From Gemmobacter sp. 24YEA27 (lineage in GTDB: Bacteria; Pseudomonadota; Alphaproteobacteria; Rhodobacterales; Rhodobacteraceae): a DNA stretch of 64,000 nt. Shown piece by piece: positions 1 through 64,000 of this stretch. Positions within the stretch are counted from its first letter, which is position 1; each line of letters starts with the position of its first letter. Made by a program: the position numbers and the translations under genes. The stretch is taken from assembly GCF_030052995.1 (NCBI RefSeq), contig NZ_JASJPW010000001.1, forward strand, positions 3,400,001-3,464,000. The letters are read 5' to 3'. The notes under the pieces are model-generated. The model was given only the letters and a program-made list of their open reading frames with translations, was not told where the DNA came from and did not search any database.

Positions 1-738
1 CCGATCCCTTTCGGCACTGCCCTCAAAGCGGTGGGCTTCGGCGTGCGAAAGGGTGAAGTGCTGGGGATCGCCGGAGTTGCGGGCAATGGCCAGGACGAGC
101 TTTTGCTGGCCCTGTCGGGCGAAATACTGGCGCCGGCAGGCGCGATCCGGCTTGGCGGAACCGGGATCGGCACGCTTGGCCCGGCCCGGAGGCGTGCGGC
201 GGGGCTGGTGGCCGCGCCCGAGGATCGCTACGGCCATGCGGCGGCACCGGATATGAGCCTTGTCGACAATGCCTGGCTGACCGCGTCAGTGCGGATGGAC
301 CTCTCGGATCGCGGCTTTATCCGCCGCGCCAGGACGCGGGACTTCGCCGAAGAGGTGATCCGCGATTATGATGTGCGGACACCAGGGCCCGATGTGGCAG
401 CGCGGGCGCTGTCGGGGGGAAATCTGCAGAAATTCCTGATGGGGCGCGAGCTGAAACAGGGGGCCGATGTCATCGTGATCAACCAGCCGACCTGGGGGGT
501 GGATGCCGCGGCCGCAAGCGCGATCCGGCAGAAGATCCTCGATTGCGCGGGCCAGGGTGCGGCCGTGGTGGTGATCAGCCAGGATCTCGACGAGCTGATG
601 GAGATCGCCGACAGCTTTGCAGTGCTGAATGAAGGCCGTCTCTCGGTGCCGCGCCCGGTCGAGGGGCTGACCACCGAAGAGATCGGCCTGATGATGGGCG
701 GGGCCCATGGGATGGAGGAGGCGCATCATGCGACCTGA
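1..738 (+). CDS. BMP-type nucleoside ABC transporter, ATP-binding protein (5' truncated by window)
   Basis: The reading frame is open from the first base, so the true start lies outside the window. What remains is the second ABC domain of a tandem ATPase of the sugar/nucleoside (RbsA-like) type: a P-loop-like segment GVAGNGQDE near the start, the signature LSGGNLQK, and a degenerate Walker B (VINQPTWGVD), followed by the usual H-loop region. In this family the second domain is often catalytically weak. It energises uptake at the inner membrane. Two permease genes and a BMP binding protein follow on the same strand, which makes nucleoside or purine import the likely job; the exact substrate is not visible. 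Confidence 0.9.
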   Translation, partial: PIPFGTALKAVGFGVRKGEVLGIAGVAGNGQDELLLALSGEILAPAGAIRLGGTGIGTLGPARRRAAGLVAAPEDRYGHAAAPDMSLVDNAWLTASVRMDLSDRGFIRRARTRDFAEEVIRDYDVRTPGPDVAARALSGGNLQKFLMGRELKQGADVIVINQPTWGVDAAAASAIRQKILDCAGQGAAVVVISQDLDELMEIADSFAVLNEGRLSVPRPVEGLTTEEIGLMMGGAHGMEEAHHAT

Positions 739-762
739 AGCGCCGGCATCGGCCAGAGGACC

Positions 763-805
763 GATTTCTGCACAGAAATCGTGCCAATTCCTGTGCAGGA
801 ATTGG
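763..805. repeat. Two adjacent perfect palindromes in the ABC operon
   Basis: Positions 763-780 form an 18-bp palindrome (arm GATTTCTG, centre CA) and 784-805 a 22-bp palindrome (arm CCAATTCCTG, centre TG). The outer segments 760-773 and 793-806 also pair with two mismatches, so a single larger hairpin is an alternative fold. The element lies in the 96-bp gap between the ATPase stop and the next permease start. It could act as an RNA processing or stability element, an operator, or a REP-like sequence. There is no T-tract, so a simple terminator is unlikely. Confidence 0.75.
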
Positions 806-834
806 TCGGTGCGGCAGGCGGGCGGGGGCGTCCC

Positions 835-1928
835 ATGCTGAGGCTCGAGCGGCGCGCCACTCCGTCGCAGTTCTGGCTGTGGTTCACGCCGGTACTGGCC
901 GTTTTCCTGACCATGGTGGCGGGGGGCTGCTGTTTGCGGCGCTCGGCTCCAATCCCTTTACCGTCATCCGGACCATATTCTGGGAGCCGCTCGCGGGGGC
1001 CAATGCCTCCTATTTCCGCGCCCAGCTCTTCATCAAGGCAGCCCCCCTGATCCTGATCGCCGTCGGCCTTGCCATGGGCTTTCGTGCCGGCATCTGGAAT
1101 ATCGGCGCCGAGGGCCAGTATATCATGGGTGCAATCATCGGCGCCTCGGTCGGCCTCGCCTTCTACCCGACGGAAAACCGGCTGATTTTTCCCGTGATGG
1201 TCGTGGCCGGCGCCTTCGGCGGCTGGGCCTGGGCCATGATCCCGGCCATCCTGAAAACGAAATTCAACACCAATGAGATCCTTGTCTCTCTGATGCTGGT
1301 CTATGTCGCCCAGGCGATCCTCGCCAAGGCGGCGTTCGGCTTTCTGAGAAACCCCGACGGCATGGGCTTTCCCGGCAGCCGCAATTTCTCGACCTATCCC
1401 GCCGCGCGCAATGTCGACCTGATCGAGCGCAGCGGGTTCCACTGGGGGGCGGTGGCAGCGCTTGGTGTGGCGGTGGCGGCCTATGTGCTGCTGACCCGCC
1501 ACGGTATCGGCTTTCGCATCCGGCTTGCCGGCCAGGCCCCGCGCGCCGCACGGTTCCACGGTGTCAGCCCTGCCCGGCTGGTGATCTTTTGCCTCGGACT
1601 TGCCGGCGCGCTGGCGGGTCTTGCGGGGATATTCGAGGCCAGCGGCCCGTCCGGACAGATCACCGATAAATTCGCCACCGGCTACGGGTTCACCGCGATC
1701 ATCGTGGCCTTCCTGGGCCGGCTGAACCCGCTGGGGATCATCTTGGCCGGGCTTTTGATGGCGCTGACCTATGTCGGCGGCAGCCTGGCCGAGTCGCGGC
1801 TGAACCTGCCCGCAGCCTCGATCCAGGTCTTTCAGGGCATGCTGCTCTTCTTCCTGCTGGGTGTCGATATGCTGACGAATTACCGCATCCGCATCGGCCG
1901 GAGCCTTCGCAAAGGAGCAGGCGCATGA
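835..1928 (+). CDS. BMP-type nucleoside ABC transporter permease (apparent frameshift)
   Basis: Inner-membrane permease of the branched-chain/ribose type (BPD_transp_2 family) with many hydrophobic helices. The natural start is the ATG at 835, giving MLRLERRATPSQFW and then a first membrane helix in frame 1. At about 917-925 a run of six G residues shifts the reading frame; the rest (LLFAALGSNPF onward) reads in the third frame to 1928. Seven G would restore one continuous protein of about 364 residues. The stop overlaps the next permease start by 4 bp (ATGA), so the two are translationally coupled. A sequencing error in the G run is as likely as a real mutation. Confidence 0.85.
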
Positions 1929-2854
1929 TCATCGGTGGTCTTGATGTGGCGATCCTGCTCGCCTCGCTGATGGTGGGCGCGGTGCCGATCCTGCTCGCGG
2001 CCCTTGGCGAGACGGTGGTGGAGCGTTCGGGCGTGCTCAACCTCGGCGTCGAGGGGATGATGATCATCGGCGCGGTTACCGGCTTTATCGCCGCCGTGAC
2101 CTTGCAAAGCCCGGTGGCGGGCTTTGCCGCCGGAGCGGCCTGCGGCGCCGCCTTCTCGCTGGTTTTCGCGCTTTTGACCCTGGTATTCCAGGCCAATCAG
2201 GTCGCCACCGGCCTTGCGCTGACCCTTTTCGGGATCGGGGTCTCGTCGCTGGCGGGCCAGGGCTATAATGGCATCAAGCCGCCGGTCACCACGCCTTTAG
2301 ACCTCGGGCCCCTGCGCGATATTCCCTTCCTCGGCCCGATGCTCTTTCGCCATGACTGGGTGGTCTATTTCTCGCTGCTGATGGTGCTGGTCACCTGGGT
2401 TCTGCTGAACCGCACCCGCGCCGGGCTGATCATCCGCGCGGTGGGAGAGAATCACGAAGCCGCGCATGCGCTTGGCTATAAGGTCAACCGGATCCGGCTT
2501 TTGTGCATCCTGTTTGGCGGCGCCATGGCCGGGATGGGCGGTGCCTATGTCAGCCTGGTGAGGGTGCCGCAATGGACCGACAAAATGACCAATGGCGTCG
2601 GCTGGATCGCCCTGGCGATTGTGGTCTTCGCCTCCTGGCGGCCCGGGCGCGTGCTCTTTGGCGCCTGGCTTTTCGGCGGGCTGATGGTGTTGGGGCCGAA
2701 CCTCCAGGCCGCAGGCTATGCCATTCCGGTCGAGTATCTGACGATGGCGCCTTATGTCATCACCATTATCGTGCTTGTCATCATGTCCTCGGGGCGCGGC
2801 CGCAGCTTTGGCGCGCCGGCCTCTCTGGGACAAAATTTTCACGCCTCACGCTGA
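1925..2854 (+). CDS. BMP-type nucleoside ABC transporter permease
   Basis: Second membrane subunit of the importer, 309 residues and about eight hydrophobic helices. It has the family-typical stretch VVERSGVLNLGVEGMM near residues 33-48 and NQVATGLALT further on. It overlaps the preceding permease by ATGA. With that subunit it would form the heterodimeric channel. The binding-protein gene follows after 50 bp. Family assignment is firm; the transported nucleoside or base cannot be read from the sequence. Confidence 0.92.
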   Translation: MIIGGLDVAILLASLMVGAVPILLAALGETVVERSGVLNLGVEGMMIIGAVTGFIAAVTLQSPVAGFAAGAACGAAFSLVFALLTLVFQANQVATGLALTLFGIGVSSLAGQGYNGIKPPVTTPLDLGPLRDIPFLGPMLFRHDWVVYFSLLMVLVTWVLLNRTRAGLIIRAVGENHEAAHALGYKVNRIRLLCILFGGAMAGMGGAYVSLVRVPQWTDKMTNGVGWIALAIVVFASWRPGRVLFGAWLFGGLMVLGPNLQAAGYAIPVEYLTMAPYVITIIVLVIMSSGRGRSFGAPASLGQNFHASR

Positions 2855-2904
2855 GGCATCTCTTGCCGGGGCCTGCCGCCCCGGCCCGAACGGGGAGACT
2901 ACCC

Positions 2905-4002
2905 ATGCAACGCAGAAACCTGCTGGCAACTGCCGCCCTCACCTTTGGCCTCGCGCTGTCAGGCGGCGCCGCCATGGCCCAGGGCCTGGAAAAGGTGAAG
3001 GCCTGCTTCATCTATGTCGGCCCGATCGGCGATGGCGGCTGGACCTATCAGCACCATCAGGGCGCCCTGGCCCTGGTCGAGGAATATGGCGACAAGGTCG
3101 AGATCGCCTGGCAGGAATCGGTCCCCGAAGGTGCAGATGCAGAACGCGCGATCACCCAGTTTGCGCTGGACGGCTGCAATATCATCTTCACCACCTCTTT
3201 CGGCTTCATGGATGCGACCCAGGCCGTCGCCGCTCAGTTCCCTGATATCAAATTTGAACATGCCACCGGCTTCAAACGCGATCAGCCGAATGTCTCGACC
3301 TATGACGCACGCTTCTATGAAGGCCGCGCGGTCATGGGCACCATCGCGGGCCACATGACCAAATCGAACAAGATCGGCTATATCGGCTCCTTCCCGATCC
3401 CCGAGGTCATCCAGGGCATCAATGCCTCGTTCATCCATGCGAAGAAGGTGAACCCCGATGTCACCATTTCGGTGGTCTGGGCCTATACCTGGTTCGATCC
3501 GGCGAAAGAGGCTGATGCCGCCAAGGCCCTGATCGACCAGGGCGTCGACGTGATCCTGCAGCACACCGATTCCACCGCACCGCTGGCCGAAGCCGCCAAG
3601 GTTCCGGGCGTGATCGGCTTTGGTCAGGCCTCGGATATGTCGGCCTACAAACCCAGCCCCCGCGTCTCGGCCATCATCGACAACTGGGCGCCCTATTACA
3701 TCAAGCGCGTCGGCGCGCTGATGGATGGCACCTATGAGCAATCGGCAGCCTGGGAAGGCATCGCGGGCGGCGAAGTCGAGATCGGCGAGATCACCGACGC
3801 CGTCCCGGGCGAGGTGAAAGCCGCTGCCGAAAAGGTTCGCGACGATATCGCTGCCGGCACCTGGCACCCCTTCACCGGCCCTCTGAACAAGCAGGATGGC
3901 TCGGCCTGGCTGGCCGAGGGCGAAGTGGCAGATGACGGCGTGCTCGCGACGATGAACTTCTATGTCGAAGGCATCACCGGCGACATCCCGAACCAGAACT
4001 GA
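2905..4002 (+). CDS. BMP family ABC transporter substrate-binding protein
   Basis: Periplasmic binding protein of the BmpA/PnrA family (365 residues). The ATG at 2905 is chosen because it opens a normal signal peptide (MQRRNLL, hydrophobic core, cleavage near GAAMAQG) after GGGGAG. The frame is open far upstream but that part overlaps the permease out of frame and is not coding. Mature-protein features include VGPIGDGGWTYQHHQG near the N-terminus and TSFGFMDATQAVA. It is the last gene of the importer operon and is followed at once by a strong terminator. Confidence 0.92.
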   Translation: MQRRNLLATAALTFGLALSGGAAMAQGLEKVKACFIYVGPIGDGGWTYQHHQGALALVEEYGDKVEIAWQESVPEGADAERAITQFALDGCNIIFTTSFGFMDATQAVAAQFPDIKFEHATGFKRDQPNVSTYDARFYEGRAVMGTIAGHMTKSNKIGYIGSFPIPEVIQGINASFIHAKKVNPDVTISVVWAYTWFDPAKEADAAKALIDQGVDVILQHTDSTAPLAEAAKVPGVIGFGQASDMSAYKPSPRVSAIIDNWAPYYIKRVGALMDGTYEQSAAWEGIAGGEVEIGEITDAVPGEVKAAAEKVRDDIAAGTWHPFTGPLNKQDGSAWLAEGEVADDGVLATMNFYVEGITGDIPNQN

Positions 4003-4019
4003 TCGGGGTTCTCCCCTGA

Positions 4020-4044
4020 GGCCCGCCGCTCCGGCGGGCCTTTT
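4020..4044 (+). terminator. Rho-independent terminator after the ABC operon
   Basis: An 8-bp GC stem (GGCCCGCC / GGCGGGCC) with a 5-base loop is followed by TTTT. It lies 18 bp after the binding-protein stop and marks the end of the transporter operon. Confidence 0.9.
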
Positions 4045-4169
4045 CATTGGCGTCGCGCCCTGCGCGACTGCCACCCGATGCGGCCGCGACAACGGGGCCG
4101 GGCTTGACTTCTTCTCATGAGGCGCGTTTTACCGGGGCCTGGAAAAACACCTCGGAAAGGGGACTGATG

Positions 4170-5951
4170 ATGCACGCCTATCGCAGCCATACCTGTGCGG
4201 GCCTCGCACGCGCCAATGTCGGCGAAAATGTGCGTCTCTCGGGCTGGGTACACCGTGTGCGCGATCATGGCGGCGTGTTGTTCATCGACCTGCGCGACCA
4301 TTACGGCATCACCCAGGTGCTGGCCGACAGCGACAGCCCGGCTTTTGCCGAGCTGAACAAGGTGCGCTCGGAATGGGTGATCCGCATCGACGGGCGTGTG
4401 AAAGCGCGTGACGAAAGCCTCGTGAACGCAAAGATCCCGACCGGCGAGATCGAGGTCTATGCGACCGGCGTCGAAGTGCTCGGCCCGGTTGACGGCGACC
4501 TGCCGCTGCCGGTCTTTGGCGAGACCGAATACCCCGAGGAAACCCGTCTCACCTACCGCTTCCTCGATCTGCGGCGCGAGACGATGCATAAGAACATGAT
4601 CCTGCGCTCCAACGTCGTGCGCTGGCTGCGCAACGCGATGTGGGACCAGGGCTTCAACGAATTCCAGACCCCGATCATCACGGCCTCCAGCCCCGAAGGC
4701 GCGCGCGACTTCCTCGTGCCCTCGCGCCTGCATCCCGGCAAGTTTTACGCTTTGCCCCAGGCACCACAGCAGTTCAAACAGCTGATCCAGGTCGCAGGCT
4801 TTGACCGCTATTTCCAGATCGCGCCCTGCTTCCGTGATGAAGACCCGCGCGCCGACCGCTCGCCGACCGATTTCTACCAACTCGATATCGAGATGTCTTT
4901 CGTCACCCAGGAAGACGTTTTCGCGACCGTGCAGCCAGTGCTGCAGGGGCTGTTCGAAGAATTCGGGGGTGGCCGCAAGGTCTATGCCGACTGGCCGCTG
5001 ATCTCGTATCGCGACAGCCTGAAATGGTATGGTTCGGACAAGCCGGATCTGCGCAACCCGATTAAAATGGTCGATGTGTCGGAGCATTTCCGGGGTTCCG
5101 GCTTTGCGATCTTCGCAAGCCTCCTGGAAAATGAAGGCACCGAAGTGCGCGCCATCCCCGCGCCGACCGGCGGCTCGCGCAAATTCGCCGACCGCATGAA
5201 CGCGTTTGCGCAGAAAGAGGGCCTGCCGGGCATGGGCTATATCTTCTGGCGCAAAGCCGAAGATGGCTCGACCGAACCCGCCGGCCCCATCGCCAAAGCC
5301 ATCGGGGCAGAGCGGACCGAAGCCATCCGCACCGCGCTGGGTCTGGATGTCGGCGACGCCGTTTTCTTCCTCGGCGGCAAGCCCGATGTGTTCGAATCCG
5401 TCGCTGGCCGCGCCCGCAACGAGATCGGCCGCGAGCTGAAGCTGACCGAAGAAAACAGCTTCCGCTTTGCCTGGATTGTCGATTTCCCGATGTATGAGAA
5501 GACCGAGGAGGGCAAGATCGACTTCTCGCACAACCCCTTCTCGATGCCGCAAGGCGGGCTTGAGGCGCTGTCGGGCGACCCGCTGAATGTCTATGCCTAT
5601 CAGTATGATCTGGCCTGCAACGGCTATGAGATCATCTCGGGCGGCATCCGCAACCATAAGCCGGAAATCATGTATAAGGCGTTTGAACTCGCCGGTTACC
5701 CGAATTCCGAGGTCGACAAGCGGTTCGGCGGCATGGTCAAGGCGTTCAAATATGGCGCGCCGCCCCATGGTGGCTGTGCGGCGGGGATCGACCGGCTGGT
5801 GATGCTCCTGGCAGATACCACCAATATCCGCGAGGTCATCATGTTCCCGATGAACCAGCGCGCCGAAGACCTGCTGATGAACGCGCCTTCGGACCCGACC
5901 AATGATCAGCTGCGCGAATTGCGGCTCAGGGTGATCCCGAAGGACGCATGA
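4170..5951 (+). CDS. aspS: Aspartyl-tRNA synthetase
   Basis: Charges tRNA-Asp (and possibly tRNA-Asn in non-discriminating enzymes) in the cytoplasm. The 593-residue length is normal for the bacterial type. In order: the N-terminal OB-fold anticodon-binding domain ([14 protein letters not shown]), class II motif 2 ([10 protein letters not shown]), the bacterial insertion domain, and motif 3 ([13 protein letters not shown]) near the C-terminus. Two adjacent ATGs (4167, 4170) follow a GGAAAGGGG ribosome site; 4170 matches the usual MHAYR start. The stop overlaps the next ORF by 4 bp. Confidence 0.97.
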
Positions 5952-6403
5952 TGTATCAGGCCACGGTCCCCGTCTTTCGCCATTCCCTTTCGCGCATTGC
6001 GGATATGGTGGCGATTGCGGGGCCCGAGGCGCTGGATCAGCCTTTCCAGGACATGACGGCCCGCCAGCGGTTTTCCATCGCGGCGGGCCTTTCCATTGAA
6101 ATCAGCTTTCCGCTGGCGGGGCGTGATCTGCCGGATTTGCCAGAGGCGCTCGGGCCGCGTCTTGCGGTAGCGCGGGCCTTGCTGGGCGGCATGAAGCCAA
6201 CCGAGTTTGACCCCGACCCGTCTCGCAGGATCCGGCGGCAGATCAACGGGATCTTGCTGGATCTTTCAGCCGGTGACTTCCTGCATCTCTTTGGCATGCC
6301 GTCGTTTTTCTTTCAGATCGCGCTTGGCTATGCCGGGCTCCGCGCGGCCGGTGTTGCGCTGAGCGAGGCGGATTTCAACGGGTTCGGCCCTCCGTCACCC
6401 TAA
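5948..6403 (+). CDS. DUF1993-like protein
   Basis: 151 residues, starting ATGA-coupled to the aspS stop (a second ATG at 5951 is equally possible). The C-terminal part, [20 protein letters not shown], resembles the end of DUF1993 proteins, a DinB-like four-helix fold of unknown function. The middle contains a hydrophobic [12 protein letters not shown] stretch. Its cotranscription with aspS is probably positional. No catalytic residues can be named. The family call rests on the C-terminal motif only. Confidence 0.65.
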
Positions 6404-6503
6404 GGCCAGTCACACGCTGGAAATCAGTCCAGATCGCATGGGCGCTTGCCCGCTGCAAGGACGCTGCCTAGCGTCGCTCTGGTAAGTCAATGGAGGGCGA
6501 GCA

Positions 6504-7235
6504 ATGCAGAATGATCAGACCAGGACAGGACCGGTCTGGGGCGAAGCCCTGCCCGGCTGGACACCGCCGCCTTTGCCTGCGGGTCTCGCGCTTGAAGGGC
6601 GCAGCGTGCGGCTTGAGCCGCTCTCGGCCTGGCACCATGCGGCCGAGTTGCATGACAGTTTCGCCGGACATGACCGGCTCTGGGACTATATGGGCTATGG
6701 GCCTTTCGCCACGGCGGCGGATTATCACCGCTGGACCGAAGCCTCTGAGGGAGACAGGGATCCGTATTTCCTTGTGCTGCGCGATCTGGAGACCGGACGC
6801 GCCGGTGGTGTCGCCTCTTTCCTGCGGATCGCCCCGGACAGCGGGTCGGTCGAGGTGGGCCATATCTGCATTTCGCCCGCTTTGCAGCGCAAGGTGGCGG
6901 TGACCGAAGCGATGCATCTGATGATCGGCTGGGTCTTTGCCGCCGGATATCGCCGCTATGAGTGGAAATGCAACGCGCTGAACCTGCCCTCGCGCAGCGC
7001 GGCGCAGCGGCTGGGCTTCAGCTTTGAGGGCGTTTTCCGCCAGCATATGATCGTGAAGGGTCACAGCCGCGATACGGCCTGGTTCTCGGTGATCGACAAG
7101 GAATGGCCGGCGCTGGAGGCAGCGCATAAGGCCTGGCTTGATCCGTCGAATTTCGACATCGAAGGCCGGCAGAAGACCCGCCTCTCGGATCTGACACGCC
7201 CTTTGCTGGCGGTCCGGGATCCGGGGCTTTTGTGA
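6504..7235 (+). CDS. GNAT family N-acetyltransferase (RimJ/RimL type)
   Basis: Cytoplasmic acetyl-CoA-dependent acyltransferase of 243 residues. The GNAT core runs from about residue 30 (LEGRSVRLEPL) through the acetyl-CoA loop region (VGHICISPALQRKVAVTEA) to the closing strand (SRSAAQRLGFSFEGVFRQH), typical of RimJ/RimL proteins that modify protein N-termini or small molecules. The ATG at 6504 follows GGAGGGCGAGC. It stands alone between the aspS pair and a convergent response-regulator gene. Substrate unknown. Confidence 0.88.
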   Translation: MQNDQTRTGPVWGEALPGWTPPPLPAGLALEGRSVRLEPLSAWHHAAELHDSFAGHDRLWDYMGYGPFATAADYHRWTEASEGDRDPYFLVLRDLETGRAGGVASFLRIAPDSGSVEVGHICISPALQRKVAVTEAMHLMIGWVFAAGYRRYEWKCNALNLPSRSAAQRLGFSFEGVFRQHMIVKGHSRDTAWFSVIDKEWPALEAAHKAWLDPSNFDIEGRQKTRLSDLTRPLLAVRDPGLL

Positions 7236-7575
7236 ACCGGGACGGGGCATAACGCGAAAGCTCCGGTCGGTAAGGTCTGCCCCTGTACAGGTCTGCACCA
7301 GGCGGCGCGCCTGTTCCACCCCGCTCTTGCCGGAGCGCCGTTGAGCCGGCGCGCCGTTAGAAACGCCGTGCCGCTATACAATTATTTCGGCTTTCTTTCC
7401 GGCCCTGCCTGGCAGTGACTGTGTAGCGGCGGGGGCCGGACTGGCTCCGCGACAGACATGTCTGCGGGCGCGCGACAGACCACCCCTGCGTGCCGCCCAA
7501 ACCAGAAGGGCGTTCGGTGCCGCAGCACTCATCCGCCAAGGTCTCGCAGCAAACCGCGCCGGATGTCCGCTGCCC
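7236..7575. other. Intergenic region between convergent genes
   Basis: No gene could be supported here. It contains a 12-bp perfect palindrome (CAGACATGTCTG, 7453-7464) and several GC-rich inverted stretches near 7320-7370, but no clear hairpin with a T-run. Confidence 0.5.
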
Positions 7576-8328
7576 TCAGACCAGGCTCTGCCCCGCGCTG
7601 CCAAAGCCGGGTCCGGGCGGCCGAAAGGCCGGCATCTGGCGGATCTTTTCGTTCAGGATCGCCCGGATGCGATTGGGATCGCCGTTGCGGCTGACCGCTT
7701 CAGCTGCGGATTTCAGCGCCTCATCGCCGCATTGGAGCGCAAGGCCTGACAGAAAACCGCGCAGCCAGTCGCGGGTGGCCTGCGCCGTGGGGGCAATCTG
7801 CAGCCTGGCCTCGGCAAGCCGCAGATCATCGCACAGCGCCAGTGGATCGGGTTCCACCGCGCCATTGCCTCCCCCGCTTCCAGGCGCGCCGCGCAGATGC
7901 CGGTCGCACAGATGCGCCAGCACCGCCGCCTGAAACCCGGCAAGATCGGGCAGCGGCTTGCCGAGATAGCCCGCAGCCCCCGCCCGCATCGCCCGCAGCC
8001 TGCCGTCACTGTCGGCGCTGGTTCCCAGCACCACCGGCCCGCCTGTCCGGCTCAGGCCACTGATCAGATCTTCGCCCCGCCCATCGGGCAGCCCCAGATC
8101 GACAATCACCAGATCTGGCCGGTAGATCCCCAGATGCGCGGCTGCAACCGCCAGGCTTTCCGCCCGCCTGAGCCGCGCGCCCGAGCGCTGGCACATCAGC
8201 CGCAACGCCTCGCTGGCAAAGCGGCTGTCTTCCACCGCGAGCACCGTCAGCCCCCGCAGCGGCAGCGACAGGGCGGCAGGCAGCAGACCGGGCAATACCA
8301 CCGGACTGGCGGGGAGGCGGCTGGCCAT
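7576..8328 (-). CDS. Orphan response regulator receiver protein
   Basis: A CheY-like receiver domain lies at about residues 26-140. The acidic pair E33/D34 (AVEDS), the phospho-acceptor D77 (VDLGLPD), the switch Ser (LGTSADSD) and the Lys in GKPL are all present. The remaining ~110 residues have no recognisable DNA-binding or enzymatic domain; they are helical and end with a proline/glycine-rich tail. No histidine kinase gene is adjacent. It may work by protein contact, as other receiver-only regulators do. Confidence 0.82.
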   Translation of the reverse strand: MASRLPASPVVLPGLLPAALSLPLRGLTVLAVEDSRFASEALRLMCQRSGARLRRAESLAVAAAHLGIYRPDLVIVDLGLPDGRGEDLISGLSRTGGPVVLGTSADSDGRLRAMRAGAAGYLGKPLPDLAGFQAAVLAHLCDRHLRGAPGSGGGNGAVEPDPLALCDDLRLAEARLQIAPTAQATRDWLRGFLSGLALQCGDEALKSAAEAVSRNGDPNRIRAILNEKIRQMPAFRPPGPGFGSAGQSLV

Positions 8329-8488
8329 GGGGCTGATCCTTTCGCGGCAGCGGTCGGGGATGATTCGCGGCCTCCAGCCTCGCAGAACTCTGGTGAAGCT
8401 TGCGTTAACAGAGGCCTCTCTCCCCCTTGCCCAGCCCCGCCCCCGCGCGCATAAGTCCAGGAGACCCTACATGCAGCAGGAGAAGCCG

Positions 8489-8893
8489 ATGATCGGACGT
8501 CTGAACCATGTCGCCATTGCCGTGCCCGATCTTGAAGCCGCCGCGCGCCAGTATCGCGATACGCTCGGCGCAAAAGTCGGCGCGCCCCAGGATGAGCCCG
8601 ATCATGGCGTGACGGTGATCTTCATCGAATTGCCGAATACCAAGATCGAACTGCTGTATCCGCTGGGCGAAAACTCCCCGATCAATGGCTTTCTGGAAAA
8701 GAACCCTTCGGGCGGCATTCACCATATCTGCTATGAGGTCGAGGATATAATCGCGGCGCGTGACCGGCTGAAGGCACAGGGCGCGCGGGTGCTGGGCAGC
8801 GGCGAGCCGAAAATCGGCGCCCATGGCAAGCCCGTCCTTTTCCTGCATCCCAAGGATTTCAACGGCTGCCTTGTGGAGCTTGAACAGGTATGA
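8489..8893 (+). CDS. mce: Methylmalonyl-CoA epimerase
   Basis: Interconverts (2S)- and (2R)-methylmalonyl-CoA in propionyl-CoA assimilation. It is a vicinal-oxygen-chelate fold of 134 residues, the usual length. Visible metal-ligand regions are LNHVAIAVPDLE at the start, GIHHICYEVED in the middle and the final LVELEQ. The ATG at 8489 has an AGGAG site 6 bp upstream; the ATG at 8471 is also in frame but poorly spaced. It overlaps the DUF1467 gene by 4 bp, a pairing commonly seen in Rhodobacteraceae. Confidence 0.95.
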   Translation: MIGRLNHVAIAVPDLEAAARQYRDTLGAKVGAPQDEPDHGVTVIFIELPNTKIELLYPLGENSPINGFLEKNPSGGIHHICYEVEDIIAARDRLKAQGARVLGSGEPKIGAHGKPVLFLHPKDFNGCLVELEQV

Positions 8894-9186
8894 ACCTCAC
8901 CTCTGGCATCGTCCTTTTCGCAGTCACCTGGTTTCTGACCTTTTACATCGTGCTCATGCTGCGCACCCGCACCCAGGCCGAGGCGGGCGAGATAGTGCCG
9001 GGCACCCCCGCCGGGGCGCCGGCCGAGGAAAATATCGGCCGCTCGGCCCTGATTGCCACGGGCTTTGCGCTGGTGATCTGGGGGGCGATGGCGGCGGTGA
9101 TCCTCTGGGGAGGCATCACCATCGAAGACCTTGATTTCCGGGGCATTCTGGAGCCGAAAGACAGCGTGGAAACGCCGGCATCCTGA
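8890..9186 (+). CDS. DUF1467 family membrane protein
   Basis: 98 residues with two transmembrane helices (about 5-24 and 54-75) flanking a polar loop. The order helix-RTRTQAE-loop-helix matches DUF1467. The function is unknown. It is ATGA-coupled to the methylmalonyl-CoA epimerase gene. No terminator is obvious before the convergent nitroreductase. Confidence 0.88.
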   Translation: MNLTSGIVLFAVTWFLTFYIVLMLRTRTQAEAGEIVPGTPAGAPAEENIGRSALIATGFALVIWGAMAAVILWGGITIEDLDFRGILEPKDSVETPAS

Positions 9187-9336
9187 CAGGCCCACACCGC
9201 GCGCAAGCGGTGGAAAGCAGACGTGATCCAGGCCCGGCCCATGACGGGCGCGGCCTGGATCGGCGCTGACAGGACAAAAAACAGCACGGCCAGAAAATCA
9301 GCACGGCCAGCAGCGTCTGAGGGGATCAGGCCGGGA

Positions 9337-9921
9337 TCATTTCGGCCCAAGCCCCCATTGCACCACCCGCGCCAGATCCGGGCGCGGACGGTCCGGAAAC
9401 ACATGGGCGGCCGTGCCGATATGAATGATGCCGGCCACAGTCTCGGCGCCCTCGCAGCCAAAGGCCCGCGCCCGGAACACCGCATCATGTGCCGGCCAGC
9501 CGCTGAGCCAGTTCGCCCCCCAGCCCGAGGCCGTCGCCACCGACAAAAGCGACATGCACAGCGCGCCCGCAGACAGAACCTGCTCTTCCAAAGGGATCTT
9601 GTCCGAGGCTTTCGGCGCGGAAATCACCACCACCGCCAGATGGCCGCGATCATATTGGCCGCGACCTTTTTCAAGCTTTTCCGCATCCGCCCCCAGCTCT
9701 TTCGCCCGTGCCTCGACGAGGTCGGCGAGGCGGGTGAAATCGGATCTCTCCAGCACGATCAGGCGCCAGGGCTCCAGCTTGCCATGATCGGGCACCCGCA
9801 GCGCCAGCTGCAGCATCGCGGTCAGCTCGTCCCGCGACGGCACCGGCGGGCGAAACATCTTGGCCGGCTGCGACAGGCGGGTGGCCAGGAAATCCAGCGC
9901 GGCGGTGTTTTTATCGGTCAT
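9337..9921 (-). CDS. Nitroreductase family protein (YdjA-like)
   Basis: FMN-dependent NAD(P)H oxidoreductase of the compact YdjA/TdsD type, about 195 residues. FMN-contact segments are visible: RLSQPAKMFRPPVPSRDEL at the start, ALRVPDHGKLEPWR, the central GALCMSLLSVATASGWGANW, and a C-terminal GIIHIGT. Start: ATG ATG at 9924/9921 preceded by AAGGAGAG; 9921 has the better spacing. The same frame stays open upstream into the ogt gene, so a longer fusion product is formally possible. The physiological substrate is unknown. Confidence 0.88.
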   Translation of the reverse strand: MTDKNTAALDFLATRLSQPAKMFRPPVPSRDELTAMLQLALRVPDHGKLEPWRLIVLERSDFTRLADLVEARAKELGADAEKLEKGRGQYDRGHLAVVVISAPKASDKIPLEEQVLSAGALCMSLLSVATASGWGANWLSGWPAHDAVFRARAFGCEGAETVAGIIHIGTAAHVFPDRPRPDLARVVQWGLGPK

Positions 9922-10587
9922 CATGCTCTCCTTTGCGGCGCAGACCCCCTGTCGCGGCCTGCCGGAAAGCGCGGGCGGTCGGGGAATCTGACCGGCGGAC
10001 CTTGCCGCCATTTGCCGATGAGGTGAAGCCTTGCTGTGACATCCCCCTGGCGCGGCAAAGCGTGCCTCATGATCCAAGAGCCAGCGTTTGCGCTCCAGCC
10101 CGCCAGCATAGCCTGTCAATGCGCCATCCGCACCGACAAGCCGGTGGCAGGGCAGGATCAGGTTGAACGGGTTGCTGCCATTCGCATGCCCCACCGCCCG
10201 CGCGGCTCCCGGCCTGCCGATCCGGAGCGCCTGTTCGCCATAGGTCACCGGCCTGCCGGGCGGGATGCGGCGCAAAGCCGCCCAGGCGAGGTTCTGGAAC
10301 GGGCTGCCCGTCAGCCGGACCGGGATCCGGTCTGTCGCTGCCAGATCACCCGCGAAATAGGCCTCCACCGCCGCAGCCAGCCTGGGCGGGATCGCGCCGG
10401 GCCGCAGATCGACCGGTCCGATACGGCGCGAGAGCAGCCGGTGCAGCCGGTCCTCATGGTCCGCATATTCCGACGCCATCAGCCCGCCCGTCGCATCTGT
10501 GACCATGATCAGTGCACCGAGCGGAGTGGCGACGCGGCCGATGGTCAGCGCACCGGCATACTTACCGGTCAGATCACCGGGCGTCAT
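9337..10587 (-). CDS. ogt: O6-alkylguanine-DNA methyltransferase (Ogt-like) with no stop, reading into nitroreductase
   Basis: Starting at the ATG at 10587, which overlaps the 2OG oxygenase stop by 14 bp, the first ~165 residues form a complete Ogt-type suicide methyltransferase: an N-terminal ribonuclease-like part, FQNLAWAALRRIPPGRPVTYGE, and the active-site LPCHRLVG with its acceptor Cys. After LLDHEARFA the frame does not stop. About 45 low-complexity residues lead straight into the nitroreductase at 9924. That linker region is also open in the two other frames, and a GGGGG run lies near 10050. Either a genuine two-domain fusion or a lost stop/frameshift fits; internal initiation at 9921 with its own ribosome site makes separate translation likely too. 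Confidence 0.72.
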   Translation of the reverse strand: MTPGDLTGKYAGALTIGRVATPLGALIMVTDATGGLMASEYADHEDRLHRLLSRRIGPVDLRPGAIPPRLAAAVEAYFAGDLAATDRIPVRLTGSPFQNLAWAALRRIPPGRPVTYGEQALRIGRPGAARAVGHANGSNPFNLILPCHRLVGADGALTGYAGGLERKRWLLDHEARFAAPGGCHSKASPHRQMAARSAGQIPRPPALSGRPRQGVCAAKESMMTDKNTAALDFLATRLSQPAKMFRPPVPSRDELTAMLQLALRVPDHGKLEPWRLIVLERSDFTRLADLVEARAKELGADAEKLEKGRGQYDRGHLAVVVISAPKASDKIPLEEQVLSAGALCMSLLSVATASGWGANWLSGWPAHDAVFRARAFGCEGAETVAGIIHIGTAAHVFPDRPRPDLARVVQWGLGPK

Positions 10588-11347
10588 GGAAGATGATCCC
10601 AAGCGTATGCCTTTGCCCCGAGCGGATGCGGCTGACGCCATGGCGCAGGTTGACGCGGTAGCTGCCTCTCGCACCCTCGACCGGCCGGTTATGCACCGCA
10701 AAGGCGACAGCATCCCCCTGCGCCAGTGGCACCACCTCGGCCCGGCTCTGCATCCGGGGGCGTTGCTCGGTCAGCACAAACTCGCCGCCGGTGAAATCGC
10801 GCCCCGGCTCGGACAGAAGGAAGGCCACCTGGATAGGGAAGGCCAGATCGCCATAGAGATCCTGATGCAGGCAATTGAAATCGCCCGGCCCATATTGCAG
10901 GAGGAGGGGCGTCGGCCGTGTCTGGCCGGCCGCATGGCAGTCGCGCAGGAAGTCCTCATGGCGGTCCGGATAGACCCGCCCTATCCCCAGGCGCGCGTTC
11001 CAGCCATTCGCAAGCCCGGCGAGATGCGGATATAGGGCGCTCCGCAGCCCCGCGATCAGATCCGGCAGCGGATAGCGGTAATACTTGTATTCGCCCCGGC
11101 CAAAGCCATGCCGCGCCATGTGGATATGGCTGCGAAACGGCGCCTCTGCACTATAGTCCCCAGCGAGATCCGCGCATTCCCCGGGTGAAAGAAGCCTTGG
11201 CAGAACCGCGCAGCCAAAACTGTCCATCCCGGCGGCAAAGGCAGCCCAGTCATATTGGCGCAGCCTGTCCACAGCGCCGGATGCAACACCAGGCACGGGA
11301 TCGGGCGCGACATCCGGCGACGTACTGACCTCAGGCAGACCGCTCAC
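10574..11347 (-). CDS. 2OG-Fe(II) oxygenase of the alkylation-repair operon
   Basis: 257 residues. It shows the Fe(II)/2-oxoglutarate dioxygenase pattern: the HxD iron ligands in CLHQDLYGD at about residue 160, LSEPGRDFTGGEFVL, and a distal HGV/R region (LRHGVSRIRSGQRHTLGIIFHD) supplying the third ligand and the 2OG arginine. It is not obviously an AlkB sequence. It is ATGA-coupled to ada upstream and overlaps ogt downstream, so it is made with two alkyl-DNA repair enzymes. A role in repairing or modifying alkylated molecules is inferred from context only. Confidence 0.8.
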   Translation of the reverse strand: MSGLPEVSTSPDVAPDPVPGVASGAVDRLRQYDWAAFAAGMDSFGCAVLPRLLSPGECADLAGDYSAEAPFRSHIHMARHGFGRGEYKYYRYPLPDLIAGLRSALYPHLAGLANGWNARLGIGRVYPDRHEDFLRDCHAAGQTRPTPLLLQYGPGDFNCLHQDLYGDLAFPIQVAFLLSEPGRDFTGGEFVLTEQRPRMQSRAEVVPLAQGDAVAFAVHNRPVEGARGSYRVNLRHGVSRIRSGQRHTLGIIFHDAR

Positions 11348-12429
11348 AATCCACCCTCCTTTTCCAGAAGCGCGCGTTTGCGAGCGATGCCCCAGCGATA
11401 GCCCGACAGCGCGCCATCATTGCGGATCACGCGGTGACAGGGGATGGCGACCGCGATCCGGTTGGCGCCGCAGGCCTGGGCGACCGCGCGCACCGCTTTT
11501 GGCGCGCCGATGCGGCGGGCGATATCGGCGTAAGAGGCGGTCTCTCCCGGCGGGATCAGCCGCAAGGCCTGCCAGACCCGTTCCTGAAACGCGGTGCCCC
11601 GAATGTCGAGCGGCAGATCAAACCCGGTCTGCGGCGCCTCAACCAGGCCCGCAACCCGGGCCACCAGCGCCTCGAAATCCGGGTCATCGCCGATCAGCCT
11701 GGCGCGGGGAAAGCTGTCCTGCAGATCGCGGATCAGCGTTTCAGGGTCATCGCCCAGGGTGATGGCGCAGATCCCCCGGTCACTTTGCGCGACCAGAATC
11801 GCGCCAAGGCTGCTCTCCCCGACGGCAAACCGGATCTCGGCATCCCTGCCGCCATTGCGAAAAGCGGTCGGGGTCATGCCAAGCGCCGCGTCCGAGCCTT
11901 CGTAAAACCGGCTGCCGGAGCCAAAGCCCGCGCCATAGATCGCGCCGGTCACGCTGCTGCCCTTGTCGGCCAGCCCGGCCCTGAGCTTCCTCCGGCGATG
12001 AGCACTGGCCCATTGCGCCGGGGTCAGCCCGGTTACTGCCCTGAACTGACGGTGGAACCACCAGGGGCTCATACCGATCTTTGCCGCCAGATCCTGCAGC
12101 TTCGGCGCCTCGTCGGCGGCCTCGATCAGCCGGCAGGCGGCGGCGACCAGCGCGGCATTTGCCTCGGCCACCGAAGGCCCGTGCGGCGCGCAACGCTGAC
12201 AGGGGCGATAACCCGCCGCCTCCGCCTCATCCGGAAGATCGAAGAAACGCACATTTTGCGGCTTCGCCCTGCGCGACGGGCAAGAGGGGCGGCAATAGAC
12301 GCCCGTGGTCCTGACCGCATAGACAAAGCGGCCATCCGCCGCCGCCTCGCGTGCCACCACGCTCTGCCAGCGCGGATCCTGTTCGGTCGCAGACGTGGTT
12401 GCGACAGCTGAATTACGGGTCGCCATCAT
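11344..12429 (-). CDS. ada: Ada: methyl-accepting DNA repair protein and transcriptional activator
   Basis: The domains are complete and in order: an N-terminal zinc/methylphosphotriester-accepting domain (VYCRPSCPSRRA with GYRPCQRC supplying the four Cys), an AraC-type helix-turn-helix (GMSPWWFHRQFRAVTGLTPAQW), a ribonuclease-like spacer, and the C-terminal O6-methylguanine methyltransferase with active-site IPCHRVI. In this family, methyl transfer to the N-terminal Cys turns Ada into an activator of its own operon. Two ATGs (12429, 12426) follow GAGGGG; an ATG at 12453 lacks a ribosome site. It leads the operon ada - 2OG oxygenase - ogt - nitroreductase. Confidence 0.95.
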   Translation of the reverse strand: MMATRNSAVATTSATEQDPRWQSVVAREAAADGRFVYAVRTTGVYCRPSCPSRRAKPQNVRFFDLPDEAEAAGYRPCQRCAPHGPSVAEANAALVAAACRLIEAADEAPKLQDLAAKIGMSPWWFHRQFRAVTGLTPAQWASAHRRRKLRAGLADKGSSVTGAIYGAGFGSGSRFYEGSDAALGMTPTAFRNGGRDAEIRFAVGESSLGAILVAQSDRGICAITLGDDPETLIRDLQDSFPRARLIGDDPDFEALVARVAGLVEAPQTGFDLPLDIRGTAFQERVWQALRLIPPGETASYADIARRIGAPKAVRAVAQACGANRIAVAIPCHRVIRNDGALSGYRWGIARKRALLEKEGGL

Positions 12430-12589
12430 GATGCCCCTCGCGGTCCTGTTCATTACAGGATCAGATTAACCCCGTCATCCGGCATCCCCACTCCGATCCT
12501 TGCGGTCAAATTCGCGAGGTCTGCCCCGGTCGCGAACTGCGAAGGATGCGGGCCTCAGAGCATAGCACAGGATCCGAACCGGAATGTAC

Positions 12590-12785
12590 CTGCGGATCTG
12601 TGTCGCAACCTGTGTTGCAGTCTTCACCCTTGCCCGCTGCGCCGGGCCGGGCTGGCCTGTGAAGAACGGGGGGCTGACTTGCCGGAGGGGGTCGAGCGGC
12701 TGGCGCGGATCGCGGGATCCCGGCCAAGGGCCGCTTGTGGAGGCCAGGGATGAGGTATGGTCAGGGTTTCGGGCGGATATGTCCC
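12590..12785 (+). pseudogene. Decayed glutaredoxin-like gene copy
   Basis: This stretch aligns by eye with the intact glutaredoxin-like gene at 24616-24882 (minus strand) but in the opposite orientation. GGGCTGGCCT, GGTCGAGCGGCTGGC and the GG-CCGCT / TGGTCAGGGTTT blocks are shared in order, with small insertions and deletions breaking the frame. It lies just outside the left end of element A. It is probably a residue of an earlier or rearranged copy of the same phage-borne region. Confidence 0.6.
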
Positions 12786-12942
12786 CGAACTCAGGTAGCT
12801 GGCAGAAGGAAAGCCGTACACCGTGTATGGGATTTGGACGAGTGCGTCGCGAATACGGGCCTTTCGTTCGCGTTATTTCGTGAATGGGCGGATATCACCA
12901 CTTTGACATCAAAAAACGAGATGTTGATATCTGAGTATAAAA

Positions 12943-12957
12943 TAGTGACCCCGACAG
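12943..12957. repeat. Degenerate att core (left end of element A)
   Basis: TAGTGACCCCGACAG differs at two positions from TGGTGATCCCGACAG found at 24526 and at the tRNA-Arg 3' end (47873). The ~100 bp after it (AT-rich, TTTCAATCACAT, TTGTAAACA) also aligns with the DNA after 24540. Confidence 0.65.
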
Positions 12958-13089
12958 AATAAAAACAATGACTATATTTCAATCACATAAGCCGTAAACA
13001 CCAGCCCTGATCACTCTGCGGACTTCAAAGGGTTACGAATGGCTTTGTAAACACTCCGCCCCCCTGCTCGCCGCCCATTGTGGCTATCT

Positions 13090-13461
13090 CAGCCAATCTC
13101 GCCGGCTGAAACCCCGACACACCTGATCACCGGCCAATACCAGGGCCCCTGCCGCGCCCCGGCGATCCTGGCCAGGCTCGCGATCCGCGCGCTGGTAGTT
13201 CTGGCGCCAGGTAAGCGGACATAGCCCCCGCCATATGGCGCCTTGCCGGTCAGGTCGTCCTCGCCGTATTTCCTGTCCTTACCGCGCCCATTTTCACGGA
13301 TCGGCTGCATGCTATGCGCCGTTTCGTGACAGGCCGTGGCGAGGATTTAGGCGCGGAAAGGTCTTGGTGGCGGCGAGGATGGCGCTCAGGCCATCCAACT
13401 GCGCAAGTTGCAGGCTGCCGCCAGACAGCGGTCGGCTCGTGGCAAAGAATGCCTCGGTCAT
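13090..13461 (-). pseudogene. Phage endolysin remnant joined to a glutaredoxin-gene fragment
   Basis: Reading from the ATG at 13461: MTEAFFATSRPLSGGS then LDGLSAILAATKTFP. After a frameshift near 13320 comes ETAHSMQPIRENGRGKDRKYG and YGGGYVRLPGA, matching the ENGRGxGRKYG...YYGRGYVQLTW pattern of phage GH19-like peptidoglycan hydrolases. The last ~75 bp (SLARIAGARQGP) matches the glutaredoxin-like gene at 24616-24882 instead. So this is a frameshifted, 3'-truncated endolysin fused by deletion to the end of a glutaredoxin-like gene. It is preceded by a phage-type minus-strand terminator. Confidence 0.65.
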
Positions 13462-13480
13462 GACGATCTCCATGGGTATG

Positions 13481-13505
13481 AAAAAGCCCGGCGCGACGGC
13501 CGGGC
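13481..13505 (-). terminator. Minus-strand terminator upstream of the endolysin remnant
   Basis: GCCCGGC / GCCGGGC stem with an A-run at 13481-13485, which is a T-tract when read on the minus strand. A hairpin of this style also precedes the endolysin of element B. Confidence 0.75.
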
Positions 13506-13704
13506 GGGGCATAGGTAAAAACACCTACGCAATGTCGCCGTCTATCCTCGCGGCGGCGTTGCGGCTATCAAATCCACATAGTGAGTAACCGATTGTAATC
13601 TTGTTGTTTAATCAGTTGGCGGCATTACCCGCACATCGCGTAAACAGTTGTGTCATTGAGATTTTACGAGTTATGCGGAATTAACCGCTGAAGCCCGTCG
13701 GTGC

Positions 13705-13730
13705 GAAAGCCCGTCGGGCTTTCGTATTTT
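13705..13730 (+). terminator. Terminator hairpin in a gene-free stretch
   Basis: GAAAGCCCG-T-CGGGCTTTC followed by GTATTTTT. The surrounding stretch (13506-13897) is AT-rich, holds no supportable gene and looks like a phage regulatory or remnant region. Confidence 0.75.
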
Positions 13731-13897
13731 TGCCGTGCGGACGCGCCCGCCATGCTGATGAGGCGACACAGTTTCCGGATCAAAATTTCCGATTTTCGCC
13801 ATATTCTTTAGTAAATCCGTAACTTCTACCGTTCGCTGTCTAAGCCCTACCAGCGATCACGGCTCACCCCCGCCCACCCCAGAGCGGGGGTGAGATA

Positions 13898-14137
13898 TCA
13901 CGGCCTCGGCTGCAGCTTCTCCAATTGCGCCTCGATCCGGCTGATCCCGCTCCGGATGTTGTGCAGGTCGGGTTGCTGACCGGCCAGCGCCGGCTCTGCC
14001 GCCCGGATCACGAAATAGCGGCTGGACATCCGTCCCATATCCGCCACCCGGTTCATTCGTCGCGAACTTGTCCTCGTAGCCGCGATGCCGGCAGCAGCCC
14101 AATATCTGGTTCTGAGGTGGCGCTCCACCGGCAGCAT
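13898..14137 (-). CDS. Small hypothetical protein
   Basis: An 80-codon frame from the ATG at 14137. Its C-terminal half (RMNRVADMGRMSSRYFVIR... and IRSGISRIEAQLEKLQ) has a coiled-coil-like protein composition and resembles small phage tail- or lysis-region proteins. The first ~25 residues look less like coding sequence, so the gene may be truncated or start later (Met near VADMGRM). No function can be assigned. Confidence 0.35.
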   Translation of the reverse strand: MLPVERHLRTRYWAAAGIAATRTSSRRMNRVADMGRMSSRYFVIRAAEPALAGQQPDLHNIRSGISRIEAQLEKLQPRP

Positions 14138-14159
14138 TTTTTCACAGATAACTGGATGT

Positions 14160-14465
14160 ATGACTATCCGCATCACTACCGACCCATATGGGCACGCCCT
14201 GCCTGCTGCTGAGTGTCGGATGATCAGGCCGGAGCGCAATACCGTCGCGAACATGATGCCGGCCTGCGCGCCCTGCAACCTGAGCAAGGGTGGATACAGC
14301 CTTGAGGGCTGGCGAGACCTGCTCGCCCGGTCGGCGCAGATCGTCGCGCGGGAGAAGTCGATATTCCGGGCTGCGGTGCGCTTCGGCGTCGTCACCGTCG
14401 AGGATCGGCCCATCGTTTTCCATTTCGAGCGGGTCTGCGCCACCCGTCAGGACAAGGGGGAGTGA
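14160..14465 (+). pseudogene. HNH endonuclease fragment (N-terminus missing)
   Basis: The frame contains the second half of an HNH nuclease, NTVANMMPACAPCNLSKGG followed by YSLEGW, with the CxxC pair and Asn-rich turn typical of phage HNH proteins. The upstream ββα-metal part (a DH dipeptide and the first CxxC) is absent; the preceding residues are degenerate. The C-terminal ~60 residues are a normal-looking helical domain. It is probably a broken phage HNH gene. Confidence 0.55.
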
Positions 14466-15076
14466 TGGACCAAAACAAAAAAGCCGCCATCGCGACATGC
14501 GCAAGGGCGGCTCTCTCGTCACTGAATAAAACGCTCAACAGGGAAATCGTAAACACCAACAATAACTGCAATTTAGAGGCGAGTTGGCGCTCTGGAAAGA
14601 CGGCACTGTTGCGTAGGTATTTCTGCCTACGTCTGAAGGGTGCGGGCGCGAGAGTGAGCTTGATCCATCGAGGGCGGAGTGTCCGGCACGAAAGGGACAG
14701 AGTTGTTTCGGACGCGAGGATCGCAGGTGGCAGCCCGGCTCAACCCGCGCCCGGCAAGGTTAATTCAGCCCATGATTGCGTCACGATTGTGGCGAGAGCC
14801 CCGGGAAACGGGGCGCCCCATTCCCTGAGCGCCCCGGTCGGTCAGGGAACACGACAGGCCGAGGGAGATTGCGGCCGCCTGATGTTCAAACTGGCGGCGG
14901 GTGGAATGGTTCCCATGAAAGAGATCAAAAAAAAAACCGGGACGCAGCTTGGCGCCCCGGCAGTCATACAGGCAGTTCAACAGACAGGTCACAGGACGTT
15001 GTGACGGTCTGATGAAACAACGTGTGGTGGGCGACTTGGTTCCCACCTCAACCAGTTGTGAGTAGGAGGGAGCGGT
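14466..15076. other. Gene-poor stretch of element A
   Basis: An open frame (14465-15004) crosses this region, but its composition is not protein-like beyond the first ~30 codons. Those codons overlap a strong GC hairpin (AGCCGCC ... GGCGGCT, about 14482-14513). I see no supportable gene. The stretch also holds the minus-strand terminator at 14927-14960. Confidence 0.5.
14927..14960 (-). terminator. Minus-strand terminator
   Basis: CCGGG / CCCGG stem extended by ACGC / GCG pairs, with a ten-base A-run at 14927-14936 (T-tract on the minus strand). No minus-strand gene directly feeds it; the upstream gene may have been deleted. Confidence 0.7.
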
Positions 15077-15889
15077 ATGAGCAGGATGACACCAGAGGAG
15101 ATCAGGTTGCGCGATGACGCGATTGCCGCTGGTCGGGTTGTGCGGCCCCGCGCAAGGCGTGATGCGCCCGCACCGCCTGCCATCAGTTCGGAGATCGTGC
15201 TTCAACCGAAGCCAGCGGCAAAACCGCCAGGCGCCGATCTGAGCAGGGTCGGTTTCCGGAGCATGTCAATCCAGCGCGCGCTGGAATGGGCCTTCGGCAC
15301 CGAGCGCGCCGGCCTCGACTTTGACGAGATGGGCGAGACCTCCGGCGGCCAGCGCATGGGTGTCGATGGTATCTGGCTGATGATGCAGCGCGGCGCCATC
15401 GGTTGCGAGATCGACGGTGGCGGCCGGTCGGATCCAGCTTGGGATGCACAGATCATCGCCTCGACGGTGGCAAGCCTGCCGGTCAGTCATGGCGGGCGGC
15501 AGATGGCGGTATTCGTGGCTCAACATGCCCGGGCCGGGATTGCGCCTGACTGGATGCAGGGTGCGCGTCCGACGATCCAGCCATGCGGGACGCGGACCAA
15601 TCGGCATGGAGAGCGGGCAGAGACCGAGGAGGCGCATCACCTCGGATCTCAGGGCTGGCCGATCCAGAAGCGCATCGGCCGCAAGGGAAGGGTGCATGAG
15701 GAGCCGGTTCTGTATTGCCCTGTGGTCGTGACTCCGACCAGATCACAGATTGCCGCGGCGCATCGCCGGTATCTGGCATGGTATGGGGCGCTTCTGTGGA
15801 TTAGGGCGGAGTTGGATGGCCTCGGTATTCTCGCGGGGATCGATATCACCCTGGATATGCCCGCTCTGCAGCCATGGAACGCAAGATAA
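15077..15889 (+). CDS. Hypothetical phage protein
   Basis: 270 residues with a strong ribosome site (AGGAGGG) before the ATG at 15077. The proline/arginine-rich N-terminus is followed by a region with SIQRALEWAFGTERAGLDFDEMGE and by a C-terminal amphipathic helix around AAAHRRYLAWYGALLWIR. No catalytic motif was recognised. Its place before the terminase region of element A suggests a conserved phage protein of unknown role. Confidence 0.7.
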   Translation: MSRMTPEEIRLRDDAIAAGRVVRPRARRDAPAPPAISSEIVLQPKPAAKPPGADLSRVGFRSMSIQRALEWAFGTERAGLDFDEMGETSGGQRMGVDGIWLMMQRGAIGCEIDGGGRSDPAWDAQIIASTVASLPVSHGGRQMAVFVAQHARAGIAPDWMQGARPTIQPCGTRTNRHGERAETEEAHHLGSQGWPIQKRIGRKGRVHEEPVLYCPVVVTPTRSQIAAAHRRYLAWYGALLWIRAELDGLGILAGIDITLDMPALQPWNAR

Positions 15890-15936
15890 TGCTTGCGAAA
15901 TTCTAGCCCCCTTGATATTTTGCCAGTAGAATAATT

Positions 15937-15965
15937 GCGCCCGGAGGAGAAATCCTGCCGGGCGC
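15937..15965. terminator. Bidirectional terminator
   Basis: GCGCCCGG / CCGGGCGC 8-bp stem. TTGTCATTTT follows on the plus strand and AATTATT on the minus strand. It separates the plus-strand gene ending at 15889 from the minus-strand small gene ending at 15974. Confidence 0.75.
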
Positions 15966-15973
15966 TTGTCATT

Positions 15974-16147
15974 TTAGCCTCGGTGCCCGCTCTCGCGATT
16001 TGCCCCGCCAGCATTGGGCTCGTTCGTGCGAGGAGCCTTGTTCGGATTGAAGGGCTGGGCAGCGTTGCCCATCTTCTGTTTCTGCGCCTCTTCCTCGACG
16101 TTGAACTTCGTATTCTCGGCTTCCTTGTCGAAATCGGGTTTTGTCAT
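15974..16147 (-). CDS. Small hydrophilic protein
   Basis: 57 residues, start ATG 16147 with a good AGGAGGA site. The composition is rich in Lys, Glu, Asn and Gln (MTKPDFDKEAENTKFN, then EEEAQKQKMGN) and it is predicted to be disordered. It resembles short stress-induced hydrophilic proteins in style only. It lies upstream of and divergent from the AI-2E family gene. Confidence 0.6.
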   Translation of the reverse strand: MTKPDFDKEAENTKFNVEEEAQKQKMGNAAQPFNPNKAPRTNEPNAGGANRESGHRG

Positions 16148-16420
16148 AGCGTCCTCCTATCGATGTGAGGACAACCAGATCGCACAGCCAATGGTTCCGA
16201 AAAGCTTGATCACGTTTTCATCTGCCCGGACTTTCAACCTGCTACCCCGCTATCCAGAACATCCTCGATGGACGAAAGCCTCAAGCCGCTGTTGGCCGGT
16301 CCAGTCATGGGCCCAAATTGCGATCATCGGATAAGCCGGGGGCTGCAGAAATACAGACTGTCCCGAAGTTGCATTTGATATACGCTCGCATGGAATGTGG
16401 GCAGTTGAGGCATTCGGAAC

Positions 16421-17560
16421 GTGACAAAGGAACACCATTACCTTTTCGGTGGAGAAGCTGAAGCCAAGCCTCGCGTCGGCGGGGCGTCGAACTGGGCTGT
16501 GATCGGCATCTTCCTGATACTGTTGTTTGCGGCTGTCGCAGCAGCGCGCGATTTCTTGATGCCTGTAACTCTGGCTGTGCTGCTGTTCTTCGTCTTCACG
16601 CCTCTGCGTCGCTTTACCGAGAAGAAAGGTATCCCGAACGCCCTGACGGCCACCGTGGTCTGCCTCGGTGTGCTGGTTTCGATTGGCGCGATCTTCCTCA
16701 TCGCGTCCGGTCCAGCAAGCGAAGTGATCAAAAACTATCCGGCGATAGCAGATGCTGTGCGCGAGAAGCTTGCCTTCATTCGTGATGCCATCCGAAGCGT
16801 TCAAAGCGTAGCGTCGGAGCTTGATGCCGGTGGAGCTTCACTGCCCGTTCTGGCCGATAACGTCGCGCCCGTTGCCCCGGAGAGCGGAAGTGCAACTATG
16901 GCAGCTTTGCAAGGGTTAGCCATTTCCACGCCTTTTATGGTTGGTCAGTTCGCCCTGGTGATGTTTCTGCTCTTCTTTATGATGGCCTCAGGAGATCTGC
17001 TCTATCTTAAGATCGTTCAGTCGTTCGACAGGCTGACGGACAAAAAAGCAGCCTATCTCGCCCTTCGCGAAATTGAAGAGTCGCTGGGCAACTATCTGAG
17101 TGCCATCACCTTTATTAACCTAGCGCTCGGGATCGCTGTCGGTCTGTTGATGTGGGCTTGGGGCATGCCCGCGCCCATCCTGTTTGGGATCGCGGCTTTT
17201 GTACTGAACTTCATTCCCTACCTTGGCTCTCTGGCCGGCATTGCAGCATCGGCACTGGTTGCGCTGGTGGTCTTTGACGGCTTTTTCGTTCCGGTCTTGG
17301 TGGCTGTTTCCTACTTCGCCCTGACAGCTTTAGAGGGGCAGATCATCACGCCTTACTTTGTCTCGCGCAGGCTGCGCATGAACGTTGTCGTTGTGTTTCT
17401 GAGCGTTACACTTTGGGCTTGGCTGTGGTCTGTCATCGGTATGGTGATAGCTGTTCCAGTTCTGGTTGTCGTGAGAGTCTTGTCCGAACACATAAAAGGC
17501 TGGGAGAAGTTTGGAAACTTCCTCGAAGGAGAAGACCCTCCGGAAAAGTCTGACTGGTGA
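16421..17560 (+). CDS. AI-2E family transporter (PerM/YdiK-like)
   Basis: Inner-membrane protein of 379 residues with about seven to eight helices. A cluster lies at residues 25-100, then a soluble loop of ~90 residues, then the C-terminal helical block that includes NFIPYLGSLAGI and ALEGQIITPYFVSRRL, the family signature. Members export or exchange small solutes; the AI-2 link holds only for a few. The GTG at 16421 starts the frame. With the small hydrophilic protein, the 71-residue protein and UspA it forms a stress/envelope-type cargo block inside element A. Confidence 0.87.
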   Translation: MTKEHHYLFGGEAEAKPRVGGASNWAVIGIFLILLFAAVAAARDFLMPVTLAVLLFFVFTPLRRFTEKKGIPNALTATVVCLGVLVSIGAIFLIASGPASEVIKNYPAIADAVREKLAFIRDAIRSVQSVASELDAGGASLPVLADNVAPVAPESGSATMAALQGLAISTPFMVGQFALVMFLLFFMMASGDLLYLKIVQSFDRLTDKKAAYLALREIEESLGNYLSAITFINLALGIAVGLLMWAWGMPAPILFGIAAFVLNFIPYLGSLAGIAASALVALVVFDGFFVPVLVAVSYFALTALEGQIITPYFVSRRLRMNVVVVFLSVTLWAWLWSVIGMVIAVPVLVVVRVLSEHIKGWEKFGNFLEGEDPPEKSDW

Positions 17561-17668
17561 CGCCCCCAGGCCGGCGGGGATGATCCGCCTCACGTTCATA
17601 AAAACGGGGAACTCCGCATGGCGAAGTCCGACAAATGCGCGGGCGATGATGGTGCTCAAGTGAGAAAC

Positions 17669-17695
17669 GCCCCCGGATTGCCGAGGGCATTTTTA
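17669..17695 (+). terminator. Terminator between convergent genes
   Basis: CCCCCGG / CCGAGGG stem (one mismatch) with an ATTG loop followed by CATTTTTATT. It lies between the AI-2E gene and the convergent 71-residue gene. Confidence 0.75.
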
Positions 17696-17697
17696 TT

Positions 17698-17913
17698 CTA
17701 GGGAAGTGAAACCGGCGGTGGGGAAATGATGTTGCCATTCTCCCGATGATACAGACCCTGCACCCGCGACACCGGCTCGCAGTTCCCGAGAACGAACCTT
17801 TCCTCAACAACTTCGTTCGCCCCGTCCTTCAACACCTGATGGAAAACGCGAGTTAAATCGCCATTCTCATCACGGCAGGCGAGCTTATGCGCTGTCGTCC
17901 ATTTCTGACCCAT
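17698..17913 (-). CDS. Small hypothetical protein
   Basis: 71 residues from the ATG at 17913, with a very strong AGGAGGAGG ribosome site. It is a soluble, mixed-charge protein (MGQKWTTAHKLACRDENGD ... VVEERFVLGNCEPVSR) with two Cys and no recognised domain. It sits between the AI-2E gene and the IS21 element. The function is unknown. Confidence 0.6.
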   Translation of the reverse strand: MGQKWTTAHKLACRDENGDLTRVFHQVLKDGANEVVEERFVLGNCEPVSRVQGLYHRENGNIISPPPVSLP

Positions 17914-18126
17914 CGCGACCTCCTCCTTTTGTTGTGCGGTGATCGAAGTGTGACCAGACGATTCGTGCAACCATGGCGGGTAATGAAGCAAGAATTCGAG
18001 CGAAGTTCTGCCACACGCACCTATTACAGCAAGGGCCGTCACTACCCCGGCTTCCTGAACCCTTTCATCGGCCCGCACCTCCCTCGGCCACCACGCCAGT
18101 CGAAACATCTCTGATGGGCCTCAGTC

Positions 18127-18282
18127 ATGGAACCGTCCAGATGCTCACCGACCACGGTTACGCTCTGTTGGGTGTTGATCGCCTTTGCGGGCCGACTATT
18201 CGTGACGGTGGCTTTGGTTGCGACCTTGATGGCGGCGGCGGCGGCGAAGGAAGCCGCCTGGGTGTTGAACGGCTTGCAATAA
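18127..18282 (+). CDS. Possible small membrane protein cut by the IS21 end
   Basis: A 51-residue frame from the ATG at 18127 with one hydrophobic helix (CWVLIAFAGRLFVTVALVATLM) followed by a charged tail. Its stop falls within the left end of the IS21 element, so the native C-terminus may have been replaced by the insertion. There is no clear ribosome site. It could be chance. Confidence 0.35.
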   Translation: MEPSRCSPTTVTLCWVLIAFAGRLFVTVALVATLMAAAAAKEAAWVLNGLQ

Positions 18283-18380
18283 GGACCCCGCTTCTGGGGT
18301 GATCGGCGTCCAAAAGGGACCCCACCGACCGGGGGTTGGGTCCATTGTGCCTTCGATGATTATCGGAGGCCGAGCACGGG

Positions 18381-19880
18381 ATGCTGATCGTGGAGACAAT
18401 AGCAAAAATCAGGCGGCTACATTTCACCGAGGGCAAGGGGATCAAGACGATCTGCCGTGACCTGAAGCTGTCGAAGAAGGTGGTGCGGAAGGTGGTCCGC
18501 ACCGGGATTACCGAGTTCACCTATACCCGGACGGTGCAGCCGCGCCCGAAGCTGGGTGCCTGGCTGGGTGAACTCAACCGGCTGCTTGAGGTCAACGCCG
18601 CGCGGGCCAGCCGGGAACGGCAGTCTCTGACACAGATCTACGAAGAGCTGAGCGGTCTCGGTTATGAAGGTGGGTATGACGCGGTGCGCCGCTACGCCTC
18701 GAACTGGGCGCGCAATCAGAGCTGGGGTGCCTCTTCCGCTTTCGTGCCTCTGAGCTTTGCGCCCGGCGAAGCCTATCAGTTCGATTGGAGCCACGAGGTT
18801 GTGGTCATTGATGGGGCGACGACCACCATCAAAGTGGCTCATGTTCGCCTGTGTCACAGCCGGATGTTCTTCGTGCGGGCCTATCCTCGCGAGACGCAGG
18901 AGATGTTGTTCGATGCCCACGACAGGGCCTTCGCCTTCTTCAAGGGCACCTGCACCCGCGGGATCTACGACAACATGAAGACAGCGGTGGAGACCATCTT
19001 CACCGGCAAAGAGCGTCTCTACAATCGTCGGTTCCTACAGATGGTCAGCCATTATCTGGTAGAACCTGTTGCCTGCAGCCCTGCTGCGGGTTGGGAGAAA
19101 GGCCAGGTGGAGAGCCAAGTTGGCACAGTTCGCCAGCGGTTCTTCGCGCCGCGCGTCAGGGTCAAAAGCTACGAGGAACTGAATGCCTGGCTGCTGGACA
19201 AGTGCATCGCCTCGGCCAGAACCAGCAAGCATCCGGAGCTGACGGACAAAACCGTCTGGCAGGTCTTCCAGGAAGAGCGCCCACACCTTGTTCCCTATGC
19301 CGGGCGCTTCGACGGGTTCCATTCGCTGCCTGCGGCGGTGTCGAAGACCTGCCTCGTGCGCTTCGACAATAACAAATACTCGGTTGCGGCAACGGCTGTC
19401 GGGCGGCAGGTCGAGATCAGGGCCTATGCTGAGCGGATCGAGATCCGGCAGGAGGGCCGACTGGTCGGAGACCACCCGCGCCACTTCGGCCGAGACCGAA
19501 CGGTCTACAATCCCTGGCATTATGTGCCTGTTTTGCTTCGTAAACCCGGAGCGCTGCGTAACGGCGCACCGTTCAAGGATTGGGTTCTTCCCGGAGCTCT
19601 CGAACAGATCCGCCGTAAGCTGCAGGGCTCATCAGATGGCGACCGCCAGATGGTGAAGGTCCTCGGCGCCGTGCTGACGGAAGGGATGCCTACGGTGCAA
19701 AAGGCATGCGCCGAAGCCCTCTCGCAAGGTGTCCATTCTGCCGATGTGATCCTCAATATTATATCCCGCAGGCGCGATCCCGAACCGCCGCCTCTCCTGC
19801 TGACCTCCCCGGCCTTGCGCCTGACCCACGAACCGGTGGCGGACTGCGCCCGTTATGACCTGCTGCGGAGGGCCAGCTGA
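18381..19880 (+). CDS. istA: IS21 family transposase IstA
   Basis: DDE transposase of 499 residues. The N-terminal helix-turn-helix ([20 protein letters not shown]) is followed by the RNase H-like catalytic core, with the first acidic residue in [13 protein letters not shown] and later segments [19 protein letters not shown] and [15 protein letters not shown], and then the C-terminal beta-barrel. It appears full length and intact. The last base of the stop overlaps the istB start (TGATGG), the usual arrangement for coupled translation. Confidence 0.95.
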
Positions 19881-20608
19881 TGGATCGTGCTGACATCATG
19901 GCCGCAATGGGCGAGCTGAAGCTCTACGGGATGCGCGCCGCTTATGATGAACTCATGGCGGTGGCTGTGCGCCGCCAGCATGAACCCCGCCAGATCGTTG
20001 GAGATCTTCTGGCCGCCGAGATCAACGAGAAGAAAGCGCGGTCGGTCAAATACCAGATCACCACCGCCAAGCTGCCCTATGCCCGGGAGATCGAGGAGTT
20101 CACCTTCGATGACACCCCGATCAACGAGACCCTGGTGCGAGATCTGGCCAGCGGGGAGTTCCTCAGCCAACAGCGCAATGTCGTGCTGGTTGGTGGCACG
20201 GGGACCGGCAAGACCCATATCTCTGTGGCCATCGCGCGCGCGGTCATCCGCAATGGTGCCCGGGGCAGGTTCTTCAATGTCGTCGATCTGGTGAACAGGC
20301 TGGAGGCCGAGGCCCGTGCTGGACGGGCGGGCCGGCTTGCAGAACATCTGATGCGGCTCGACTTCGTTATCCTCGATGAACTCGGATACCTGCCATTCGC
20401 CCAATCCGGAGGCCAGTTGCTGTTCCATCTGATCAGCAAGCTCTATGAGCAGACTTCCGTCATCGTCACCACCAACCTCGCATTCGGGGAGTGGCCGACC
20501 GTCTTCGGGGACGCAAAGATGACCACCGCGCTGCTCGACCGGCTCACCCACCACTGCGACATCGTCGAGACCGGCAACGACAGTTGGCGCATCAAAACCC
20601 GAGTCTGA
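19880..20608 (+). CDS. istB: IS21 family helper ATPase IstB
   Basis: AAA+ ATPase of 242 residues that assembles on target DNA and activates IstA. Walker A is GGTGTGKTH, Walker B is [12 protein letters not shown], and sensor 1 is [13 protein letters not shown]. The length is normal. The gene has no visible damage, so the element may be active. Confidence 0.95.
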
Positions 20609-20917
20609 ACACCCTCCAAAACGCAGGCCCGCGTCGGCTGCGCAAGCTGAAAAGCTACGCCGCCACGGGCCTGCTCACCCGCGCGCCGAAGGGGTTACTT
20701 TTGGACGCCGATCAGGGGGCCCGTTTGGATGCCGATTGACAGCCTGGGCCGGTAGCGCCGGAATCTGCGAGGCATTCCGTTCATCCTTCCTGTTCGGTTG
20801 GAGCGAGTATCGATTACCTCGAAGTCTGCCACGAGCGCCGAAGGAGTCAAACCTTGTTAAGGGCTGATGCGGGCCCGCAGGCCGCGAATGCGGGCAATCG
20901 GGCTTGCACAACATATA

Positions 20918-21379
20918 TCAACGCAAGAAGATCTCGGGATTATTGACTATGAGCACGGGCAGTTTGGTGCCTGCAAGAACTTCTGCTGCCTGGCTGCCCA
21001 AAAGCAGCTTTGTTAAGCCTCGCCTGCCTCGCGACCCAATGACAATCAGATCGCAGTCCAAATCCTCGGCTTTCTCGTAAATTGCTACTGCCGGGGCACT
21101 GTCTGGAACATAAACAAACTCAGGGTTTACGCAGCGGGTTTCCGCAAGGGGTTTTAGATCCGCGAAAATACTGTCGGCACGTGTTGAAAGAGCAAGCCTT
21201 GCTTCATCTTCGCGGTCACGAAAGCTGAACTCCTCGGCATAGAAATAGCTGCTGTAGGATTCTGACGCGTGAACAACGGTCAGGCGGGCCTCGAGGGCTT
21301 TAGCCATGTCAAATGCTACCGTGACCCCTCTCAGTGCCCAGTCCGATCCATCTGTCGCTGTGAGTATGTGCCTGAACAT
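20918..21379 (-). CDS. Universal stress protein (UspA family)
   Basis: About 153 residues from the ATG at 21379, which follows GGAGGAAG; an upstream Met at 21403 is less likely. It is a single Usp domain: the N-terminal strand FRHILTATDGSDWALRG, and the nucleotide-binding G-x2-G-x9-GS pattern in GSRGRRGLTKLLLGS followed by AAEVLAGTKLPVLIV. The ATP-binding motif is intact. Beside phage terminase genes it is out of place, and is best read as cargo of element A. Confidence 0.9.
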   Translation of the reverse strand: MFRHILTATDGSDWALRGVTVAFDMAKALEARLTVVHASESYSSYFYAEEFSFRDREDEARLALSTRADSIFADLKPLAETRCVNPEFVYVPDSAPAVAIYEKAEDLDCDLIVIGSRGRRGLTKLLLGSQAAEVLAGTKLPVLIVNNPEIFLR

Positions 21380-21534
21380 CACTTCCTCCATGGCTTTGAG
21401 CATGGGGCGCGAGATCGCCGGATCTTACCCCAGCTGCCGCAGCATATCAGAAATTACTCGCGGAGTCATGGCCGGCCTGACACCGCCGATAGCTCGACTT
21501 AACGAGGCAGAGCCGCACAGCATAGGGCAACACC

Positions 21535-22032
21535 ATGGGTGAACCGACAGAGTCTGGTGCTGTGCTGACGCCGAAGCAAGAGGCCTTCGCCCTCGCTTAT
21601 TTCGAGACCGGTAACGCCGCCGAGGCTTACCGCCGCGCCTATGATGTGGCCGAAAACGCCCGCGATTCATGGGTCTATGTCGAGGCCTGCCAACTCCTCG
21701 ATCACCCTAAGATTACCCTAAGGCTCGAGCAGCTTCAGGAGCAGGCTGCAAAGCTCTCCATCTTTACCCGCCAGAAGGCGCTGGAGGAGCTGGAGCAGGC
21801 CAGATCGGAAGCAATCAAGCTCGGCATGCCGGCCGCTGCCGTCAGTGCGATCAACAGCAAGGTGAAGCTGTTCGGGCTGGATGCGCCGACCAAGATCAAG
21901 GCTGAGGTGACCGGCAAGGATGGAGGCCCGATCCGGTCGGAAGAGGTGACCGCCCGTGACCGCATCGCTCGCCGAATTGCTGGCATCGCAGCCAGAACAG
22001 ATGCGCCTGGAGATACTGGCGGGGCTGAGTGA
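21535..22032 (+). CDS. Phage terminase small subunit
   Basis: 165 residues of the Terminase_2 type. The N-terminal region LTPKQEAFALAYFETGNAAEAYRRAYD contains the helix-turn-helix that recognises packaging sites. The middle has LLDHPKITLRLEQLQEQ and the C-terminal half is helical and charged. It partners with the large subunit, whose GTG start overlaps this gene by 77 bp. Confidence 0.9.
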   Translation: MGEPTESGAVLTPKQEAFALAYFETGNAAEAYRRAYDVAENARDSWVYVEACQLLDHPKITLRLEQLQEQAAKLSIFTRQKALEELEQARSEAIKLGMPAAAVSAINSKVKLFGLDAPTKIKAEVTGKDGGPIRSEEVTARDRIARRIAGIAARTDAPGDTGGAE

Positions 22033-23284
22033 CGAAGAGGCTGCGGCTCTCGAATACGACTGGCAGTTCTGGGCACGGAAGAACCAGATTGCCCCACCCG
22101 GTGAATGGCAGACCTGGCTGGCGCTCGCTGGTCGCGGTTTCGGTAAAACAGAGGCCGGCGCGCAGTGGGTTCGCCAGAGGGTAGCGGAAGGCGCCCGATC
22201 CATCGCCCTTGTGGCGGAGACCCAGAAAGACCTTGAGGAGGTCATGGTTGCCAGGTTGGTGAAGATCCACCCGCCCGGCGAGGAGCCGAAGGTCAGATAC
22301 AAGCCGGTTCGGGTGATCTGGCCGAATGGTGCGATTGCCCTCGGCTACAACGGCACCGAGCCGAACCAGCTGCGCGGCCCCGAGTTTGATACCGCATGGG
22401 TCGATGAGCTGGCGAAATACCGTTACGCCCGCGAAACATGGGATATGCTGCAATTCACGATGCGCAGCGGGCCAGACCCGCGCGTGTTCGTCACCACCAC
22501 GCCCCGGCCGATCCCGGTCCTGCGCGAGATCCTCGCAGACAAGACTACCGTCGTCACGCGAGGCTCGACATTCGATAACGCGGGCAACCTGCCCAAATCG
22601 TTCCTGACCAAGCTGAAGGCGAGATACGAAGGCACGCGCCTCGGGCGGCAGGAACTCAATGCCGAGATGCTGGACGATCTGCCCGGCGCGCTCTGGACGC
22701 GAGCGATGTTCGATGCGCCCGATGGCAGCGGCCAGATCGGCAGGGTGATCAAAGCGCCGGATCTGCAACGGATTGTGGTCGCGGTCGACCCCTCCGGAAC
22801 CGGCGGGTCGGGAGATGGCGGAGACAGCATCGGGATCGTGGTGGCGGGCCTTGGTGTCGATGGTCGCGGCTATGTGCTGGCAGACCGGACCTGCAAGCTT
22901 TCGCCGGCGGGATGGGGCAGGCGGGCCGTCGAGGCCTTCCACGAGTTCTCAGCCGACCGGATCGTCGCTGAGCGCAACTTTGGCGGCGCGATGGTTGAGC
23001 ATGTGATCCGAACCACGGATGCCAAGGTCGCATACAAGGAAGTCACCGCCAGCCGCGGTAAGGTCGCCCGGGCCGAGCCGGTTGCCGCTCTCTACGAGCA
23101 AGGCAAAATCAGCCATGTCGGGGCCTTCCCCGATCTGGAGGATCAGTGCTGCCTGATCGGGCCTGATGGCTTCATCGGCGAGGGCAGCCCCGACCGGGCC
23201 GACGCGCTGGTATGGGCACTTACGGAATTGATGCTGGGTGATGGGCCGCGCCGCGCTGCCGTAATCGAAACTGGCTTCTACTGA
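21956..23284 (+). CDS. Phage terminase large subunit
   Basis: DNA-packaging motor of 442 residues, similar in type to the gene-transfer-agent/Terminase_6 large subunits common in Rhodobacterales. ATPase domain: Walker A LAGRGFGKTEAG, Walker B TAWVDELAKY, coupling motif VFVTTTPRP. Nuclease domain from about residue 270, with IVVAVDPSGTGG and later acidic residues (SPDRADALVWAL). It appears complete. The portal gene that should follow is cut after ~45 codons, so the motor has no head to fill. Confidence 0.92.
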   Translation: MTASLAELLASQPEQMRLEILAGLSDEEAAALEYDWQFWARKNQIAPPGEWQTWLALAGRGFGKTEAGAQWVRQRVAEGARSIALVAETQKDLEEVMVARLVKIHPPGEEPKVRYKPVRVIWPNGAIALGYNGTEPNQLRGPEFDTAWVDELAKYRYARETWDMLQFTMRSGPDPRVFVTTTPRPIPVLREILADKTTVVTRGSTFDNAGNLPKSFLTKLKARYEGTRLGRQELNAEMLDDLPGALWTRAMFDAPDGSGQIGRVIKAPDLQRIVVAVDPSGTGGSGDGGDSIGIVVAGLGVDGRGYVLADRTCKLSPAGWGRRAVEAFHEFSADRIVAERNFGGAMVEHVIRTTDAKVAYKEVTASRGKVARAEPVAALYEQGKISHVGAFPDLEDQCCLIGPDGFIGEGSPDRADALVWALTELMLGDGPRRAAVIETGFY

Positions 23285-23292
23285 GGGCGGAC

Positions 23293-23427
23293 ATGCAAGA
23301 TATCACGATCCGCCACCCGCAATACGATGCCTTCGCCGAAAGCTGGCGGCAGGTCCGCGATGCCAATGCAGGCGAGGACGATATCAAACAGGCGGGCGAG
23401 CGATATCTGCCCATGAAATCGGGGCAG
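23293..23427 (+). pseudogene. Phage portal protein, N-terminal fragment
   Basis: The first ~45 codons (HPQYDAFAESWRQVRDANAG then AGERYLPMKSG) match the N-terminus of DUF4055-type portal proteins, which begin HPEY...WRxxRD...AGxxYLP. After about 23425 the similarity ends abruptly and another phage sequence begins, so about 90% of the portal gene has been deleted. Confidence 0.65.
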
Positions 23428-23585
23428 GCGGCCATCTCATTATCGCCGCCATCTGCATCGCAGCCTGGTTCACACACATTATCACATGCCTTTCGGTAGG
23501 CCTTTGGGGCTTCCTGATTGCCGGTGCGCTGCTTTTCCCCATCGCCATCGTTCATGGGGTCGGCATTTGGTTTGGGGCGTTCTGA
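23427..23585 (+). pseudogene. Small membrane protein lacking its start
   Basis: The frame GGHLIIAAICIAAWFTHIIT continues with a second hydrophobic stretch (GFLIAGALLFPIAIVHGVGI) and a stop at 23585. It reads as a two-helix phage membrane protein but has no start of its own; it is joined to the portal fragment at the deletion point. In frame and composition it belongs with the following early-region gene. Confidence 0.5.
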
Positions 23586-23586
23586 C

Positions 23587-23775
23587 ATGAGCCGCAAACT
23601 GATCGACCTCGCCCGTGACGCCCTTCGCGAAGCCTATGCCGTGCAGGCGTCCGATCTGGCAGCAAAGGCCCATGCGCGCCGGGCGTTGACCGCTCGTGGG
23701 CATGATGAGGCTGCGGTGTCGGATGCAGTCGAGGCGGCGTTTGCGCGCTGGTTTGACGTGTCGGAGGCCTGCTGA
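23587..23775 (+). CDS. Small hypothetical phage protein
   Basis: 62 residues from the ATG at 23587 (the downstream part of a longer frame), helical and Ala/Arg-rich (MSRKLIDLARDALREAYAV ... EAAFARWFDVSEAC). It is coupled at its stop (TGATG) to the integrase remnant. It is typical of short genes just before a phage integrase. No function assigned. Confidence 0.55.
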   Translation: MSRKLIDLARDALREAYAVQASDLAAKAHARRALTARGHDEAAVSDAVEAAFARWFDVSEAC

Positions 23776-24512
23776 TGCCGACCATGGTCCTGCGCGATCC
23801 ATCCCACGTTGACGCTCTGGCGCGCCGCCTGTCAGGGCGCAAGCTTCAACGGGCGATATGTCGTCATGTGGAACGAGGGCGGAAAGCGCCGACGCTTTCG
23901 TCTTGACGCACACACGACCAAAGAGGCGGAGCGCGAAGCCCGCGATCTGATCATGCAGCAGACCGCGCCCTCTCAGGGGGTGACGGTTGCGCAGATATCC
24001 GGCTGGCGATGCTGCTAATGCTGACGACAGCAGGCCGTATCGGGGCAATTCTGGAACTGACCTGGGACCGCGTTGACCTGTCGCGCCGAACAATCCGGCT
24101 GGCAAGCAACGAAATCGGCCCCCGCAAGGGCCGAGCTACCGTGCCTATCAATGACACACTGATCGCCGCACTACAGAGCGCAAAGGCGGCTGCAATGTCG
24201 GATTTCGTCGTGGAATGGGGCGGGCGTCAGGTCGGCTCTATCAAGACCGGCTTCAATGCCGCCGTAAAGCGCGCGGGCATCGAGCACTGCACTCCACACG
24301 ATTTGCGCCGCACCGCCGGCCGCTTCATGGCCGAGGCCGGGGTGACCATTGACGAGATTGCGCAATATCTCGGCCACACGAACCCCAGCGTGACCCGCAG
24401 CACATATGCCCGATTCTCGCCGGATCACCTGCGCCGCGCAGCAGGTTCGCTTGAGCTTGGCGGTGTGAGATTGGTTCATCGAACCAGAGGGAAAACCCCC
24501 AAATCCTCATAA
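23775..24512 (+). pseudogene. Tyrosine-recombinase integrase with frameshift and internal deletion
   Basis: It starts at ATG 23775, then shifts frame near 23840 into NGRYVVMWNEGGKRRRFRL (the N-terminal arm-binding domain). At about 24003 it jumps directly into the catalytic domain: GRIGAILELTWDRVDL (first Arg), HDLRRTAGRFM (HxxR), YLGHTNPSVTRSTYARF (His and catalytic Tyr). The core-binding domain of roughly 100 residues is missing. Its stop lies 14 bp before the att core at 24526, the normal place for an integrase. It is not related closely to the intact integrase of element B. Confidence 0.85.
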
Positions 24513-24525
24513 GCCACTGATTTTA

Positions 24526-24540
24526 TGGTGATCCCGACAG
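24526..24540. repeat. att core between elements A and B
   Basis: TGGTGATCCCGACAG is identical over 15 bp to the 3' end of the tRNA-Arg gene at 47873-47887 and in the same orientation, as expected for the direct repeats left by site-specific integration. Confidence 0.9.
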
Positions 24541-24615
24541 AATGGAAATAACCATTATGTTTCAATTACATGAATGGTAAACGCCCACCCTGCACCCCTT
24601 ATGAATTTCAAGGGC

Positions 24616-24882
24616 TTACGAAGAGCCTTGTAAACAGGCTGACGCCTGCTCACTCTCCATCGAAGCAACTTCAGAAAGTCTGGCGGGCTGAAAGCCCGAC
24701 CAGACGTGATCCCCGGCCACGACCAGCGGCCCCTGTCGCGAGCCCGCGATTCGGGCCAGCCGCTCGACCTCATCCGGCCAGTCAGCCCCTGCCCGCTCCT
24801 CATAGGCCAGCCCTGCCCGATCCAGCGCGCGTTTCGTCGCAACGCACGGGCCACAGCCCGGCGAGGTGTAGAGGATGATCAT
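24616..24882 (-). CDS. Glutaredoxin-like (NrdH-type) protein
   Basis: 88 residues with the thioredoxin-fold start MIILYTSPGCGPC; the CGPC redox pair is at residues 10-13. ATKRALDRAGLAYEE follows, and a cis-Pro region seems replaced by GPLVVAGDHVWSGF. Such small disulfide reductases often serve ribonucleotide reductase in phages. It lies immediately inside the left att site; decayed relatives occur at 12590-12785 and in 13090-13165, so it belongs to the element family. Confidence 0.85.
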   Translation of the reverse strand: MIILYTSPGCGPCVATKRALDRAGLAYEERAGADWPDEVERLARIAGSRQGPLVVAGDHVWSGFQPARLSEVASMESEQASACLQGSS

Positions 24883-24908
24883 GGTGTTGGTCCGTCTTTG
24901 AAGGTGGA

Positions 24909-25145
24909 TCAGAGGCCGGTGTAGCCAGAAGGCGTCATGATTGGCGCGGGCGGTGCAGCTTCAGGCATCAGCATTTCGACAAGCGCTGGCGCGCCGCGCC
25001 TCCCGCAATGCAGGCATTTCATGATGGCGAGGGCCTCGGCACGGATGGCCCGGCCGCCCGGTTCAAGCCATTGCGGCGGCATATCGTCGGCCGCCAGATG
25101 GCGAGATTGCCCGCAAGAACATTTGAGGTGAAAGATCCGCTTCAT
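24909..25145 (-). CDS. Small zinc-ribbon-like protein
   Basis: 78 residues from the ATG at 25145. Two Cys pairs (CSCG near residue 8 and CLHC near residue 44) suggest a zinc ribbon; the C-terminus is Pro-rich. Divergent from the next Cys-pair protein. Function unknown; possibly a regulator or a nucleic-acid-binding phage protein. Confidence 0.55.
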   Translation of the reverse strand: MKRIFHLKCSCGQSRHLAADDMPPQWLEPGGRAIRAEALAIMKCLHCGRRGAPALVEMLMPEAAPPAPIMTPSGYTGL

Positions 25146-25198
25146 GGTGAGAACATATACAGAACATTTAACGATTCGAGAAGCCCGGAACCGGCCAT

Positions 25199-25513
25199 AT
25201 GCCCTCTGTCCATCCATCGGCCAACCCCTTCCAGAACCGGCGGATGATCCACGCCGCGCAGGACGGCATGATCATCACCATGCGGTGCAATGGCTGCAGG
25301 CGGAGCGTTCACTTCTGGGCATCCGATCTCGTGAAAGTCGTCGGCAATGATCACCAGCTGCACATCGCACCGTGGCCATGCGCGCGGTGCAAAAGCACCG
25401 AGTCGATCAGTGTCTCCTGGCGAGTTCCTTCACCCGACTTCCTGAATGGATTGACCATCCGCCGTCCGGTCAGGCAGGTTGTGAAATGGCTATGGCGCAA
25501 CGAGAAGGCCTGA
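25199..25513 (+). CDS. Small Cys-pair (zinc-finger-like) protein
   Basis: 104 residues as listed, or ~90 if it starts at the Met at 25241. CNGC and CARC pairs about 35 residues apart would bind one zinc. Between them lies HFWASDLVKVVGNDHQLHI; a basic tail (RRPVRQVVKWLWRNEKA) follows. It ends 2 bp before the SRAP gene, so the two are cotranscribed. Confidence 0.6.
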   Translation: MPSVHPSANPFQNRRMIHAAQDGMIITMRCNGCRRSVHFWASDLVKVVGNDHQLHIAPWPCARCKSTESISVSWRVPSPDFLNGLTIRRPVRQVVKWLWRNEKA

Positions 25514-25515
25514 CG

Positions 25516-26136
25516 ATGTGCAATCTTTACAGCCAGACCACCTCACCCGAGGCGATGCGCCAGATCTTTGCCGGGCTGACGAACGCCGCCGGCAACATCG
25601 AGCCCGGCGATATCTACCCGGATCGCATGGCGCCGATCATCACTGCCGGAGAGGGAGGGCATGTTCTGCGCAGCGCCCGGTGGGGCCTGCCCTCCCCGCC
25701 TCAGTTCCACAGCAAGAGCGGCATCGATCGCGGCGTCACCAATGTGCGCAACACCAACTCGCCACACTGGCGGCGCTGGCTGGGTCCGCCGCATCGCTGC
25801 CTAGTGCCAGTCGAGAGGTTCGCGGAGCCGCGCCAGGGCAAGGGCGCAGGCAATGCGTGGTTCGCGCTGAAAGAGGATCGCCCGGCGTTCTTTGCCGGTA
25901 TCTGGGTGCCAGACTGGACGAGCATCCGCAAGCTGAAGGACGGTGAAACCACCGATGACCTCTTCGCCTTCCTGACCTGTGATCCGAATGCGGAAGTGGC
26001 AGCGATCCATCCGAAAGCCATGCCGGTGATCCTGACGGAGCCGGATGACTGGGAAGAATGGCTGGTAGAGCCGTGGACAGACGCCAGATCCTTACAGGGT
26101 CCACTGCCGGCCGGATCTCTGGAGGTCATTGAATGA
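25516..26136 (+). CDS. SOS response-associated peptidase (SRAP/HMCES/YedK family)
   Basis: 206 residues. The catalytic Cys is residue 2 (MCNLYS), exposed after Met removal. TNVRNTNSPHW and CLVPVERFAEP (conserved acidic residue) line the active site, and HPKAMPVIL supplies the His. Family members form thiazolidine crosslinks with abasic sites in single-stranded DNA. A phage copy may protect replicating phage DNA. It is coupled to a tiny lipoprotein gene by ATGA. Confidence 0.92.
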   Translation: MCNLYSQTTSPEAMRQIFAGLTNAAGNIEPGDIYPDRMAPIITAGEGGHVLRSARWGLPSPPQFHSKSGIDRGVTNVRNTNSPHWRRWLGPPHRCLVPVERFAEPRQGKGAGNAWFALKEDRPAFFAGIWVPDWTSIRKLKDGETTDDLFAFLTCDPNAEVAAIHPKAMPVILTEPDDWEEWLVEPWTDARSLQGPLPAGSLEVIE

Positions 26137-26234
26137 TCCGGATGACCGCCCTCGCGTTCTTCATCGCCCTCTCAGGCTGCGGCCCGTTGGATTACTACAG
26201 CGGGCGCAACATGGAGTTCTATCACGCTGGATAG
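26133..26234 (+). CDS. 33-residue lipoprotein
   Basis: A short gene ATGA-coupled to the SRAP stop. Signal sequence MIRMTALAFFIALSGC with a good lipobox (LSGC), then a 17-residue polar tail. It is probably a lipid-anchored peptide exported by the prophage. Known functions of similar peptides range from superinfection exclusion to lysis (Rz1-like); nothing here decides. Confidence 0.55.
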   Translation: MIRMTALAFFIALSGCGPLDYYSGRNMEFYHAG

Positions 26235-26524
26235 CCCGGACCTCATCAACAGCCGGTTTGAGTCAGGGACGATCAGGCTGGGGGTGAACCAGCCGCATCC
26301 AGGGTTCTTTGATCGAGGGTGAAGTCCCTACAACCTAACCGCAACCTATATACATATATCAGCCTTTCTGCCCGAAACATGACGGCGACAAAACCAGAAC
26401 ATGGAGGAACGTATGCTTGCCACACACACCCTTGTGTGCATAATGCATGCGCCGCGAAGCCAAACTGCGACGCGGCGACCAGAAGGCGCATGAACGTGAA
26501 TGAAGCAGAACAGAAAGGGCGCCC

Positions 26525-27058
26525 ATGACTACTTTCGTGCTACCGACAGGTTTGGGTGCGCCCAAGCACTCCATCGAGAGTTTTGCTGAGTATGCGGCAG
26601 AATACTGGGGTTACCAACCCGGCGGATCGCTCGAAGAGATTGTGGCGAAAGCCGGAGGTCGTATTGTCGTTGGCTCAAGCGGGTTCGAAGATGGGGAAAG
26701 CGGATCCATCGTCGCCAAGGCATTAAACGACTTCACGATATACATATCAAGAAACACATCCCGCCAGAGGGATCGCTTCACCATTGCTCATGAGCTTGGC
26801 CATTTAACTCTTCACTTGGGCCCCATACTGGAAGCGAATCCGGGGGCAGTGATGAGGGCAACACGATGGGTAGACGACAATGACCCAGAACAGCAAAGAG
26901 CGGAATGGGAGGCTAATTGGTTCGCAGCAGCCTTCCTGATGCCAAAAGAAAAGTTCACTGAAACGTATAGAAATTTAGGACTTCAGGGAACCGTCGACCT
27001 ATTTGATGTTAGTGAATCCGCAGCAACAACTCGAGCAAGAACCCTTTCATTGACTTAG
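26525..27058 (+). CDS. ImmA/IrrE family metallo-endopeptidase
   Basis: 177 residues. It has the zincin motif HELGH at residues 89-93 and the downstream glutamate region AEWEANWFAAAFLMP (127-140), which together complete a gluzincin-like site. In characterised members (ImmA of ICEBs1, IrrE of Deinococcus) the protease cleaves a repressor. There is no XRE repressor beside it; instead a nucleotide-cyclase-like gene follows after 7 bp on the same strand. The region is clearly AT-richer than flanking phage genes, suggesting separate acquisition. Confidence 0.9.
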   Translation: MTTFVLPTGLGAPKHSIESFAEYAAEYWGYQPGGSLEEIVAKAGGRIVVGSSGFEDGESGSIVAKALNDFTIYISRNTSRQRDRFTIAHELGHLTLHLGPILEANPGAVMRATRWVDDNDPEQQRAEWEANWFAAAFLMPKEKFTETYRNLGLQGTVDLFDVSESAATTRARTLSLT

Positions 27059-27065
27059 ATTAATT

Positions 27066-28244
27066 ATGAACCTTAATCCGCCCAAATACCGCCTACGTTT
27101 ATTCCTTTCTGTTGACTTGGTTGGATCAACCGCCTTCAAGTCGAGGGCTGGTAACTCAAATCTGAAATGGATAAAGGCATTTCAGAAATTTTACGCCGAA
27201 TTCCCGGATCACTTAACTAAGAATTTCAAGGAAACTGCAGGAGGTATCGACGAAATCGCGGGAAGCGAAATATCGTACGAACCAAAGGTGTGGAAGACTA
27301 TTGGTGATGAGATACTATTCGTCACCCGCGTCAATAGCGTGACGCATTTAGGTGCTTGCATTACTGCCTTCTCCAAAACATTGATTGATTTTGGCAGGGT
27401 CATCTCTAGCTTCGGCTTGGACACAAAAGGAAATGCGTGGGTTGCCGCATTTCCAACTCCAAACATGAGCATTAAGCTCGCTCAGAGTGGATCTGATCCG
27501 CTGACTGGCGATGCATCACTGCCCTCGGAGGAACGGGAACTCCTAGTAGACGCGACACCAAGCCAATATGATTTCTTGGGCAAAGGTATCGATGGTGGAT
27601 TCCGCATCTCTAGAAACTCATCGATCGATGACCTAACATTATCCCCTGCTCTTGCTTACTTGCTTTGCAAAGCTAAACGCATGACCGACGTCACCAAGTT
27701 TGACGCTAGGTTCAGCTTTCATGAACCACAAGTATTCAAAGGCGTAGTAAATGGTGCGAGGTACCCTGTTGTATCTCTAAGCACCAGTCGAGACGTAAAT
27801 GCAGATAAAATGAGGCAGCTGGAAGCAACGCTACTTCAGAAACCCGCAGAAGCGAGGACCGACGAGCTTCTTGATTATCTTGAGCGCTTCATTGCACAAA
27901 ACGATATCGAGGCCCCTGTTTTGAAATTGACAGATCATTCTCCAGACCCGAAGCCACCACCTCACTATGAGGCATATGTGGAAGAGTGGAAGAGAGATTT
28001 CGATGACCTGATATCCACACAAAAATTAGAAGAAAAATCAGCCAATGCTGGACGTGATGAAGCCGCTGACGGCTCGGCGGATAACAGCAATTCCGATGGC
28101 GGCGCCCCTAACGGAAGCCAGCACTGGTCAGGCATGATGGATGAGGCAAAAAGAGCACTTGAGGCTGCAATGCGCATCCGAAATGATTATTCAGAAGAGA
28201 TCCACCGCATCCTCGGAACCAACGCTAGCGGTAAGCAGAATTAG
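27066..28244 (+). CDS. Class III nucleotide cyclase-like protein (Pycsar-like candidate)
   Basis: 392 residues. The N-terminal ~190 residues show the class III adenylate/guanylate cyclase plan: LFLSVDLVGST with metal-ligand D17, VWKTIGDEILF with K77 and metal-ligand D81, and GKGIDGGFRIS where the usual N..R catalytic pair becomes D176..R180. A helical region to ~330, an acidic/Ser-Asn-Gly linker and a short C-terminal helix follow. There is no membrane or receptor domain. Pyrimidine cyclases of Pycsar defence systems are standalone class III enzymes, but their usual partners are TM or TIR effectors; here the only neighbour is the ImmA-type protease. Nucleotide specificity cannot be read. Confidence 0.75.
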   Translation: MNLNPPKYRLRLFLSVDLVGSTAFKSRAGNSNLKWIKAFQKFYAEFPDHLTKNFKETAGGIDEIAGSEISYEPKVWKTIGDEILFVTRVNSVTHLGACITAFSKTLIDFGRVISSFGLDTKGNAWVAAFPTPNMSIKLAQSGSDPLTGDASLPSEERELLVDATPSQYDFLGKGIDGGFRISRNSSIDDLTLSPALAYLLCKAKRMTDVTKFDARFSFHEPQVFKGVVNGARYPVVSLSTSRDVNADKMRQLEATLLQKPAEARTDELLDYLERFIAQNDIEAPVLKLTDHSPDPKPPPHYEAYVEEWKRDFDDLISTQKLEEKSANAGRDEAADGSADNSNSDGGAPNGSQHWSGMMDEAKRALEAAMRIRNDYSEEIHRILGTNASGKQN

Positions 28245-28256
28245 GGCGCTCTTAGC

Positions 28257-28490
28257 TCACCATGGCCAAACCCGAGTTGGAACCTGACCGATATTGCTCC
28301 GCACAACCTTGGCGATGATCGAAGTAGCCGCCCCTTGGTAACGACCAGATCTCCGCAGACACACTTGGTGTGGTGGCGTCGCACCGGGCGATAATGTGAT
28401 TGCTGTTGAGGCTGATCGCTCCTTGGCGACACGCAAATATCGCCCCTCCAGCCCGATCAGAAAATCAGCTGGCGGGGCCACATCCCGCAT
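28257..28490 (-). CDS. Small hypothetical protein
   Basis: 77 residues from the ATG at 28490, overlapping the end of the lipoprotein gene. MRDVAPPADFLIGLEGRYL begins it; the rest is basic with few acidic residues. It is the only plausible reading of the 220 bp between the cyclase stop and the lysis genes, but coding character is weak. Confidence 0.35.
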   Translation of the reverse strand: MRDVAPPADFLIGLEGRYLRVAKERSASTAITLSPGATPPHQVCLRRSGRYQGAATSIIAKVVRSNIGQVPTRVWPW

Positions 28491-28680
28491 CAATCAGCGC
28501 GATCAGCCGCGCCCCGCTCACCACCGACCGATCATCCGGCGACACCGCAAGGGCCGCTGCATGATCGGCCCGCGCCGCCCTCGACCCGTCGCAGATCGCC
28601 TCACCGCTGGTTTGCGTCCCGCTCACGCATGAGCCGGCGGGCAGCATCAGGATCAGCGCCATGAATTTCAGTGTCCGCAT
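28465..28680 (-). CDS. Rz1-like outer spanin lipoprotein
   Basis: 71 residues. The signal peptide MRTLKFMALILMLPAGSC ends with a lipobox-like AGSC; the mature part is polar. Gene order endolysin - holin - small TM protein - lipoprotein on the minus strand fits a spanin pair with the overlapping upstream gene. In spanin systems the lipoprotein bridges to the inner-membrane partner to fuse the two membranes at lysis. Confidence 0.6.
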   Translation of the reverse strand: MRTLKFMALILMLPAGSCVSGTQTSGEAICDGSRAARADHAAALAVSPDDRSVVSGARLIALIDAGCGPAS

Positions 28681-28831
28681 CGATCATTCCCTTCAGGGTT
28701 TTGCCGTAGCCTTCCGCTGCTTCCAGCGCGGCCTGCTGCTTTGCGCTCGCCCGGCCACGCCACCACACTGCCAGCAGGGCCAGCAGCACGGCGACGGGCT
28801 TCCAGAGCGCGGCGAGGATTGCGCGGATCAC
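28601..28831 (-). CDS. Rz-like inner-membrane spanin candidate
   Basis: 76 residues from GTG 28831, coupled to the holin stop. One N-terminal transmembrane helix (ILAALWKPVAVLLALLAVWW) is followed by a charged helical periplasmic part (RASAKQQAALEAAEGYG). It overlaps the lipoprotein gene by 80 bp in another frame, a typical Rz/Rz1 overlap. Confidence 0.65.
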   Translation of the reverse strand: MIRAILAALWKPVAVLLALLAVWWRGRASAKQQAALEAAEGYGKTLKGMIDADTEIHGADPDAARRLMRERDANQR

Positions 28832-29109
28832 TGCCGCGCCCTCGGGTTGGCGGTATAGGGCCGCGCTGACCCAGCCCGCTGCTGAGCGATCACCAGCGCC
28901 AGCAGCGGTGCGATCCGCAGCATCCACCCCTCGATCACCACGGGGTCACCACCGAACAGCCAGCCGATCAGCGTGGCCACCGGCGGCACAAGGGCGGGAT
29001 CAGAGGCGACGGCCGCCACGATGTTCACTGCGAGATCCAACACGATCAGCAGCGAGGGGAAGATCCCGAGCCAGAAGCTGCGGGTCCAGAGAATGAAGAT
29101 CGGGCGCAT
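28828..29109 (-). CDS. Holin-like phage membrane protein
   Basis: 93 residues with hydrophobic segments at about 10-35, 40-55 and 62-78 and a charged C-terminus. It sits directly downstream of the endolysin and is translationally coupled to the Rz-like gene. A second holin-like protein of another family occurs at 32118-32444, so one of the two may be an antiholin or a relic. Confidence 0.65.
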   Translation of the reverse strand: MRPIFILWTRSFWLGIFPSLLIVLDLAVNIVAAVASDPALVPPVATLIGWLFGGDPVVIEGWMLRIAPLLALVIAQQRAGSARPYTANPRARQ

Positions 29110-29110
29110 G

Positions 29111-29650
29111 TCAGGCTCCTTTCAGCGAGGCGAGGCAAAGGCGCTGCTCATCGACGCGCCGGTTGGTCAGGCCCCTGACCACCTTGCCGCCGGCCTTGTT
29201 CCATTTCGGAAGCTCGTTGCAGGCGGCCACCCAATCCCCGGCATTCGCCCGCTTCGCCAGCGTCGAGCTGCAGGCCGCGCCGGCGCCGACATTGTAGGTC
29301 CAGCTGGTCAGCGCGACCTGGACGCCCTGGGGCTGCTGCGAGAGCCCGGGAACGCATTTGACCAGCTGAGCATAATATCCGGCCAGCGAGGCGGTCAGCA
29401 TGTCGAGGCATTGCTTCGGGGTGTAGCTGTCACCTTGCTTTACGCCCTTCGTCTCGCCGTAACAGACGGTCCAGACCGCCGGGACAGCGATGCGGTCGAG
29501 ATAGGCCTCTGTCCGCTCGCCCTCCCAGGGCGCCACGAAAATGGCGGCTGCGGCCAGCATGGCCGTGAGGCCGCCTGTGGTAGTGGATTTCGGGCGCGCA
29601 CGGAAAAGCGCACCGATCCGGGCCAGAAGCCCGGTCAGGAACTGGATCAT
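29111..29650 (-). CDS. Phage lysozyme (GH24) with N-terminal SAR-type anchor
   Basis: About 179 residues from the ATG at 29650 (GGAG site). A hydrophobic, Ala/Gly-rich segment (GGLTAMLAAAAIFV) looks like a signal-arrest-release anchor. The catalytic block WEGERTEAYLDRIAVPAVWT then supplies the Glu and Asp/Thr of the E-D-T triad, with CYGET next. The C-terminal lobe is SWTYNVGAGAACSSTL...RGLTNRR. It degrades peptidoglycan at lysis. Confidence 0.92.
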   Translation of the reverse strand: MIQFLTGLLARIGALFRARPKSTTTGGLTAMLAAAAIFVAPWEGERTEAYLDRIAVPAVWTVCYGETKGVKQGDSYTPKQCLDMLTASLAGYYAQLVKCVPGLSQQPQGVQVALTSWTYNVGAGAACSSTLAKRANAGDWVAACNELPKWNKAGGKVVRGLTNRRVDEQRLCLASLKGA

Positions 29651-29673
29651 GTCGATCTCCATGTTTGGATGTG

Positions 29674-29700
29674 AAAAAGCCCCGCTGCATGGTGGGGCTT
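29674..29700 (-). terminator. Minus-strand terminator upstream of the lysis genes
   Basis: AAGCCCC / GGGGCTT stem with an A-run at 29674-29678 (T-tract on the minus strand). It would stop transcripts entering the lysis block unless antiterminated; a NusG-like antiterminator is encoded at 36960-37559. Confidence 0.75.
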
Positions 29701-30017
29701 CGCTGGGATGAGGCGGCATTTCAGGAGTGGCGAGCTTCCGTTATACGGCGGTTGCTACCGTTTGCAGCTGCAGCACGGAAATTGCATGCGCCTAAGCACG
29801 CTCGCCCCCAAAAGAAGGTGAGAAATCGGGCTGTCGCAGATGTGGCATAAAAGCCGCATCAACGCCGAGAATGCGATCATTCATATGACATGCCCTGATG
29901 GACATGTCTGGTCTCTTGCACGCGGAAAGCTACGTTCACCGAGTGCCGCAACACTATTGACTCCAATCAACCTTCGCCACAATCTCCGGGAGGCATTACA
30001 TTTTCTGGCGATATTCT
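29701..30017. other. Gap before the HEPN-like gene
   Basis: No supportable gene. It contains a short open frame (29840-30025) with doubtful coding character. The last 80 bp are AT-rich and probably hold the promoter of the plus-strand gene at 30018. Confidence 0.45.
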
Positions 30018-31217
30018 ATGAATGATCTGATACCTGCAGCGAATGTGGAACTCATGGCATCATCTGGTATGCCATCACTGCTCCGAAAGATAAGGCCACA
30101 GTGGCAAGCGAAATCTCTTATCGACAGAGTTAATAGGCTTGTTGGCGTGGATCCGAGTAGTGCCTGCCAGCGGCTTTTCAATGCTTCGATACACGACCTT
30201 CGGGAAAAGGTTATAATTGCAGGTATAGACATCGCGGGTGAAGCTGCAGAGCAGCACAAACTGCCACCCGTGCGTCGCGACGAAGATGTTGAAAACTACT
30301 CCGCTTCTAAGCTGATTGATCTCTGCTATCGAATGGGACTCCTAACTCGTCCAGAATGGCGAAGAGTAAGTCGGTGTTATGAAATTCGCAGAGATTTGGA
30401 GCACGAGGATGATGAGTATGAGGCAGGTATCGAAGACTGTGTGTACATTTTCACAACTTGCATAGAAGTCATCTTATCAGTTGATCCTGTCAACCTTCTC
30501 AAAGTTACGGACGTAAAGCAAATTGTCGAGAATTCCGTTCCTAGCCAGCCAGGTGATGAGCTTCTCGCCGATTTTGAAAGAGCTCCGCAGCCACGACAGC
30601 AAGAGATTTTAGGTTTTCTGGTGAGCATTGCTCTTGACAAGAAGCAATCAGACATCATTCAGCAGAATTCATTCAGTTTCCTCCACGCTTTCAGGCCAAG
30701 AGCAGCGAATCCAGTCTTGGTAAGCTTAGCGAGCAATTTTCAAGAAAGAGTAAATAGAAATAGCCTAGATGAACGCCATGCCAGAGTTGCAGCAGCATCT
30801 GGAGCTATGCCGTATCTCAAACAATCCGCAAGGCGAGATCTGTTTAATTCATACCTGCGCAGGTTAGAACAGATCGGAACTGATTGGAGCGCCCATGATC
30901 GACACGGTGACATTCTAAGGCAATTCAGCGATCTGGGTGGTTTTTCCAGCTGTCCAAATCCACCGCGAAAAGAGATTTTGACATGGATGGTGAAAACATA
31001 CATCGGAACACGCGGAGGATTAACTTCTTATGGAAATGTCAGGCATGTATTTTACAGCAATTCAGCGGCCCCTATTATCAAGGATATAATTACTTCAGAT
31101 TCGGATATAATCGGGAATGATCTTAAAGATCTTCGCAATGATGAGAAGATTAGTAGCCGCTGCGAGAATGAGCACATCGCTCGCAGGTTTGAAAAGCTAC
31201 TAGACCTTCTTGAATAG
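30018..31217 (+). CDS. HEPN-like domain protein, candidate abortive-infection/RNase factor
   Basis: 399 residues, all helical in character. Residues ~95-150 (SASKLIDLCYRMGLLTRPEW then CYEIRRDLEHEDDEYEAG) carry an R-x4-H motif (R124, H129) in the helix-turn context of HEPN domains, many of which are RNases in toxin-antitoxin and defence systems. The C-terminal ~250 residues have no recognised domain. The gene is AT-rich, on the opposite strand to the lysis genes and without a partner, which suggests a cargo gene. RNase activity is inference. Confidence 0.6.
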   Translation: MNDLIPAANVELMASSGMPSLLRKIRPQWQAKSLIDRVNRLVGVDPSSACQRLFNASIHDLREKVIIAGIDIAGEAAEQHKLPPVRRDEDVENYSASKLIDLCYRMGLLTRPEWRRVSRCYEIRRDLEHEDDEYEAGIEDCVYIFTTCIEVILSVDPVNLLKVTDVKQIVENSVPSQPGDELLADFERAPQPRQQEILGFLVSIALDKKQSDIIQQNSFSFLHAFRPRAANPVLVSLASNFQERVNRNSLDERHARVAAASGAMPYLKQSARRDLFNSYLRRLEQIGTDWSAHDRHGDILRQFSDLGGFSSCPNPPRKEILTWMVKTYIGTRGGLTSYGNVRHVFYSNSAAPIIKDIITSDSDIIGNDLKDLRNDEKISSRCENEHIARRFEKLLDLLE

Positions 31218-31338
31218 CGTTCTGTTCGTCTGAACTGCGCAGCCATCAGCAACTTGATCCAATGTCGCTGATGGGTCTTCTATCCCGGCCTCGGCCCCCT
31301 GAGCATTCCCTAAATCACCAGGCCTGTCCGGTCATAAA

Positions 31339-31370
31339 CCGCCCGCCCGGCACACTGACCGGGCGGGCGG
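31339..31370. terminator. Perfect 12-bp GC hairpin after the HEPN-like gene
   Basis: CCGCCCGCCCGG / CCGGGCGGGCGG with an 8-base loop. There is only a short A/T tail on either side, so it may terminate weakly in both directions or act as an RNA stabiliser. Confidence 0.6.
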
Positions 31371-31405
31371 ATTGAAAACTCAGGGCCACGCACCATATTC
31401 CGGGG

Positions 31406-31672
31406 ATGTTCGCTATCCCGTTCCATAAGCGCCTGCGAGACATGCGGGATCGGACAATCCGGACCCCGGATTACCGGACGGTCTATGCCCACGCGCCGAT
31501 GGTGGCGCATATGTCAGGCCGGCTTATCGCAGACGACCACCCAGGCTGGGCGAGGATCGAGGAAGCGGTGCAGGCCGCCCGAGCGGGCGATCTGTCGGCG
31601 CTGGACATCATCGAACGTGAAATCGGTCGGATGATGGGCGACGGCGTCAAGCCGCCTACCATCCAGGAATGA
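31406..31672 (+). CDS. Hypothetical phage protein
   Basis: 88 residues, start ATG 31406 after CGGGG. The basic N-terminus (FHKRLRDMRDRTIRTPDYR) leads to a helical acidic C-terminus (AQAARAGDLSALDIIEREIG pattern). No domain recognised. It lies between two hairpins and forms a separate cassette. Confidence 0.55.
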   Translation: MFAIPFHKRLRDMRDRTIRTPDYRTVYAHAPMVAHMSGRLIADDHPGWARIEEAVQAARAGDLSALDIIEREIGRMMGDGVKPPTIQE

Positions 31673-31729
31673 TTACGGCGTTAGGCCCGATCACCAGAGC
31701 GATCTTGCTCATGATGTTCTCCATAATGG

Positions 31730-31758
31730 AAAAAAACCGGCGCGACGGACAGGCCGGT
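31730..31758 (-). terminator. Minus-strand terminator
   Basis: ACCGGC / GCCGGT stem with a seven-base A-run at 31730-31736. It is upstream (in minus direction) of the cargo cassettes. Confidence 0.7.
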
Positions 31759-31815
31759 GGAACCAGAGTCACGTAAGCGAGTTAGGCAGATATCAGCTCA
31801 TTGACGGAGGAAACG

Positions 31816-31905
31816 ATGAATATTGTTCGCTTCTACGCCGCCTGCTGCGCGGCATCACTTGTAGTCGCTGCTACAGCATTCTCTTACGCGCTGAAGGTTC
31901 TGTGA
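31816..31905 (+). CDS. 29-residue hydrophobic peptide
   Basis: Strong ribosome site (GGAGG, 5 bp) before the ATG at 31816. The whole peptide is essentially one membrane helix (FYAACCAASLVVAATAFSYAL) between Arg and Lys. It is coupled to the next gene by TGATG. Single-helix peptides of this size can be type I-like toxins, holin modulators or membrane subunits. Confidence 0.55.
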   Translation: MNIVRFYAACCAASLVVAATAFSYALKVL

Positions 31906-32111
31906 TGAAGACTCCAGGACCGGTGAAATCCCTTTACTGTCTCGCAGCAAATATGAGGTTTGTCGAAAAGGGGTTGTGGCCACGGATCGTTGAGCGGTTT
32001 CAGGATACCCTTGACCTGCAAGAGAGCGAAGCCACCGTCTCTCTCAAAGATGACCGGCTGACCCTTGCGGCCAACTCAGGCAGCTATGAGGTGAAAATCT
32101 TAGCTGCTTAG
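31905..32111 (+). CDS. Small soluble protein coupled to the hydrophobic peptide
   Basis: 68 residues from the ATG at 31905, which shares its first base with the previous stop. N-terminal helix region (SLYCLAANMRFVEKGLWPRI) and a strand-rich C-terminus (EATVSLKDDRLTLAANSGSY). No known domain. Coupled translation suggests the two products act together. Confidence 0.55.
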   Translation: MKTPGPVKSLYCLAANMRFVEKGLWPRIVERFQDTLDLQESEATVSLKDDRLTLAANSGSYEVKILAA

Positions 32112-32117
32112 GGTGCA

Positions 32118-32444
32118 TCACCCCTTACGACTGGCCCACCGCTCCACCATCGCCCCGGCCCCGCGCGGGCCGAGGTAGGACAGCACCGCGATCAGCCCGA
32201 CCGTGACCTCTCGCGACAGCCCCATGTGGGCGCCAGGCGCATCCCCGGCGATGGCCATGCCAACGGCTGTCGGGATTTCCCAGATCAGGTCATAGGACAG
32301 GATCGGCCGGCGCCGGGCCCGGACCTCACCGGCATGGTACATCGCGCGACCAGAGAAGGCAGCCAGAAGCGCAGTCGCGGCCCCACCGATGAATTGGTTG
32401 ATGGTGGCGATCAGGCCGGGATCGGGCGGGGGAAGATCAGTCAA
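32118..32444 (-). CDS. Phage holin (LydA/holin_3 type)
   Basis: 108 residues with membrane segments near residues 15-35, 55-72 and 80-95. The line AMYHAGEVRARRRP is followed by IPTAVGMAIAGD and GLSREVTVGLIAVLSYLGPRG, the pattern of LydA-type holins. It lies between the cargo cassettes and the terminase-fibre fusion, separated from the endolysin by ~2.5 kb of inserted cargo. Confidence 0.8.
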   Translation of the reverse strand: MTDLPPPDPGLIATINQFIGGAATALLAAFSGRAMYHAGEVRARRRPILSYDLIWEIPTAVGMAIAGDAPGAHMGLSREVTVGLIAVLSYLGPRGAGAMVERWASRKG

Positions 32445-32926
32445 AGGCGCCTCCTGGGCATTCGTATATTCTTGATTTTGCGCAATGCTCGCGCTACGGT
32501 TGAGACGGCTCCTCCAATACTACTGCAGGATCCGCCTCACTGCCCCGCCCTTAACCCGGTGGGGCATTTTCATTTTGCAGGGCGTGGCATATGGTCAGTC
32601 GTCGCTTGATCTTTTCGGAGATCGCGGCAGACCGGCGGTTGAGCTAGGCCCAACCTGAGCAGCCGCCGGCCACCCCGCCTCCAGCGCTACGGGATTTCAC
32701 GAATATCGGGAGAAGACCGACGCGGTCTTGATGGTCACGTCGGCGGGGCTCAACCTGGTGCCGACGCGCTGCCCCGGGGTTCTCTGGCCGGTCGGGGCAA
32801 TGCGAACAGGCGGGAGAGGCACCCCCATGCCCTCCCGCCGCTCAGCTTTTCAGTGAGGCGCTCTGGACTATTGCGCATGAAAAAGCCCGCGCGAGGCGGG
32901 GCATGTCAGGTCGGATTGCGGAAGGA
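32445..32926. other. Intergenic region with two terminators
   Basis: No supportable gene. A plus-strand hairpin (TGCCCC 32541-32546 / GGGGCA 32561-32566, then TTTTCATTTT) and a minus-strand hairpin (32880-32902) lie here. The remainder is unassigned GC-rich DNA, possibly a remnant of deleted tail genes. Confidence 0.55.
32880..32902 (-). terminator. Terminator after the terminase-fibre fusion gene
   Basis: GCCCGC / GCGGGGC stem with an A-run at 32880-32884, 25 bp past the stop of the minus-strand fusion gene. Confidence 0.75.
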
Positions 32927-35842
32927 TCACATGCCCCGGATGGCGTTGATCACATTGCGCGCCATCAGCGCGTGACCGAGCCGGTTGGGGTGGAGGCCAT
33001 CAGCAAGGTATTTCCCGGCATCGAGGCGCGCGAAGGGGGCGAAGTTGTCGATCAGGTCGAGCGTGTTATCCTGCGCCGCCTCCAGCAGCATCTGTCGAAT
33101 GTCGCCCATCGTGCATTTGAAGTCCGGCGGCCCGTCCAGCGTCGGGCGATTGGCGCACATCATGATCAGTTTGGCGGTGGGCGAGAGGGTTTTCACCGTG
33201 TCGATCAGCGCCTGCGCATGTCCGCGCGCCTCGGACAGAGTATAGGACAGGTCCGGGCGCTTGCCCCGGTCATTGGTCCCGAGCTGGATGAAGATAAACC
33301 CATCCTCGGCATCAACCGCCAGACCATCGCCATGGCCGCCCGAGGTCAGCATATTGTTGCGATAGGTCATAAAGGACGTGCCGTTGATCCCCTGATTGGA
33401 AATCACGATCTGGCGGCGGAACTCGATGGCATAGGTGTAAAGCGACTGTGTCGCCCCGGCCCCGGCATTGTTCACCGTGCGGATCTCGATATTCGCATCG
33501 ACGGTATAGGCGGCAAGGGCATGGTGGCGGCGGGTGAGCGCGGTATTTCCATCCTCGCCCAGTGTGGTTGAATAGACACCGCCAAGCTGCACCCCATTGA
33601 CCCAGACAGTATAATCAAGACAGCCGGAGGCCAGTGCAGCAAAGCAGAACGTGAACTCTTTGCCCGTCATTTTGAAGGCATACTTGCCAGAGCTTGTGCC
33701 GCCAGATCCGTCAGTAAACCTATGCTGTGCGCCATAGGGATAGGCGGCGTTGTAAAGGGTCTGCTGCGTAAAGCTGCCCCCGGTGATGGTGACAGTGAAT
33801 TTCGGCCCGGCCGGGAACACCCCATCCGTGCGGGAGAAGGTCGCGATGCTTTCGCCCGAGGGGCTGGCGGGCCAATTCGAGAGGACCGGCGCGGCCCCAT
33901 TCGCATACTGCTTGCCGATCCAGCGTTTAAGCTCATTGGCCCAGGAGGCCGTGTTGTAAAGGTTCCTGGCATCCGAACCAGTCGCATCGCGCGGGGCGTC
34001 CGCGCCATTCTCGGGAAGCGTCTGGCCCCAGGTGATGCTGTCGCCCAGAAGGCTGATTTTCAGGTACTGGCGGAAGGGGTCACCAAGCGCGCGGGCCAGC
34101 TGTGCGATCTGCCTGCCGAAGCGCCAGACTGCCGCAGGGGCGTCGTCCATCTCACCCAGAACCAGAGTTGAGCGGGTCAGACCACCCACGGTGAAAAACC
34201 CGTTGACGTATTTATTGCCCGCCGGCAGCGCCGCGACCTGATACGTCCGTCCGCCGAGGTCGATCACCTGTCCGCTGACACGCGCCTCCATCCGCGTGAA
34301 CGCAGCATCAGCATTGCCAGAGGCCGGTACGTTATAGGCCTCGACCTGACGCACAAGACCCGTGGTCACCGCCCGCAAGCGCACCCCGCCCGGCGTCAGG
34401 ATCTCCCCGCCGGAGGCCAGCACCTCAAAGGACAGGCCCTCTTCTTTGATCCTGACGATTGTACCTGCCGTTACGCTGGATGGTGTGCCGGGCGTCCCCG
34501 ACGCCTCTGGCAGCTTTCCTGCCGCCCAGATCCGGGCGCAGATCGCCGCTGCCTCTGCGGCCTGTTCCTCGCCGGTCGCTACAACCTTCAGATCGCCATC
34601 CGCCTCGAAATCCCTCAACTGCGGCGCGATCTTCGGGCGCTGTTCAAAAACCGATGGCCGCGCCCAGGCGCGAACCCATAGCAGCCAGACCTTATCCACC
34701 TTGCGGCGTCCGAGAACTGCGAGGGCCGCAAGGTCATCTGCACCACCCCAGTCAACGCCGATGGTGCATACCTCGGACTGGTCGAGCAGCTCGTCGAGGG
34801 TCAGGCCGTCGCAGACCGCCTCTTCCCAGTGCATAGCGCCGGACCATGCCGAGCCGCCAAGACCAACACCGATTTCGATATTGAGATGCTGGCTGGCCCA
34901 GATCTGCTCCGCCTCTTTCGAGACCTTGCCGTTGTTGTCGTAATCGTCCTCGAGGGCCTGCTCATCAATCGAAAGGCCATAATTCGGCAGCACCAGCGGC
35001 CAGTTCTTCTTGTCGCGCCAATAGGACTTGTCGCGCTGCAACACCTCTGGAAACTCATAGAGAACCGGCAACATGATCGGCGACTTGCCGCCCTTGCCGT
35101 CCCTGATGGCGCGAGCCTTGTCCAATTCGGTCTTCCAGATCCCCGCCGGCGTTTCGTCCGACTGGGTGGTTATCATCAGCACTTTGCCGCGCTGCTTGGT
35201 GATGCCCCCACCCCGGATCTGCTGCATCACCTTCGCAGCCTTGGCCTTTTTCCCCAGCTCGTGAAGCTCGTCGAGGATGGTAAGCACCGGGATCTCCCCG
35301 GTCACAATCGAAGTATCGAAGGTTTTCACATCCAGCGCAGTGCCGGTTTTGCGCCGGGTGATCGTCTTCAGGTGCGTCTGCACCTTGAAGATGTCCACCA
35401 GAATGGGATCGAGATCGATCATCCCGGTGGCCTGGCCGAACAGGCGTTCCGAAATGTTCTGGCTGGGCCCCACCAGCAGCATCTGCCGGTTCGGCGCATC
35501 CTCCATGTAAAGCGCGGTCAGGCCGAGGGCCGCAGCATAGGTCGATTTCGAATTCTTCTTGGGCACCGCGCAAAGCAGTTCCCAGACCAGATCACGGTGC
35601 GTTTCCGGATCCTCGCTGGCAAGAAACGCCACCAGCAGATCCTTGAACCAGTCACCGCAGGCCGTGGCCAGCGGCGGATTTCCAGCGACATCGGGCAACC
35701 GCAGCCGGTTGAAGAAGGCCAGCACCTTCGCCGCCTTCTCCTGATTGAGCGGCACATCCGCCATCGGCGTTTCGCCACGCTGCAGCTTTTCCCACCAGTC
35801 CGGACAGGCAAAGCGCGGCAGCGGTTCAATGCCGTCGGGCAT
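32927..35842 (-). CDS. Terminase large subunit fused in frame to SGNH-hydrolase tail-fibre end
   Basis: An uninterrupted frame of 975 residues from TTG 35854, or 971 from the preferred ATG 35842 (GAGG site); numbering here is from the TTG. Residues 1-~450 are a Terminase_1 type large subunit: Walker A-like PKKNSKST (99-106), Walker B LTILDELHE, MITTQSDETPAG, and nuclease start TIGVDWGGADD (364-374). After AAGKLPEASG (~452) the sequence turns into a tail-fibre-like region (TAGTIVRIKEEG, TPGGVRLRAV). It ends with an SGNH esterase domain: GDSI at 604-607 (Ser606), GTND at 859-862, DGLHPN at 952-957 (Asp, His). The terminase nuclease domain is truncated. A deletion joining the first and last late genes is the simplest origin. 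Confidence 0.88.
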   Translation of the reverse strand: MPDGIEPLPRFACPDWWEKLQRGETPMADVPLNQEKAAKVLAFFNRLRLPDVAGNPPLATACGDWFKDLLVAFLASEDPETHRDLVWELLCAVPKKNSKSTYAAALGLTALYMEDAPNRQMLLVGPSQNISERLFGQATGMIDLDPILVDIFKVQTHLKTITRRKTGTALDVKTFDTSIVTGEIPVLTILDELHELGKKAKAAKVMQQIRGGGITKQRGKVLMITTQSDETPAGIWKTELDKARAIRDGKGGKSPIMLPVLYEFPEVLQRDKSYWRDKKNWPLVLPNYGLSIDEQALEDDYDNNGKVSKEAEQIWASQHLNIEIGVGLGGSAWSGAMHWEEAVCDGLTLDELLDQSEVCTIGVDWGGADDLAALAVLGRRKVDKVWLLWVRAWARPSVFEQRPKIAPQLRDFEADGDLKVVATGEEQAAEAAAICARIWAAGKLPEASGTPGTPSSVTAGTIVRIKEEGLSFEVLASGGEILTPGGVRLRAVTTGLVRQVEAYNVPASGNADAAFTRMEARVSGQVIDLGGRTYQVAALPAGNKYVNGFFTVGGLTRSTLVLGEMDDAPAAVWRFGRQIAQLARALGDPFRQYLKISLLGDSITWGQTLPENGADAPRDATGSDARNLYNTASWANELKRWIGKQYANGAAPVLSNWPASPSGESIATFSRTDGVFPAGPKFTVTITGGSFTQQTLYNAAYPYGAQHRFTDGSGGTSSGKYAFKMTGKEFTFCFAALASGCLDYTVWVNGVQLGGVYSTTLGEDGNTALTRRHHALAAYTVDANIEIRTVNNAGAGATQSLYTYAIEFRRQIVISNQGINGTSFMTYRNNMLTSGGHGDGLAVDAEDGFIFIQLGTNDRGKRPDLSYTLSEARGHAQALIDTVKTLSPTAKLIMMCANRPTLDGPPDFKCTMGDIRQMLLEAAQDNTLDLIDNFAPFARLDAGKYLADGLHPNRLGHALMARNVINAIRGM

Positions 35843-36344
35843 TGCCGGCCTCAAGATTCAGCTGGGCAGCCAGGGCGTCATCTGCATCCAGCGCCTTCTG
35901 CTCATCGACGATCTTCTTACCGACCTTCGGCTGCGCGCTGTCTTTCGGCTTCGCGGCCAGCTTACGCTCCGATTCCATCCGGTCATTGCGCTCGAGGAGT
36001 TGAACGAATAAGCGCTCTGCGCCGACATTCCCGGTCTGGGCATTGCTCCACACCCGCATCAGGCGCTCTGCATCGAGACGATCACGGGCTGCATCACGAA
36101 TCTGGAGCTCGGATCTAAAATGCCGCTTCAGCGTCGGCACCGAGATGGATTTCCCGGTGCGAGGATCGAGGATCACGCCCGCGATCCGCTCATTCGACCA
36201 ACCAGCCGCAAGCAACATACTGACTTTGTTAGAATTTTCTTCCGTCCACTCAAAAGCCGGGCGACCACGCCGCTTGTCAGCAGCCAGCCACGTCTCCCCA
36301 AAGAGGTTGCGGAAGCCCTCAGCCCCCAGATTTTCACCAGCCAT
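35826..36344 (-). CDS. Phage terminase small subunit-like DNA-binding protein
   Basis: About 172 residues from the ATG at 36344 (MAGENLGAEG). The start has no clear ribosome site and the frame is open further upstream. The helix-turn-helix region GRPAFEWTEENSNKVSMLLAAG is followed by IAGVILDPRTGKSISVPTLKRHF and then a helical part with GNVGAERLFVQLLE, the usual layout of this small-terminase type. It overlaps the terminase fusion start by 17 bp. Confidence 0.72.
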   Translation of the reverse strand: MAGENLGAEGFRNLFGETWLAADKRRGRPAFEWTEENSNKVSMLLAAGWSNERIAGVILDPRTGKSISVPTLKRHFRSELQIRDAARDRLDAERLMRVWSNAQTGNVGAERLFVQLLERNDRMESERKLAAKPKDSAQPKVGKKIVDEQKALDADDALAAQLNLEAGNARRH

Positions 36345-36424
36345 CAGAAAAAAAAATCCCTCGCTGAGGGGGGCGCGGGTCTCCGGCCGCGAGGCCCCCA
36401 GACTTTTGATACCCCCCTGTCCGG

Positions 36425-36781
36425 TCAGCCGTGCAGACCGCGCCGCTCTTCGGCCTGCTTGACCCGGTCGTGACAGCCCTTGCAGAGGCATTGGAGGTTC
36501 GACCGATCCCAGAACCGGCCCTCATCACCGCGATGGGGAATGATGTGGTCGGCAACCAGCTTTGACGTATCGCCTTCAAGGTGACCGCAGCGACCGCAGG
36601 TAAAGAGCGCACTCTCCAGCACATCCCAGCGGAGATCCTTCCAGCGAGCCGTGTTGTACCAGTTGCGCCAGGGCGACTGGATGCGGCGCTGTCGGGATCG
36701 CTCCGCCTCTGACTGAGGCGCCGAGCCGAGCCTACCGGGCGCGGCGACGAAGCGCGATGGCGCTTGCTTCAACCTTCCCAT
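36425..36781 (-). CDS. HNH endonuclease
   Basis: About 118 residues, start ATG 36781. CGRCG and CKGCH zinc pairs enclose the ββα-metal core VADHIIPHRGDEGRFWDRSN, which has D-H and the Asn of the HNH motif. HNH genes next to terminases are needed for cos-type packaging in several HK97-like phages, and the position beside the small terminase supports that role. Confidence 0.9.
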   Translation of the reverse strand: MGRLKQAPSRFVAAPGRLGSAPQSEAERSRQRRIQSPWRNWYNTARWKDLRWDVLESALFTCGRCGHLEGDTSKLVADHIIPHRGDEGRFWDRSNLQCLCKGCHDRVKQAEERRGLHG

Positions 36782-36795
36782 GGTCACCCCGGATA

Positions 36796-36830
36796 AAGCA
36801 AAGCGCCCGAGAGCGTTTGCTCCGGGCGCT
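36796..36830 (-). terminator. Terminator between the NusG-like gene and the late genes
   Basis: AGCGCCCG / CGGGCGCT stem (36802-36830) followed on the minus strand by TTGCTTTATCC. Transcripts from the antiterminator gene must pass it to reach HNH and terminase, so it is a plausible target for antitermination. Confidence 0.7.
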
Positions 36831-36959
36831 ATTCAGGCGTGTCAGACAGGCGTGTAACCCATCCCCGCCGCCCAGCAGCTGGGGCGCTGTCTGCAATGGC
36901 AGAGGGCCGGTCAGCGTGAGGCTATGGGAACGGAAGATAGACGGCGTGATTCACCCCTG

Positions 36960-37559
36960 TCAACTGGGCTTCAAAGGGATCAGTGCATCATCGGTCGCGG
37001 CAATCAGTGTCTCGCGCCCGAACAGCTCGAATTTCACCATAGCACCGCCCTCTGCCTTCAGCTCCACTACCTCAGCGCGGAAGCCAGCAAACGGCCCGGA
37101 ACGGAACATGACGCCATCGCCAGATCGCAACCGAGCCTCAGCAAGGCGGCGCGCCCGCAAGGCTGCCCTGGCATCGCGCTGGCCCGCATCAATCTTGCGC
37201 ATCGCATGGATCTTGCGAAGGCCGGAGCGCTCCAGCACGCCCCACTCACCATTTGATAGGCACAAAGCACCAATGATCCATGGGCAGGACATGACGCGAT
37301 GCGGCAACGGCTCACCCTTGAAGCGTGCGAAGACATAGCCAGGCAGGTAGCGGCGATGGTATTCGCGCAAAATGCCATGGCGACGCACTTGTCGGGCGAG
37401 TACCGGATGAAATGCGGAGACACCCCTGATCCCCAACCACGCCTCGGCCTCATCCTCACGCTGCGGCGCGACACGAAGCGCGTACCAATCCGGCTTGCCC
37501 GGCGTGAAGATCGCTGCCCTAGGCCAGACGCGCGGCCAGTCCTTCCATCGTGGCCTCAT
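36960..37559 (-). CDS. NusG-like transcription antiterminator
   Basis: About 199 residues. The NusG N-terminal domain is WYALRVAPQREDEAEAWL...RRYLPGYVFARF. A linker follows, then a KOW-type domain at the end (SGDGVMFRSGPFAGFRAEVV ... MVKFELFGRETLI). NusG paralogues of the RfaH/LoaP class travel with RNA polymerase and suppress termination in specific operons. It sits just before a terminator and the late genes, the place of a Q-type regulator. The start is uncertain: the ATG at 37559 lacks a good ribosome site. Confidence 0.85.
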   Translation of the reverse strand: MRPRWKDWPRVWPRAAIFTPGKPDWYALRVAPQREDEAEAWLGIRGVSAFHPVLARQVRRHGILREYHRRYLPGYVFARFKGEPLPHRVMSCPWIIGALCLSNGEWGVLERSGLRKIHAMRKIDAGQRDARAALRARRLAEARLRSGDGVMFRSGPFAGFRAEVVELKAEGGAMVKFELFGRETLIAATDDALIPLKPS

Positions 37560-37668
37560 GCTGCGCGACGGTTGCCCCGCCGGCCCGCTTCAGCCCTCTG
37601 GCGGTCAGCGGCTCGACCAGAAGCTTTCTGACCCGTTCCTTGCCTGCCTTCAGCGCATCGCTTTCCAT
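37519..37668 (-). CDS. Small hypothetical protein
   Basis: 49 residues from the ATG at 37668 after AGGGGG. Basic helical peptide (ESDALKAGKERVRKLLVEPL ... MEGLAARLA). It overlaps the NusG-like start by 41 bp in another frame, so it may be a coupled leader gene. Confidence 0.5.
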   Translation of the reverse strand: MESDALKAGKERVRKLLVEPLTARGLKRAGGATVAQHEATMEGLAARLA

Positions 37669-37876
37669 TTCTGCCCCCTTTCTTTTCTCAGCAATTCCCC
37701 GGTTATCCACAGGCCGGAACTCGGCCAATCCGGGAAGGAATGTTCTGTTATGTCTTGTTCTGTCATTGTCCTGTCCTGTAGGGCAATTACACCTCAAGAG
37801 CCTGAAAATGCGCTGAAATCCCCTGCCAGATTTCAGCGCCGTTACTGTAATCATGTCACCGCATTACAGCGGCATT
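37669..37876. other. AT-richer intergenic stretch
   Basis: No gene found. It contains runs such as TGTTCTGTTATGTCTTGTTCTG and inverted segments that could hold a promoter for the NusG-like operon. Confidence 0.4.
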
Positions 37877-38563
37877 TCAGTTGCCATCGCCCCGCCCGAG
37901 GCTCACCACGCGCGGGATATTGTGAAGTGTTTCGAGACCGGCGAGGATGTTCTCGTCGTTCACAAAGAGACTGTTCTCATCGAGCCACCTGGTCACTGAA
38001 GCCACGAGTTCCGCGTTCTCCGAGAAGCGCGCCTTGCCCATGCTTTTCATCTTGGTTTTGACCCGACTGCGCATCGTCGCGAGCCGCTGCGTTTCCCGGC
38101 CCGCCGCCTTGGCAGACTTACGGGTTGCGGTGCGCTTTGCGATCTGCGCAAGCAGACCAAGGCCTCCTCGCGCTGATAAATGGCAAAGCCTGCCTCCCAG
38201 GTATTCCCCGGTCTCAGGGTCAAGGACACGCGCAGGCGCCCAATCATGAAGCGCAAGCGGTCTCATCTCTCGCCAGGCATCGATATCCTTGACCTTGGCC
38301 TTGTCCGCCAGCAGCTCATCATCGTCTGGCAAGGTGCCGGCTGGGTTCTCTTTCAGCGAGGCATTCCAGAGGATGACCGCAACCCCGATCACGTCGAAAC
38401 GCTGCAGGCGGGTCATCCGGGTGACAAAAGTCCCGTCCAGAAACTTGTGCAGATGCCACTCGACCCACTCATTCGTCACCAGCAAGTCACCGAAGGCGAG
38501 AGGGTAGATCATCGCATTGGTTCCTGCGGCCATGACGCTGTCGCCGCCAAAATCCTCAATCAA
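37877..38563 (-). CDS. Phage replication-like protein (DUF1376-like N-terminus)
   Basis: 229 codons from TTG 38563 (AGGGGTG site), or 219 from the ATG at 38533 (MAAGTNAM). The N-terminal part WVEWHLHKFLDG, FDVIGVAVILWNASLKENPA then GTLPDDDELLADKAKV resembles DUF1376 domains of phage replication initiators, which begin with a helix, then PDDD..LA. A basic middle (AKRTATRKSAKAAGRETQRL) could bind DNA. Its place at the head of the replication block fits. Confidence 0.65.
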   Translation of the reverse strand: MIEDFGGDSVMAAGTNAMIYPLAFGDLLVTNEWVEWHLHKFLDGTFVTRMTRLQRFDVIGVAVILWNASLKENPAGTLPDDDELLADKAKVKDIDAWREMRPLALHDWAPARVLDPETGEYLGGRLCHLSARGGLGLLAQIAKRTATRKSAKAAGRETQRLATMRSRVKTKMKSMGKARFSENAELVASVTRWLDENSLFVNDENILAGLETLHNIPRVVSLGRGDGN

Positions 38564-38620
38564 TTCTTCACCCCTTTCGTCAGAACCACACAGATCCCCT
38601 CAACCAGCGCGCTCGGCACT

Positions 38621-39421
38621 TCAATCGCCTTGGCGTTCCATGAAGTCGCGCAGCTCGCGCTTGCTGAAACGCATGGAAAACTGGCCATTATCCTCCGGGC
38701 GCCCTTTGCTGGCTTCCAGCGCCGCGATCCGCGCCTCTGCGGCTTCCCACCACGCATGGCGATCAGGGAAGTCTCGGGCAAGCACCGCCTGCGACCGTTC
38801 CGATTTCAGGAAACAGCCATCACAATTCCCCAGCCAGCAGTTGCCCCGAACATTCGGCAGGCGAAGGTCAAAGGGCTGCGACTGCCAGAACGCCGCCACG
38901 TGGCGGCGCGTGACCATCGCATCGGCCAGCGGATACCAGACTGACCAGCGCTCTTTCGCAGGATCGCCCCGCAGGCGCGCAGGTTCATCGGCCCGAATGC
39001 CGGTGGCCACTGTCCAGCGATCCCATTCGAGGGCAAGGCAGTAGCGCTTTACCGGCCTGACCTTCATTTCAGTGGTGCAATAGCGGGTGACCTTGTTCGG
39101 CAGGAACTGCTTTGCATCAATCAGCGCGTCGAAAGGCTCGCCGTTCCGGCTGGCGCTGTTATGGCTGACCACCTCAAAGAATGGGGCCTCGCGCCGGTAT
39201 TCCAGCCAGACGATATTAACGCCCCAGCGGTCGCCGCACTCCTGGACGAAATCCAGCGTCTCGGGCATTTCCCGCCCGGTATTCTGAAATGAAACGATGC
39301 AGCGTTCAGGCAGGCCGCCATTGGCCTCAAGGATCTTGTGCAGCATGTAAGCGCTGGTGCGACCGCCGCTGAAAGCGATCTGCACATTTCCCTCCGGCAG
39401 GATGTAGGGCGAGGCGCTCAT
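38621..39421 (-). CDS. PP-loop ATPase of the PAPS-reductase/DndC-like family
   Basis: 266 residues. The pyrophosphatase loop is SGGRTSAYM (residues 19-27), followed by FQNTGREMPETLDFV. Later Cys pairs (RYCTTEMKVRP, NCWLGNCDGCFLKS) resemble PAPS-reductase-like proteins of phages. Members activate substrates by adenylation; proposed roles include sulfur incorporation, DNA modification or nucleotide metabolism. Neighbouring genes encode a methyltransferase and an HNH protein. Confidence 0.85.
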   Translation of the reverse strand: MSASPYILPEGNVQIAFSGGRTSAYMLHKILEANGGLPERCIVSFQNTGREMPETLDFVQECGDRWGVNIVWLEYRREAPFFEVVSHNSASRNGEPFDALIDAKQFLPNKVTRYCTTEMKVRPVKRYCLALEWDRWTVATGIRADEPARLRGDPAKERWSVWYPLADAMVTRRHVAAFWQSQPFDLRLPNVRGNCWLGNCDGCFLKSERSQAVLARDFPDRHAWWEAAEARIAALEASKGRPEDNGQFSMRFSKRELRDFMERQGD

Positions 39422-40212
39422 TCCTTCACCTCCCCGTCAGCCGATGCAGGCGGAGGGGTGCGAAGGGCGGCGACAGGCATCTGCGCATACTCGTTTCCGG
39501 TCACACGGCGGATGAACGGCCCATTTCCACCAGCGCGAAAGGCTTCCCGATCCGCCTCAGTGTCAAACCCCGACAGGCCCGTTTCAGGCTCGTCCCGATA
39601 CCACACCACGCGGTCAGGCTCGATCTGACCGGGATACTCAGGCCGCCACCAGCGCCGCCGTTCTTCAAGCATTCCTGCGCCCTTGGCCTTGCGGATGGCC
39701 TCATTCACCCCGGCGCTGACCGGCTCGGGGGCGGCGGGAACCAGACAAACAGACTTGATCTGTGTCAAAGACACATTTGACCTGTCGGCACTCTGATGTG
39801 CGCTGTTGTAAACAGTGCTGTGGCCGTCGCCAGCATCTCCGCCTTGCAAGGCGGCGGCCTTTTCTTCTGCTCGACGCAGAGCCGCCTCCCCCTGTGCCTG
39901 AGAGGCGGGGAGAGAGGCGAGGGCATCTCGGCAGTTTTTCGCGCCGAGAGCGGGATGAGGCTGGCGCATAGATCTCCAGCCATCCATCACGGTTTGGCGG
40001 GCTGCCAAAGCCGCCCCCCTGCTGATCAGGTCGCCCTCGGGCGTGGGGGGTGATGGTATCGCCCTTTCAGCCTGTCCGGCCGAGGACGCCACAGCGGCGA
40101 GCGCCCCAGGGTGGTGGCCGGGGATGGCGGAGGAACCACCCTCCCCCAAACCTGCGCCGGCGGCGGCTACAGTGAGATCTGCGCCGGTGTTTTGCTCGGG
40201 ATGATCTGACAT
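39418..40212 (-). CDS. Hypothetical phage protein
   Basis: 264 residues, stop coupled by ATGA to the PP-loop gene. The N-terminal ~170 residues are low-complexity (Ala, Gly, Pro, Ser) and probably disordered. The C-terminal ~90 residues look folded (RRRWWRPEYPGQIEPDRVVW, FDTEADREAFRAGGN). It reads like modular phage accessory proteins; no function. Confidence 0.6.
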   Translation of the reverse strand: MSDHPEQNTGADLTVAAAGAGLGEGGSSAIPGHHPGALAAVASSAGQAERAIPSPPTPEGDLISRGAALAARQTVMDGWRSMRQPHPALGAKNCRDALASLPASQAQGEAALRRAEEKAAALQGGDAGDGHSTVYNSAHQSADRSNVSLTQIKSVCLVPAAPEPVSAGVNEAIRKAKGAGMLEERRRWWRPEYPGQIEPDRVVWYRDEPETGLSGFDTEADREAFRAGGNGPFIRRVTGNEYAQMPVAALRTPPPASADGEVKE

Positions 40213-40221
40213 ATCGGCCCC

Positions 40222-40632
40222 CTATCGTCTGGTGACGGGTTCCCGGGTGTCGCGGTGAAGAACCCTGCCACCCGGCTGAATTATGAAGTTTTTCGCGTTC
40301 TGCCCGCCGACCGGTCGGCTGGACTTCGGCTTGAGGCCGAGGTGATTTCCACGAACGCGGGCGACCTTCGCCTTGAGCGCCACATCGGCGGCGGTTTTCT
40401 TGCCGTGGCATGGGCCGCAAAGCGCCTGCAGGTTGCTCTCGCGGTTCTCGCCCAGATTGATCAGGGCGGTAATGTGATCGAATTCCGGGCGCAGCTGTGC
40501 GCAGAAATCATTGCGGCATTCCGCGCAGCGACCATCCTGCGCATCGAGGATGCGGGATTTGACCCACGATGGCACAGCCGTGTCTGGCGTTTTGCCGATC
40601 CATTCCGGGTGCTTGCGGGCGGTCGGGGTCAT
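40222..40632 (-). CDS. HNH endonuclease
   Basis: 136 residues. CAECRNDFCAQ, EFDHITALINLGENRESNLQ and CGPCHGKK form the zinc-stabilised HNH core, with the catalytic His in FDH. A basic C-terminus (ARVRGNHLGLKPKSSRPVGG) follows. It overlaps the methyltransferase stop by 4 bp. It is the second HNH gene of element B and may be a replication-region nuclease or homing-type enzyme. Confidence 0.88.
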   Translation of the reverse strand: MTPTARKHPEWIGKTPDTAVPSWVKSRILDAQDGRCAECRNDFCAQLRPEFDHITALINLGENRESNLQALCGPCHGKKTAADVALKAKVARVRGNHLGLKPKSSRPVGGQNAKNFIIQPGGRVLHRDTREPVTRR

Positions 40633-41333
40633 ATCAGCACCGCCCCAGCATCAACCGGCGCGAACTCGCCCGGCTCGGCCGGATAATCGCCGTCCCGTTC
40701 AAGATTGCCCCGGCAAGGCGCGATCCAGCGGAAGCGGGTTACAGAGCCCTGATACCGCGACCGCCAGATGATCCAGCAATAGGCCGTGGCAGTTGTGCCG
40801 CCCGGCCCCGCCAGCTTGCCGCGATGCATCGGCACCCTTTCCGTGAATTGCAGAACATCCGACGGCGGCATTACCGAAAACAGGTCGCGATACCGACCAA
40901 CGCCCTCAAGGAACGCGCTGCGGACGATCACTGCGATGCCGTGCCGGCTGGTGCGCAGGCCGCGCTGGATGAACTGCTCAGCCAGGCGGAAAGGCGGGTT
41001 CATCACGGTCCAGTCGACCAGTTCGGGATCCGGCCCGAACAGGTAATCGCGCACCGGAAACCCGGCGCCGTAATCATGGACATCAGCGGCATCGACAGTC
41101 GCAAAATACTCACACAGCACCCGCACCATGTGCCCTCTGTTGGCGCAGGGCTCGCGAGCGGCCAGCACCAAAGGGTGATCCTCAGCACCCTCAGCGGACA
41201 CCTTGAGCCACTCACAAAGGGCGCGCGTGGCCCAAGGCGGCGTCGGGAAATCGTCGAGGCTGTCATGTGGTTCGACCCGGCGCTGCATGACAGCCGTCGA
41301 CACGTTCTGCCCCTTGGGCGCAGCGGCGGTCAT
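40629..41333 (-). CDS. Phage DNA adenine methyltransferase-like protein
   Basis: 234 residues. Motif IV NPPF (WTVMNPPFRLAEQF) is the amino-methyltransferase signature. The AdoMet motif I position (REPCANRGHM) is a variant of the usual EPxxGxGH. DDFPTPPWATRALCEWL at the start and TTATAYCWIIW near the end match phage N6-adenine methyltransferases. It could protect phage DNA against restriction. Whether the altered motif I is active cannot be told. Confidence 0.82.
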   Translation of the reverse strand: MTAAAPKGQNVSTAVMQRRVEPHDSLDDFPTPPWATRALCEWLKVSAEGAEDHPLVLAAREPCANRGHMVRVLCEYFATVDAADVHDYGAGFPVRDYLFGPDPELVDWTVMNPPFRLAEQFIQRGLRTSRHGIAVIVRSAFLEGVGRYRDLFSVMPPSDVLQFTERVPMHRGKLAGPGGTTATAYCWIIWRSRYQGSVTRFRWIAPCRGNLERDGDYPAEPGEFAPVDAGAVLI

Positions 41334-41485
41334 TGCCCTGCCCTCCGGCGCTCAATTTCTCTGGTCAAAAACTTTTGCAGCGGGATCAGCCTGCTGGCTG
41401 CCTCCCTGGGCAAAAAGGACACGCCGGTCAGCGCCATGATTGCGGCGCTGACCCCTGCCCTGATTGCCCCCAGAACCAAGATCAT
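41330..41485 (-). CDS. Small membrane-associated protein
   Basis: 51 residues from the ATG at 41485 with a GGAGG site. One hydrophobic helix (ILVLGAIRAGVSAAIMALTG) and a basic tail ending EIERRRAGQ. It is ATGA-coupled on both sides. Function unknown. Confidence 0.55.
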   Translation of the reverse strand: MILVLGAIRAGVSAAIMALTGVSFLPREAASRLIPLQKFLTREIERRRAGQ

Positions 41486-41709
41486 CCCCGAGCCTCCAGA
41501 AAATCCTGGAACGGGCGACCGGCCAGCGCGACCACATCGCCCGAGGGCCGGTTGATCCCCTGCCACCAGTTCAGTGCGGTCTGATACCGGACGCCGAAAG
41601 CGACCGAGACCTCTTCGGGGTTGCGGTAGTTTTCGTGAAGGAAATCAGACCAGAAACCGGCGAACCGCGCCCGGAAAGAGCGAGGCTCAAAAACTTTTGA
41701 CCATGACAT
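41482..41709 (-). CDS. Small DNA-binding-like phage protein
   Basis: 75 residues from the ATG at 41709. The middle NPEEVSVAFGVRYQTALNWW reads like a helix-turn-helix recognising DNA; the end is RPFQDFLEARG. It lies just downstream of the Cro-like gene in the same operon, so it may be a second early regulator (CII-like position). Confidence 0.55.
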   Translation of the reverse strand: MSWSKVFEPRSFRARFAGFWSDFLHENYRNPEEVSVAFGVRYQTALNWWQGINRPSGDVVALAGRPFQDFLEARG

Positions 41710-41795
41710 TTGTGTGGGTCCTTCCCCATGTTGAGCGCAGGAGACGCGATCAACCGGGTTTGGATGGGAAAGGGACGAGGGCGCTGTGTGCTTCA

Positions 41796-42029
41796 TCACG
41801 CAGCGTCCTTTTCATCTTTAGGAGGGAGCACTTCGAAGGAGAACAGGGAGCGAGGCGGTGGCTCGACCCCAATCTCTGACGCAAGAGCCAGTAGCGCCGA
41901 ATACCAGCGCGGAGGCAGGGAGCCTGCTGTCACGTATCCATGAAGCGTCGAGGATCCCATGCGAAGCCGAGCGGCCACCGCGCGGTAGCCACCAAGAGCA
42001 TCGATAAAGGAGCGAGCATTTTGATACAT
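41796..42029 (-). CDS. Cro-like repressor (YdaS-type helix-turn-helix)
   Basis: 77 residues from the ATG at 42029. The helix-turn-helix ALGGYRAVAARLRMGSSTLH is at residues 11-30, followed by TAGSLPPRWYSALLALASE. It is transcribed away from the cI-like gene and shares with it a 91-bp region carrying operator repeats; the arrangement is that of a lambdoid immunity switch. Confidence 0.72.
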   Translation of the reverse strand: MYQNARSFIDALGGYRAVAARLRMGSSTLHGYVTAGSLPPRWYSALLALASEIGVEPPPRSLFSFEVLPPKDEKDAA

Positions 42030-42043
42030 ACCGCATCTTACAA

Positions 42044-42098
42044 TCTGATTATTTCAGATCGTCAAGATCAGATTGCGATGCTGTTCGATTTTTTCAGA
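42044..42098. promoter_or_regulatory. Operators between cro-like and cI-like genes
   Basis: One perfect TCTGA-N5-TCAGA site lies at 42044-42058, one degenerate site (TTCGA-N5-TCAGA) at 42084-42098, and a half-site TCAGA at 42068. All sit in the 91-bp divergent intergenic region. The same palindrome recurs at 42581 and 42611. Confidence 0.78.
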
Positions 42099-42120
42099 TC
42101 AAACCGTTAGAAGTCGGGTC

Positions 42121-42426
42121 ATGGATATCGAAGAAAAAGAGCGCATCGCGCGCTTCCGAGACACATCTCCCGAAGCGATAGCGCTGCGGCTCCGCGCAGC
42201 CAGGTCACTTGTGGCCGAACAACAAAAAGACTTCGCCGCGCTACTGAACATCAATCCAAAGACCTACCACTACCAAGAAAAAACCGGCGCGCCATCATTC
42301 CAAGTGCTTGATTATCTCTACAGAAACGCCCGAGTGGGCCCAAACTTCGTCATCATCGGTGAGATGCTTCCGCTCCCCGGCGACGTTCAGCTCGCATTGA
42401 TAGCCGCTCTCCAGCGCGCCAACTGA
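42121..42426 (+). CDS. cI-like repressor (XRE-type helix-turn-helix)
   Basis: 101 residues from the ATG at 42121. RLRAARSLVAEQQKDFAALLNINPKTYH is an XRE-type helix-turn-helix, though the second helix is unusual. There is no C-terminal LexA-like protease domain, so induction cannot follow the RecA-dependent autocleavage route; cleavage by a separate protease such as the ImmA-type protein at 26525 is one possibility. It lies between the two operator clusters. Confidence 0.7.
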   Translation: MDIEEKERIARFRDTSPEAIALRLRAARSLVAEQQKDFAALLNINPKTYHYQEKTGAPSFQVLDYLYRNARVGPNFVIIGEMLPLPGDVQLALIAALQRAN

Positions 42427-42580
42427 CAATCGGCCACAGGACTCGCTGCGGATTTATCCCAAGTTTGTGCAGCAGCACGATCAGCCGAATCGTGATCCTC
42501 AAATCCTCTCCTCCCATTCATCCGCTCACGCAAAGCGCGAGTGGCGCTGAGATATGCGACCATCATGCGGCATAATTCTG

Positions 42581-42625
42581 TCTGAAAAAATCAGATTGCA
42601 AGATTGACAGTCTGATTTTTTCAGA
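42581..42625. promoter_or_regulatory. Two operators upstream of the early plus-strand operon
   Basis: Perfect TCTGA-AAAAA-TCAGA (42581-42595) and TCTGA-TTTTT-TCAGA (42611-42625) are spaced 30 bp centre to centre, about three helical turns, which suits cooperative binding. They precede the GTG at 42665 by 40 bp and so probably control the early operon through to xis/int. The preceding ~150 bp (42427-42580) carries no gene. Confidence 0.8.
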
Positions 42626-42664
42626 TCAATGTCCACCCCCATCGCAACCCGATGGAGGCCACCC

Positions 42665-42892
42665 GTGCCCGACTATCGCCCTTCCCAGATCGAGCGCGCC
42701 CGGCGGATGCTGGCGCGCCCCGATCCTGCGCTCTCGCCCGCCGAGCAGGCCTTTCAGGAGCGCAAAGCCCGCCACGTCCTGAAATCGGCAGGTGTCCCGG
42801 TTGACTGTATAATCCTCCAGCTGCCCAGCAGCGTGGCCGAGGCCGGGCTGAGCAACCGCCGCCTCGATCAGCACCCCGGCGGTGCCGCATGA
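42665..42892 (+). CDS. Hypothetical early phage protein
   Basis: 75 residues from GTG 42665, chosen for its GGAGG site; an ATG at 42629 is in frame but lies next to the operator without a ribosome site. Basic, helical (DYRPSQIERARRMLARPDP). First gene of the early operon; overlaps the next by 4 bp. Confidence 0.6.
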   Translation: MPDYRPSQIERARRMLARPDPALSPAEQAFQERKARHVLKSAGVPVDCIILQLPSSVAEAGLSNRRLDQHPGGAA

Positions 42893-43155
42893 GCGCCCGC
42901 TGGTATTACGAGACGGTCTCGCCCGAGGGCCGCTGGATGCCGCATCTGGCAGAGACCCGCCCCGAGACCGTGATCCATGGCGGGCATTTGCGCCTGCAAC
43001 CCGCCAGCGGCAAAGGCCTCGGCCCGCGCATCCGCGCGCTGTCCAGCATCCACCCCGGCCTGGCTGATCGCAGCGTCGAGGAATTGCAGGCCATTCTCTC
43101 GCCCGACATCAACGGCGCCGCGGTGAACCCGCCCAATCCGGGAGCGGCCGCATGA
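42889..43155 (+). CDS. Hypothetical early phage protein
   Basis: 88 residues, coupled to both neighbours by ATGA overlaps. SARWYYETVSPEGRWMPHLA opens it and RIRALSSIHPGLADRSVEEL follows. No domain recognised. Confidence 0.6.
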   Translation: MSARWYYETVSPEGRWMPHLAETRPETVIHGGHLRLQPASGKGLGPRIRALSSIHPGLADRSVEELQAILSPDINGAAVNPPNPGAAA

Positions 43156-43346
43156 TCCCGCGCATCTCTTACGCCCGCGAGGTCAGGCGCTTTCTGTTCT
43201 GGCGCCGCTTCTGGCAGGCGATGGATCACCTCACCACCATCGCAATCGTGGTCTTCCTCGCCATTCTGGTCGTGATCAGCGCCCGGATGATGCTGACCAC
43301 CCTTCTCTCCCTCACCTTCACCGGCACCCCGCCGGGATGCTGCTGA
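43152..43346 (+). CDS. Small phage membrane protein
   Basis: 64 residues. A basic amphipathic N-terminus (ISYAREVRRFLFWRRFW) precedes one transmembrane helix (TIAIVVFLAILVVISARMML). It ends with two Cys. Unknown function; such peptides in early operons may modify the host membrane. Confidence 0.58.
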   Translation: MIPRISYAREVRRFLFWRRFWQAMDHLTTIAIVVFLAILVVISARMMLTTLLSLTFTGTPPGCC

Positions 43347-43357
43347 AAGGATCTGGC

Positions 43358-43693
43358 ATGTCTGCGCCTGAACTGAACTTCCTTCAATTCGTGCAAACCT
43401 TTCGTCGGGGCGAGTTGCTCGACGACTGCAACCAGAAACTCAACGAGTTGATGGACGCGATCGGTGAAACCGGAAAGAGCGGCAAGCTCGCCCTGACTTT
43501 CGATTTCAAGATCGCGAAGGGTGGCCACCTTGAGGTCACTGCCACGCCGAAGATCTCGAAGCCCAGCCAGGCGATCCCGCCGGGCATCTATTTCACGAAC
43601 GATCAGAACCGGCTCACCCGGCGCGACCCGCGCCAGATGGACATCGAGGACGAGATCGAGCGGCAGCGCGAGCGTGACCGCGAGACCGGCTGA
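43358..43693 (+). CDS. Conserved phage hypothetical protein
   Basis: 111 residues from the ATG at 43358. A helical N-terminus (FVQTFRRGELLDDCNQKLNE) is followed by a strand-rich core (KLALTFDFKIAKGGHLEVTA) and a very acidic/basic C-terminus. It stands directly upstream of the DUF2303 gene, an order I have seen described for related prophages, but its role is not known. Confidence 0.62.
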   Translation: MSAPELNFLQFVQTFRRGELLDDCNQKLNELMDAIGETGKSGKLALTFDFKIAKGGHLEVTATPKISKPSQAIPPGIYFTNDQNRLTRRDPRQMDIEDEIERQRERDRETG

Positions 43694-43734
43694 CCGCATC
43701 CACCTTTCCCTTTCCACCCTCAAAGGAGCCTGCA

Positions 43735-44631
43735 ATGGCCAAAGAGAACCAGACCGAGACCGCGCCCGATGGCGAACTGATATCGCCCCTCACCCTCGGC
43801 TTCGATGTGCGCAACCCCGGGGAGACGCTGGAAACCATCCTGAAAGGCGCGCGCCTTTTGGATCCGAACATCGCGGGCCCAGATGGCCGCGCCTATGTCG
43901 CCCTGCCGCATGACTTCAGCCTGCACGAAATGAAGGATCGGGCAGAGTTGCCCCCCTGGCAAAAGCAGCGCGTGATCGTCGATGACCGCGCCTCGCTTTC
44001 GGCCTATGCCAACCGCTTCTCGGATGAGCGCTCGATCATCATCGCCGATTATGACGCACTGACCATCTCGGCCCGGCTCGACTGGCACCACGACAACCAG
44101 TCGCACAACACCGGCACCCCCGGCCCGAACGAACACAGCGTTACCTTGAAGCTGCGCCCCTCTGAGGAGTTCAGCCGCTGGGATGCTTTTGTGAAGGCGA
44201 AGTTTCAGGATCAGGAGACCTTCGCGCGCTTCCTGGAAGAAAACAGTTCGGACGTGCTGCACCCCGATCCTGCAACCCTGATCGAGATCAGCCGCGACTT
44301 CGAAGCCACGGTCGGCCAGACCTATAAGACCTCGACGCGCCTCGACAATGGCGACCGCAAGATCTTCTTCGAGACCGAGAACCGCGCGTCCAACGGTGTG
44401 ACCGTGCCGAAGAAGATCACGCTGAACATCCCGTTCTATAACGGCGAAGAGCCGTCTGACCTCGAGGCGTTGTTCCGGTGGCGCCCGTCTGGTGGCGGCG
44501 CAGTCGTGTTCGCCCTGGAATGGCACCGCGTCGAATATGCCCGCCGGGCACATTTCACCGCCATCGCCTACGCCGCTGCCGAAGAGACCGGCCTGCCCGT
44601 CGTCATCGGTCGCGAAGCTCCCGCAGCCTGA
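43735..44631 (+). CDS. DUF2303 family phage protein
   Basis: 298 residues. VIVDDRASLSAYANRF and the middle SVTLKLRPSEEFSRWDAFV followed by ISRDFEATVGQTYKTS agree with DUF2303, a family found in phage recombination or early gene blocks. Function unknown, possibly ssDNA- or recombination-related by context. Ribosome site AAAGGAG before the ATG at 43735. Confidence 0.85.
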   Translation: MAKENQTETAPDGELISPLTLGFDVRNPGETLETILKGARLLDPNIAGPDGRAYVALPHDFSLHEMKDRAELPPWQKQRVIVDDRASLSAYANRFSDERSIIIADYDALTISARLDWHHDNQSHNTGTPGPNEHSVTLKLRPSEEFSRWDAFVKAKFQDQETFARFLEENSSDVLHPDPATLIEISRDFEATVGQTYKTSTRLDNGDRKIFFETENRASNGVTVPKKITLNIPFYNGEEPSDLEALFRWRPSGGGAVVFALEWHRVEYARRAHFTAIAYAAAEETGLPVVIGREAPAA

Positions 44632-44806
44632 GTTTCGCAGGCGCGAGCGGCATGCCTTGCCCCGCGCCTACTTGCCCCGGTGGCGCCCTGCCAGGTGACC
44701 ACCGGGGTTTTTACCCCGACCGGGGCGGCGGGTGATCCGCCCCAACCCTCCCTGTTGGACCTCTCTCGGCCAGATCAAAGGCCGGGAGCTTTTTCCAGGA
44801 ACCGAT

Positions 44807-45001
44807 ATGACCCTGCATTGCGATAAAACCGGCCGCCACTGGCCCTGCGACAGCTTCTCGCAGGCGGTGCGTATGGCTCCAAACCTTGGCCTGACCGACT
44901 GGACATGGTGCCAGGGCGATACCACTCCGCCCACCATGCGCGAGACCATCGCCGAGATGCGGCGCCGCCCGCGCCACCGGATTACCGCGGGGATCGAGTG
45001 A
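44807..45001 (+). CDS. Small hypothetical phage protein
   Basis: 64 residues from the ATG at 44807 (AGGAA site). MTLHCDKTGRHWPCDSFSQ contains two Cys; the rest is polar with a basic end (EMRRRPRHRITAG). No domain. Confidence 0.5.
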   Translation: MTLHCDKTGRHWPCDSFSQAVRMAPNLGLTDWTWCQGDTTPPTMRETIAEMRRRPRHRITAGIE

Positions 45002-45080
45002 TGCTGGATCAGTCGCCCCGCATAGCCTGCCGCCCGACCGCGAGCCCGACTTCATCATCGGCACCGCTGAGCGCCCCTAC

Positions 45081-45455
45081 ATGCTCCGCTGGTGGATGAT
45101 CCCGCGCAACGAGGTCTTCAACGTCTACTACCACCGCATCCTGCGCGACGACGACGACCGCGCCCTGCACGATCACCCTTGGCCAAGTTTTTCGGTGATG
45201 ATCGCAGGCCAGTTGCGCGAAATCACTGCCGACGGCGCGCGCATCATCCGCGCTGGCGAGTGCGTGTATCGCGGCCCGGATTTCGCTCACCGTCTGGAAT
45301 TGATCGACGGCCAGCCGTGCGAGACCCTTTTCATCACCGGCCCGAAGGTCCGCGAATGGGGCTTCCACTGCCCGCGAGGCTGGGTTCACTGGCAGGACTT
45401 CGTTGCGCCGGGCGAGCATGGCCAGGTTGGTAGCGGCTGCGGGGAGATGGGATGA
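45081..45455 (+). CDS. Cupin-like phage protein (likely frameshifted at its start)
   Basis: The frame from ATG 45081 encodes 124 residues with a cupin-like barrel: DRALHDHPWPSFSVMIAGQL (HDH metal ligands), then GPDFAHRLELIDG and WVHWQDF. Upstream the same frame reads LPPDREPDFIIGTAERPY, protein-like but without a start. The ATG at 45001 (MLDQSP) is in another frame. One extra C in the CCCC run near 45016-45019 would join them. Thus the true gene probably starts at 45001. Confidence 0.68.
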   Translation: MLRWWMIPRNEVFNVYYHRILRDDDDRALHDHPWPSFSVMIAGQLREITADGARIIRAGECVYRGPDFAHRLELIDGQPCETLFITGPKVREWGFHCPRGWVHWQDFVAPGEHGQVGSGCGEMG

Positions 45456-45892
45456 TCATGCGCGACCATACCCCATCCTCCCGCGTCCAGCTTTCACGCG
45501 CCAAAGGCTCGCGCCTGCCGGCCAATACCGTACGCTGCGACCGTTCCACCATGTTTGGCAATCCATGGGTACCGGGCGAGCCCAGTGGCTTGCGCATCCC
45601 GAACGGATCACTGCAGGGGAAAATGGATTGGTATCCGCCGATCCCCATGAGCGAGATCCTGACGCCGGAACGCGCGGTTGCGCTTCACGCTGACTGGCTG
45701 CGCACCGGTAACCCCTATCTGCCCGCAGGCCTGAGCGGGCCGGATGTGACGCGCTGCATCGACGCCCTCGAAGAGCTGCGCATTGCAGTCCTTGAGCGCC
45801 TGCCCGCCCTGCGCGGTCACTGCTTCGCATGCTGGTGCAAGCCGGGATCGCCCTGCCATGCCGAGACGCTGATGGAGATCGCTAATGGATGA
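45452..45892 (+). CDS. DUF4326 domain protein
   Basis: 146 residues. SRVQLSRAKGSRLPANTVRC begins the DUF4326 core, CDRSTMFGNPW follows, and the end is GHCFACWCKPGSPCHAETLM with several Cys and His that may bind metal. The family is frequent in phages and of unknown function. Overlaps both neighbours. Confidence 0.85.
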   Translation: MIMRDHTPSSRVQLSRAKGSRLPANTVRCDRSTMFGNPWVPGEPSGLRIPNGSLQGKMDWYPPIPMSEILTPERAVALHADWLRTGNPYLPAGLSGPDVTRCIDALEELRIAVLERLPALRGHCFACWCKPGSPCHAETLMEIANG

Positions 45893-46166
45893 TCGTGTTC
45901 AGCTTTATGTCTGTGAGAACTGCGGCAGATCCATCCACGAAGGCGAAAAGTACCAGCCCGCTGACGATGCGAATTTTTGCGAGGAGCATGCAGCAACTCT
46001 CGCCGATATCCTTGCCTTCTGGGAAGGCGATGTCGCCGACCAGTCTGGTGATGCCTACTGGCCGGATGAGTTCGAATCCCTCGAAGACGCGCAAGAACAT
46101 GTCGCTGAACTGCGTGAGCGCGTTGCCCGCGACGGCGCAGACTTCAAGCCGCTGCGTGAGGCCTGA
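45885..46166 (+). CDS. Small zinc-binding-like phage protein
   Basis: 93 residues. N-terminal CENC ... FCEEH supplies a Cys3-His set that suggests a zinc finger; the C-terminus is acidic and helical (LEDAQEHVAELRERVAR). Part of the early operon. Confidence 0.6.
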   Translation: MDDRVQLYVCENCGRSIHEGEKYQPADDANFCEEHAATLADILAFWEGDVADQSGDAYWPDEFESLEDAQEHVAELRERVARDGADFKPLREA

Positions 46167-46168
46167 TT

Positions 46169-46492
46169 ATGGATGGCCACACCATTCCCCACACCTGCAA
46201 AGGCAGTCTCGCCATAGCCGAGGAGACCATTGAAGTCTGCTGGGACGATCCTGCCGCAGCAGCGCAGGTTCTCGCATTTGCCGCGATCATTGCAGCGCTG
46301 AAAGCCGGCATCACCATCGGCGAACTCGCCCAGCACGTCATCCGGATGGAGGAACCTGCCCGCGTTCTGACCGGCACAGGCCAGCTCGCGAAACCGGCGC
46401 CGAATTGCGCGCGCTGCGAGGACACCCGGTTTCTGGATAGCCACTTGATCCTTGAGCAGTGCCCGGACTGCAACCCGGAGATCCCGAAATGA
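46169..46492 (+). CDS. Hypothetical phage protein with C-terminal Cys pairs
   Basis: 107 residues. Central hydrophobic helix (AQVLAFAAIIAALKAGITIG) and a C-terminal CARC ... CPDC pair that could hold zinc. ATGA-coupled to the tiny frame at 46489. Confidence 0.6.
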   Translation: MDGHTIPHTCKGSLAIAEETIEVCWDDPAAAAQVLAFAAIIAALKAGITIGELAQHVIRMEEPARVLTGTGQLAKPAPNCARCEDTRFLDSHLILEQCPDCNPEIPK

Positions 46493-46539
46493 CCCGGGCG
46501 AACTGCGCCCATCTGATGGTGAGGGAGGAAGCGGCATAA
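46489..46539 (+). CDS. 16-residue coupling peptide before xis
   Basis: It starts in the previous stop (ATGA) and its stop overlaps the next start (TAATG), so it links translation of two genes. It encodes MTRANCAHLMVREEAA. It may matter only for ribosome delivery to the excisionase gene, whose GGGAGG site lies inside it. Confidence 0.4.
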   Translation: MTRANCAHLMVREEAA

Positions 46540-46784
46540 TGGGGAAGCACGCACCAGTCAGCTACCAGCCCCGCTTGCTAGGGTCGCAAGAGGCCGCAAC
46601 ATATCTGGGCGTCAGCGAGACCACGCTTCGCGCGCTGGAGATCCCTCGCCGCATTATGGGCGGTCGCAAGCTATTTGATCGCCTCGACCTTGACCGATAT
46701 GCGTCTGAACTGCCCTATGAAGGCGACAAGGCAAATGCCGACGAGGTAGATCTTTGCGATCAGCATTTCGGATTGAAGCGGTGA
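46539..46784 (+). CDS. Excisionase-like helix-turn-helix protein
   Basis: 81 residues from the ATG at 46539. LLGSQEAATYLGVSETTLRA is a MerR/AlpA-type winged helix start, and IMGGRKLFDRLDLDRYASEL completes it. It overlaps the integrase GTG by 4 bp. Position and fold indicate the recombination directionality factor of element B. Confidence 0.8.
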   Translation: MGKHAPVSYQPRLLGSQEAATYLGVSETTLRALEIPRRIMGGRKLFDRLDLDRYASELPYEGDKANADEVDLCDQHFGLKR

Positions 46785-47836
46785 AGCTGCCCCGGGTGCA
46801 AAGGATCCGCCGCGGGGACAAGGTGCTATGTTACCACCGGCCGACTGGTACACGCCTGCCGGATCTCCCCGAAACCCACCCGGAATTTATAGCCGCCTGG
46901 GCCAGGGCCGAGGCGACAGTGCCGGACTATGCGCCTAAGCTGGACAAGGGTTCAGTCGCAATGATGGTGCGGAACGTTCGCGCATCGAAACGCTGGAAAG
47001 GTCTGTCCACGACCTACAAGGTCAGCCTCAGATTTCATCTGGAACGTATTGAGGGCGCCCATGGCACCCTTCCCGTCAAAGGTCTGCGCGAGAAACACAT
47101 TGCGGCCGACCTCGCAACGCTCGACCCCAATCCCGCCAATGCCAGCCTTAAATGTTGGCGCCTTATCTTTGCGCAAGCAAAGGTCGACAATGTCATCGAG
47201 ACCGATCCAAGCCTCGGGATCAAGAAGGCGCAGACGAAAAGCCCCGGCCACGCCGCGTGGTCACAGCATGACGTGGACAGGTTTCGCGAACACTGGCGCC
47301 CCGGAACCCGTCAGCGCGCCGCCTTCGAACTTCTGGCATGGACCGGCGCACGGGTGAGCGATGCTGCAACCATGTGCCGATCACATATTGCCAGCGATGG
47401 GCTGCTGTCGTTCCGCCAACAAAAAACCGGCGGGCTTGCACATGTGCCTTGGACCTCGCCTCTGCCCGCCTGGGCGAGAGCGTGGGAAACGGAACGGGAA
47501 GAAGTGCGCGCCATCGTAATGGCAACTGCCGGCTTCACCCTGCTCGAAACGTCATTGGGCAAATCCAGAACCGTAAAAGGGCTGTCGAACTTCATCACTG
47601 CGGCCGCCGTGGCTGCTGGAATAACTGGCAAGACGCCTCACGGGCTCAGAAAGTATCGCCTTTCAGCAATCGCGGAATCAGGAGGATCAGCCCATGCGAT
47701 CATGGCTTGGGGTGGCCATGCGAGCCTGGCGGAAGCAGAAGCCTATACCCGGGCAGCAAGTCGCAAAGCCGTGGTAATCGGGGCGGAACAAGAACAGAAC
47801 GCTGTAAACGAATTAAAAAATACCAGTAAACGGTGA
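46781..47836 (+). CDS. int: Tyrosine recombinase integrase of element B
   Basis: 351 residues from GTG 46781. An N-terminal arm-binding part and core-binding helices (SKRWKGLSTTYKVSLRFHL) precede the catalytic domain: Arg in WTGARVSD, HGLRKYR (HxxR), WGGHASLAEAEAYTRA (His and Tyr). All five catalytic positions are present. Its stop lies 36 bp from the att core in the tRNA-Arg gene, so it is the enzyme that put element B there. Confidence 0.93.
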   Translation: MKLPRVQRIRRGDKVLCYHRPTGTRLPDLPETHPEFIAAWARAEATVPDYAPKLDKGSVAMMVRNVRASKRWKGLSTTYKVSLRFHLERIEGAHGTLPVKGLREKHIAADLATLDPNPANASLKCWRLIFAQAKVDNVIETDPSLGIKKAQTKSPGHAAWSQHDVDRFREHWRPGTRQRAAFELLAWTGARVSDAATMCRSHIASDGLLSFRQQKTGGLAHVPWTSPLPAWARAWETEREEVRAIVMATAGFTLLETSLGKSRTVKGLSNFITAAAVAAGITGKTPHGLRKYRLSAIAESGGSAHAIMAWGGHASLAEAEAYTRAASRKAVVIGAEQEQNAVNELKNTSKR

Positions 47837-47872
47837 TTTTAATTCAACAAAAACAACGCTCTGCAAGCTATG

Positions 47873-47887
47873 TGGTGATCCCGACAG
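47873..47887. repeat. att core within the tRNA-Arg 3' end (right end of element B)
   Basis: TGGTGATCCCGACAG, identical to 24526-24540. Left of it is phage DNA (integrase), right of it the rest of the tRNA, so integration kept the tRNA gene whole. Confidence 0.9.
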
Positions 47888-47949
47888 GACTTGAACCTGT
47901 AACCTGCCCCTTAGGAGGGGGCTGCTCTATCCAGTTGAGCCACGGGACC
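47873..47949 (-). tRNA. tRNA-Arg (anticodon CCT)
   Basis: On the minus strand from 47949: acceptor GGTCCCG pairs with CGGGATC, D-arm GCTC..GAGC, anticodon stem GCCCC/GGGGC around loop CTCCTAA (anticodon CCT), T-arm ACAGG-TTCAAGT-CCTGT, discriminator A and an encoded CCA. Its last 15 bases form the att core of elements A and B. Confidence 0.96.
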
Positions 47950-48040
47950 GACCGCGCCTTCAATGCACAAAATCCCACGTCATGGCAACCTCCGGGGCTG
48001 ACCAGGACGCGGGTTTCTGCGGCGATGTGCCTTTGAGGGG

Positions 48041-50050
48041 TCAGACCGGCTCGAGAAGCCCCCTGCCCTTCAGGAGCGCCTCCACCCCAGGCATGGCGCC
48101 GCGGAACTTCAGATAGAGCTGTTCCGGGTCTTCCGAGCCACCGGCCGAGAGGATGAAGCGCTCAAGCTTTGCCGCCATTTCCGGGTCAAAGGCATTGCCG
48201 GTCTCTTCAAAGGCAGCAAAGGCATCGGCATCCATCACTTCCGACCACATATAGCTGTAATAGCCCGAGGAATACCCATCGCCGGAAAACACATGTGCGA
48301 ATTGCGGCGTGGCATGGCGCATGGGAATCGCATGCGGCAAGCCGATCGCGGCAAGCACCTCGGCCTGTTTCTGCATCGGATCCTGGGGCGCGGGGCCGGA
48401 ATGGAATTCCAGATCGACCAGAGCCGAGGCGAGAAATTCGACCGTGGCAAAGCCCTGATCAAAGGTCGAGGCCCCCAGCAGCCGGTCGCGCAGATCTGCG
48501 GGCATCGCTTCGCCGGTCTGGTAATGACGAGCATATTCCTCCAGCACTTCCGGCACTTCCAGCCAGTGCTCATAAAGCTGGCTCGGCAGTTCGACGAAGT
48601 CGCGCGCCACGCTGGTCCCCGAGATGAAGCCATAGGTCACATCCGACAGCATCTGATGCAGCGCATGGCCGAATTCGTGGAACAGGGTCCGCGCATCGTC
48701 ATAAGACAAGAGGCACGGATCCCCCTTGGCAAAGTTGCAGACATTGACCACGATGGGGCGCTGATCACCGCCCAGCCTGCGCTGCGAGCGGATCGCGGAA
48801 CACCAGGCCCCCGACCGCTTAGAGCCGCGCGCGAAATAATCGCCGAGGAAAACTGCGATATGGCGGCCGTCACGGGTCACCTCCCAGCCGCGCACATCCG
48901 GGTGGTAGAACGGCCCGTCGAGCTCGCGGAATTCCAGACCGAAAAGCCGGGTGGCACAGCCGAACATCGCCGCCAGCATCGCATCAAGCGAAAGATAGGG
49001 CTTGATCACCGCCTCATCGAGATCATGGTCCGCAAGCCGCCGCTTCTCGGAATAATAGCGCCAGTCCCAGGGTTCCAGCGGCCCCTGAATGCCATCGGCA
49101 TGCAGCATCGCCTCCAGCACCTGGCCATCCGCCAGCGCCTTTTTGCGCGCCGGCGCCCAGACCCGCATCAACAGATCCCGGACTGCCCCGGGCGTCTTCG
49201 CCATTTCCGGCTCCAGCTTGAAATGCGCGAAATCCGCATAGCCGAGCAGCTTTGCCCGTTCTTCGCGCAGGGCGAGCGTCTCGGCGGCAATGCCGCGATT
49301 GTCGGTCACCCCGCCATTGGCGCCGCGCTGCCCCCAGGCCTCCCATGCCTTTTGCCGCAAGCCGCGCCGGGGCGAGAATTGCAGAAACGGCACGATCAGC
49401 GAACGGGACAGCGTCACCACCGGACCAAGCCCGCGCTCCGCCCCTGCCGCGCGCGCGGCCTCGATCACAAAGCCCGGCAGGCCTTCCAGATCATCCTCGG
49501 CCAGCTCCATGAACCAGCTGCGCTCATCGGCCAGAAGATTTTGGCTGAAGCTGGTGCCAAGGCTCGCCAGCCGCGACTTCACGGCGGTCAGACGTGCCGC
49601 CGCCGCGCCGCCGAGCCCAGCGCCCGATCTCACGAACATCTGCCGATAAAGCTCCAGCACCCGCAGCTGCTCTGCAGTCAGCCCCAGATCCGCGCGCGCC
49701 TGCCAAAGCGCTTCGATCTTCGCAAACAGCCCCTTGTTGTTGGTTACTTCCGAGGAAAACGCGCTCAGCTTCGGCGCCAGTTCGCGCTGCAAGGCCTCGC
49801 GCGCCTCATTGGACTCCGCACCGGCGAGATTGTAAAACACCCCCGCCACCTGATCGAGTTCACGCTCCGCCAGTTCCAGTGCCTCGATCACCCCGGCAAA
49901 ATCCTGCGCCTCGCCGGCACTGATCGCGCCAATACGTTCCCGCGCCGCCGCCAGTGCCGCATCGAAAGCCGGCGCGAAATCCTCATCCCGGATCCGCGCA
50001 AAAGGCGGCAACCCGAAAGGCGTGTCCCAGTTTTCCAAAAGCACATTCAT
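48041..50050 (-). CDS. M3 family oligopeptidase
   Basis: Zinc metallopeptidase of the oligopeptidase A / peptidyl-dipeptidase type, 669 residues from the ATG at 50050 (MNVLLENW). The active site HEFGHALHQ is near residue 450, followed by the distal Glu region (FISGTSVARDFVELPSQLYEHW). SGYYSYMWSEVMDAD near the C-terminus is family typical. It degrades cytoplasmic peptides, including signal peptides. Monocistronic; it follows the tRNA gene. Confidence 0.95.
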   Translation of the reverse strand: MNVLLENWDTPFGLPPFARIRDEDFAPAFDAALAAARERIGAISAGEAQDFAGVIEALELAERELDQVAGVFYNLAGAESNEAREALQRELAPKLSAFSSEVTNNKGLFAKIEALWQARADLGLTAEQLRVLELYRQMFVRSGAGLGGAAAARLTAVKSRLASLGTSFSQNLLADERSWFMELAEDDLEGLPGFVIEAARAAGAERGLGPVVTLSRSLIVPFLQFSPRRGLRQKAWEAWGQRGANGGVTDNRGIAAETLALREERAKLLGYADFAHFKLEPEMAKTPGAVRDLLMRVWAPARKKALADGQVLEAMLHADGIQGPLEPWDWRYYSEKRRLADHDLDEAVIKPYLSLDAMLAAMFGCATRLFGLEFRELDGPFYHPDVRGWEVTRDGRHIAVFLGDYFARGSKRSGAWCSAIRSQRRLGGDQRPIVVNVCNFAKGDPCLLSYDDARTLFHEFGHALHQMLSDVTYGFISGTSVARDFVELPSQLYEHWLEVPEVLEEYARHYQTGEAMPADLRDRLLGASTFDQGFATVEFLASALVDLEFHSGPAPQDPMQKQAEVLAAIGLPHAIPMRHATPQFAHVFSGDGYSSGYYSYMWSEVMDADAFAAFEETGNAFDPEMAAKLERFILSAGGSEDPEQLYLKFRGAMPGVEALLKGRGLLEPV

Positions 50051-50116
50051 CGCGCAAACCTCAGCCATTTCATCTGTCTCTAAATATCCCGGGGGAGGCG
50101 CCCCGCAAGGGGCGAC

Positions 50117-50158
50117 GGGGGCAGAGCCCCCAAACTGAGCCACGGGGGCAGAGCCCCC
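50117..50158. repeat. Two copies of a GGGGGC-AGA-GCCCCC hairpin
   Basis: The 15-base palindrome occurs at 50117-50131 and 50144-50158, 27 bp apart, right after the stop of the minus-strand ABC permease. Together they may terminate or protect that transcript; the sequence is also typical of dispersed GC-rich repeats in Rhodobacteraceae. Confidence 0.7.
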
Positions 50159-50959
50159 TCACCCACGCCGCACAGCCAGCCGCCGCTCCAGCCATCGAAG
50201 CCCGAGCGACAGGCCCAGCGTCATCACCAGATACAGCATCGCCGCCACATTATAGGTCTCCATATAGCGGAAACTGGCCGAGGAGGCGACCTTGGCCAAC
50301 TGCGCGATATCGGTCACGCCCAGTACCGCTACCAGCGAGCTGTCTTTGACCATCGCTATGAAATCATTGCCCAAAGGCGGCAGGGTCAGCCGGAAGGCCT
50401 GGGGGAAGACCACCAGGCGAAAACGCTGCCAGCGGCTCAGGCCAAGTGCGTCGGCGGCCTCGGTCTGACCCTGATTGACCGCGCCGATGCCGGCGCGGAA
50501 TATCTCGGCCAGAAAAGCGCCATAGGCCAGCACCAGCGCCAGAACCGCGCGCCACAAAAGCGGGAAATCGCGGGTGGTCAGGGGTTCGGCTCCGATCAGG
50601 CCACCAACGCGGTTCACACCAAGGATCAGCAAAGGCGCCAGCGCGAAGGCCACATATAAAAGCAGCACCATCATCGGAATGCCGCGCATCAGTTCGACAT
50701 AGAACCTTGCGATCTGCCTGAGCCAGATCCGCCGCGACAGCGCCATCATCGCAAGCGCAAGGCCCAGAAGACAGGCGCCCCCAAAGGCCGTCAGCGAGAC
50801 CAGAACGGTGATCCGAATGCCTTCGGACAGCATCACCAGCGCGGCGCGGTAATGCTCATCCGAGAGAATTTCCGCGAAAAGCCACAACAGGAGCCCGCCA
50901 AGTGCCAGCAGCCACCAGGGAAAATCCGGCCCGGATTCCTGCGTGCGACGCCCTCTCAC
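50159..50959 (-). CDS. Polar amino acid ABC transporter permease
   Basis: 266 residues, His/Glu/Gln-type (HisM family) permease with about five to six helices. The EAA loop is QTEAADALGLSRWQRFRLVVFPQAFRL (residues split by the helix turn), and YVELMRGIPMMVLLLY starts the family signature. It pairs with the binding protein immediately upstream. No ATPase gene is adjacent, so a shared ATPase elsewhere is needed. Confidence 0.92.
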   Translation of the reverse strand: MRGRRTQESGPDFPWWLLALGGLLLWLFAEILSDEHYRAALVMLSEGIRITVLVSLTAFGGACLLGLALAMMALSRRIWLRQIARFYVELMRGIPMMVLLLYVAFALAPLLILGVNRVGGLIGAEPLTTRDFPLLWRAVLALVLAYGAFLAEIFRAGIGAVNQGQTEAADALGLSRWQRFRLVVFPQAFRLTLPPLGNDFIAMVKDSSLVAVLGVTDIAQLAKVASSASFRYMETYNVAAMLYLVMTLGLSLGLRWLERRLAVRRG

Positions 50960-50979
50960 CGGGCTTGGTCCGGCCGCTC

Positions 50980-51786
50980 TCAGCCGCCATCCCTGGTGTC
51001 AAAGAACCATTTGCGGTTCAGCGCCTCAAGGCTTCCATCCGCCTCCATCGCGCTGATCGCCGCATCGAAGGGCTGAACCAGATCCGAGCCTTTCGGAAAG
51101 ATGAACCCAAACTCCTCTGCCCCCAGCGGCGCGCCGATGATCTTCAGCGCACCGCCCGATGTCTCGACATAGCCATGCGCGGCAGTGCTGTCCGAGAGAA
51201 CCAGATCAACGTCACCGGCCCGCAGCGCCTGAAGACCCGCGCCGAAAGTCTCGAATTTCACGATACGCGGGTTTTTCTCATCACCGTCCAGCACGTCATA
51301 GACCCCCACATAGAAGGGCGTCGTGCCGGGCTGCGCGGCCATGAGAAAATCGCTGTCCGCCGCAAATGACGCCGCATCGGTAAAGCGGCTCTCATCGCCC
51401 CGGACCACCATCAGCATCTGCGACAGCATATAGGGCTGCGAGAAATCAACCGCCTCCAGCCGTTCTTCCTTGATGGTGATACCATTCATCGCGACATCAT
51501 ACTGGCCCGCCGAAATCGCCGGGATCATCGCATCCCAGCTCGTATTCTCGTATTTCACCGTCAGATTAAGCCGTCTGGCGATCTCGGTGACCGCATCATA
51601 TTCCCAGCCGACCGGTTTGCCCTCGGGCCCGATATATTGCAGCGGCGGATAGGTGTTTTCGGTCGCAACCACGATCTCACGGCCGCCAAGATCCGGCAAC
51701 GTCTCGGCCATGGCCATCGGCGCCAGCGCCATCCCGGTCAGAAAAAACGCAGCGGTTGCGATTCTGAAGGTCTGGGAGGGGGTCAT
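50980..51786 (-). CDS. Polar amino acid ABC transporter substrate-binding protein
   Basis: 268 residues: signal peptide (hydrophobic FFLTGMALAPMAMAE), then the SBP_bac_3 core with EIVVATENTYPPLQY, WDAMIPAISAGQYDVAMNGI and ERLEAVDFSQPYM, and a C-terminal GSLEALNRKWF. It binds a polar amino acid in the periplasm. It is 20 bp upstream of the permease on the same strand. Confidence 0.94.
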   Translation of the reverse strand: MTPSQTFRIATAAFFLTGMALAPMAMAETLPDLGGREIVVATENTYPPLQYIGPEGKPVGWEYDAVTEIARRLNLTVKYENTSWDAMIPAISAGQYDVAMNGITIKEERLEAVDFSQPYMLSQMLMVVRGDESRFTDAASFAADSDFLMAAQPGTTPFYVGVYDVLDGDEKNPRIVKFETFGAGLQALRAGDVDLVLSDSTAAHGYVETSGGALKIIGAPLGAEEFGFIFPKGSDLVQPFDAAISAMEADGSLEALNRKWFFDTRDGG

Positions 51787-51965
51787 TGCTCATCTCCTGC
51801 GGCTGGTACGCGGGACTATGACGACGGGGCTGCGTGCTGACAAGCCCGGGCCGGCGGCGAAAAATGGCGCAAAGGCGTGTAAAGACCGCGCAAATGGCAC
51901 GCAGATCCGATCAGGATCCGGCATGGTGGACCTGGCACCAGGTTACCTGGCTGTGGGGGAATGCG

Positions 51966-52559
51966 ATGACCGAGATCCGGCCCGAAGATGACCTGCCCGC
52001 CTGGCGGCGGTATAAGCGCGCAGAGCGGCTTGCGGCCCGCGACCTGATGTCTGCGGCCCGGCGTCAGGAAGTGGCAGCGGCGCTGGCGCTGCATCTCGAC
52101 CGGCTGCTTGTGGAACGTGGCCTGCTCAGGCCTGGGCTGATCCTCTCGGGCTATTGGCCGATCAGGGCCGAGCCGGATCTGCGGCCCTGGATGCTGGCGC
52201 TTGAGGCCCATGGGCTGCACCTCGCGCTGCCGGTGGTCGAGACCCGCGCCGCGCCGCTGGTCTTCCGGCGCTGGACGAAAGGCGCCGCGATGGAACGCGG
52301 GCACTGGAACATCCTCGTCCCCGCTGCGCCCGGACATGTCCGGCCCGATATCAGCCTCGCGCCGCTGGTCGGCTGGGACCGGAAGGGTTACCGGCTCGGC
52401 TATGGCGGTGGCTATTTCGACCGCACGCTCGCGGCGCTGGACCCGCGCCCTTTCACGATCGGGGTGGGGTTTCACAGCGCGGAACTGACGAGCATCCACC
52501 CGCAGCCGCATGATATCGGCCTTGATGCCATCGTCACCGAAGAGGGGCTTCAGGTCTGA
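51966..52559 (+). CDS. 5-formyltetrahydrofolate cyclo-ligase
   Basis: ATP-dependent conversion of 5-formyl-THF to 5,10-methenyl-THF. About 197 residues from the ATG at 51966 (GGGGGA upstream); in-frame starts upstream exist at 51894 and 51834 and are less likely. The substrate and ATP regions are visible: ILSGYWPIRAEPDL and the C-terminal GWDRKGYRLGYGGGYFDRTL, the family fingerprint. Confidence 0.92.
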   Translation: MTEIRPEDDLPAWRRYKRAERLAARDLMSAARRQEVAAALALHLDRLLVERGLLRPGLILSGYWPIRAEPDLRPWMLALEAHGLHLALPVVETRAAPLVFRRWTKGAAMERGHWNILVPAAPGHVRPDISLAPLVGWDRKGYRLGYGGGYFDRTLAALDPRPFTIGVGFHSAELTSIHPQPHDIGLDAIVTEEGLQV

Positions 52560-52565
52560 GCCGTC

Positions 52566-53597
52566 TCAGCCGCCGCAGCAGGCACAGCCCTTGCGCTTTT
52601 TCACCCGGATCATCCGGGTTTCGGCATAAAGCGCATCATGGATCATCAGCCGCCCCTTCAGCCCCTCACCCGCGCCGGTGATATGTTTCACCGCCTCCAG
52701 CGCCATCATCGCGCCGATCACGCCCGGCAGCGGCGCCACCACCCCGGCCTCGGCGCAGGAGGCCACCATCCCGGGCGCCGGCCGTTCGGGAAAGACGCAT
52801 TCAAAACACGGGCCGCCCTGGGCCGGATCCCAGAGCGAGAGCTGCCCCTCCCATTGCGTCATCGCGCCGGTGATCAGCGGTTTCCCGAGCCGCGCGCAGG
52901 TCTGGTTCACAAGGTAGCGCGTGTCGAAATTGTCGGTGCCGTCCAGCACCAGGTCATAATCGGCGATCAACGCCCCGGCCACGGCGGCATCAAGCCGGCG
53001 GTGATAGGGCCGCACCTCGATAAACGGATTCAGCGCCTTCATAGCAGTCTCGGCGGAAAACACCTTGGGCATCCCGATCCGTGCGTCAGCATGGATGATC
53101 TGGCGTTGCAGATTGCTGAGCTCGACCAGGTCATCGTCGATCACTGCGATCTCGCCCACCCCGGCCCCGGCGAGGTACAAAAGCACCGGCGCACCAAGCC
53201 CGCCTGCCCCCACCACCAGAACTTTCGCGGATTTCAGGCGCTGCTGCCCCTGACCGCCGATCTCCCGCAGAAAGATATGGCGCGCATAGCGGCTGACCTC
53301 GGCGGGCGTGAACGGCCCTTCTTCCCGAGGCGGCTCCTGCGGGGCGGTCTTGCCCGCCTCATCGCGCAAATACCGCAGGAGGTGGCGGTAGCACTGCACC
53401 AGCACCACCACCGATCCCAGCACGAGGAAATAGCGGCTGTCCCAGCCAAGCTGGAGATTGACGCGCTCGACCCCATACCAGCCGATCCCGGCCTGGAGCG
53501 CGGCCCAGAACAGCGCAATCCCAATGGTCGCGCCCCGCCCGAGCCCGGTGCCGAGCAGAATGGCCAGAAGGAAGAACACCGTCGGATTGTCGAACAT
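52566..53597 (-). CDS. MoeB/ThiF/HesA-like adenylyltransferase with N-terminal membrane helices
   Basis: 343 residues. Residues 1-75 contain two to three hydrophobic segments (VFFLLAILLGTGLGRGA, IGIALFWAALQAGIGWY, YFLVLGSVVVLVQCY), which is unusual. The E1-like domain follows: YARHIFLREIGGQGQQRL, the nucleotide loop VVGAGGLGAP, DDLVELSNLQRQ, DNFDTRYLVN, and a C-terminal zinc set (CFECVFP, CACC). It would adenylate the C-terminus of MoaD- or ThiS-like sulfur carriers. Convergent with the cyclo-ligase gene. Confidence 0.88.
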   Translation of the reverse strand: MFDNPTVFFLLAILLGTGLGRGATIGIALFWAALQAGIGWYGVERVNLQLGWDSRYFLVLGSVVVLVQCYRHLLRYLRDEAGKTAPQEPPREEGPFTPAEVSRYARHIFLREIGGQGQQRLKSAKVLVVGAGGLGAPVLLYLAGAGVGEIAVIDDDLVELSNLQRQIIHADARIGMPKVFSAETAMKALNPFIEVRPYHRRLDAAVAGALIADYDLVLDGTDNFDTRYLVNQTCARLGKPLITGAMTQWEGQLSLWDPAQGGPCFECVFPERPAPGMVASCAEAGVVAPLPGVIGAMMALEAVKHITGAGEGLKGRLMIHDALYAETRMIRVKKRKGCACCGG

Positions 53598-53655
53598 CTT
53601 CTGCCTCCAGGGCCTGAACTGCGCCTAAGCCTCAGGGGTTTAAGCCTCGGATGCC

Positions 53656-54111
53656 TCAGCCGCCGGTAGAGCCGAACCCGCCCGCGCCGCGCGCGGTCTC
53701 GTTTGAAAACGCCTCGACCACCCGGAAATCAGGGCGCAAAACGGGCACGAAGATCATCTGCGCGATCCGCTCGCCGGGGTTGATCTCAATCGGATCCGAA
53801 CCCGCCGGATTGCGGTTCCAGACCGAGACCATGATCTCGCCGGTGTAGTCGGGGTCGATCAGCCCGGTGCCATTGCCCATGACAAGGCCCTTCTTATGCC
53901 CCAGCCCCGAACGCGGCAGCACCAGAGCCGCCAGCGACATATCACCGAAGTTCAGCGCGATCCCCGATTTCACCAGCACCGCGGGCGCCTGGGGCGCGAT
54001 CAGGACCGGCGCGTCGATACAGGCCACCAGATCGATCGCAGCGGCACCTGCACTCTGATAGCGGGGCAGTCCCCAGTCATTCAGGCGGGGATCGAGAATC
54101 CTGACTTCCAC
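53656..54111 (-). CDS. dut: dUTP diphosphatase
   Basis: Hydrolyses dUTP to dUMP, keeping uracil out of DNA. 151 residues from GTG 54111 (AAAGGAG site); the longer open frame upstream is not needed. Five motifs: YQSAGAAAIDL, PRSGLGHKKG, GNGTGLIDPDYTGEI, RIAQMIFVP and the C-terminal GAGGFGSTG. It is a typical trimeric enzyme. Confidence 0.96.
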   Translation of the reverse strand: MEVRILDPRLNDWGLPRYQSAGAAAIDLVACIDAPVLIAPQAPAVLVKSGIALNFGDMSLAALVLPRSGLGHKKGLVMGNGTGLIDPDYTGEIMVSVWNRNPAGSDPIEINPGERIAQMIFVPVLRPDFRVVEAFSNETARGAGGFGSTGG

Positions 54112-54240
54112 TTCCGGGCTCCTTTGCGGGGGACGCCCCCTCATAGCAATCGCTCCCTGGGCATACAACATCGGGAAAGCGGGCTTGCCTGTGCTTCGGG
54201 CGCGGGTCAGGGTGCGGGCGAAGCCACCCCGACCGGATGC

Positions 54241-55113
54241 ATGATGGCACTGGAACCGCTCAGAAAACTGATTGCCGGCAATATTCTGAAGATGACCGGC
54301 AGCGGTCAGATCCGGTTTGACGCGCCTTTGGGGGATCCCGGGCTCTTCGGGCCGGACGCGGTCTGCTGGCGGGTCCATGCCGATTTCGTGCCGATGGTGG
54401 TGGGAGGCGTCTCGGCGCTGATGCTGCAAATGCTGCACCCGCTGGCGATTGCCGGTGTCTGGGACCATTCGAATTTCCGCGCTGATGTTCTGGGGCGGCT
54501 GGCGCGCACCTCCCAGTTCATCGCCGGCACCACCTATGCCGCGCGCGACGAGGCCGAGGCGCTGATCGCGCGCGTCCGCCGCATCCATGACCGGGTTGCG
54601 GGCCAGGATGCCACGGGACGCCCCTATCGCGCCTCGGACCCGGATCTGCTGACCTGGGTGCATGTGGCGGAAGTGTCAGGCTTTCTCGCCGCCCATCTGC
54701 GCTTTACCGAACCGGATATGCCAGTGGCCGATCAGGATCGCTATTTCGCGGAAATGGCGCTGGTGGCGCGGATGCTGGGCGCGCGCGATGTGCCGGTGAC
54801 CGCGGCCTCGGTGCAGGATTATCTGACCGGCATGGTGCCTCAGCTGCGCTTTGACGACCGCGTGGCCGAGGTGTTACGGGTGATCTCGACCGCGCCGGTC
54901 AAACCTGCCGTGCTGGGGCTGTTTCGCAAAATGGTGACGCGGTCGGGGTTCGAAATCCTGCCCGCATCTGTTCAGGCGCTTTACCCGGAGGGCGCACGGC
55001 CGCGCTTTCCGGCGGCGCCGCAGCTCATTGGCATGGCGGCCCCGCTGGGCCGCTGGGCGATGCAGGGCGGCGTCGCGCGCCGCTCGCGCATCAGGGTGTC
55101 GGCAGCGGGCTGA
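54241..55113 (+). CDS. DUF2236 (MpaB/Lcp-like) oxygenase family protein
   Basis: 290 residues. VVGGVSALMLQMLHPLAIAGVWDHSNF carries the conserved His region and WVHVAEVSGFLAAHLRF the second, typical of DUF2236, a heme-binding family that includes rubber oxygenase Lcp and mycophenolic-acid oxygenase MpaB. The substrate is unknown. Start ATG 54241 (or 54244). Confidence 0.85.
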   Translation: MMALEPLRKLIAGNILKMTGSGQIRFDAPLGDPGLFGPDAVCWRVHADFVPMVVGGVSALMLQMLHPLAIAGVWDHSNFRADVLGRLARTSQFIAGTTYAARDEAEALIARVRRIHDRVAGQDATGRPYRASDPDLLTWVHVAEVSGFLAAHLRFTEPDMPVADQDRYFAEMALVARMLGARDVPVTAASVQDYLTGMVPQLRFDDRVAEVLRVISTAPVKPAVLGLFRKMVTRSGFEILPASVQALYPEGARPRFPAAPQLIGMAAPLGRWAMQGGVARRSRIRVSAAG

Positions 55114-55131
55114 GCCCGCCGCCATGATCCA

Positions 55132-56229
55132 TCAGGCGTTGAACAGGAAGTGGAGCACGTCGCCGTCCTTCACCTCATAGGTCTTGCCCTCGACGCGGAA
55201 CTTGCCCGCCTCTTTCGCACCCGCCTCGCCCTTGCCGGCGATATAGTCATCGTAGCCGACGGTTTCTGCGCGGATGAAGCCCTTCTCGAAATCGCCATGG
55301 ATCACACCGGCGGCCTGGGGCGCCAGCATGCCTTTGGTGATCGTCCAGGCGCGGGCCTCTTTCGGGCCGACGGTGAAATAGGTCTGCAGGCCCAGAAGCG
55401 CATAGCCCGCGCGGATCAGCCGGTCGAGGCCCGCCTCTTCCAGTCCCATTTCCTCAAGGAAGACCTGCGCATCCTCTTCGGGAAGCTGCGCCAGCTCCTC
55501 TTCGATCCGGGCCGAGATCACCACCGTACCGGCACCCTGAGCCTTCGCCATCTCTGCCACACGGGCCGACTGGCTGTTGCCGGCGCCTGCCGAGGCCTCT
55601 TCGACATTGCAGACGTAAAGCACGGGCTTCGCGGTCAGAAGCTGCAGGAGCTTCCACTGTTTCTGGTCATCCTCATGCACTTTGACCGTGCGCGCGGGCT
55701 GCCCCGCCTCAAGCGCGGTCTGAGCCTGGGCCAGCAGCCGGTCCTGGTCCGCCGCATCCTTGTCGCCCGATTTGATCTTGCGCGCGAGGTTGGCGCGGCG
55801 GCGTTCCAGGCTTTCAAGATCTGCGAGCATCAGCTCGGTCTCGATGGTCTCGGCATCGGCGACCGGGTCAATACGGCCTTCGACATGGGTGATGTCGCCA
55901 TCTTCAAAGCACCGGAGCACATGGGCAATCGCATCGCATTCGCGGATATTGGCGAGGAACTGGTTCCCGAGCCCTTCGCCTTTCGACGCGCCCCGCACGA
56001 GGCCCGCAATATCGACAAAGGTCATCCGCGCCGGGATGATCTGTTTCGAGCCGGCAATCGCCGCCAGTCTGTCGATCCGCGCATCCGGCACCGCGACCTC
56101 GCCGACATTCGGCTCGATGGTGCAGAAGGGGAAATTCGCGGCCTGGGCCGCAGCGGTTCTGGTCAGCGCGTTGAAGAGGGTCGACTTCCCCACATTCGGC
56201 AGGCCGACAATACCCATCTTAAAGCCCAT
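55132..56229 (-). CDS. ychF: Redox-regulated ATPase YchF
   Basis: 365 residues. OBG-family P-loop GLPNVGKSTLFN at the start, switch II DIAGLVRGASKGEGLGNQFL, a coiled-coil insert (LESLERRRANLARKIKSGD) and the C-terminal TGS-like domain (TYEVKDGDVLHFLFN). The family uses ATP rather than GTP and acts on ribosomes and stress responses. Full length. Confidence 0.96.
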   Translation of the reverse strand: MGFKMGIVGLPNVGKSTLFNALTRTAAAQAANFPFCTIEPNVGEVAVPDARIDRLAAIAGSKQIIPARMTFVDIAGLVRGASKGEGLGNQFLANIRECDAIAHVLRCFEDGDITHVEGRIDPVADAETIETELMLADLESLERRRANLARKIKSGDKDAADQDRLLAQAQTALEAGQPARTVKVHEDDQKQWKLLQLLTAKPVLYVCNVEEASAGAGNSQSARVAEMAKAQGAGTVVISARIEEELAQLPEEDAQVFLEEMGLEEAGLDRLIRAGYALLGLQTYFTVGPKEARAWTITKGMLAPQAAGVIHGDFEKGFIRAETVGYDDYIAGKGEAGAKEAGKFRVEGKTYEVKDGDVLHFLFNA

Positions 56230-56442
56230 TTCCGGCCCTCCATAGCTGATGGGGCCAGTTAGACGAGAGCGGGCGCGGGATCAAGGAAGATGCGGGTGAA
56301 ATCGCCGCGAGAGCCGCCCGCCCGGGGATTCGAGCGCGCAGGACACCTGAAAACCTGCGGTGAAGCATTGCCTTTCTGCCGGGCTTTCGGCAAATCATGG
56401 CCAAAAGCCCGGGCTTCGGGCCCGGTTTCGGGAGAGCTGCAG

Positions 56443-57234
56443 ATGACCAGGATCGACGACACATTCGCCAGGCTGCGCGCTGAGGGCAAAAAGGCCTTCG
56501 TCTCCTATATCATGGCAGGCGATCCCGATGAGGCGACCTCGCTTGCGCTCTTGCGCGGCCTGCCGGGCGCCGGGGTCGACATCATCGAACTTGGCATGCC
56601 CTTTACCGATCCGATGGCCGACGGGCCGACCATCCAGGCCGCCGGCCAGCGCGCGCTGGAAGCCGGGATGACCCTGACGAAGGTGCTGGAAATGGTGCGT
56701 GCCTTCCGCGAGGGCGACCAGACCACGCCCGTCGTGATGATGGGCTATTACAACCCGATCTATTCGCATGGTGTCGACCGCTTTGTCGCCGAGGCGAAAG
56801 CGGCCGGGATCGACGGGCTGATCGTGGTCGATCTGCCGCCGGAAGAGGATGAGGAGCTCTGCCTGCCAGCCCAGGCGGCCGGGATCAATTTCATCCGCCT
56901 CGCCACGCCGACGACCGATGCAAAGCGGCTGCCGAAAGTGCTGCAAAACACCTCGGGCTTTGTTTACTATGTGTCGATCACCGGGATCACCGGCTCGGCC
57001 GTGCCACAGGCCAGCGATATCGCGCCCGACATTGCGCGCATCAAGGCGTCGACCGATCTGCCGGTGGTGGTGGGCTTTGGCATCAACACACCCGAAATGG
57101 CGAAATCCATGGCGGCGATCGCCGATGGCAGCGTTGTCGGCTCGGCGATTGTGAAAAGCGTGGGCGAGAAACGCCCGGTGGCCGAGGTCCTGGCCCAGGT
57201 CGCGGCGCTGGCCGCAGGCGCTCATTCCGCCTGA
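56443..57234 (+). CDS. trpA: Tryptophan synthase alpha chain
   Basis: 263 residues from the ATG at 56443 (GGAGAG site). It cleaves indole-3-glycerol phosphate. The catalytic Glu lies in [20 protein letters not shown] and the catalytic Asp in [22 protein letters not shown] and the phosphate loop VGFGIN complete the TIM barrel. trpB is not in this window next to it, so the genes are either split or trpB lies elsewhere. Confidence 0.96.
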
Positions 57235-57248
57235 CGGCGGTCAGGGGC

Positions 57249-58181
57249 TCAGCCCTGTGGCGTCATCGCCTTGCGCTGGCGGGCGCGCTCCAGTCCGAGG
57301 CGACGCTCGCGCCAGATGATCATGATCCCGGCCACGATGATCAGCACCGCCCCGGTCAGCATGGTCGAGGTCGGCATTTCCTGGAATACGAACCAGCCGA
57401 TCGCCAGCGCGAAGATCATCGAGGCATAGTCAAACGGTGCCACCAGCGAGGCATCGGCCTCGCGATAGGCCGAGGTCAGAAGGATCTGCCCTACCCCTCC
57501 CATCAGGCCGGCGGCGATCAGGGTGATCGCCTCGCGCGGGGTCGGCCAGACCCAGCCGAAGGGGATGGTGAACAGCGACAGACATGTTGCGGTGACCGAG
57601 AACCAGAAGACGATGGTCGCGGTTTTCTCGGTCGCGACCAGCTTGCGGATGAAAACCTGGGCCAGGGCGGCAAAGACCGCACCGGTCTGCACGATGACCG
57701 CGCCGAAAGCCTCGGCATGGCTGCCCTTACCGGGCACGCCGCCTTGCAGGATGGTCAGACGCGGCCAGATGACGATCAGGACACCCACAAGCCCCATCAG
57801 CACCATCGAGATCCGGAACAGCCGCACATTCTCGCCCAGAAACATCGCGGCAAAGACCACGGTCAGCAGGGGTGCCGCATAGCCGATGGCGGTCACTTCG
57901 GGAAATGGCAGATAGGCAAGACCGGCAAAGCCCAGCCCCATCGCCATCGTGCCGGCAAAGCCGCGCCAGACATGGCCCATAGGATTGGCGGTGTAGAATC
58001 CGGTCCGCAATTCGCCCCGCATCGCCAGCCAGGCCACGATCACCGGGATCGCAAAGAAGGACCGGAAGAAGACCGCCTCGCCGCCCGGCACCCTGTCGGA
58101 GGTGGTTTTGACCAGCGCCGACATCAGGATGAAGATCAGAACCGATCCCAGTTTAAGGGCAATACCGCGCAAGGGGCGCAT
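57249..58181 (-). CDS. EamA/DMT family transporter
   Basis: 310 residues with ten hydrophobic segments in two EamA repeats ([20 protein letters not shown] opening the first, [19 protein letters not shown] within the second). Inner-membrane exporter or permease for an unknown small metabolite. The tail [16 protein letters not shown] is basic and cytoplasmic. Convergent with trpA. Confidence 0.9.
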
Positions 58182-58324
58182 GGGCTTTCCTCTCTCTGCC
58201 CCCTGTTCTGACCATGGACCGCCCGACGAGGCAAGCCCGAAGCGCCAACCGGCAAAAGGTTACGGGTCGGGCGCTCTGGACCTTGGTCACGGGATCGGCT
58301 TTCCTGCGCGCAGGGGGTGCCGCT

Positions 58325-60049
58325 ATGCCAGACGCTGAGACCAGAGCTGAACCAGGCCATCAGATTGAAAACAGGATCGACCAGGGGCGCGGGCTTGTGC
58401 CGGCTGATCTGGTGCTGAAGGGCGCGCGGTTCTTTGATCTGATCACCGGCGATCTGGTGGAAAGCGATGTGGCGATCTGCGGCGACACAATCGTCGGCAC
58501 ATTCGGCACCTGGCAGGGCAGGCGCGAGATCGACCTTGCCGGTCAGATCCTGGTGCCGGGGTTTATCGACACCCATCTCCATATCGAAAGCTCGCTGGTC
58601 ACGCCCTTTGAATTTGACCGCTGTGTCGGCCCGCATGGGGTGACGACCGCGATTTGTGACCCGCATGAGATCGCCAATGTCTGCGGCATTGAAGGCATAC
58701 GCTATTTCCTTGATGCGTCAGCGCAGACCCTGATGGATATCCGCGTGCAGCTTTCCTCCTGCGTGCCTTCGACCCATATGGAGACGGCAGGCGCAAAGCT
58801 CGAAGCCGCAGACCTGATCCCGCTGATGGATCATCCGCGCGTGATCGGGCTGGCGGAATTCATGAATTTCCCCGGTGTCCTGATGAAAGACCCGGGCTGT
58901 ATCGCCAAGCTTGCGGCATTTCAGGGCCGCCATATCGACGGCCATGCGCCGCTTTTGCGCGGCAATGATCTGAACGGCTATATCGCCGCCGGGATCCGCA
59001 CCGAACACGAGGCGACCTCGGCCGAAGAGGCGCTGGAGAAGCTGCGCAAAGGGATGCGGGTGCTGATCCGCGAAGGCTCGGTCTCAAAAGATCTGCACGC
59101 GCTGGCAGAGATCCTGACCGAGAGGCATTCGCCTTACCTGTGTTTTTGCACCGATGACCGTAACCCGCTGGATATCGCCGAACATGGCCATATCGACTAC
59201 CTGATCCGCACCGCGATCAGCCTCGGCTGCCCGCCGCTTGCGGTTTATCGCGCGGCGAGCCTCTCGGCAGCGGAAGCCTTCGGGCTGAAGGATCGCGGGC
59301 TGATCGCGCCCGGCAAACGCGCCGATATCGCGGTGATCGACGGGCTCGAGACCTGCCGCGTCGCCCGGGTCTTCGCCGGCGGGGTGGAACTGTCGGAGAC
59401 GGCCTTTGCCGCAAGGGAGACCACGCCCGCGGTCGCGCGCCATTCGGTCAAAGCGCCACGCGTCTCGCCCGCCGATTTCCGCTGTTCGGGGAACCGGGTC
59501 GAGACCCCGGTGATCGGCATTCTGCCCGGCAAGATCATCACTGAATTCCTGAAATACGATATCGCCCCGGAAGATGGCGACAAGCGCCCCGATCTCACCC
59601 GCGACCTGATCCGCATTGCGGTGATCGAACGGCATGGCAGGAACGGCAACCGCGCCACCGGCTTTGTCAAAGGCTTTGGGTTGCAGCGCGGCGCGATTGC
59701 CTCGACCGTCTGCCATGACCATCACAACATCGCGGTCGTCGGCGCCGATTACGCCGATATGGCCCTGGCGGCGAACCGGCTTTCGGACATTGAGGGCGGG
59801 TTCGTGGTGGTCGAGGGCGGCCGCGTTCTGGCCGAACTGGCGCTGCCGCTCGCGGGTCTGATGAGCCTTGAGCCTTTTGAAGCCGTGCGCGACGCGCTGG
59901 TGCGGCTGCGCGCGGCGGCGCAAAGCCTCGGTGTCGTGCTGGAAGAGCCGTTTTTGCAGCTCGCGTTCCTCGCGCTGCCGGTGATTCCCCATCTGAAGAT
60001 CACCGATCACGGCATGATCGATGTCGACCGCTTCGAGGTGATCCCGTGA
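58325..60049 (+). CDS. ade: Adenine deaminase
   Basis: Converts adenine to hypoxanthine and ammonia. 574 residues from the ATG at 58325; the frame is open ~110 bp further upstream. Amidohydrolase metal motif [13 protein letters not shown], then [19 protein letters not shown] and CTDDRNPLD; the C-terminal adenine-deaminase region has [14 protein letters not shown]. It belongs to purine salvage and overlaps the arsC start by 4 bp, heading a four- to five-gene plus-strand run. Confidence 0.95.
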
Positions 60050-60480
60050 CCAGCGCTGTCAGCACGATTTACCACAACCCGGCCTGCGGCACCTCGCGCA
60101 ATGTGCTGGCGATCCTGCGCGCCGCCGGGGAAGATCCCCTGGTGGTGGAATACCTGAAAACCGGCTGGGCCGAGGCACAGCTGCGCGGGCTTTTCGCCGA
60201 TGCCGGGATCACCGCGCGGGACGCCCTGCGCGACAAGGGGACGCAGGCTGCGGAGCTGGGCCTGACCGCGCCGGGTGTCGGCGAAGACGTGATCATCGCC
60301 GCGATGATCGCCCATCCGATCCTTGTGAACCGCCCCTTCGTGGTCACCTCAAAGGGCACAAAGCTTTGCCGCCCTTCAGTCACGGTGGCCGCGATCCTGC
60401 CGCGCCTGCCTGCGGCGCCGGTGGTCGCAGTGGATGGCAAAGTGATATTCGATCCTGCAAATACCGAGGTGAGCGGATGA
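60046..60480 (+). CDS. arsC: Arsenate reductase (glutaredoxin-dependent, ArsC/YffB-like)
   Basis: 144 residues from GTG 60046. [21 protein letters not shown] carries the catalytic Cys in NPACGTSR, then VVEYLKTGW. The RPFV segment ([17 protein letters not shown]) is the arginine motif for arsenate. Coupled to adenine deaminase and to the SGNH gene by 4-bp overlaps. Confidence 0.93.
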
Positions 60481-61115
60481 CAAAGACCCTGCTGCTTTAC
60501 GGCGATTCCAACACCCATGGCACGATGCCGATGGCGGAGCTGGGCGCGATGGGGCGTTTCGCGCATCGCCACCGCTGGACAAGCCTGCTTGCCGCCGATC
60601 TCGACGGCTGGGAGGTGATCCCCGAAGGCCATCCGGGGCGCACGACGCTGCATGACGACCCGATTGAGGGCGCGCATCGCAACGGGCTGACGGTGTTGCC
60701 CTCGATCCTCGAAAGCCACCGGCCGATTGATGTCGTGCTGCTGATGCTCGGGACCAATGATCTGAAACAGCGGTTCTCGGTCAATGCCGGCGATGTCGCG
60801 CTGTCGCTGGAACGGCTGGTGCGGGTGATCCGCGCGAGCGGCGCCGGCCCGATGGGGGGCGCACCCGGCGTGGTTCTGGTAGCGCCGCCGCCCATTCGCG
60901 AGATCGGTCCGCTGGCACAGATCTTTGCCGGGGGCGAGGCGAAATCACAGCATCTGGGCCGTGAAATCGGGGCTGTCGCGGCACGAAACGGGCTGCCTTT
61001 CGTCGATCTGGCGGGCAAGATCGGGGTCTCTGCCGTGGATGGGATCCATTACGAGGCCGAGGCGGCGCCTGTGATGGCGCAGCTGTTTGCGGATGTGATC
61101 CGGGCGCATTTCTGA
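60477..61115 (+). CDS. SGNH/GDSL hydrolase family protein
   Basis: 212 residues. Block I YGDSNTHGT (nucleophile Ser), block III LMLGTNDLK and block V DGIHYEAEA (Asp/His) are all in place. It probably acts as a cytoplasmic esterase or thioesterase because no signal peptide is seen. ATGA-coupled to arsC. Confidence 0.92.
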   Translation: MTKTLLLYGDSNTHGTMPMAELGAMGRFAHRHRWTSLLAADLDGWEVIPEGHPGRTTLHDDPIEGAHRNGLTVLPSILESHRPIDVVLLMLGTNDLKQRFSVNAGDVALSLERLVRVIRASGAGPMGGAPGVVLVAPPPIREIGPLAQIFAGGEAKSQHLGREIGAVAARNGLPFVDLAGKIGVSAVDGIHYEAEAAPVMAQLFADVIRAHF

Positions 61116-61127
61116 GAGGGTCTGCCT

Positions 61128-61853
61128 GTGGCTGACGCCGTATTTGAGTATTTGGATCAAGAGGAAGGGGGCAGCTCCCGCTCTTTGCTGATCCTTGCGC
61201 ATGGCCAGCCCTCTGATCCAATGCCCGCGGCGGCAGAGGTGGAGGCGCTGGCGAAGCTGGTATCGGCGCATCTGCCGGGCTGGCGGGTTCTGGCGGCGAC
61301 ACTGGCAGAGCCGGGCGCGCTGGAGCGGCTGCAGGGCGAGGATCCGGGTCTGGTCTTTCCGCTGTTCATGGCGGCGGGCTGGTTCACATCAGTGGCTGTG
61401 CCCGCGCGCCTCGAGGCCGCCGGAGTGACGGGTTGGCGGCAAATGACGCCGATGGGGATGATGCAGGCAGTGCAGGATCTTGCGGTGCGGATCGCTGCGG
61501 AAAGCGGCGCGGCGGAGGTGCTGGTGGCCGCGCATGGCTCGGGGCGCTCACCCGCCCCGGCGGAAGTGGCACGCGACGTCGCGGCGCGGATCGCGGCGGA
61601 AAGCGGCGCGCGCCGGGTCGAGTGTGGCTTTATCGAAGAGGCACCCTTTCTGCGCGATGTCGCGGGCTGGGGCGCGGATGCCGTGTGCCTGCCGTTTTTC
61701 GCCATGGCAGGCGGCCATGTTCTTCACGATTTGCCCGAAGCCCTGGCGCAGGCGGGATTTTCCGGGCAGATCCTGCCGGCGCTCGGCCTGCATCCGGAGA
61801 TTCCGGCCCTGATCGCCCGCGCCGCGCTTGAGGCGGCGGATCTGCCACATTAA
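61128..61853 (+). CDS. CbiX/SirB-like chelatase family protein
   Basis: 241 residues in two related halves. LLILAHGQPSDP near residue 20 and VLVAAHGSGRSPAP near residue 130 each carry the AHG metal-binding His of sirohydrochlorin cobalto/ferrochelatases; FLPF/CGFIEE-like segments follow. GTG start at 61128. The substrate (siroheme or cobalamin branch) is uncertain, and no other tetrapyrrole gene is adjacent. Confidence 0.8.
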   Translation: MADAVFEYLDQEEGGSSRSLLILAHGQPSDPMPAAAEVEALAKLVSAHLPGWRVLAATLAEPGALERLQGEDPGLVFPLFMAAGWFTSVAVPARLEAAGVTGWRQMTPMGMMQAVQDLAVRIAAESGAAEVLVAAHGSGRSPAPAEVARDVAARIAAESGARRVECGFIEEAPFLRDVAGWGADAVCLPFFAMAGGHVLHDLPEALAQAGFSGQILPALGLHPEIPALIARAALEAADLPH

Positions 61854-61884
61854 GCCAGACCTCAGCGCCGTGAAGGAACCCGCC

Positions 61885-63048
61885 ATGCCGGTCATCACCT
61901 GTATCGAGGATCTCAGACGCCTGCATCAGGCGAGGGTGCCGCGCATGTTCTGGGATTACTGCGAAAGCGGCAGCTATACCGAGCAGACCTTCCGCGACAA
62001 TTCTGCCGATTTCGCGCAGATCCGGCTCAGACAACGGGTGGCGCGCGATCTGTCCGACCGCCGGCTGGGCGGTGAGATGATCGGGCATGAGGTGGCGATG
62101 CCTCTGGCGATTTCCCCCACCGGGTCGGCGGGGATGCAATGGGCGGATGGTGAGATTCTGGGCGCGCGCGCGGCGCAGCGCTTCGGGGTGCCGTTCACGC
62201 TGTCGACCATGTCGATCTGTTCCATCGAAGACCTCAGCGAGGTGGGTGTGGGGCCGTTCTGGTTCCAGCTTTACGTCATGCGCGATGAGGATTTCGTGGA
62301 CGGCATCATCGAGCGGGCCAGGGTGGCGGGCTGCCCCGCCCTGGTGGTGACGCTGGATCTGCAGGTCATCGGGCAGCGCCACAAGGATCTGAAAAACGGG
62401 CTGACCGCCCCGCCCCGGCTGACTTTGCCCAATATTCTCAATATGATGACCCGCCCGGCCTGGTGCCTGGCGATGGCGCGCACAAAGCGCCGCACATTTC
62501 GCAATATCATGGGCCATGTGAAAGGGGTCGACGACCTTGCAAGCCTCAACGCCTGGACCTGGGAGCAGTTCGAGCCGCGACTCGACTGGTCAATGGTGCG
62601 GCGGATCCGCGACCAGTGGCAGGGGAAGTTCGTCCTCAAGGGAATTCTCGACGCCGAGGATGCCCAAATGGCGGCGGATATGGGCGCCGATGCAATCGTG
62701 GTCTCGAACCATGGCGGGCGGCAGCTGGATGGCGCGCTGTCCTCGATCCGGATCTTGCCTTCGATAGTGCGGGCGGTCGGGGATCGCTGCGAGGTCTGGC
62801 TCGATTCCGGTATCCGTTCGGGCCAGGACCTGCTGAAAGCCCTGGCATTGGGGGCGACCGGCGGCATGATCGGCAGGCCCTGGCTTTACGGGCTGGGCGC
62901 GATGGGCGAAGCAGGCGTGACCAGGGCGCTTGAGGTGATCCGGGACGAGCTGGATATCACCATGGCGCTTTGTGGCGAGCGGGATGTGGCGGATCTGGGC
63001 CGCCACAACCTGCTGGTGCCTGCGGATTTCGAAGGCGCCTGGGGCTGA
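61885..63048 (+). CDS. lldD: FMN-dependent L-lactate dehydrogenase / alpha-hydroxy-acid oxidase
   Basis: 387 residues from the ATG at 61885 (AAGGAA site). MFWDYCESGSYTEQTFRDN is the usual opening. PLAISPTGSAGMQW and FWFQLYVMRD line FMN; the catalytic His-Arg pair is in VVSNHGGRQLDGA, followed by DSGIRSGQDLLKALALGA. It oxidises L-lactate or a related 2-hydroxy acid at the membrane. Confidence 0.94.
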   Translation: MPVITCIEDLRRLHQARVPRMFWDYCESGSYTEQTFRDNSADFAQIRLRQRVARDLSDRRLGGEMIGHEVAMPLAISPTGSAGMQWADGEILGARAAQRFGVPFTLSTMSICSIEDLSEVGVGPFWFQLYVMRDEDFVDGIIERARVAGCPALVVTLDLQVIGQRHKDLKNGLTAPPRLTLPNILNMMTRPAWCLAMARTKRRTFRNIMGHVKGVDDLASLNAWTWEQFEPRLDWSMVRRIRDQWQGKFVLKGILDAEDAQMAADMGADAIVVSNHGGRQLDGALSSIRILPSIVRAVGDRCEVWLDSGIRSGQDLLKALALGATGGMIGRPWLYGLGAMGEAGVTRALEVIRDELDITMALCGERDVADLGRHNLLVPADFEGAWG

Positions 63049-63118
63049 TCCCGCGCCGCCCTCTTGCTTTTTGATCAAATTCCGCGTGATAACGGAGCCG
63101 GATCAGGAGGGCGCCGAT

Positions 63119-64000
63119 ATGCCGAAAACCAAAGCCGATGCGGGACAGATTGCCGGGGTCGATACCGGGCTTCTGAAACGCTTTGCCACCCGTGAGGCGA
63201 AGGCTTACGCAAAGGCGCATCCGAAATCGAAGGCGCGGATGGCGGCTGCGGCAAAGCATTATCTTTCCGGCGTGCCGATGCATTGGATGACTGACTGGCC
63301 GATGCCGCATCTGACGGTGATCGCGAAAGCCAGCGGGGCGAGGATTCTGGATATTGACGGGCATCAGATCGACGATTTCTGTCTGGGCGATACCGGCTCG
63401 ATGTTTGGCCATTCCCCTGCCCCGGTGGCGCGTGCGATTCGCGCTCAGGCCGCGCGCGGGCTGACCTATATGCTGCCCTCGGATGCCGTGGCCGAAGCCG
63501 GGCGGCTGCTGTCGGACCGCTTTGGCGAGATGCAGTGGCAGATCGCGACCACCGCGACCGATGCCAACCGCTTCGCCATCAAAGTGGCGCGGGCGGTGAC
63601 CGGGCGGCCGAAAATCCTTGTGTTCAACGGCTGTTACCATGGCACCGTCGATGATGTCATGGTCGAGCTGGTGAATGGCGTTACGCAAAACCGCCAGGGG
63701 CTTCTGGGCCAGATCGCCGATCTGACGCAGGGAGCGGTAGCGGTCGAATTCAACGAGCTGGCAGCCGTCGAGGCGGCGCTGGCGCAAGGTGATGTCGCCG
63801 CGATCCTGACCGAGCCGGTGATGACCAATTCCTGCATGGTGCTGCCCGCGCCGGGCTTTCATGACGGGCTGCGCCGGCTGGCGACGCAATATGACGCGCT
63901 TCTGATGATTGACGAGACGCATACGCTCTCTTCGGGCCTGGGCGGCTATACCGGCGTGCACGGCCTCTCGCCAGATATGTTCATTGTCGGAAAATGCGTG
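63119..64000 (+). CDS. Class III aminotransferase (3' truncated by window)
   Basis: It starts at the ATG at 63119 with an AGGAGG site and runs off the window after 294 codons. PLP type I fold: GDTGSMFGHSPAPV near residue 100, ATTATDANRFAIKVARAVTG, FNGCYHGTVDD, and the Asp that binds the PLP nitrogen in LLMIDETHTL. It resembles glutamate-1-semialdehyde 2,1-aminomutase-like transaminases. The lysine lies beyond the edge. It may share a transcript with lldD. Confidence 0.88.
   Translation, partial: MPKTKADAGQIAGVDTGLLKRFATREAKAYAKAHPKSKARMAAAAKHYLSGVPMHWMTDWPMPHLTVIAKASGARILDIDGHQIDDFCLGDTGSMFGHSPAPVARAIRAQAARGLTYMLPSDAVAEAGRLLSDRFGEMQWQIATTATDANRFAIKVARAVTGRPKILVFNGCYHGTVDDVMVELVNGVTQNRQGLLGQIADLTQGAVAVEFNELAAVEAALAQGDVAAILTEPVMTNSCMVLPAPGFHDGLRRLATQYDALLMIDETHTLSSGLGGYTGVHGLSPDMFIVGKCV

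Follow-up and report, generated by a model that had tools for sequence, protein, structure and literature searches.

A recurrent protease-cyclase gene pair on mobile DNA that looks like an undescribed signalling switch

The window analysed here, a stretch of 64,000 nucleotides from Gemmobacter sp. 24YEA27, carries two complete ORFs on the same strand, the second beginning after a gap of only 7 bp, as the initial annotation had described them from the letters alone. The first encodes a small zinc protease and the second a protein with the predicted fold of a nucleotide cyclase, and both lie within what is probably a prophage. The features to which we refer are the following:

26525..27058, + strand: ImmA/IrrE (Peptidase_M78) zinc metalloprotease of 177 aa, peptidase plus a small HTH-like part
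26789..26803, + strand: HELGH zinc-binding/catalytic motif of the protease, residues 89-93
26903..26905, + strand: Glu127 of the protease (E.EAN.FA), probable third zinc ligand, Glu in 92 of 92 paired proteases
27066..28244, + strand: divergent class III-fold nucleotide cyclase of 392 aa (predicted fold; phrog_18024)
27081..27788, + strand: catalytic domain of the cyclase (residues 6-241), which contains D17, K77, D81, D169, D176, R180 and K225
27789..28241, + strand: C-terminal extension of the cyclase, residues 242-392, helical, with a low-confidence segment at about 331-350 (pLDDT by block), variable among relatives
24526..24540, no strand assigned: probable attL, 15 bp that repeat the 3' end of tRNA-Arg, with a second copy at 47873-47887
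46754..47836, + strand: prophage integrase adjoining tRNA-Arg (phrog_1, 1.3e-22)

The AT-richness ascribed to the pair is borne out by a GC content of 0.44-0.52 over positions 26500-27999, against 0.55-0.69 in 24000-26499 and 28000-29999, and the lysozyme gene (29111-29719) indeed lies on the opposite strand, as had been stated for the lysis genes. A prophage cargo position had been proposed as well, and it agrees with the integrase beside tRNA-Arg (47873-47949), the 15-bp repeat, and the terminase and endolysin genes present in the surrounding element. The element bounded by the repeat is a probable prophage, and the pair sits about 2 kb inside its left end. In a remnant within the same genome, the matches to 24690-24884 and 28477-28765 are only about 0.3 kb apart, compared with 3.6 kb here; this spacing would fit insertion of the pair as cargo, and a deletion in the remnant could be the alternative. 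Among 149 sampled genomes of the family, we found no clean empty site, that is, no long match to either flank outside the pair's own genome, the best flank match being 74% over about 470 bp.

The same prophage has a second stretch of low GC content (0.46-0.52 at 30000-31499), which holds a further cargo ORF of 399 aa (30018-31217, +) that matches phrog_27609 at 1.8e-16, with no match in Pfam, NCBIfam or PADLOC and none in annotated phages. An ORF of 975 aa (32927-35854, -) encodes the terminase large subunit in residues 36-426 (phrog_9, 2e-60) and continues in frame into phrog_14083 (residues 702-972) and tail-protein matches at its C-terminus; it looks as if intervening genes had been deleted, and this prophage is possibly defective. 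A further terminase large subunit and an integrase fragment (21956-24512, +) lie immediately beyond the probable attL and could be the remains of another prophage adjoining this one. A small ORF of the prophage (42073-42426, +), without a PHROG match, reads to us as an Xre-type regulator and would be a candidate substrate for the protease outside the pair.

The upstream product had been recognised as a zincin protease from its HELGH motif, and it matches Pfam PF06114 at 5.5e-18 (65.4 bits against a cut-off of 22), with the M78 domain, the HExxH motif and the downstream Glu that characterise ImmA/IrrE proteases. Across 92 paired proteases, window copy included, the first His and the Glu of HExxH are each kept in 91 and the second His in all 92; Glu127 presumably serves as the third zinc ligand. 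The match to the peptidase/HTH part of CapP covers residues 12-177, and the matches to structural homologues end at chain residue 178 of PprI (8sln) and 183 of CapP. No GAF-like, cNMP-binding or other nucleotide-binding domain is visible in the 177 residues, in line with the initial annotation.

The cyclase matches phrog_18024, of unknown function, at 2.5e-33, and more weakly phrog_6174 (0.00018). Searches with the single sequence returned no Pfam or NCBIfam family above cut-off (sub-cut-off matches were to other families only), no PADLOC match and, by phmmer, none in the PDB. Structure prediction, a check that the initial annotation had called for, retains the class III cyclase fold, and loss of that fold was rejected on this ground, though the single-sequence searches had missed the domain; AnPycC (8jsz) is among the Foldseek matches of the predicted structure (E 7.1e-6, rank 47). 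Class III enzymes have two metal-binding Asp residues, a specificity Lys/Asp pair, a transition-state Arg and a triphosphate Lys, and the cyclase combines the homology-domain fold with this set of residues. D17, D81, K77 and the D176/R180 pair had been singled out beforehand, and an alignment of 110 cyclases (window included) confirms them: D17, G80, D81, E82, D176 and R180 are invariant (110/110), K77 is found in 109, D169 in 103 (with 7 Glu) and K225 in 103 (with 5 Arg). D176/R180 had been called unusual; the pair is present, but since it occurs in all 110 sequences it is the signature of the family rather than an oddity of this member. Many class III enzymes carry an Asn at this position, four residues before the transition-state Arg, a feature that is common but not universal. 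Compared with the class III adenylyl cyclases, of which Rv1900c has His in the aligned column, the family has Asp176 throughout, and because Rv1900c is itself a class III enzyme, the absence of Asn alone does not exclude membership.

Profile searches with 80 cyclase relatives gave 22 Pfam families, one member each, with a best value of 0.0023; Guanylate_cyc matched a single relative of the 80 at E 0.04. PADLOC matched two families among these relatives, again with one member each (E 0.0038 and 0.0065). Adenine specificity, at first read out of the K77/D169 pair, was dropped: a passage of PMC11224242 has AnPycC using K104, near the second metal Asp, for UTP, and therefore K77/D169 does not fix base specificity. 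We infer that two copies of the cyclase together form the working enzyme, a homodimer, and that its product is a cyclic mononucleotide, and we hold it to be highly probable that protease and cyclase are both active enzymes. In three relatives (L029, L035 and L141; PF00293 above cut-off in 3/3) a NUDIX hydrolase domain is fused to the C-terminal part of the cyclase, where it possibly clears the cyclase product.

A count of how often the two genes co-occur had been proposed as a check, and the pair indeed recurs across phyla. In 5 of 6 phage or plasmid records, 27 of 29 viral contigs (one of which, L008, is the window's own sequence) and 65 of 80 genome contigs, the cyclase gene has the protease gene directly upstream on its own strand, the 65 being from Pseudomonadota (53), Verrucomicrobiota (6), Planctomycetota (3), Actinomycetota (2) and Spirochaetota (1). 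Some of the loci are near copies of each other; among 108 non-identical cyclases from the three targeted sets, not counting that of the window, 91 are paired, leaving 17 unpaired. The broken cyclase of L078, which has the protease upstream, was counted as a miss. The median gap between the genes is 0 bp, with start codons set mechanically, and the genes often overlap. In a survey that chose its places by the cyclase only, 18 of 24 were paired, and three of the six unpaired ones hold broken or partial copies (L133, L135 and L137). Chance adjacency was rejected on a plain comparison of counts: against these 18 of 24 places stand 30 other M78 loci, taken from 39 places that include the window's own, and none of the 30 carries the cyclase within about 1.5 kb on each side.

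Protein distances of protease and cyclase correlate over 68 loci (r 0.67, permutation maximum 0.12, the carriers' shared ancestry being uncorrected), and on a tree with 15 other M78 proteins the paired proteases fall almost entirely on one side. Co-occurrence, correlated distances and the protease tree together indicate a coherent, inherited unit, and we regard it as nearly certain that protease and cyclase form one functional module. Carriers include Leptospira plasmids, phage LE1 (Orf2-Orf1), a Mycolicibacterium plasmid and a Tistrella plasmid, and the pair is also found in predicted viral contigs; a passage of PMC2701414 names phage LE1 among the carriers of COG2856 operons and does not, in that passage, mention the cyclase. 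The distribution is sporadic. Members of the cyclase family turn up in 21 of the 398 phylum genomes sampled, this strain's own among them, and of 13 genomes of the genus this strain's is the only carrier.

The surroundings of the pair change from locus to locus. Clustering of 985 neighbour ORFs from 92 non-redundant loci (blastp 1e-5, ORFs of at least 70 aa, flanks of up to 6 kb, settings that can miss short or divergent HTH genes) gave clusters that we named integrase-like at 9 loci, a large protein at 5 and RelA/SpoT-like at 5, followed by five clusters at 3 loci each, one of them Xre-like (3/92). No third gene is widely shared across the 92 loci in this clustering, and no receptor gene, TM/TIR cyclic-nucleotide effector or repressor recurs beside the pair. 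In one Leptospira plasmid locus (L001), the annotation places HTH/XRE genes about 3 kb or less from the pair, and some other pairs have such genes a few kb away. In Pfam searches of 114 of the 217 eligible nearest neighbours, 89 families were matched, each by one or two members at most. PADLOC at E 1e-15 on the same 114 had type IIG R-M as its commonest match, in 3 members, among the 25 of 38 families listed, and no enrichment of defence islands showed in this uncontrolled scan. The neighbours scanned are mostly not defence genes. The anti-phage function suggested by the initial annotation thus draws no support from PADLOC, either through these neighbours or through the two weak matches among the 80 cyclases.

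Twelve of the 110 cyclase rows on the tree are without the protease, and two more, at contig ends, cannot be judged. The twelve orphans occupy at least three supported places on the tree, and six on the best tree, so the cyclase can persist without the protease. One group is Caulobacterales-like and, in our reading, has a relA/spoT-like neighbour (L075, L077, L109, L111 and L119, and by neighbour clustering also L091 and L097), several members having pyrE- and pdxJ-like genes as well; judged by these neighbours, they are a possible housekeeping version of the family. In a second group, the short orphan cyclases of Sphingomonas paeninsulae (L004:3998-6443) and of L116 (5998-8422) adjoin, in convergent orientation, a PP2C/SpoIIE-like phosphatase gene, annotated as PP2C family in the former and clustering with it in the latter; L139 joins them on the tree. 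Further orphans are those of Magnetococcales (L112), L098, L108 and L026, the last with a C-terminal part that reads to us as NUDIX-like and ends early, and an integrase-like gene just upstream. The C-terminal extension is shorter in most orphans (median 84, compared with 116.5 in paired cyclases), with overlapping ranges (79-239 in paired cyclases and 58-112 in orphans), some paired cyclases such as L042 being short (79). A Mann-Whitney comparison of 71 paired cyclases and 9 orphans, the latter wrongly including the contig-end row L064, gave p 1.5e-5 without tree correction; a tree-aware comparison holds 3 supported independent contrasts, with which the difference cannot reach significance. 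This pattern is at most suggestive of the extension as a substrate of the protease.

Several known systems resemble the pair in part. In the CBASS-associated CapH-CapP, the partner of the protease is an HTH repressor and not a cyclase, the CapP chain has 278 residues whereas the match of our protease stops at CapP residue 183, and no immune operon recurs beside our pair. PprI/IrrE, the partner of DdrO, has, like CapP, a C-terminal GAF-like sensor domain that our protease lacks, and no DdrO-like neighbour recurs. The adjacent Xre/HTH repressor that marks ImmA-ImmR, CapP-CapH and PprI-DdrO modules alike is thus missing here, the partner being the cyclase. In the portion of PMC10904395 concerned, the GAF-like domain of PprI is needed for activation by ssDNA, and PprI without it still cuts but has lost the ssDNA response; because our protease has no such sensor, its activator must come from elsewhere. 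The VMAP ternary systems also bring nucleotide cyclases and peptidases into one conflict system, but those described in the relevant part of PMC7159879 use trypsin and caspase domains, that is, other proteases, in multi-domain vWA/MoxR machinery. ImmA and IrrE have no occurrence in the main text of PMC7159879 or of PMC13092281.

Pycsar, like our pair, has a standalone cyclase of class III fold located in accessory DNA. The second gene there encodes a cNMP-gated effector, PycTM or PycTIR, and here a protease, and the cyclase here has a C-terminal helical extension. In the passage of PMC11224242 on these enzymes, AnPycC (F60/D62) and EaPycC (F100/D102) have a Phe two residues before the first metal Asp; the window cyclase has Ser15 there, and Ser is found in 108 of 110 cyclases, so that the bulky pocket residue of the two PycC examples is lacking, as are the adjacent receptor and TM/TIR effector. 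Membership in Pycsar was rejected on the pocket residue and on the protease partner, and the earlier statement that a protease is no Pycsar effector agrees with the M78 neighbour. A variant of Pycsar that makes cUMP or cCMP, to which the standalone cyclase and the AnPycC match might point, is therefore very improbable, all the more as PADLOC, silent on the window cyclase, gave only the two unrelated weak matches among the 80 relatives.

Because the features of Pycsar and of the ImmA-repressor modules were looked for and are absent, we regard the pair, on its sequence, as a putative module of a new kind whose two components belong to enzyme classes already known. The literature matches listed hold no publication title on a protease-cyclase pair, which does not prove absence from print. 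In a search of 5.8 billion proteins, 7997 candidates were scored and at least 552 relatives of the cyclase (clusters at 90% identity) passed E 0.001; none of the 120 relatives listed has a precomputed Pfam domain, and such names as are given for them read hypothetical or uncharacterized. The linkage was likely overlooked because the cyclase half is invisible to sequence profiles.

Given the pairing, the two predicted folds and the near-invariant active sites, we propose a mobile two-enzyme cassette in operon order, in which the protease would act on the product of its neighbouring gene, as in the known protease-target pairs ImmA on ImmR, PprI on DdrO and CapP on CapH, the neighbour here being the cyclase. 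Cutting or binding of the variable C-terminal extension would switch the output of the cyclase on (or off), stress on the cell or on the mobile element would be the trigger, and the altered cyclic-nucleotide level would act via host receptors, a step proposed since the loci surveyed show no receptor gene that accompanies the pair. We give this direction, protease acting on cyclase, a probability of roughly 0.42, and favour it because the relatives cut a repressor encoded beside them and no neighbour other than the cyclase was found to be constant here; alternatively, the substrate could be a repressor encoded outside the cassette. The stricter version, in which the protease directly switches the cyclase by cutting its extension, in at least five phyla with prophages and plasmids among the carriers, and is used against phages, we consider doubtful. 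The likelihoods that we attach to these readings overlap and do not sum to one: the possible purposes, defence, element control or stress response, cut across both directions.

The sequence evidence fits control of the cyclase by the protease at least as well as the reverse, in which the cyclase would be the sensor of infection or stress and would activate the protease, through its product or in its nucleotide-bound form, to cut a host or phage target. Near-invariance of both active sites, the lack of a sensor in the protease and the constancy of the cyclase, as the only partner found and the natural candidate for an activator, would suit this reverse direction too. It is nevertheless unlikely, in that the protease, matched to CapP over nearly its whole length, offers no GAF or cNMP-binding domain to receive the signal, no third gene recurs as a target, and ImmA-type proteases act on neighbours' products, as described in parts of PMC2701414 and PMC10904395. 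More plausible, if tentatively so, is a regulator of the element's life cycle or of stress rather than of defence, in which the pair would tune cNMP levels, or the protease would cut the element's repressor, and prophage, plasmid or host genes would answer damage. Phage LE1, where the pair lies near a ParA-like gene, the Leptospira plasmids and the predicted viral contigs are consistent with such a role, as are the mostly non-defence neighbours, the Caulobacterales orphan relative near relA/spoT, the HTH genes near some pairs, and the control of ICEBs1 and of stress regulons by ImmA proteins, reported in a part of PMC2701414; against it, the sporadic distribution and changing neighbours resemble those of conflict cassettes, and no repressor gene recurs beside the pair. 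One might also think of a toxin-antitoxin-like system or an abortive defence, with the cyclase as a toxin that depletes an NTP pool or swamps the cell with cNMP and is restrained by the protease. The tight, often overlapping gene order, the partly mobile DNA and changing surroundings and the NUDIX fusions, which hint at nucleotide clean-up, argue for it, but Caulobacterales retain orphan cyclases in chromosomal loci that lack the protease, and the pair has no DNA-binding antitoxin, which makes this reading decidedly unlikely.

Should one of the two enzymes control the other, in whichever direction, the pair would join ImmA-type proteolytic switches with cyclic mononucleotides, which have been treated apart so far, and if the protease does so by cutting the extension, this would be proteolytic control of second-messenger synthesis. 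The pair is compact, two genes in about 1.7 kb, and thus directly testable. In a single case (L048:5989-7353) the cyclase carries, at its C-terminal end, a fused HTH_3 domain of the Xre type (4e-13), and this is the kind of domain that relatives of ImmA cut.
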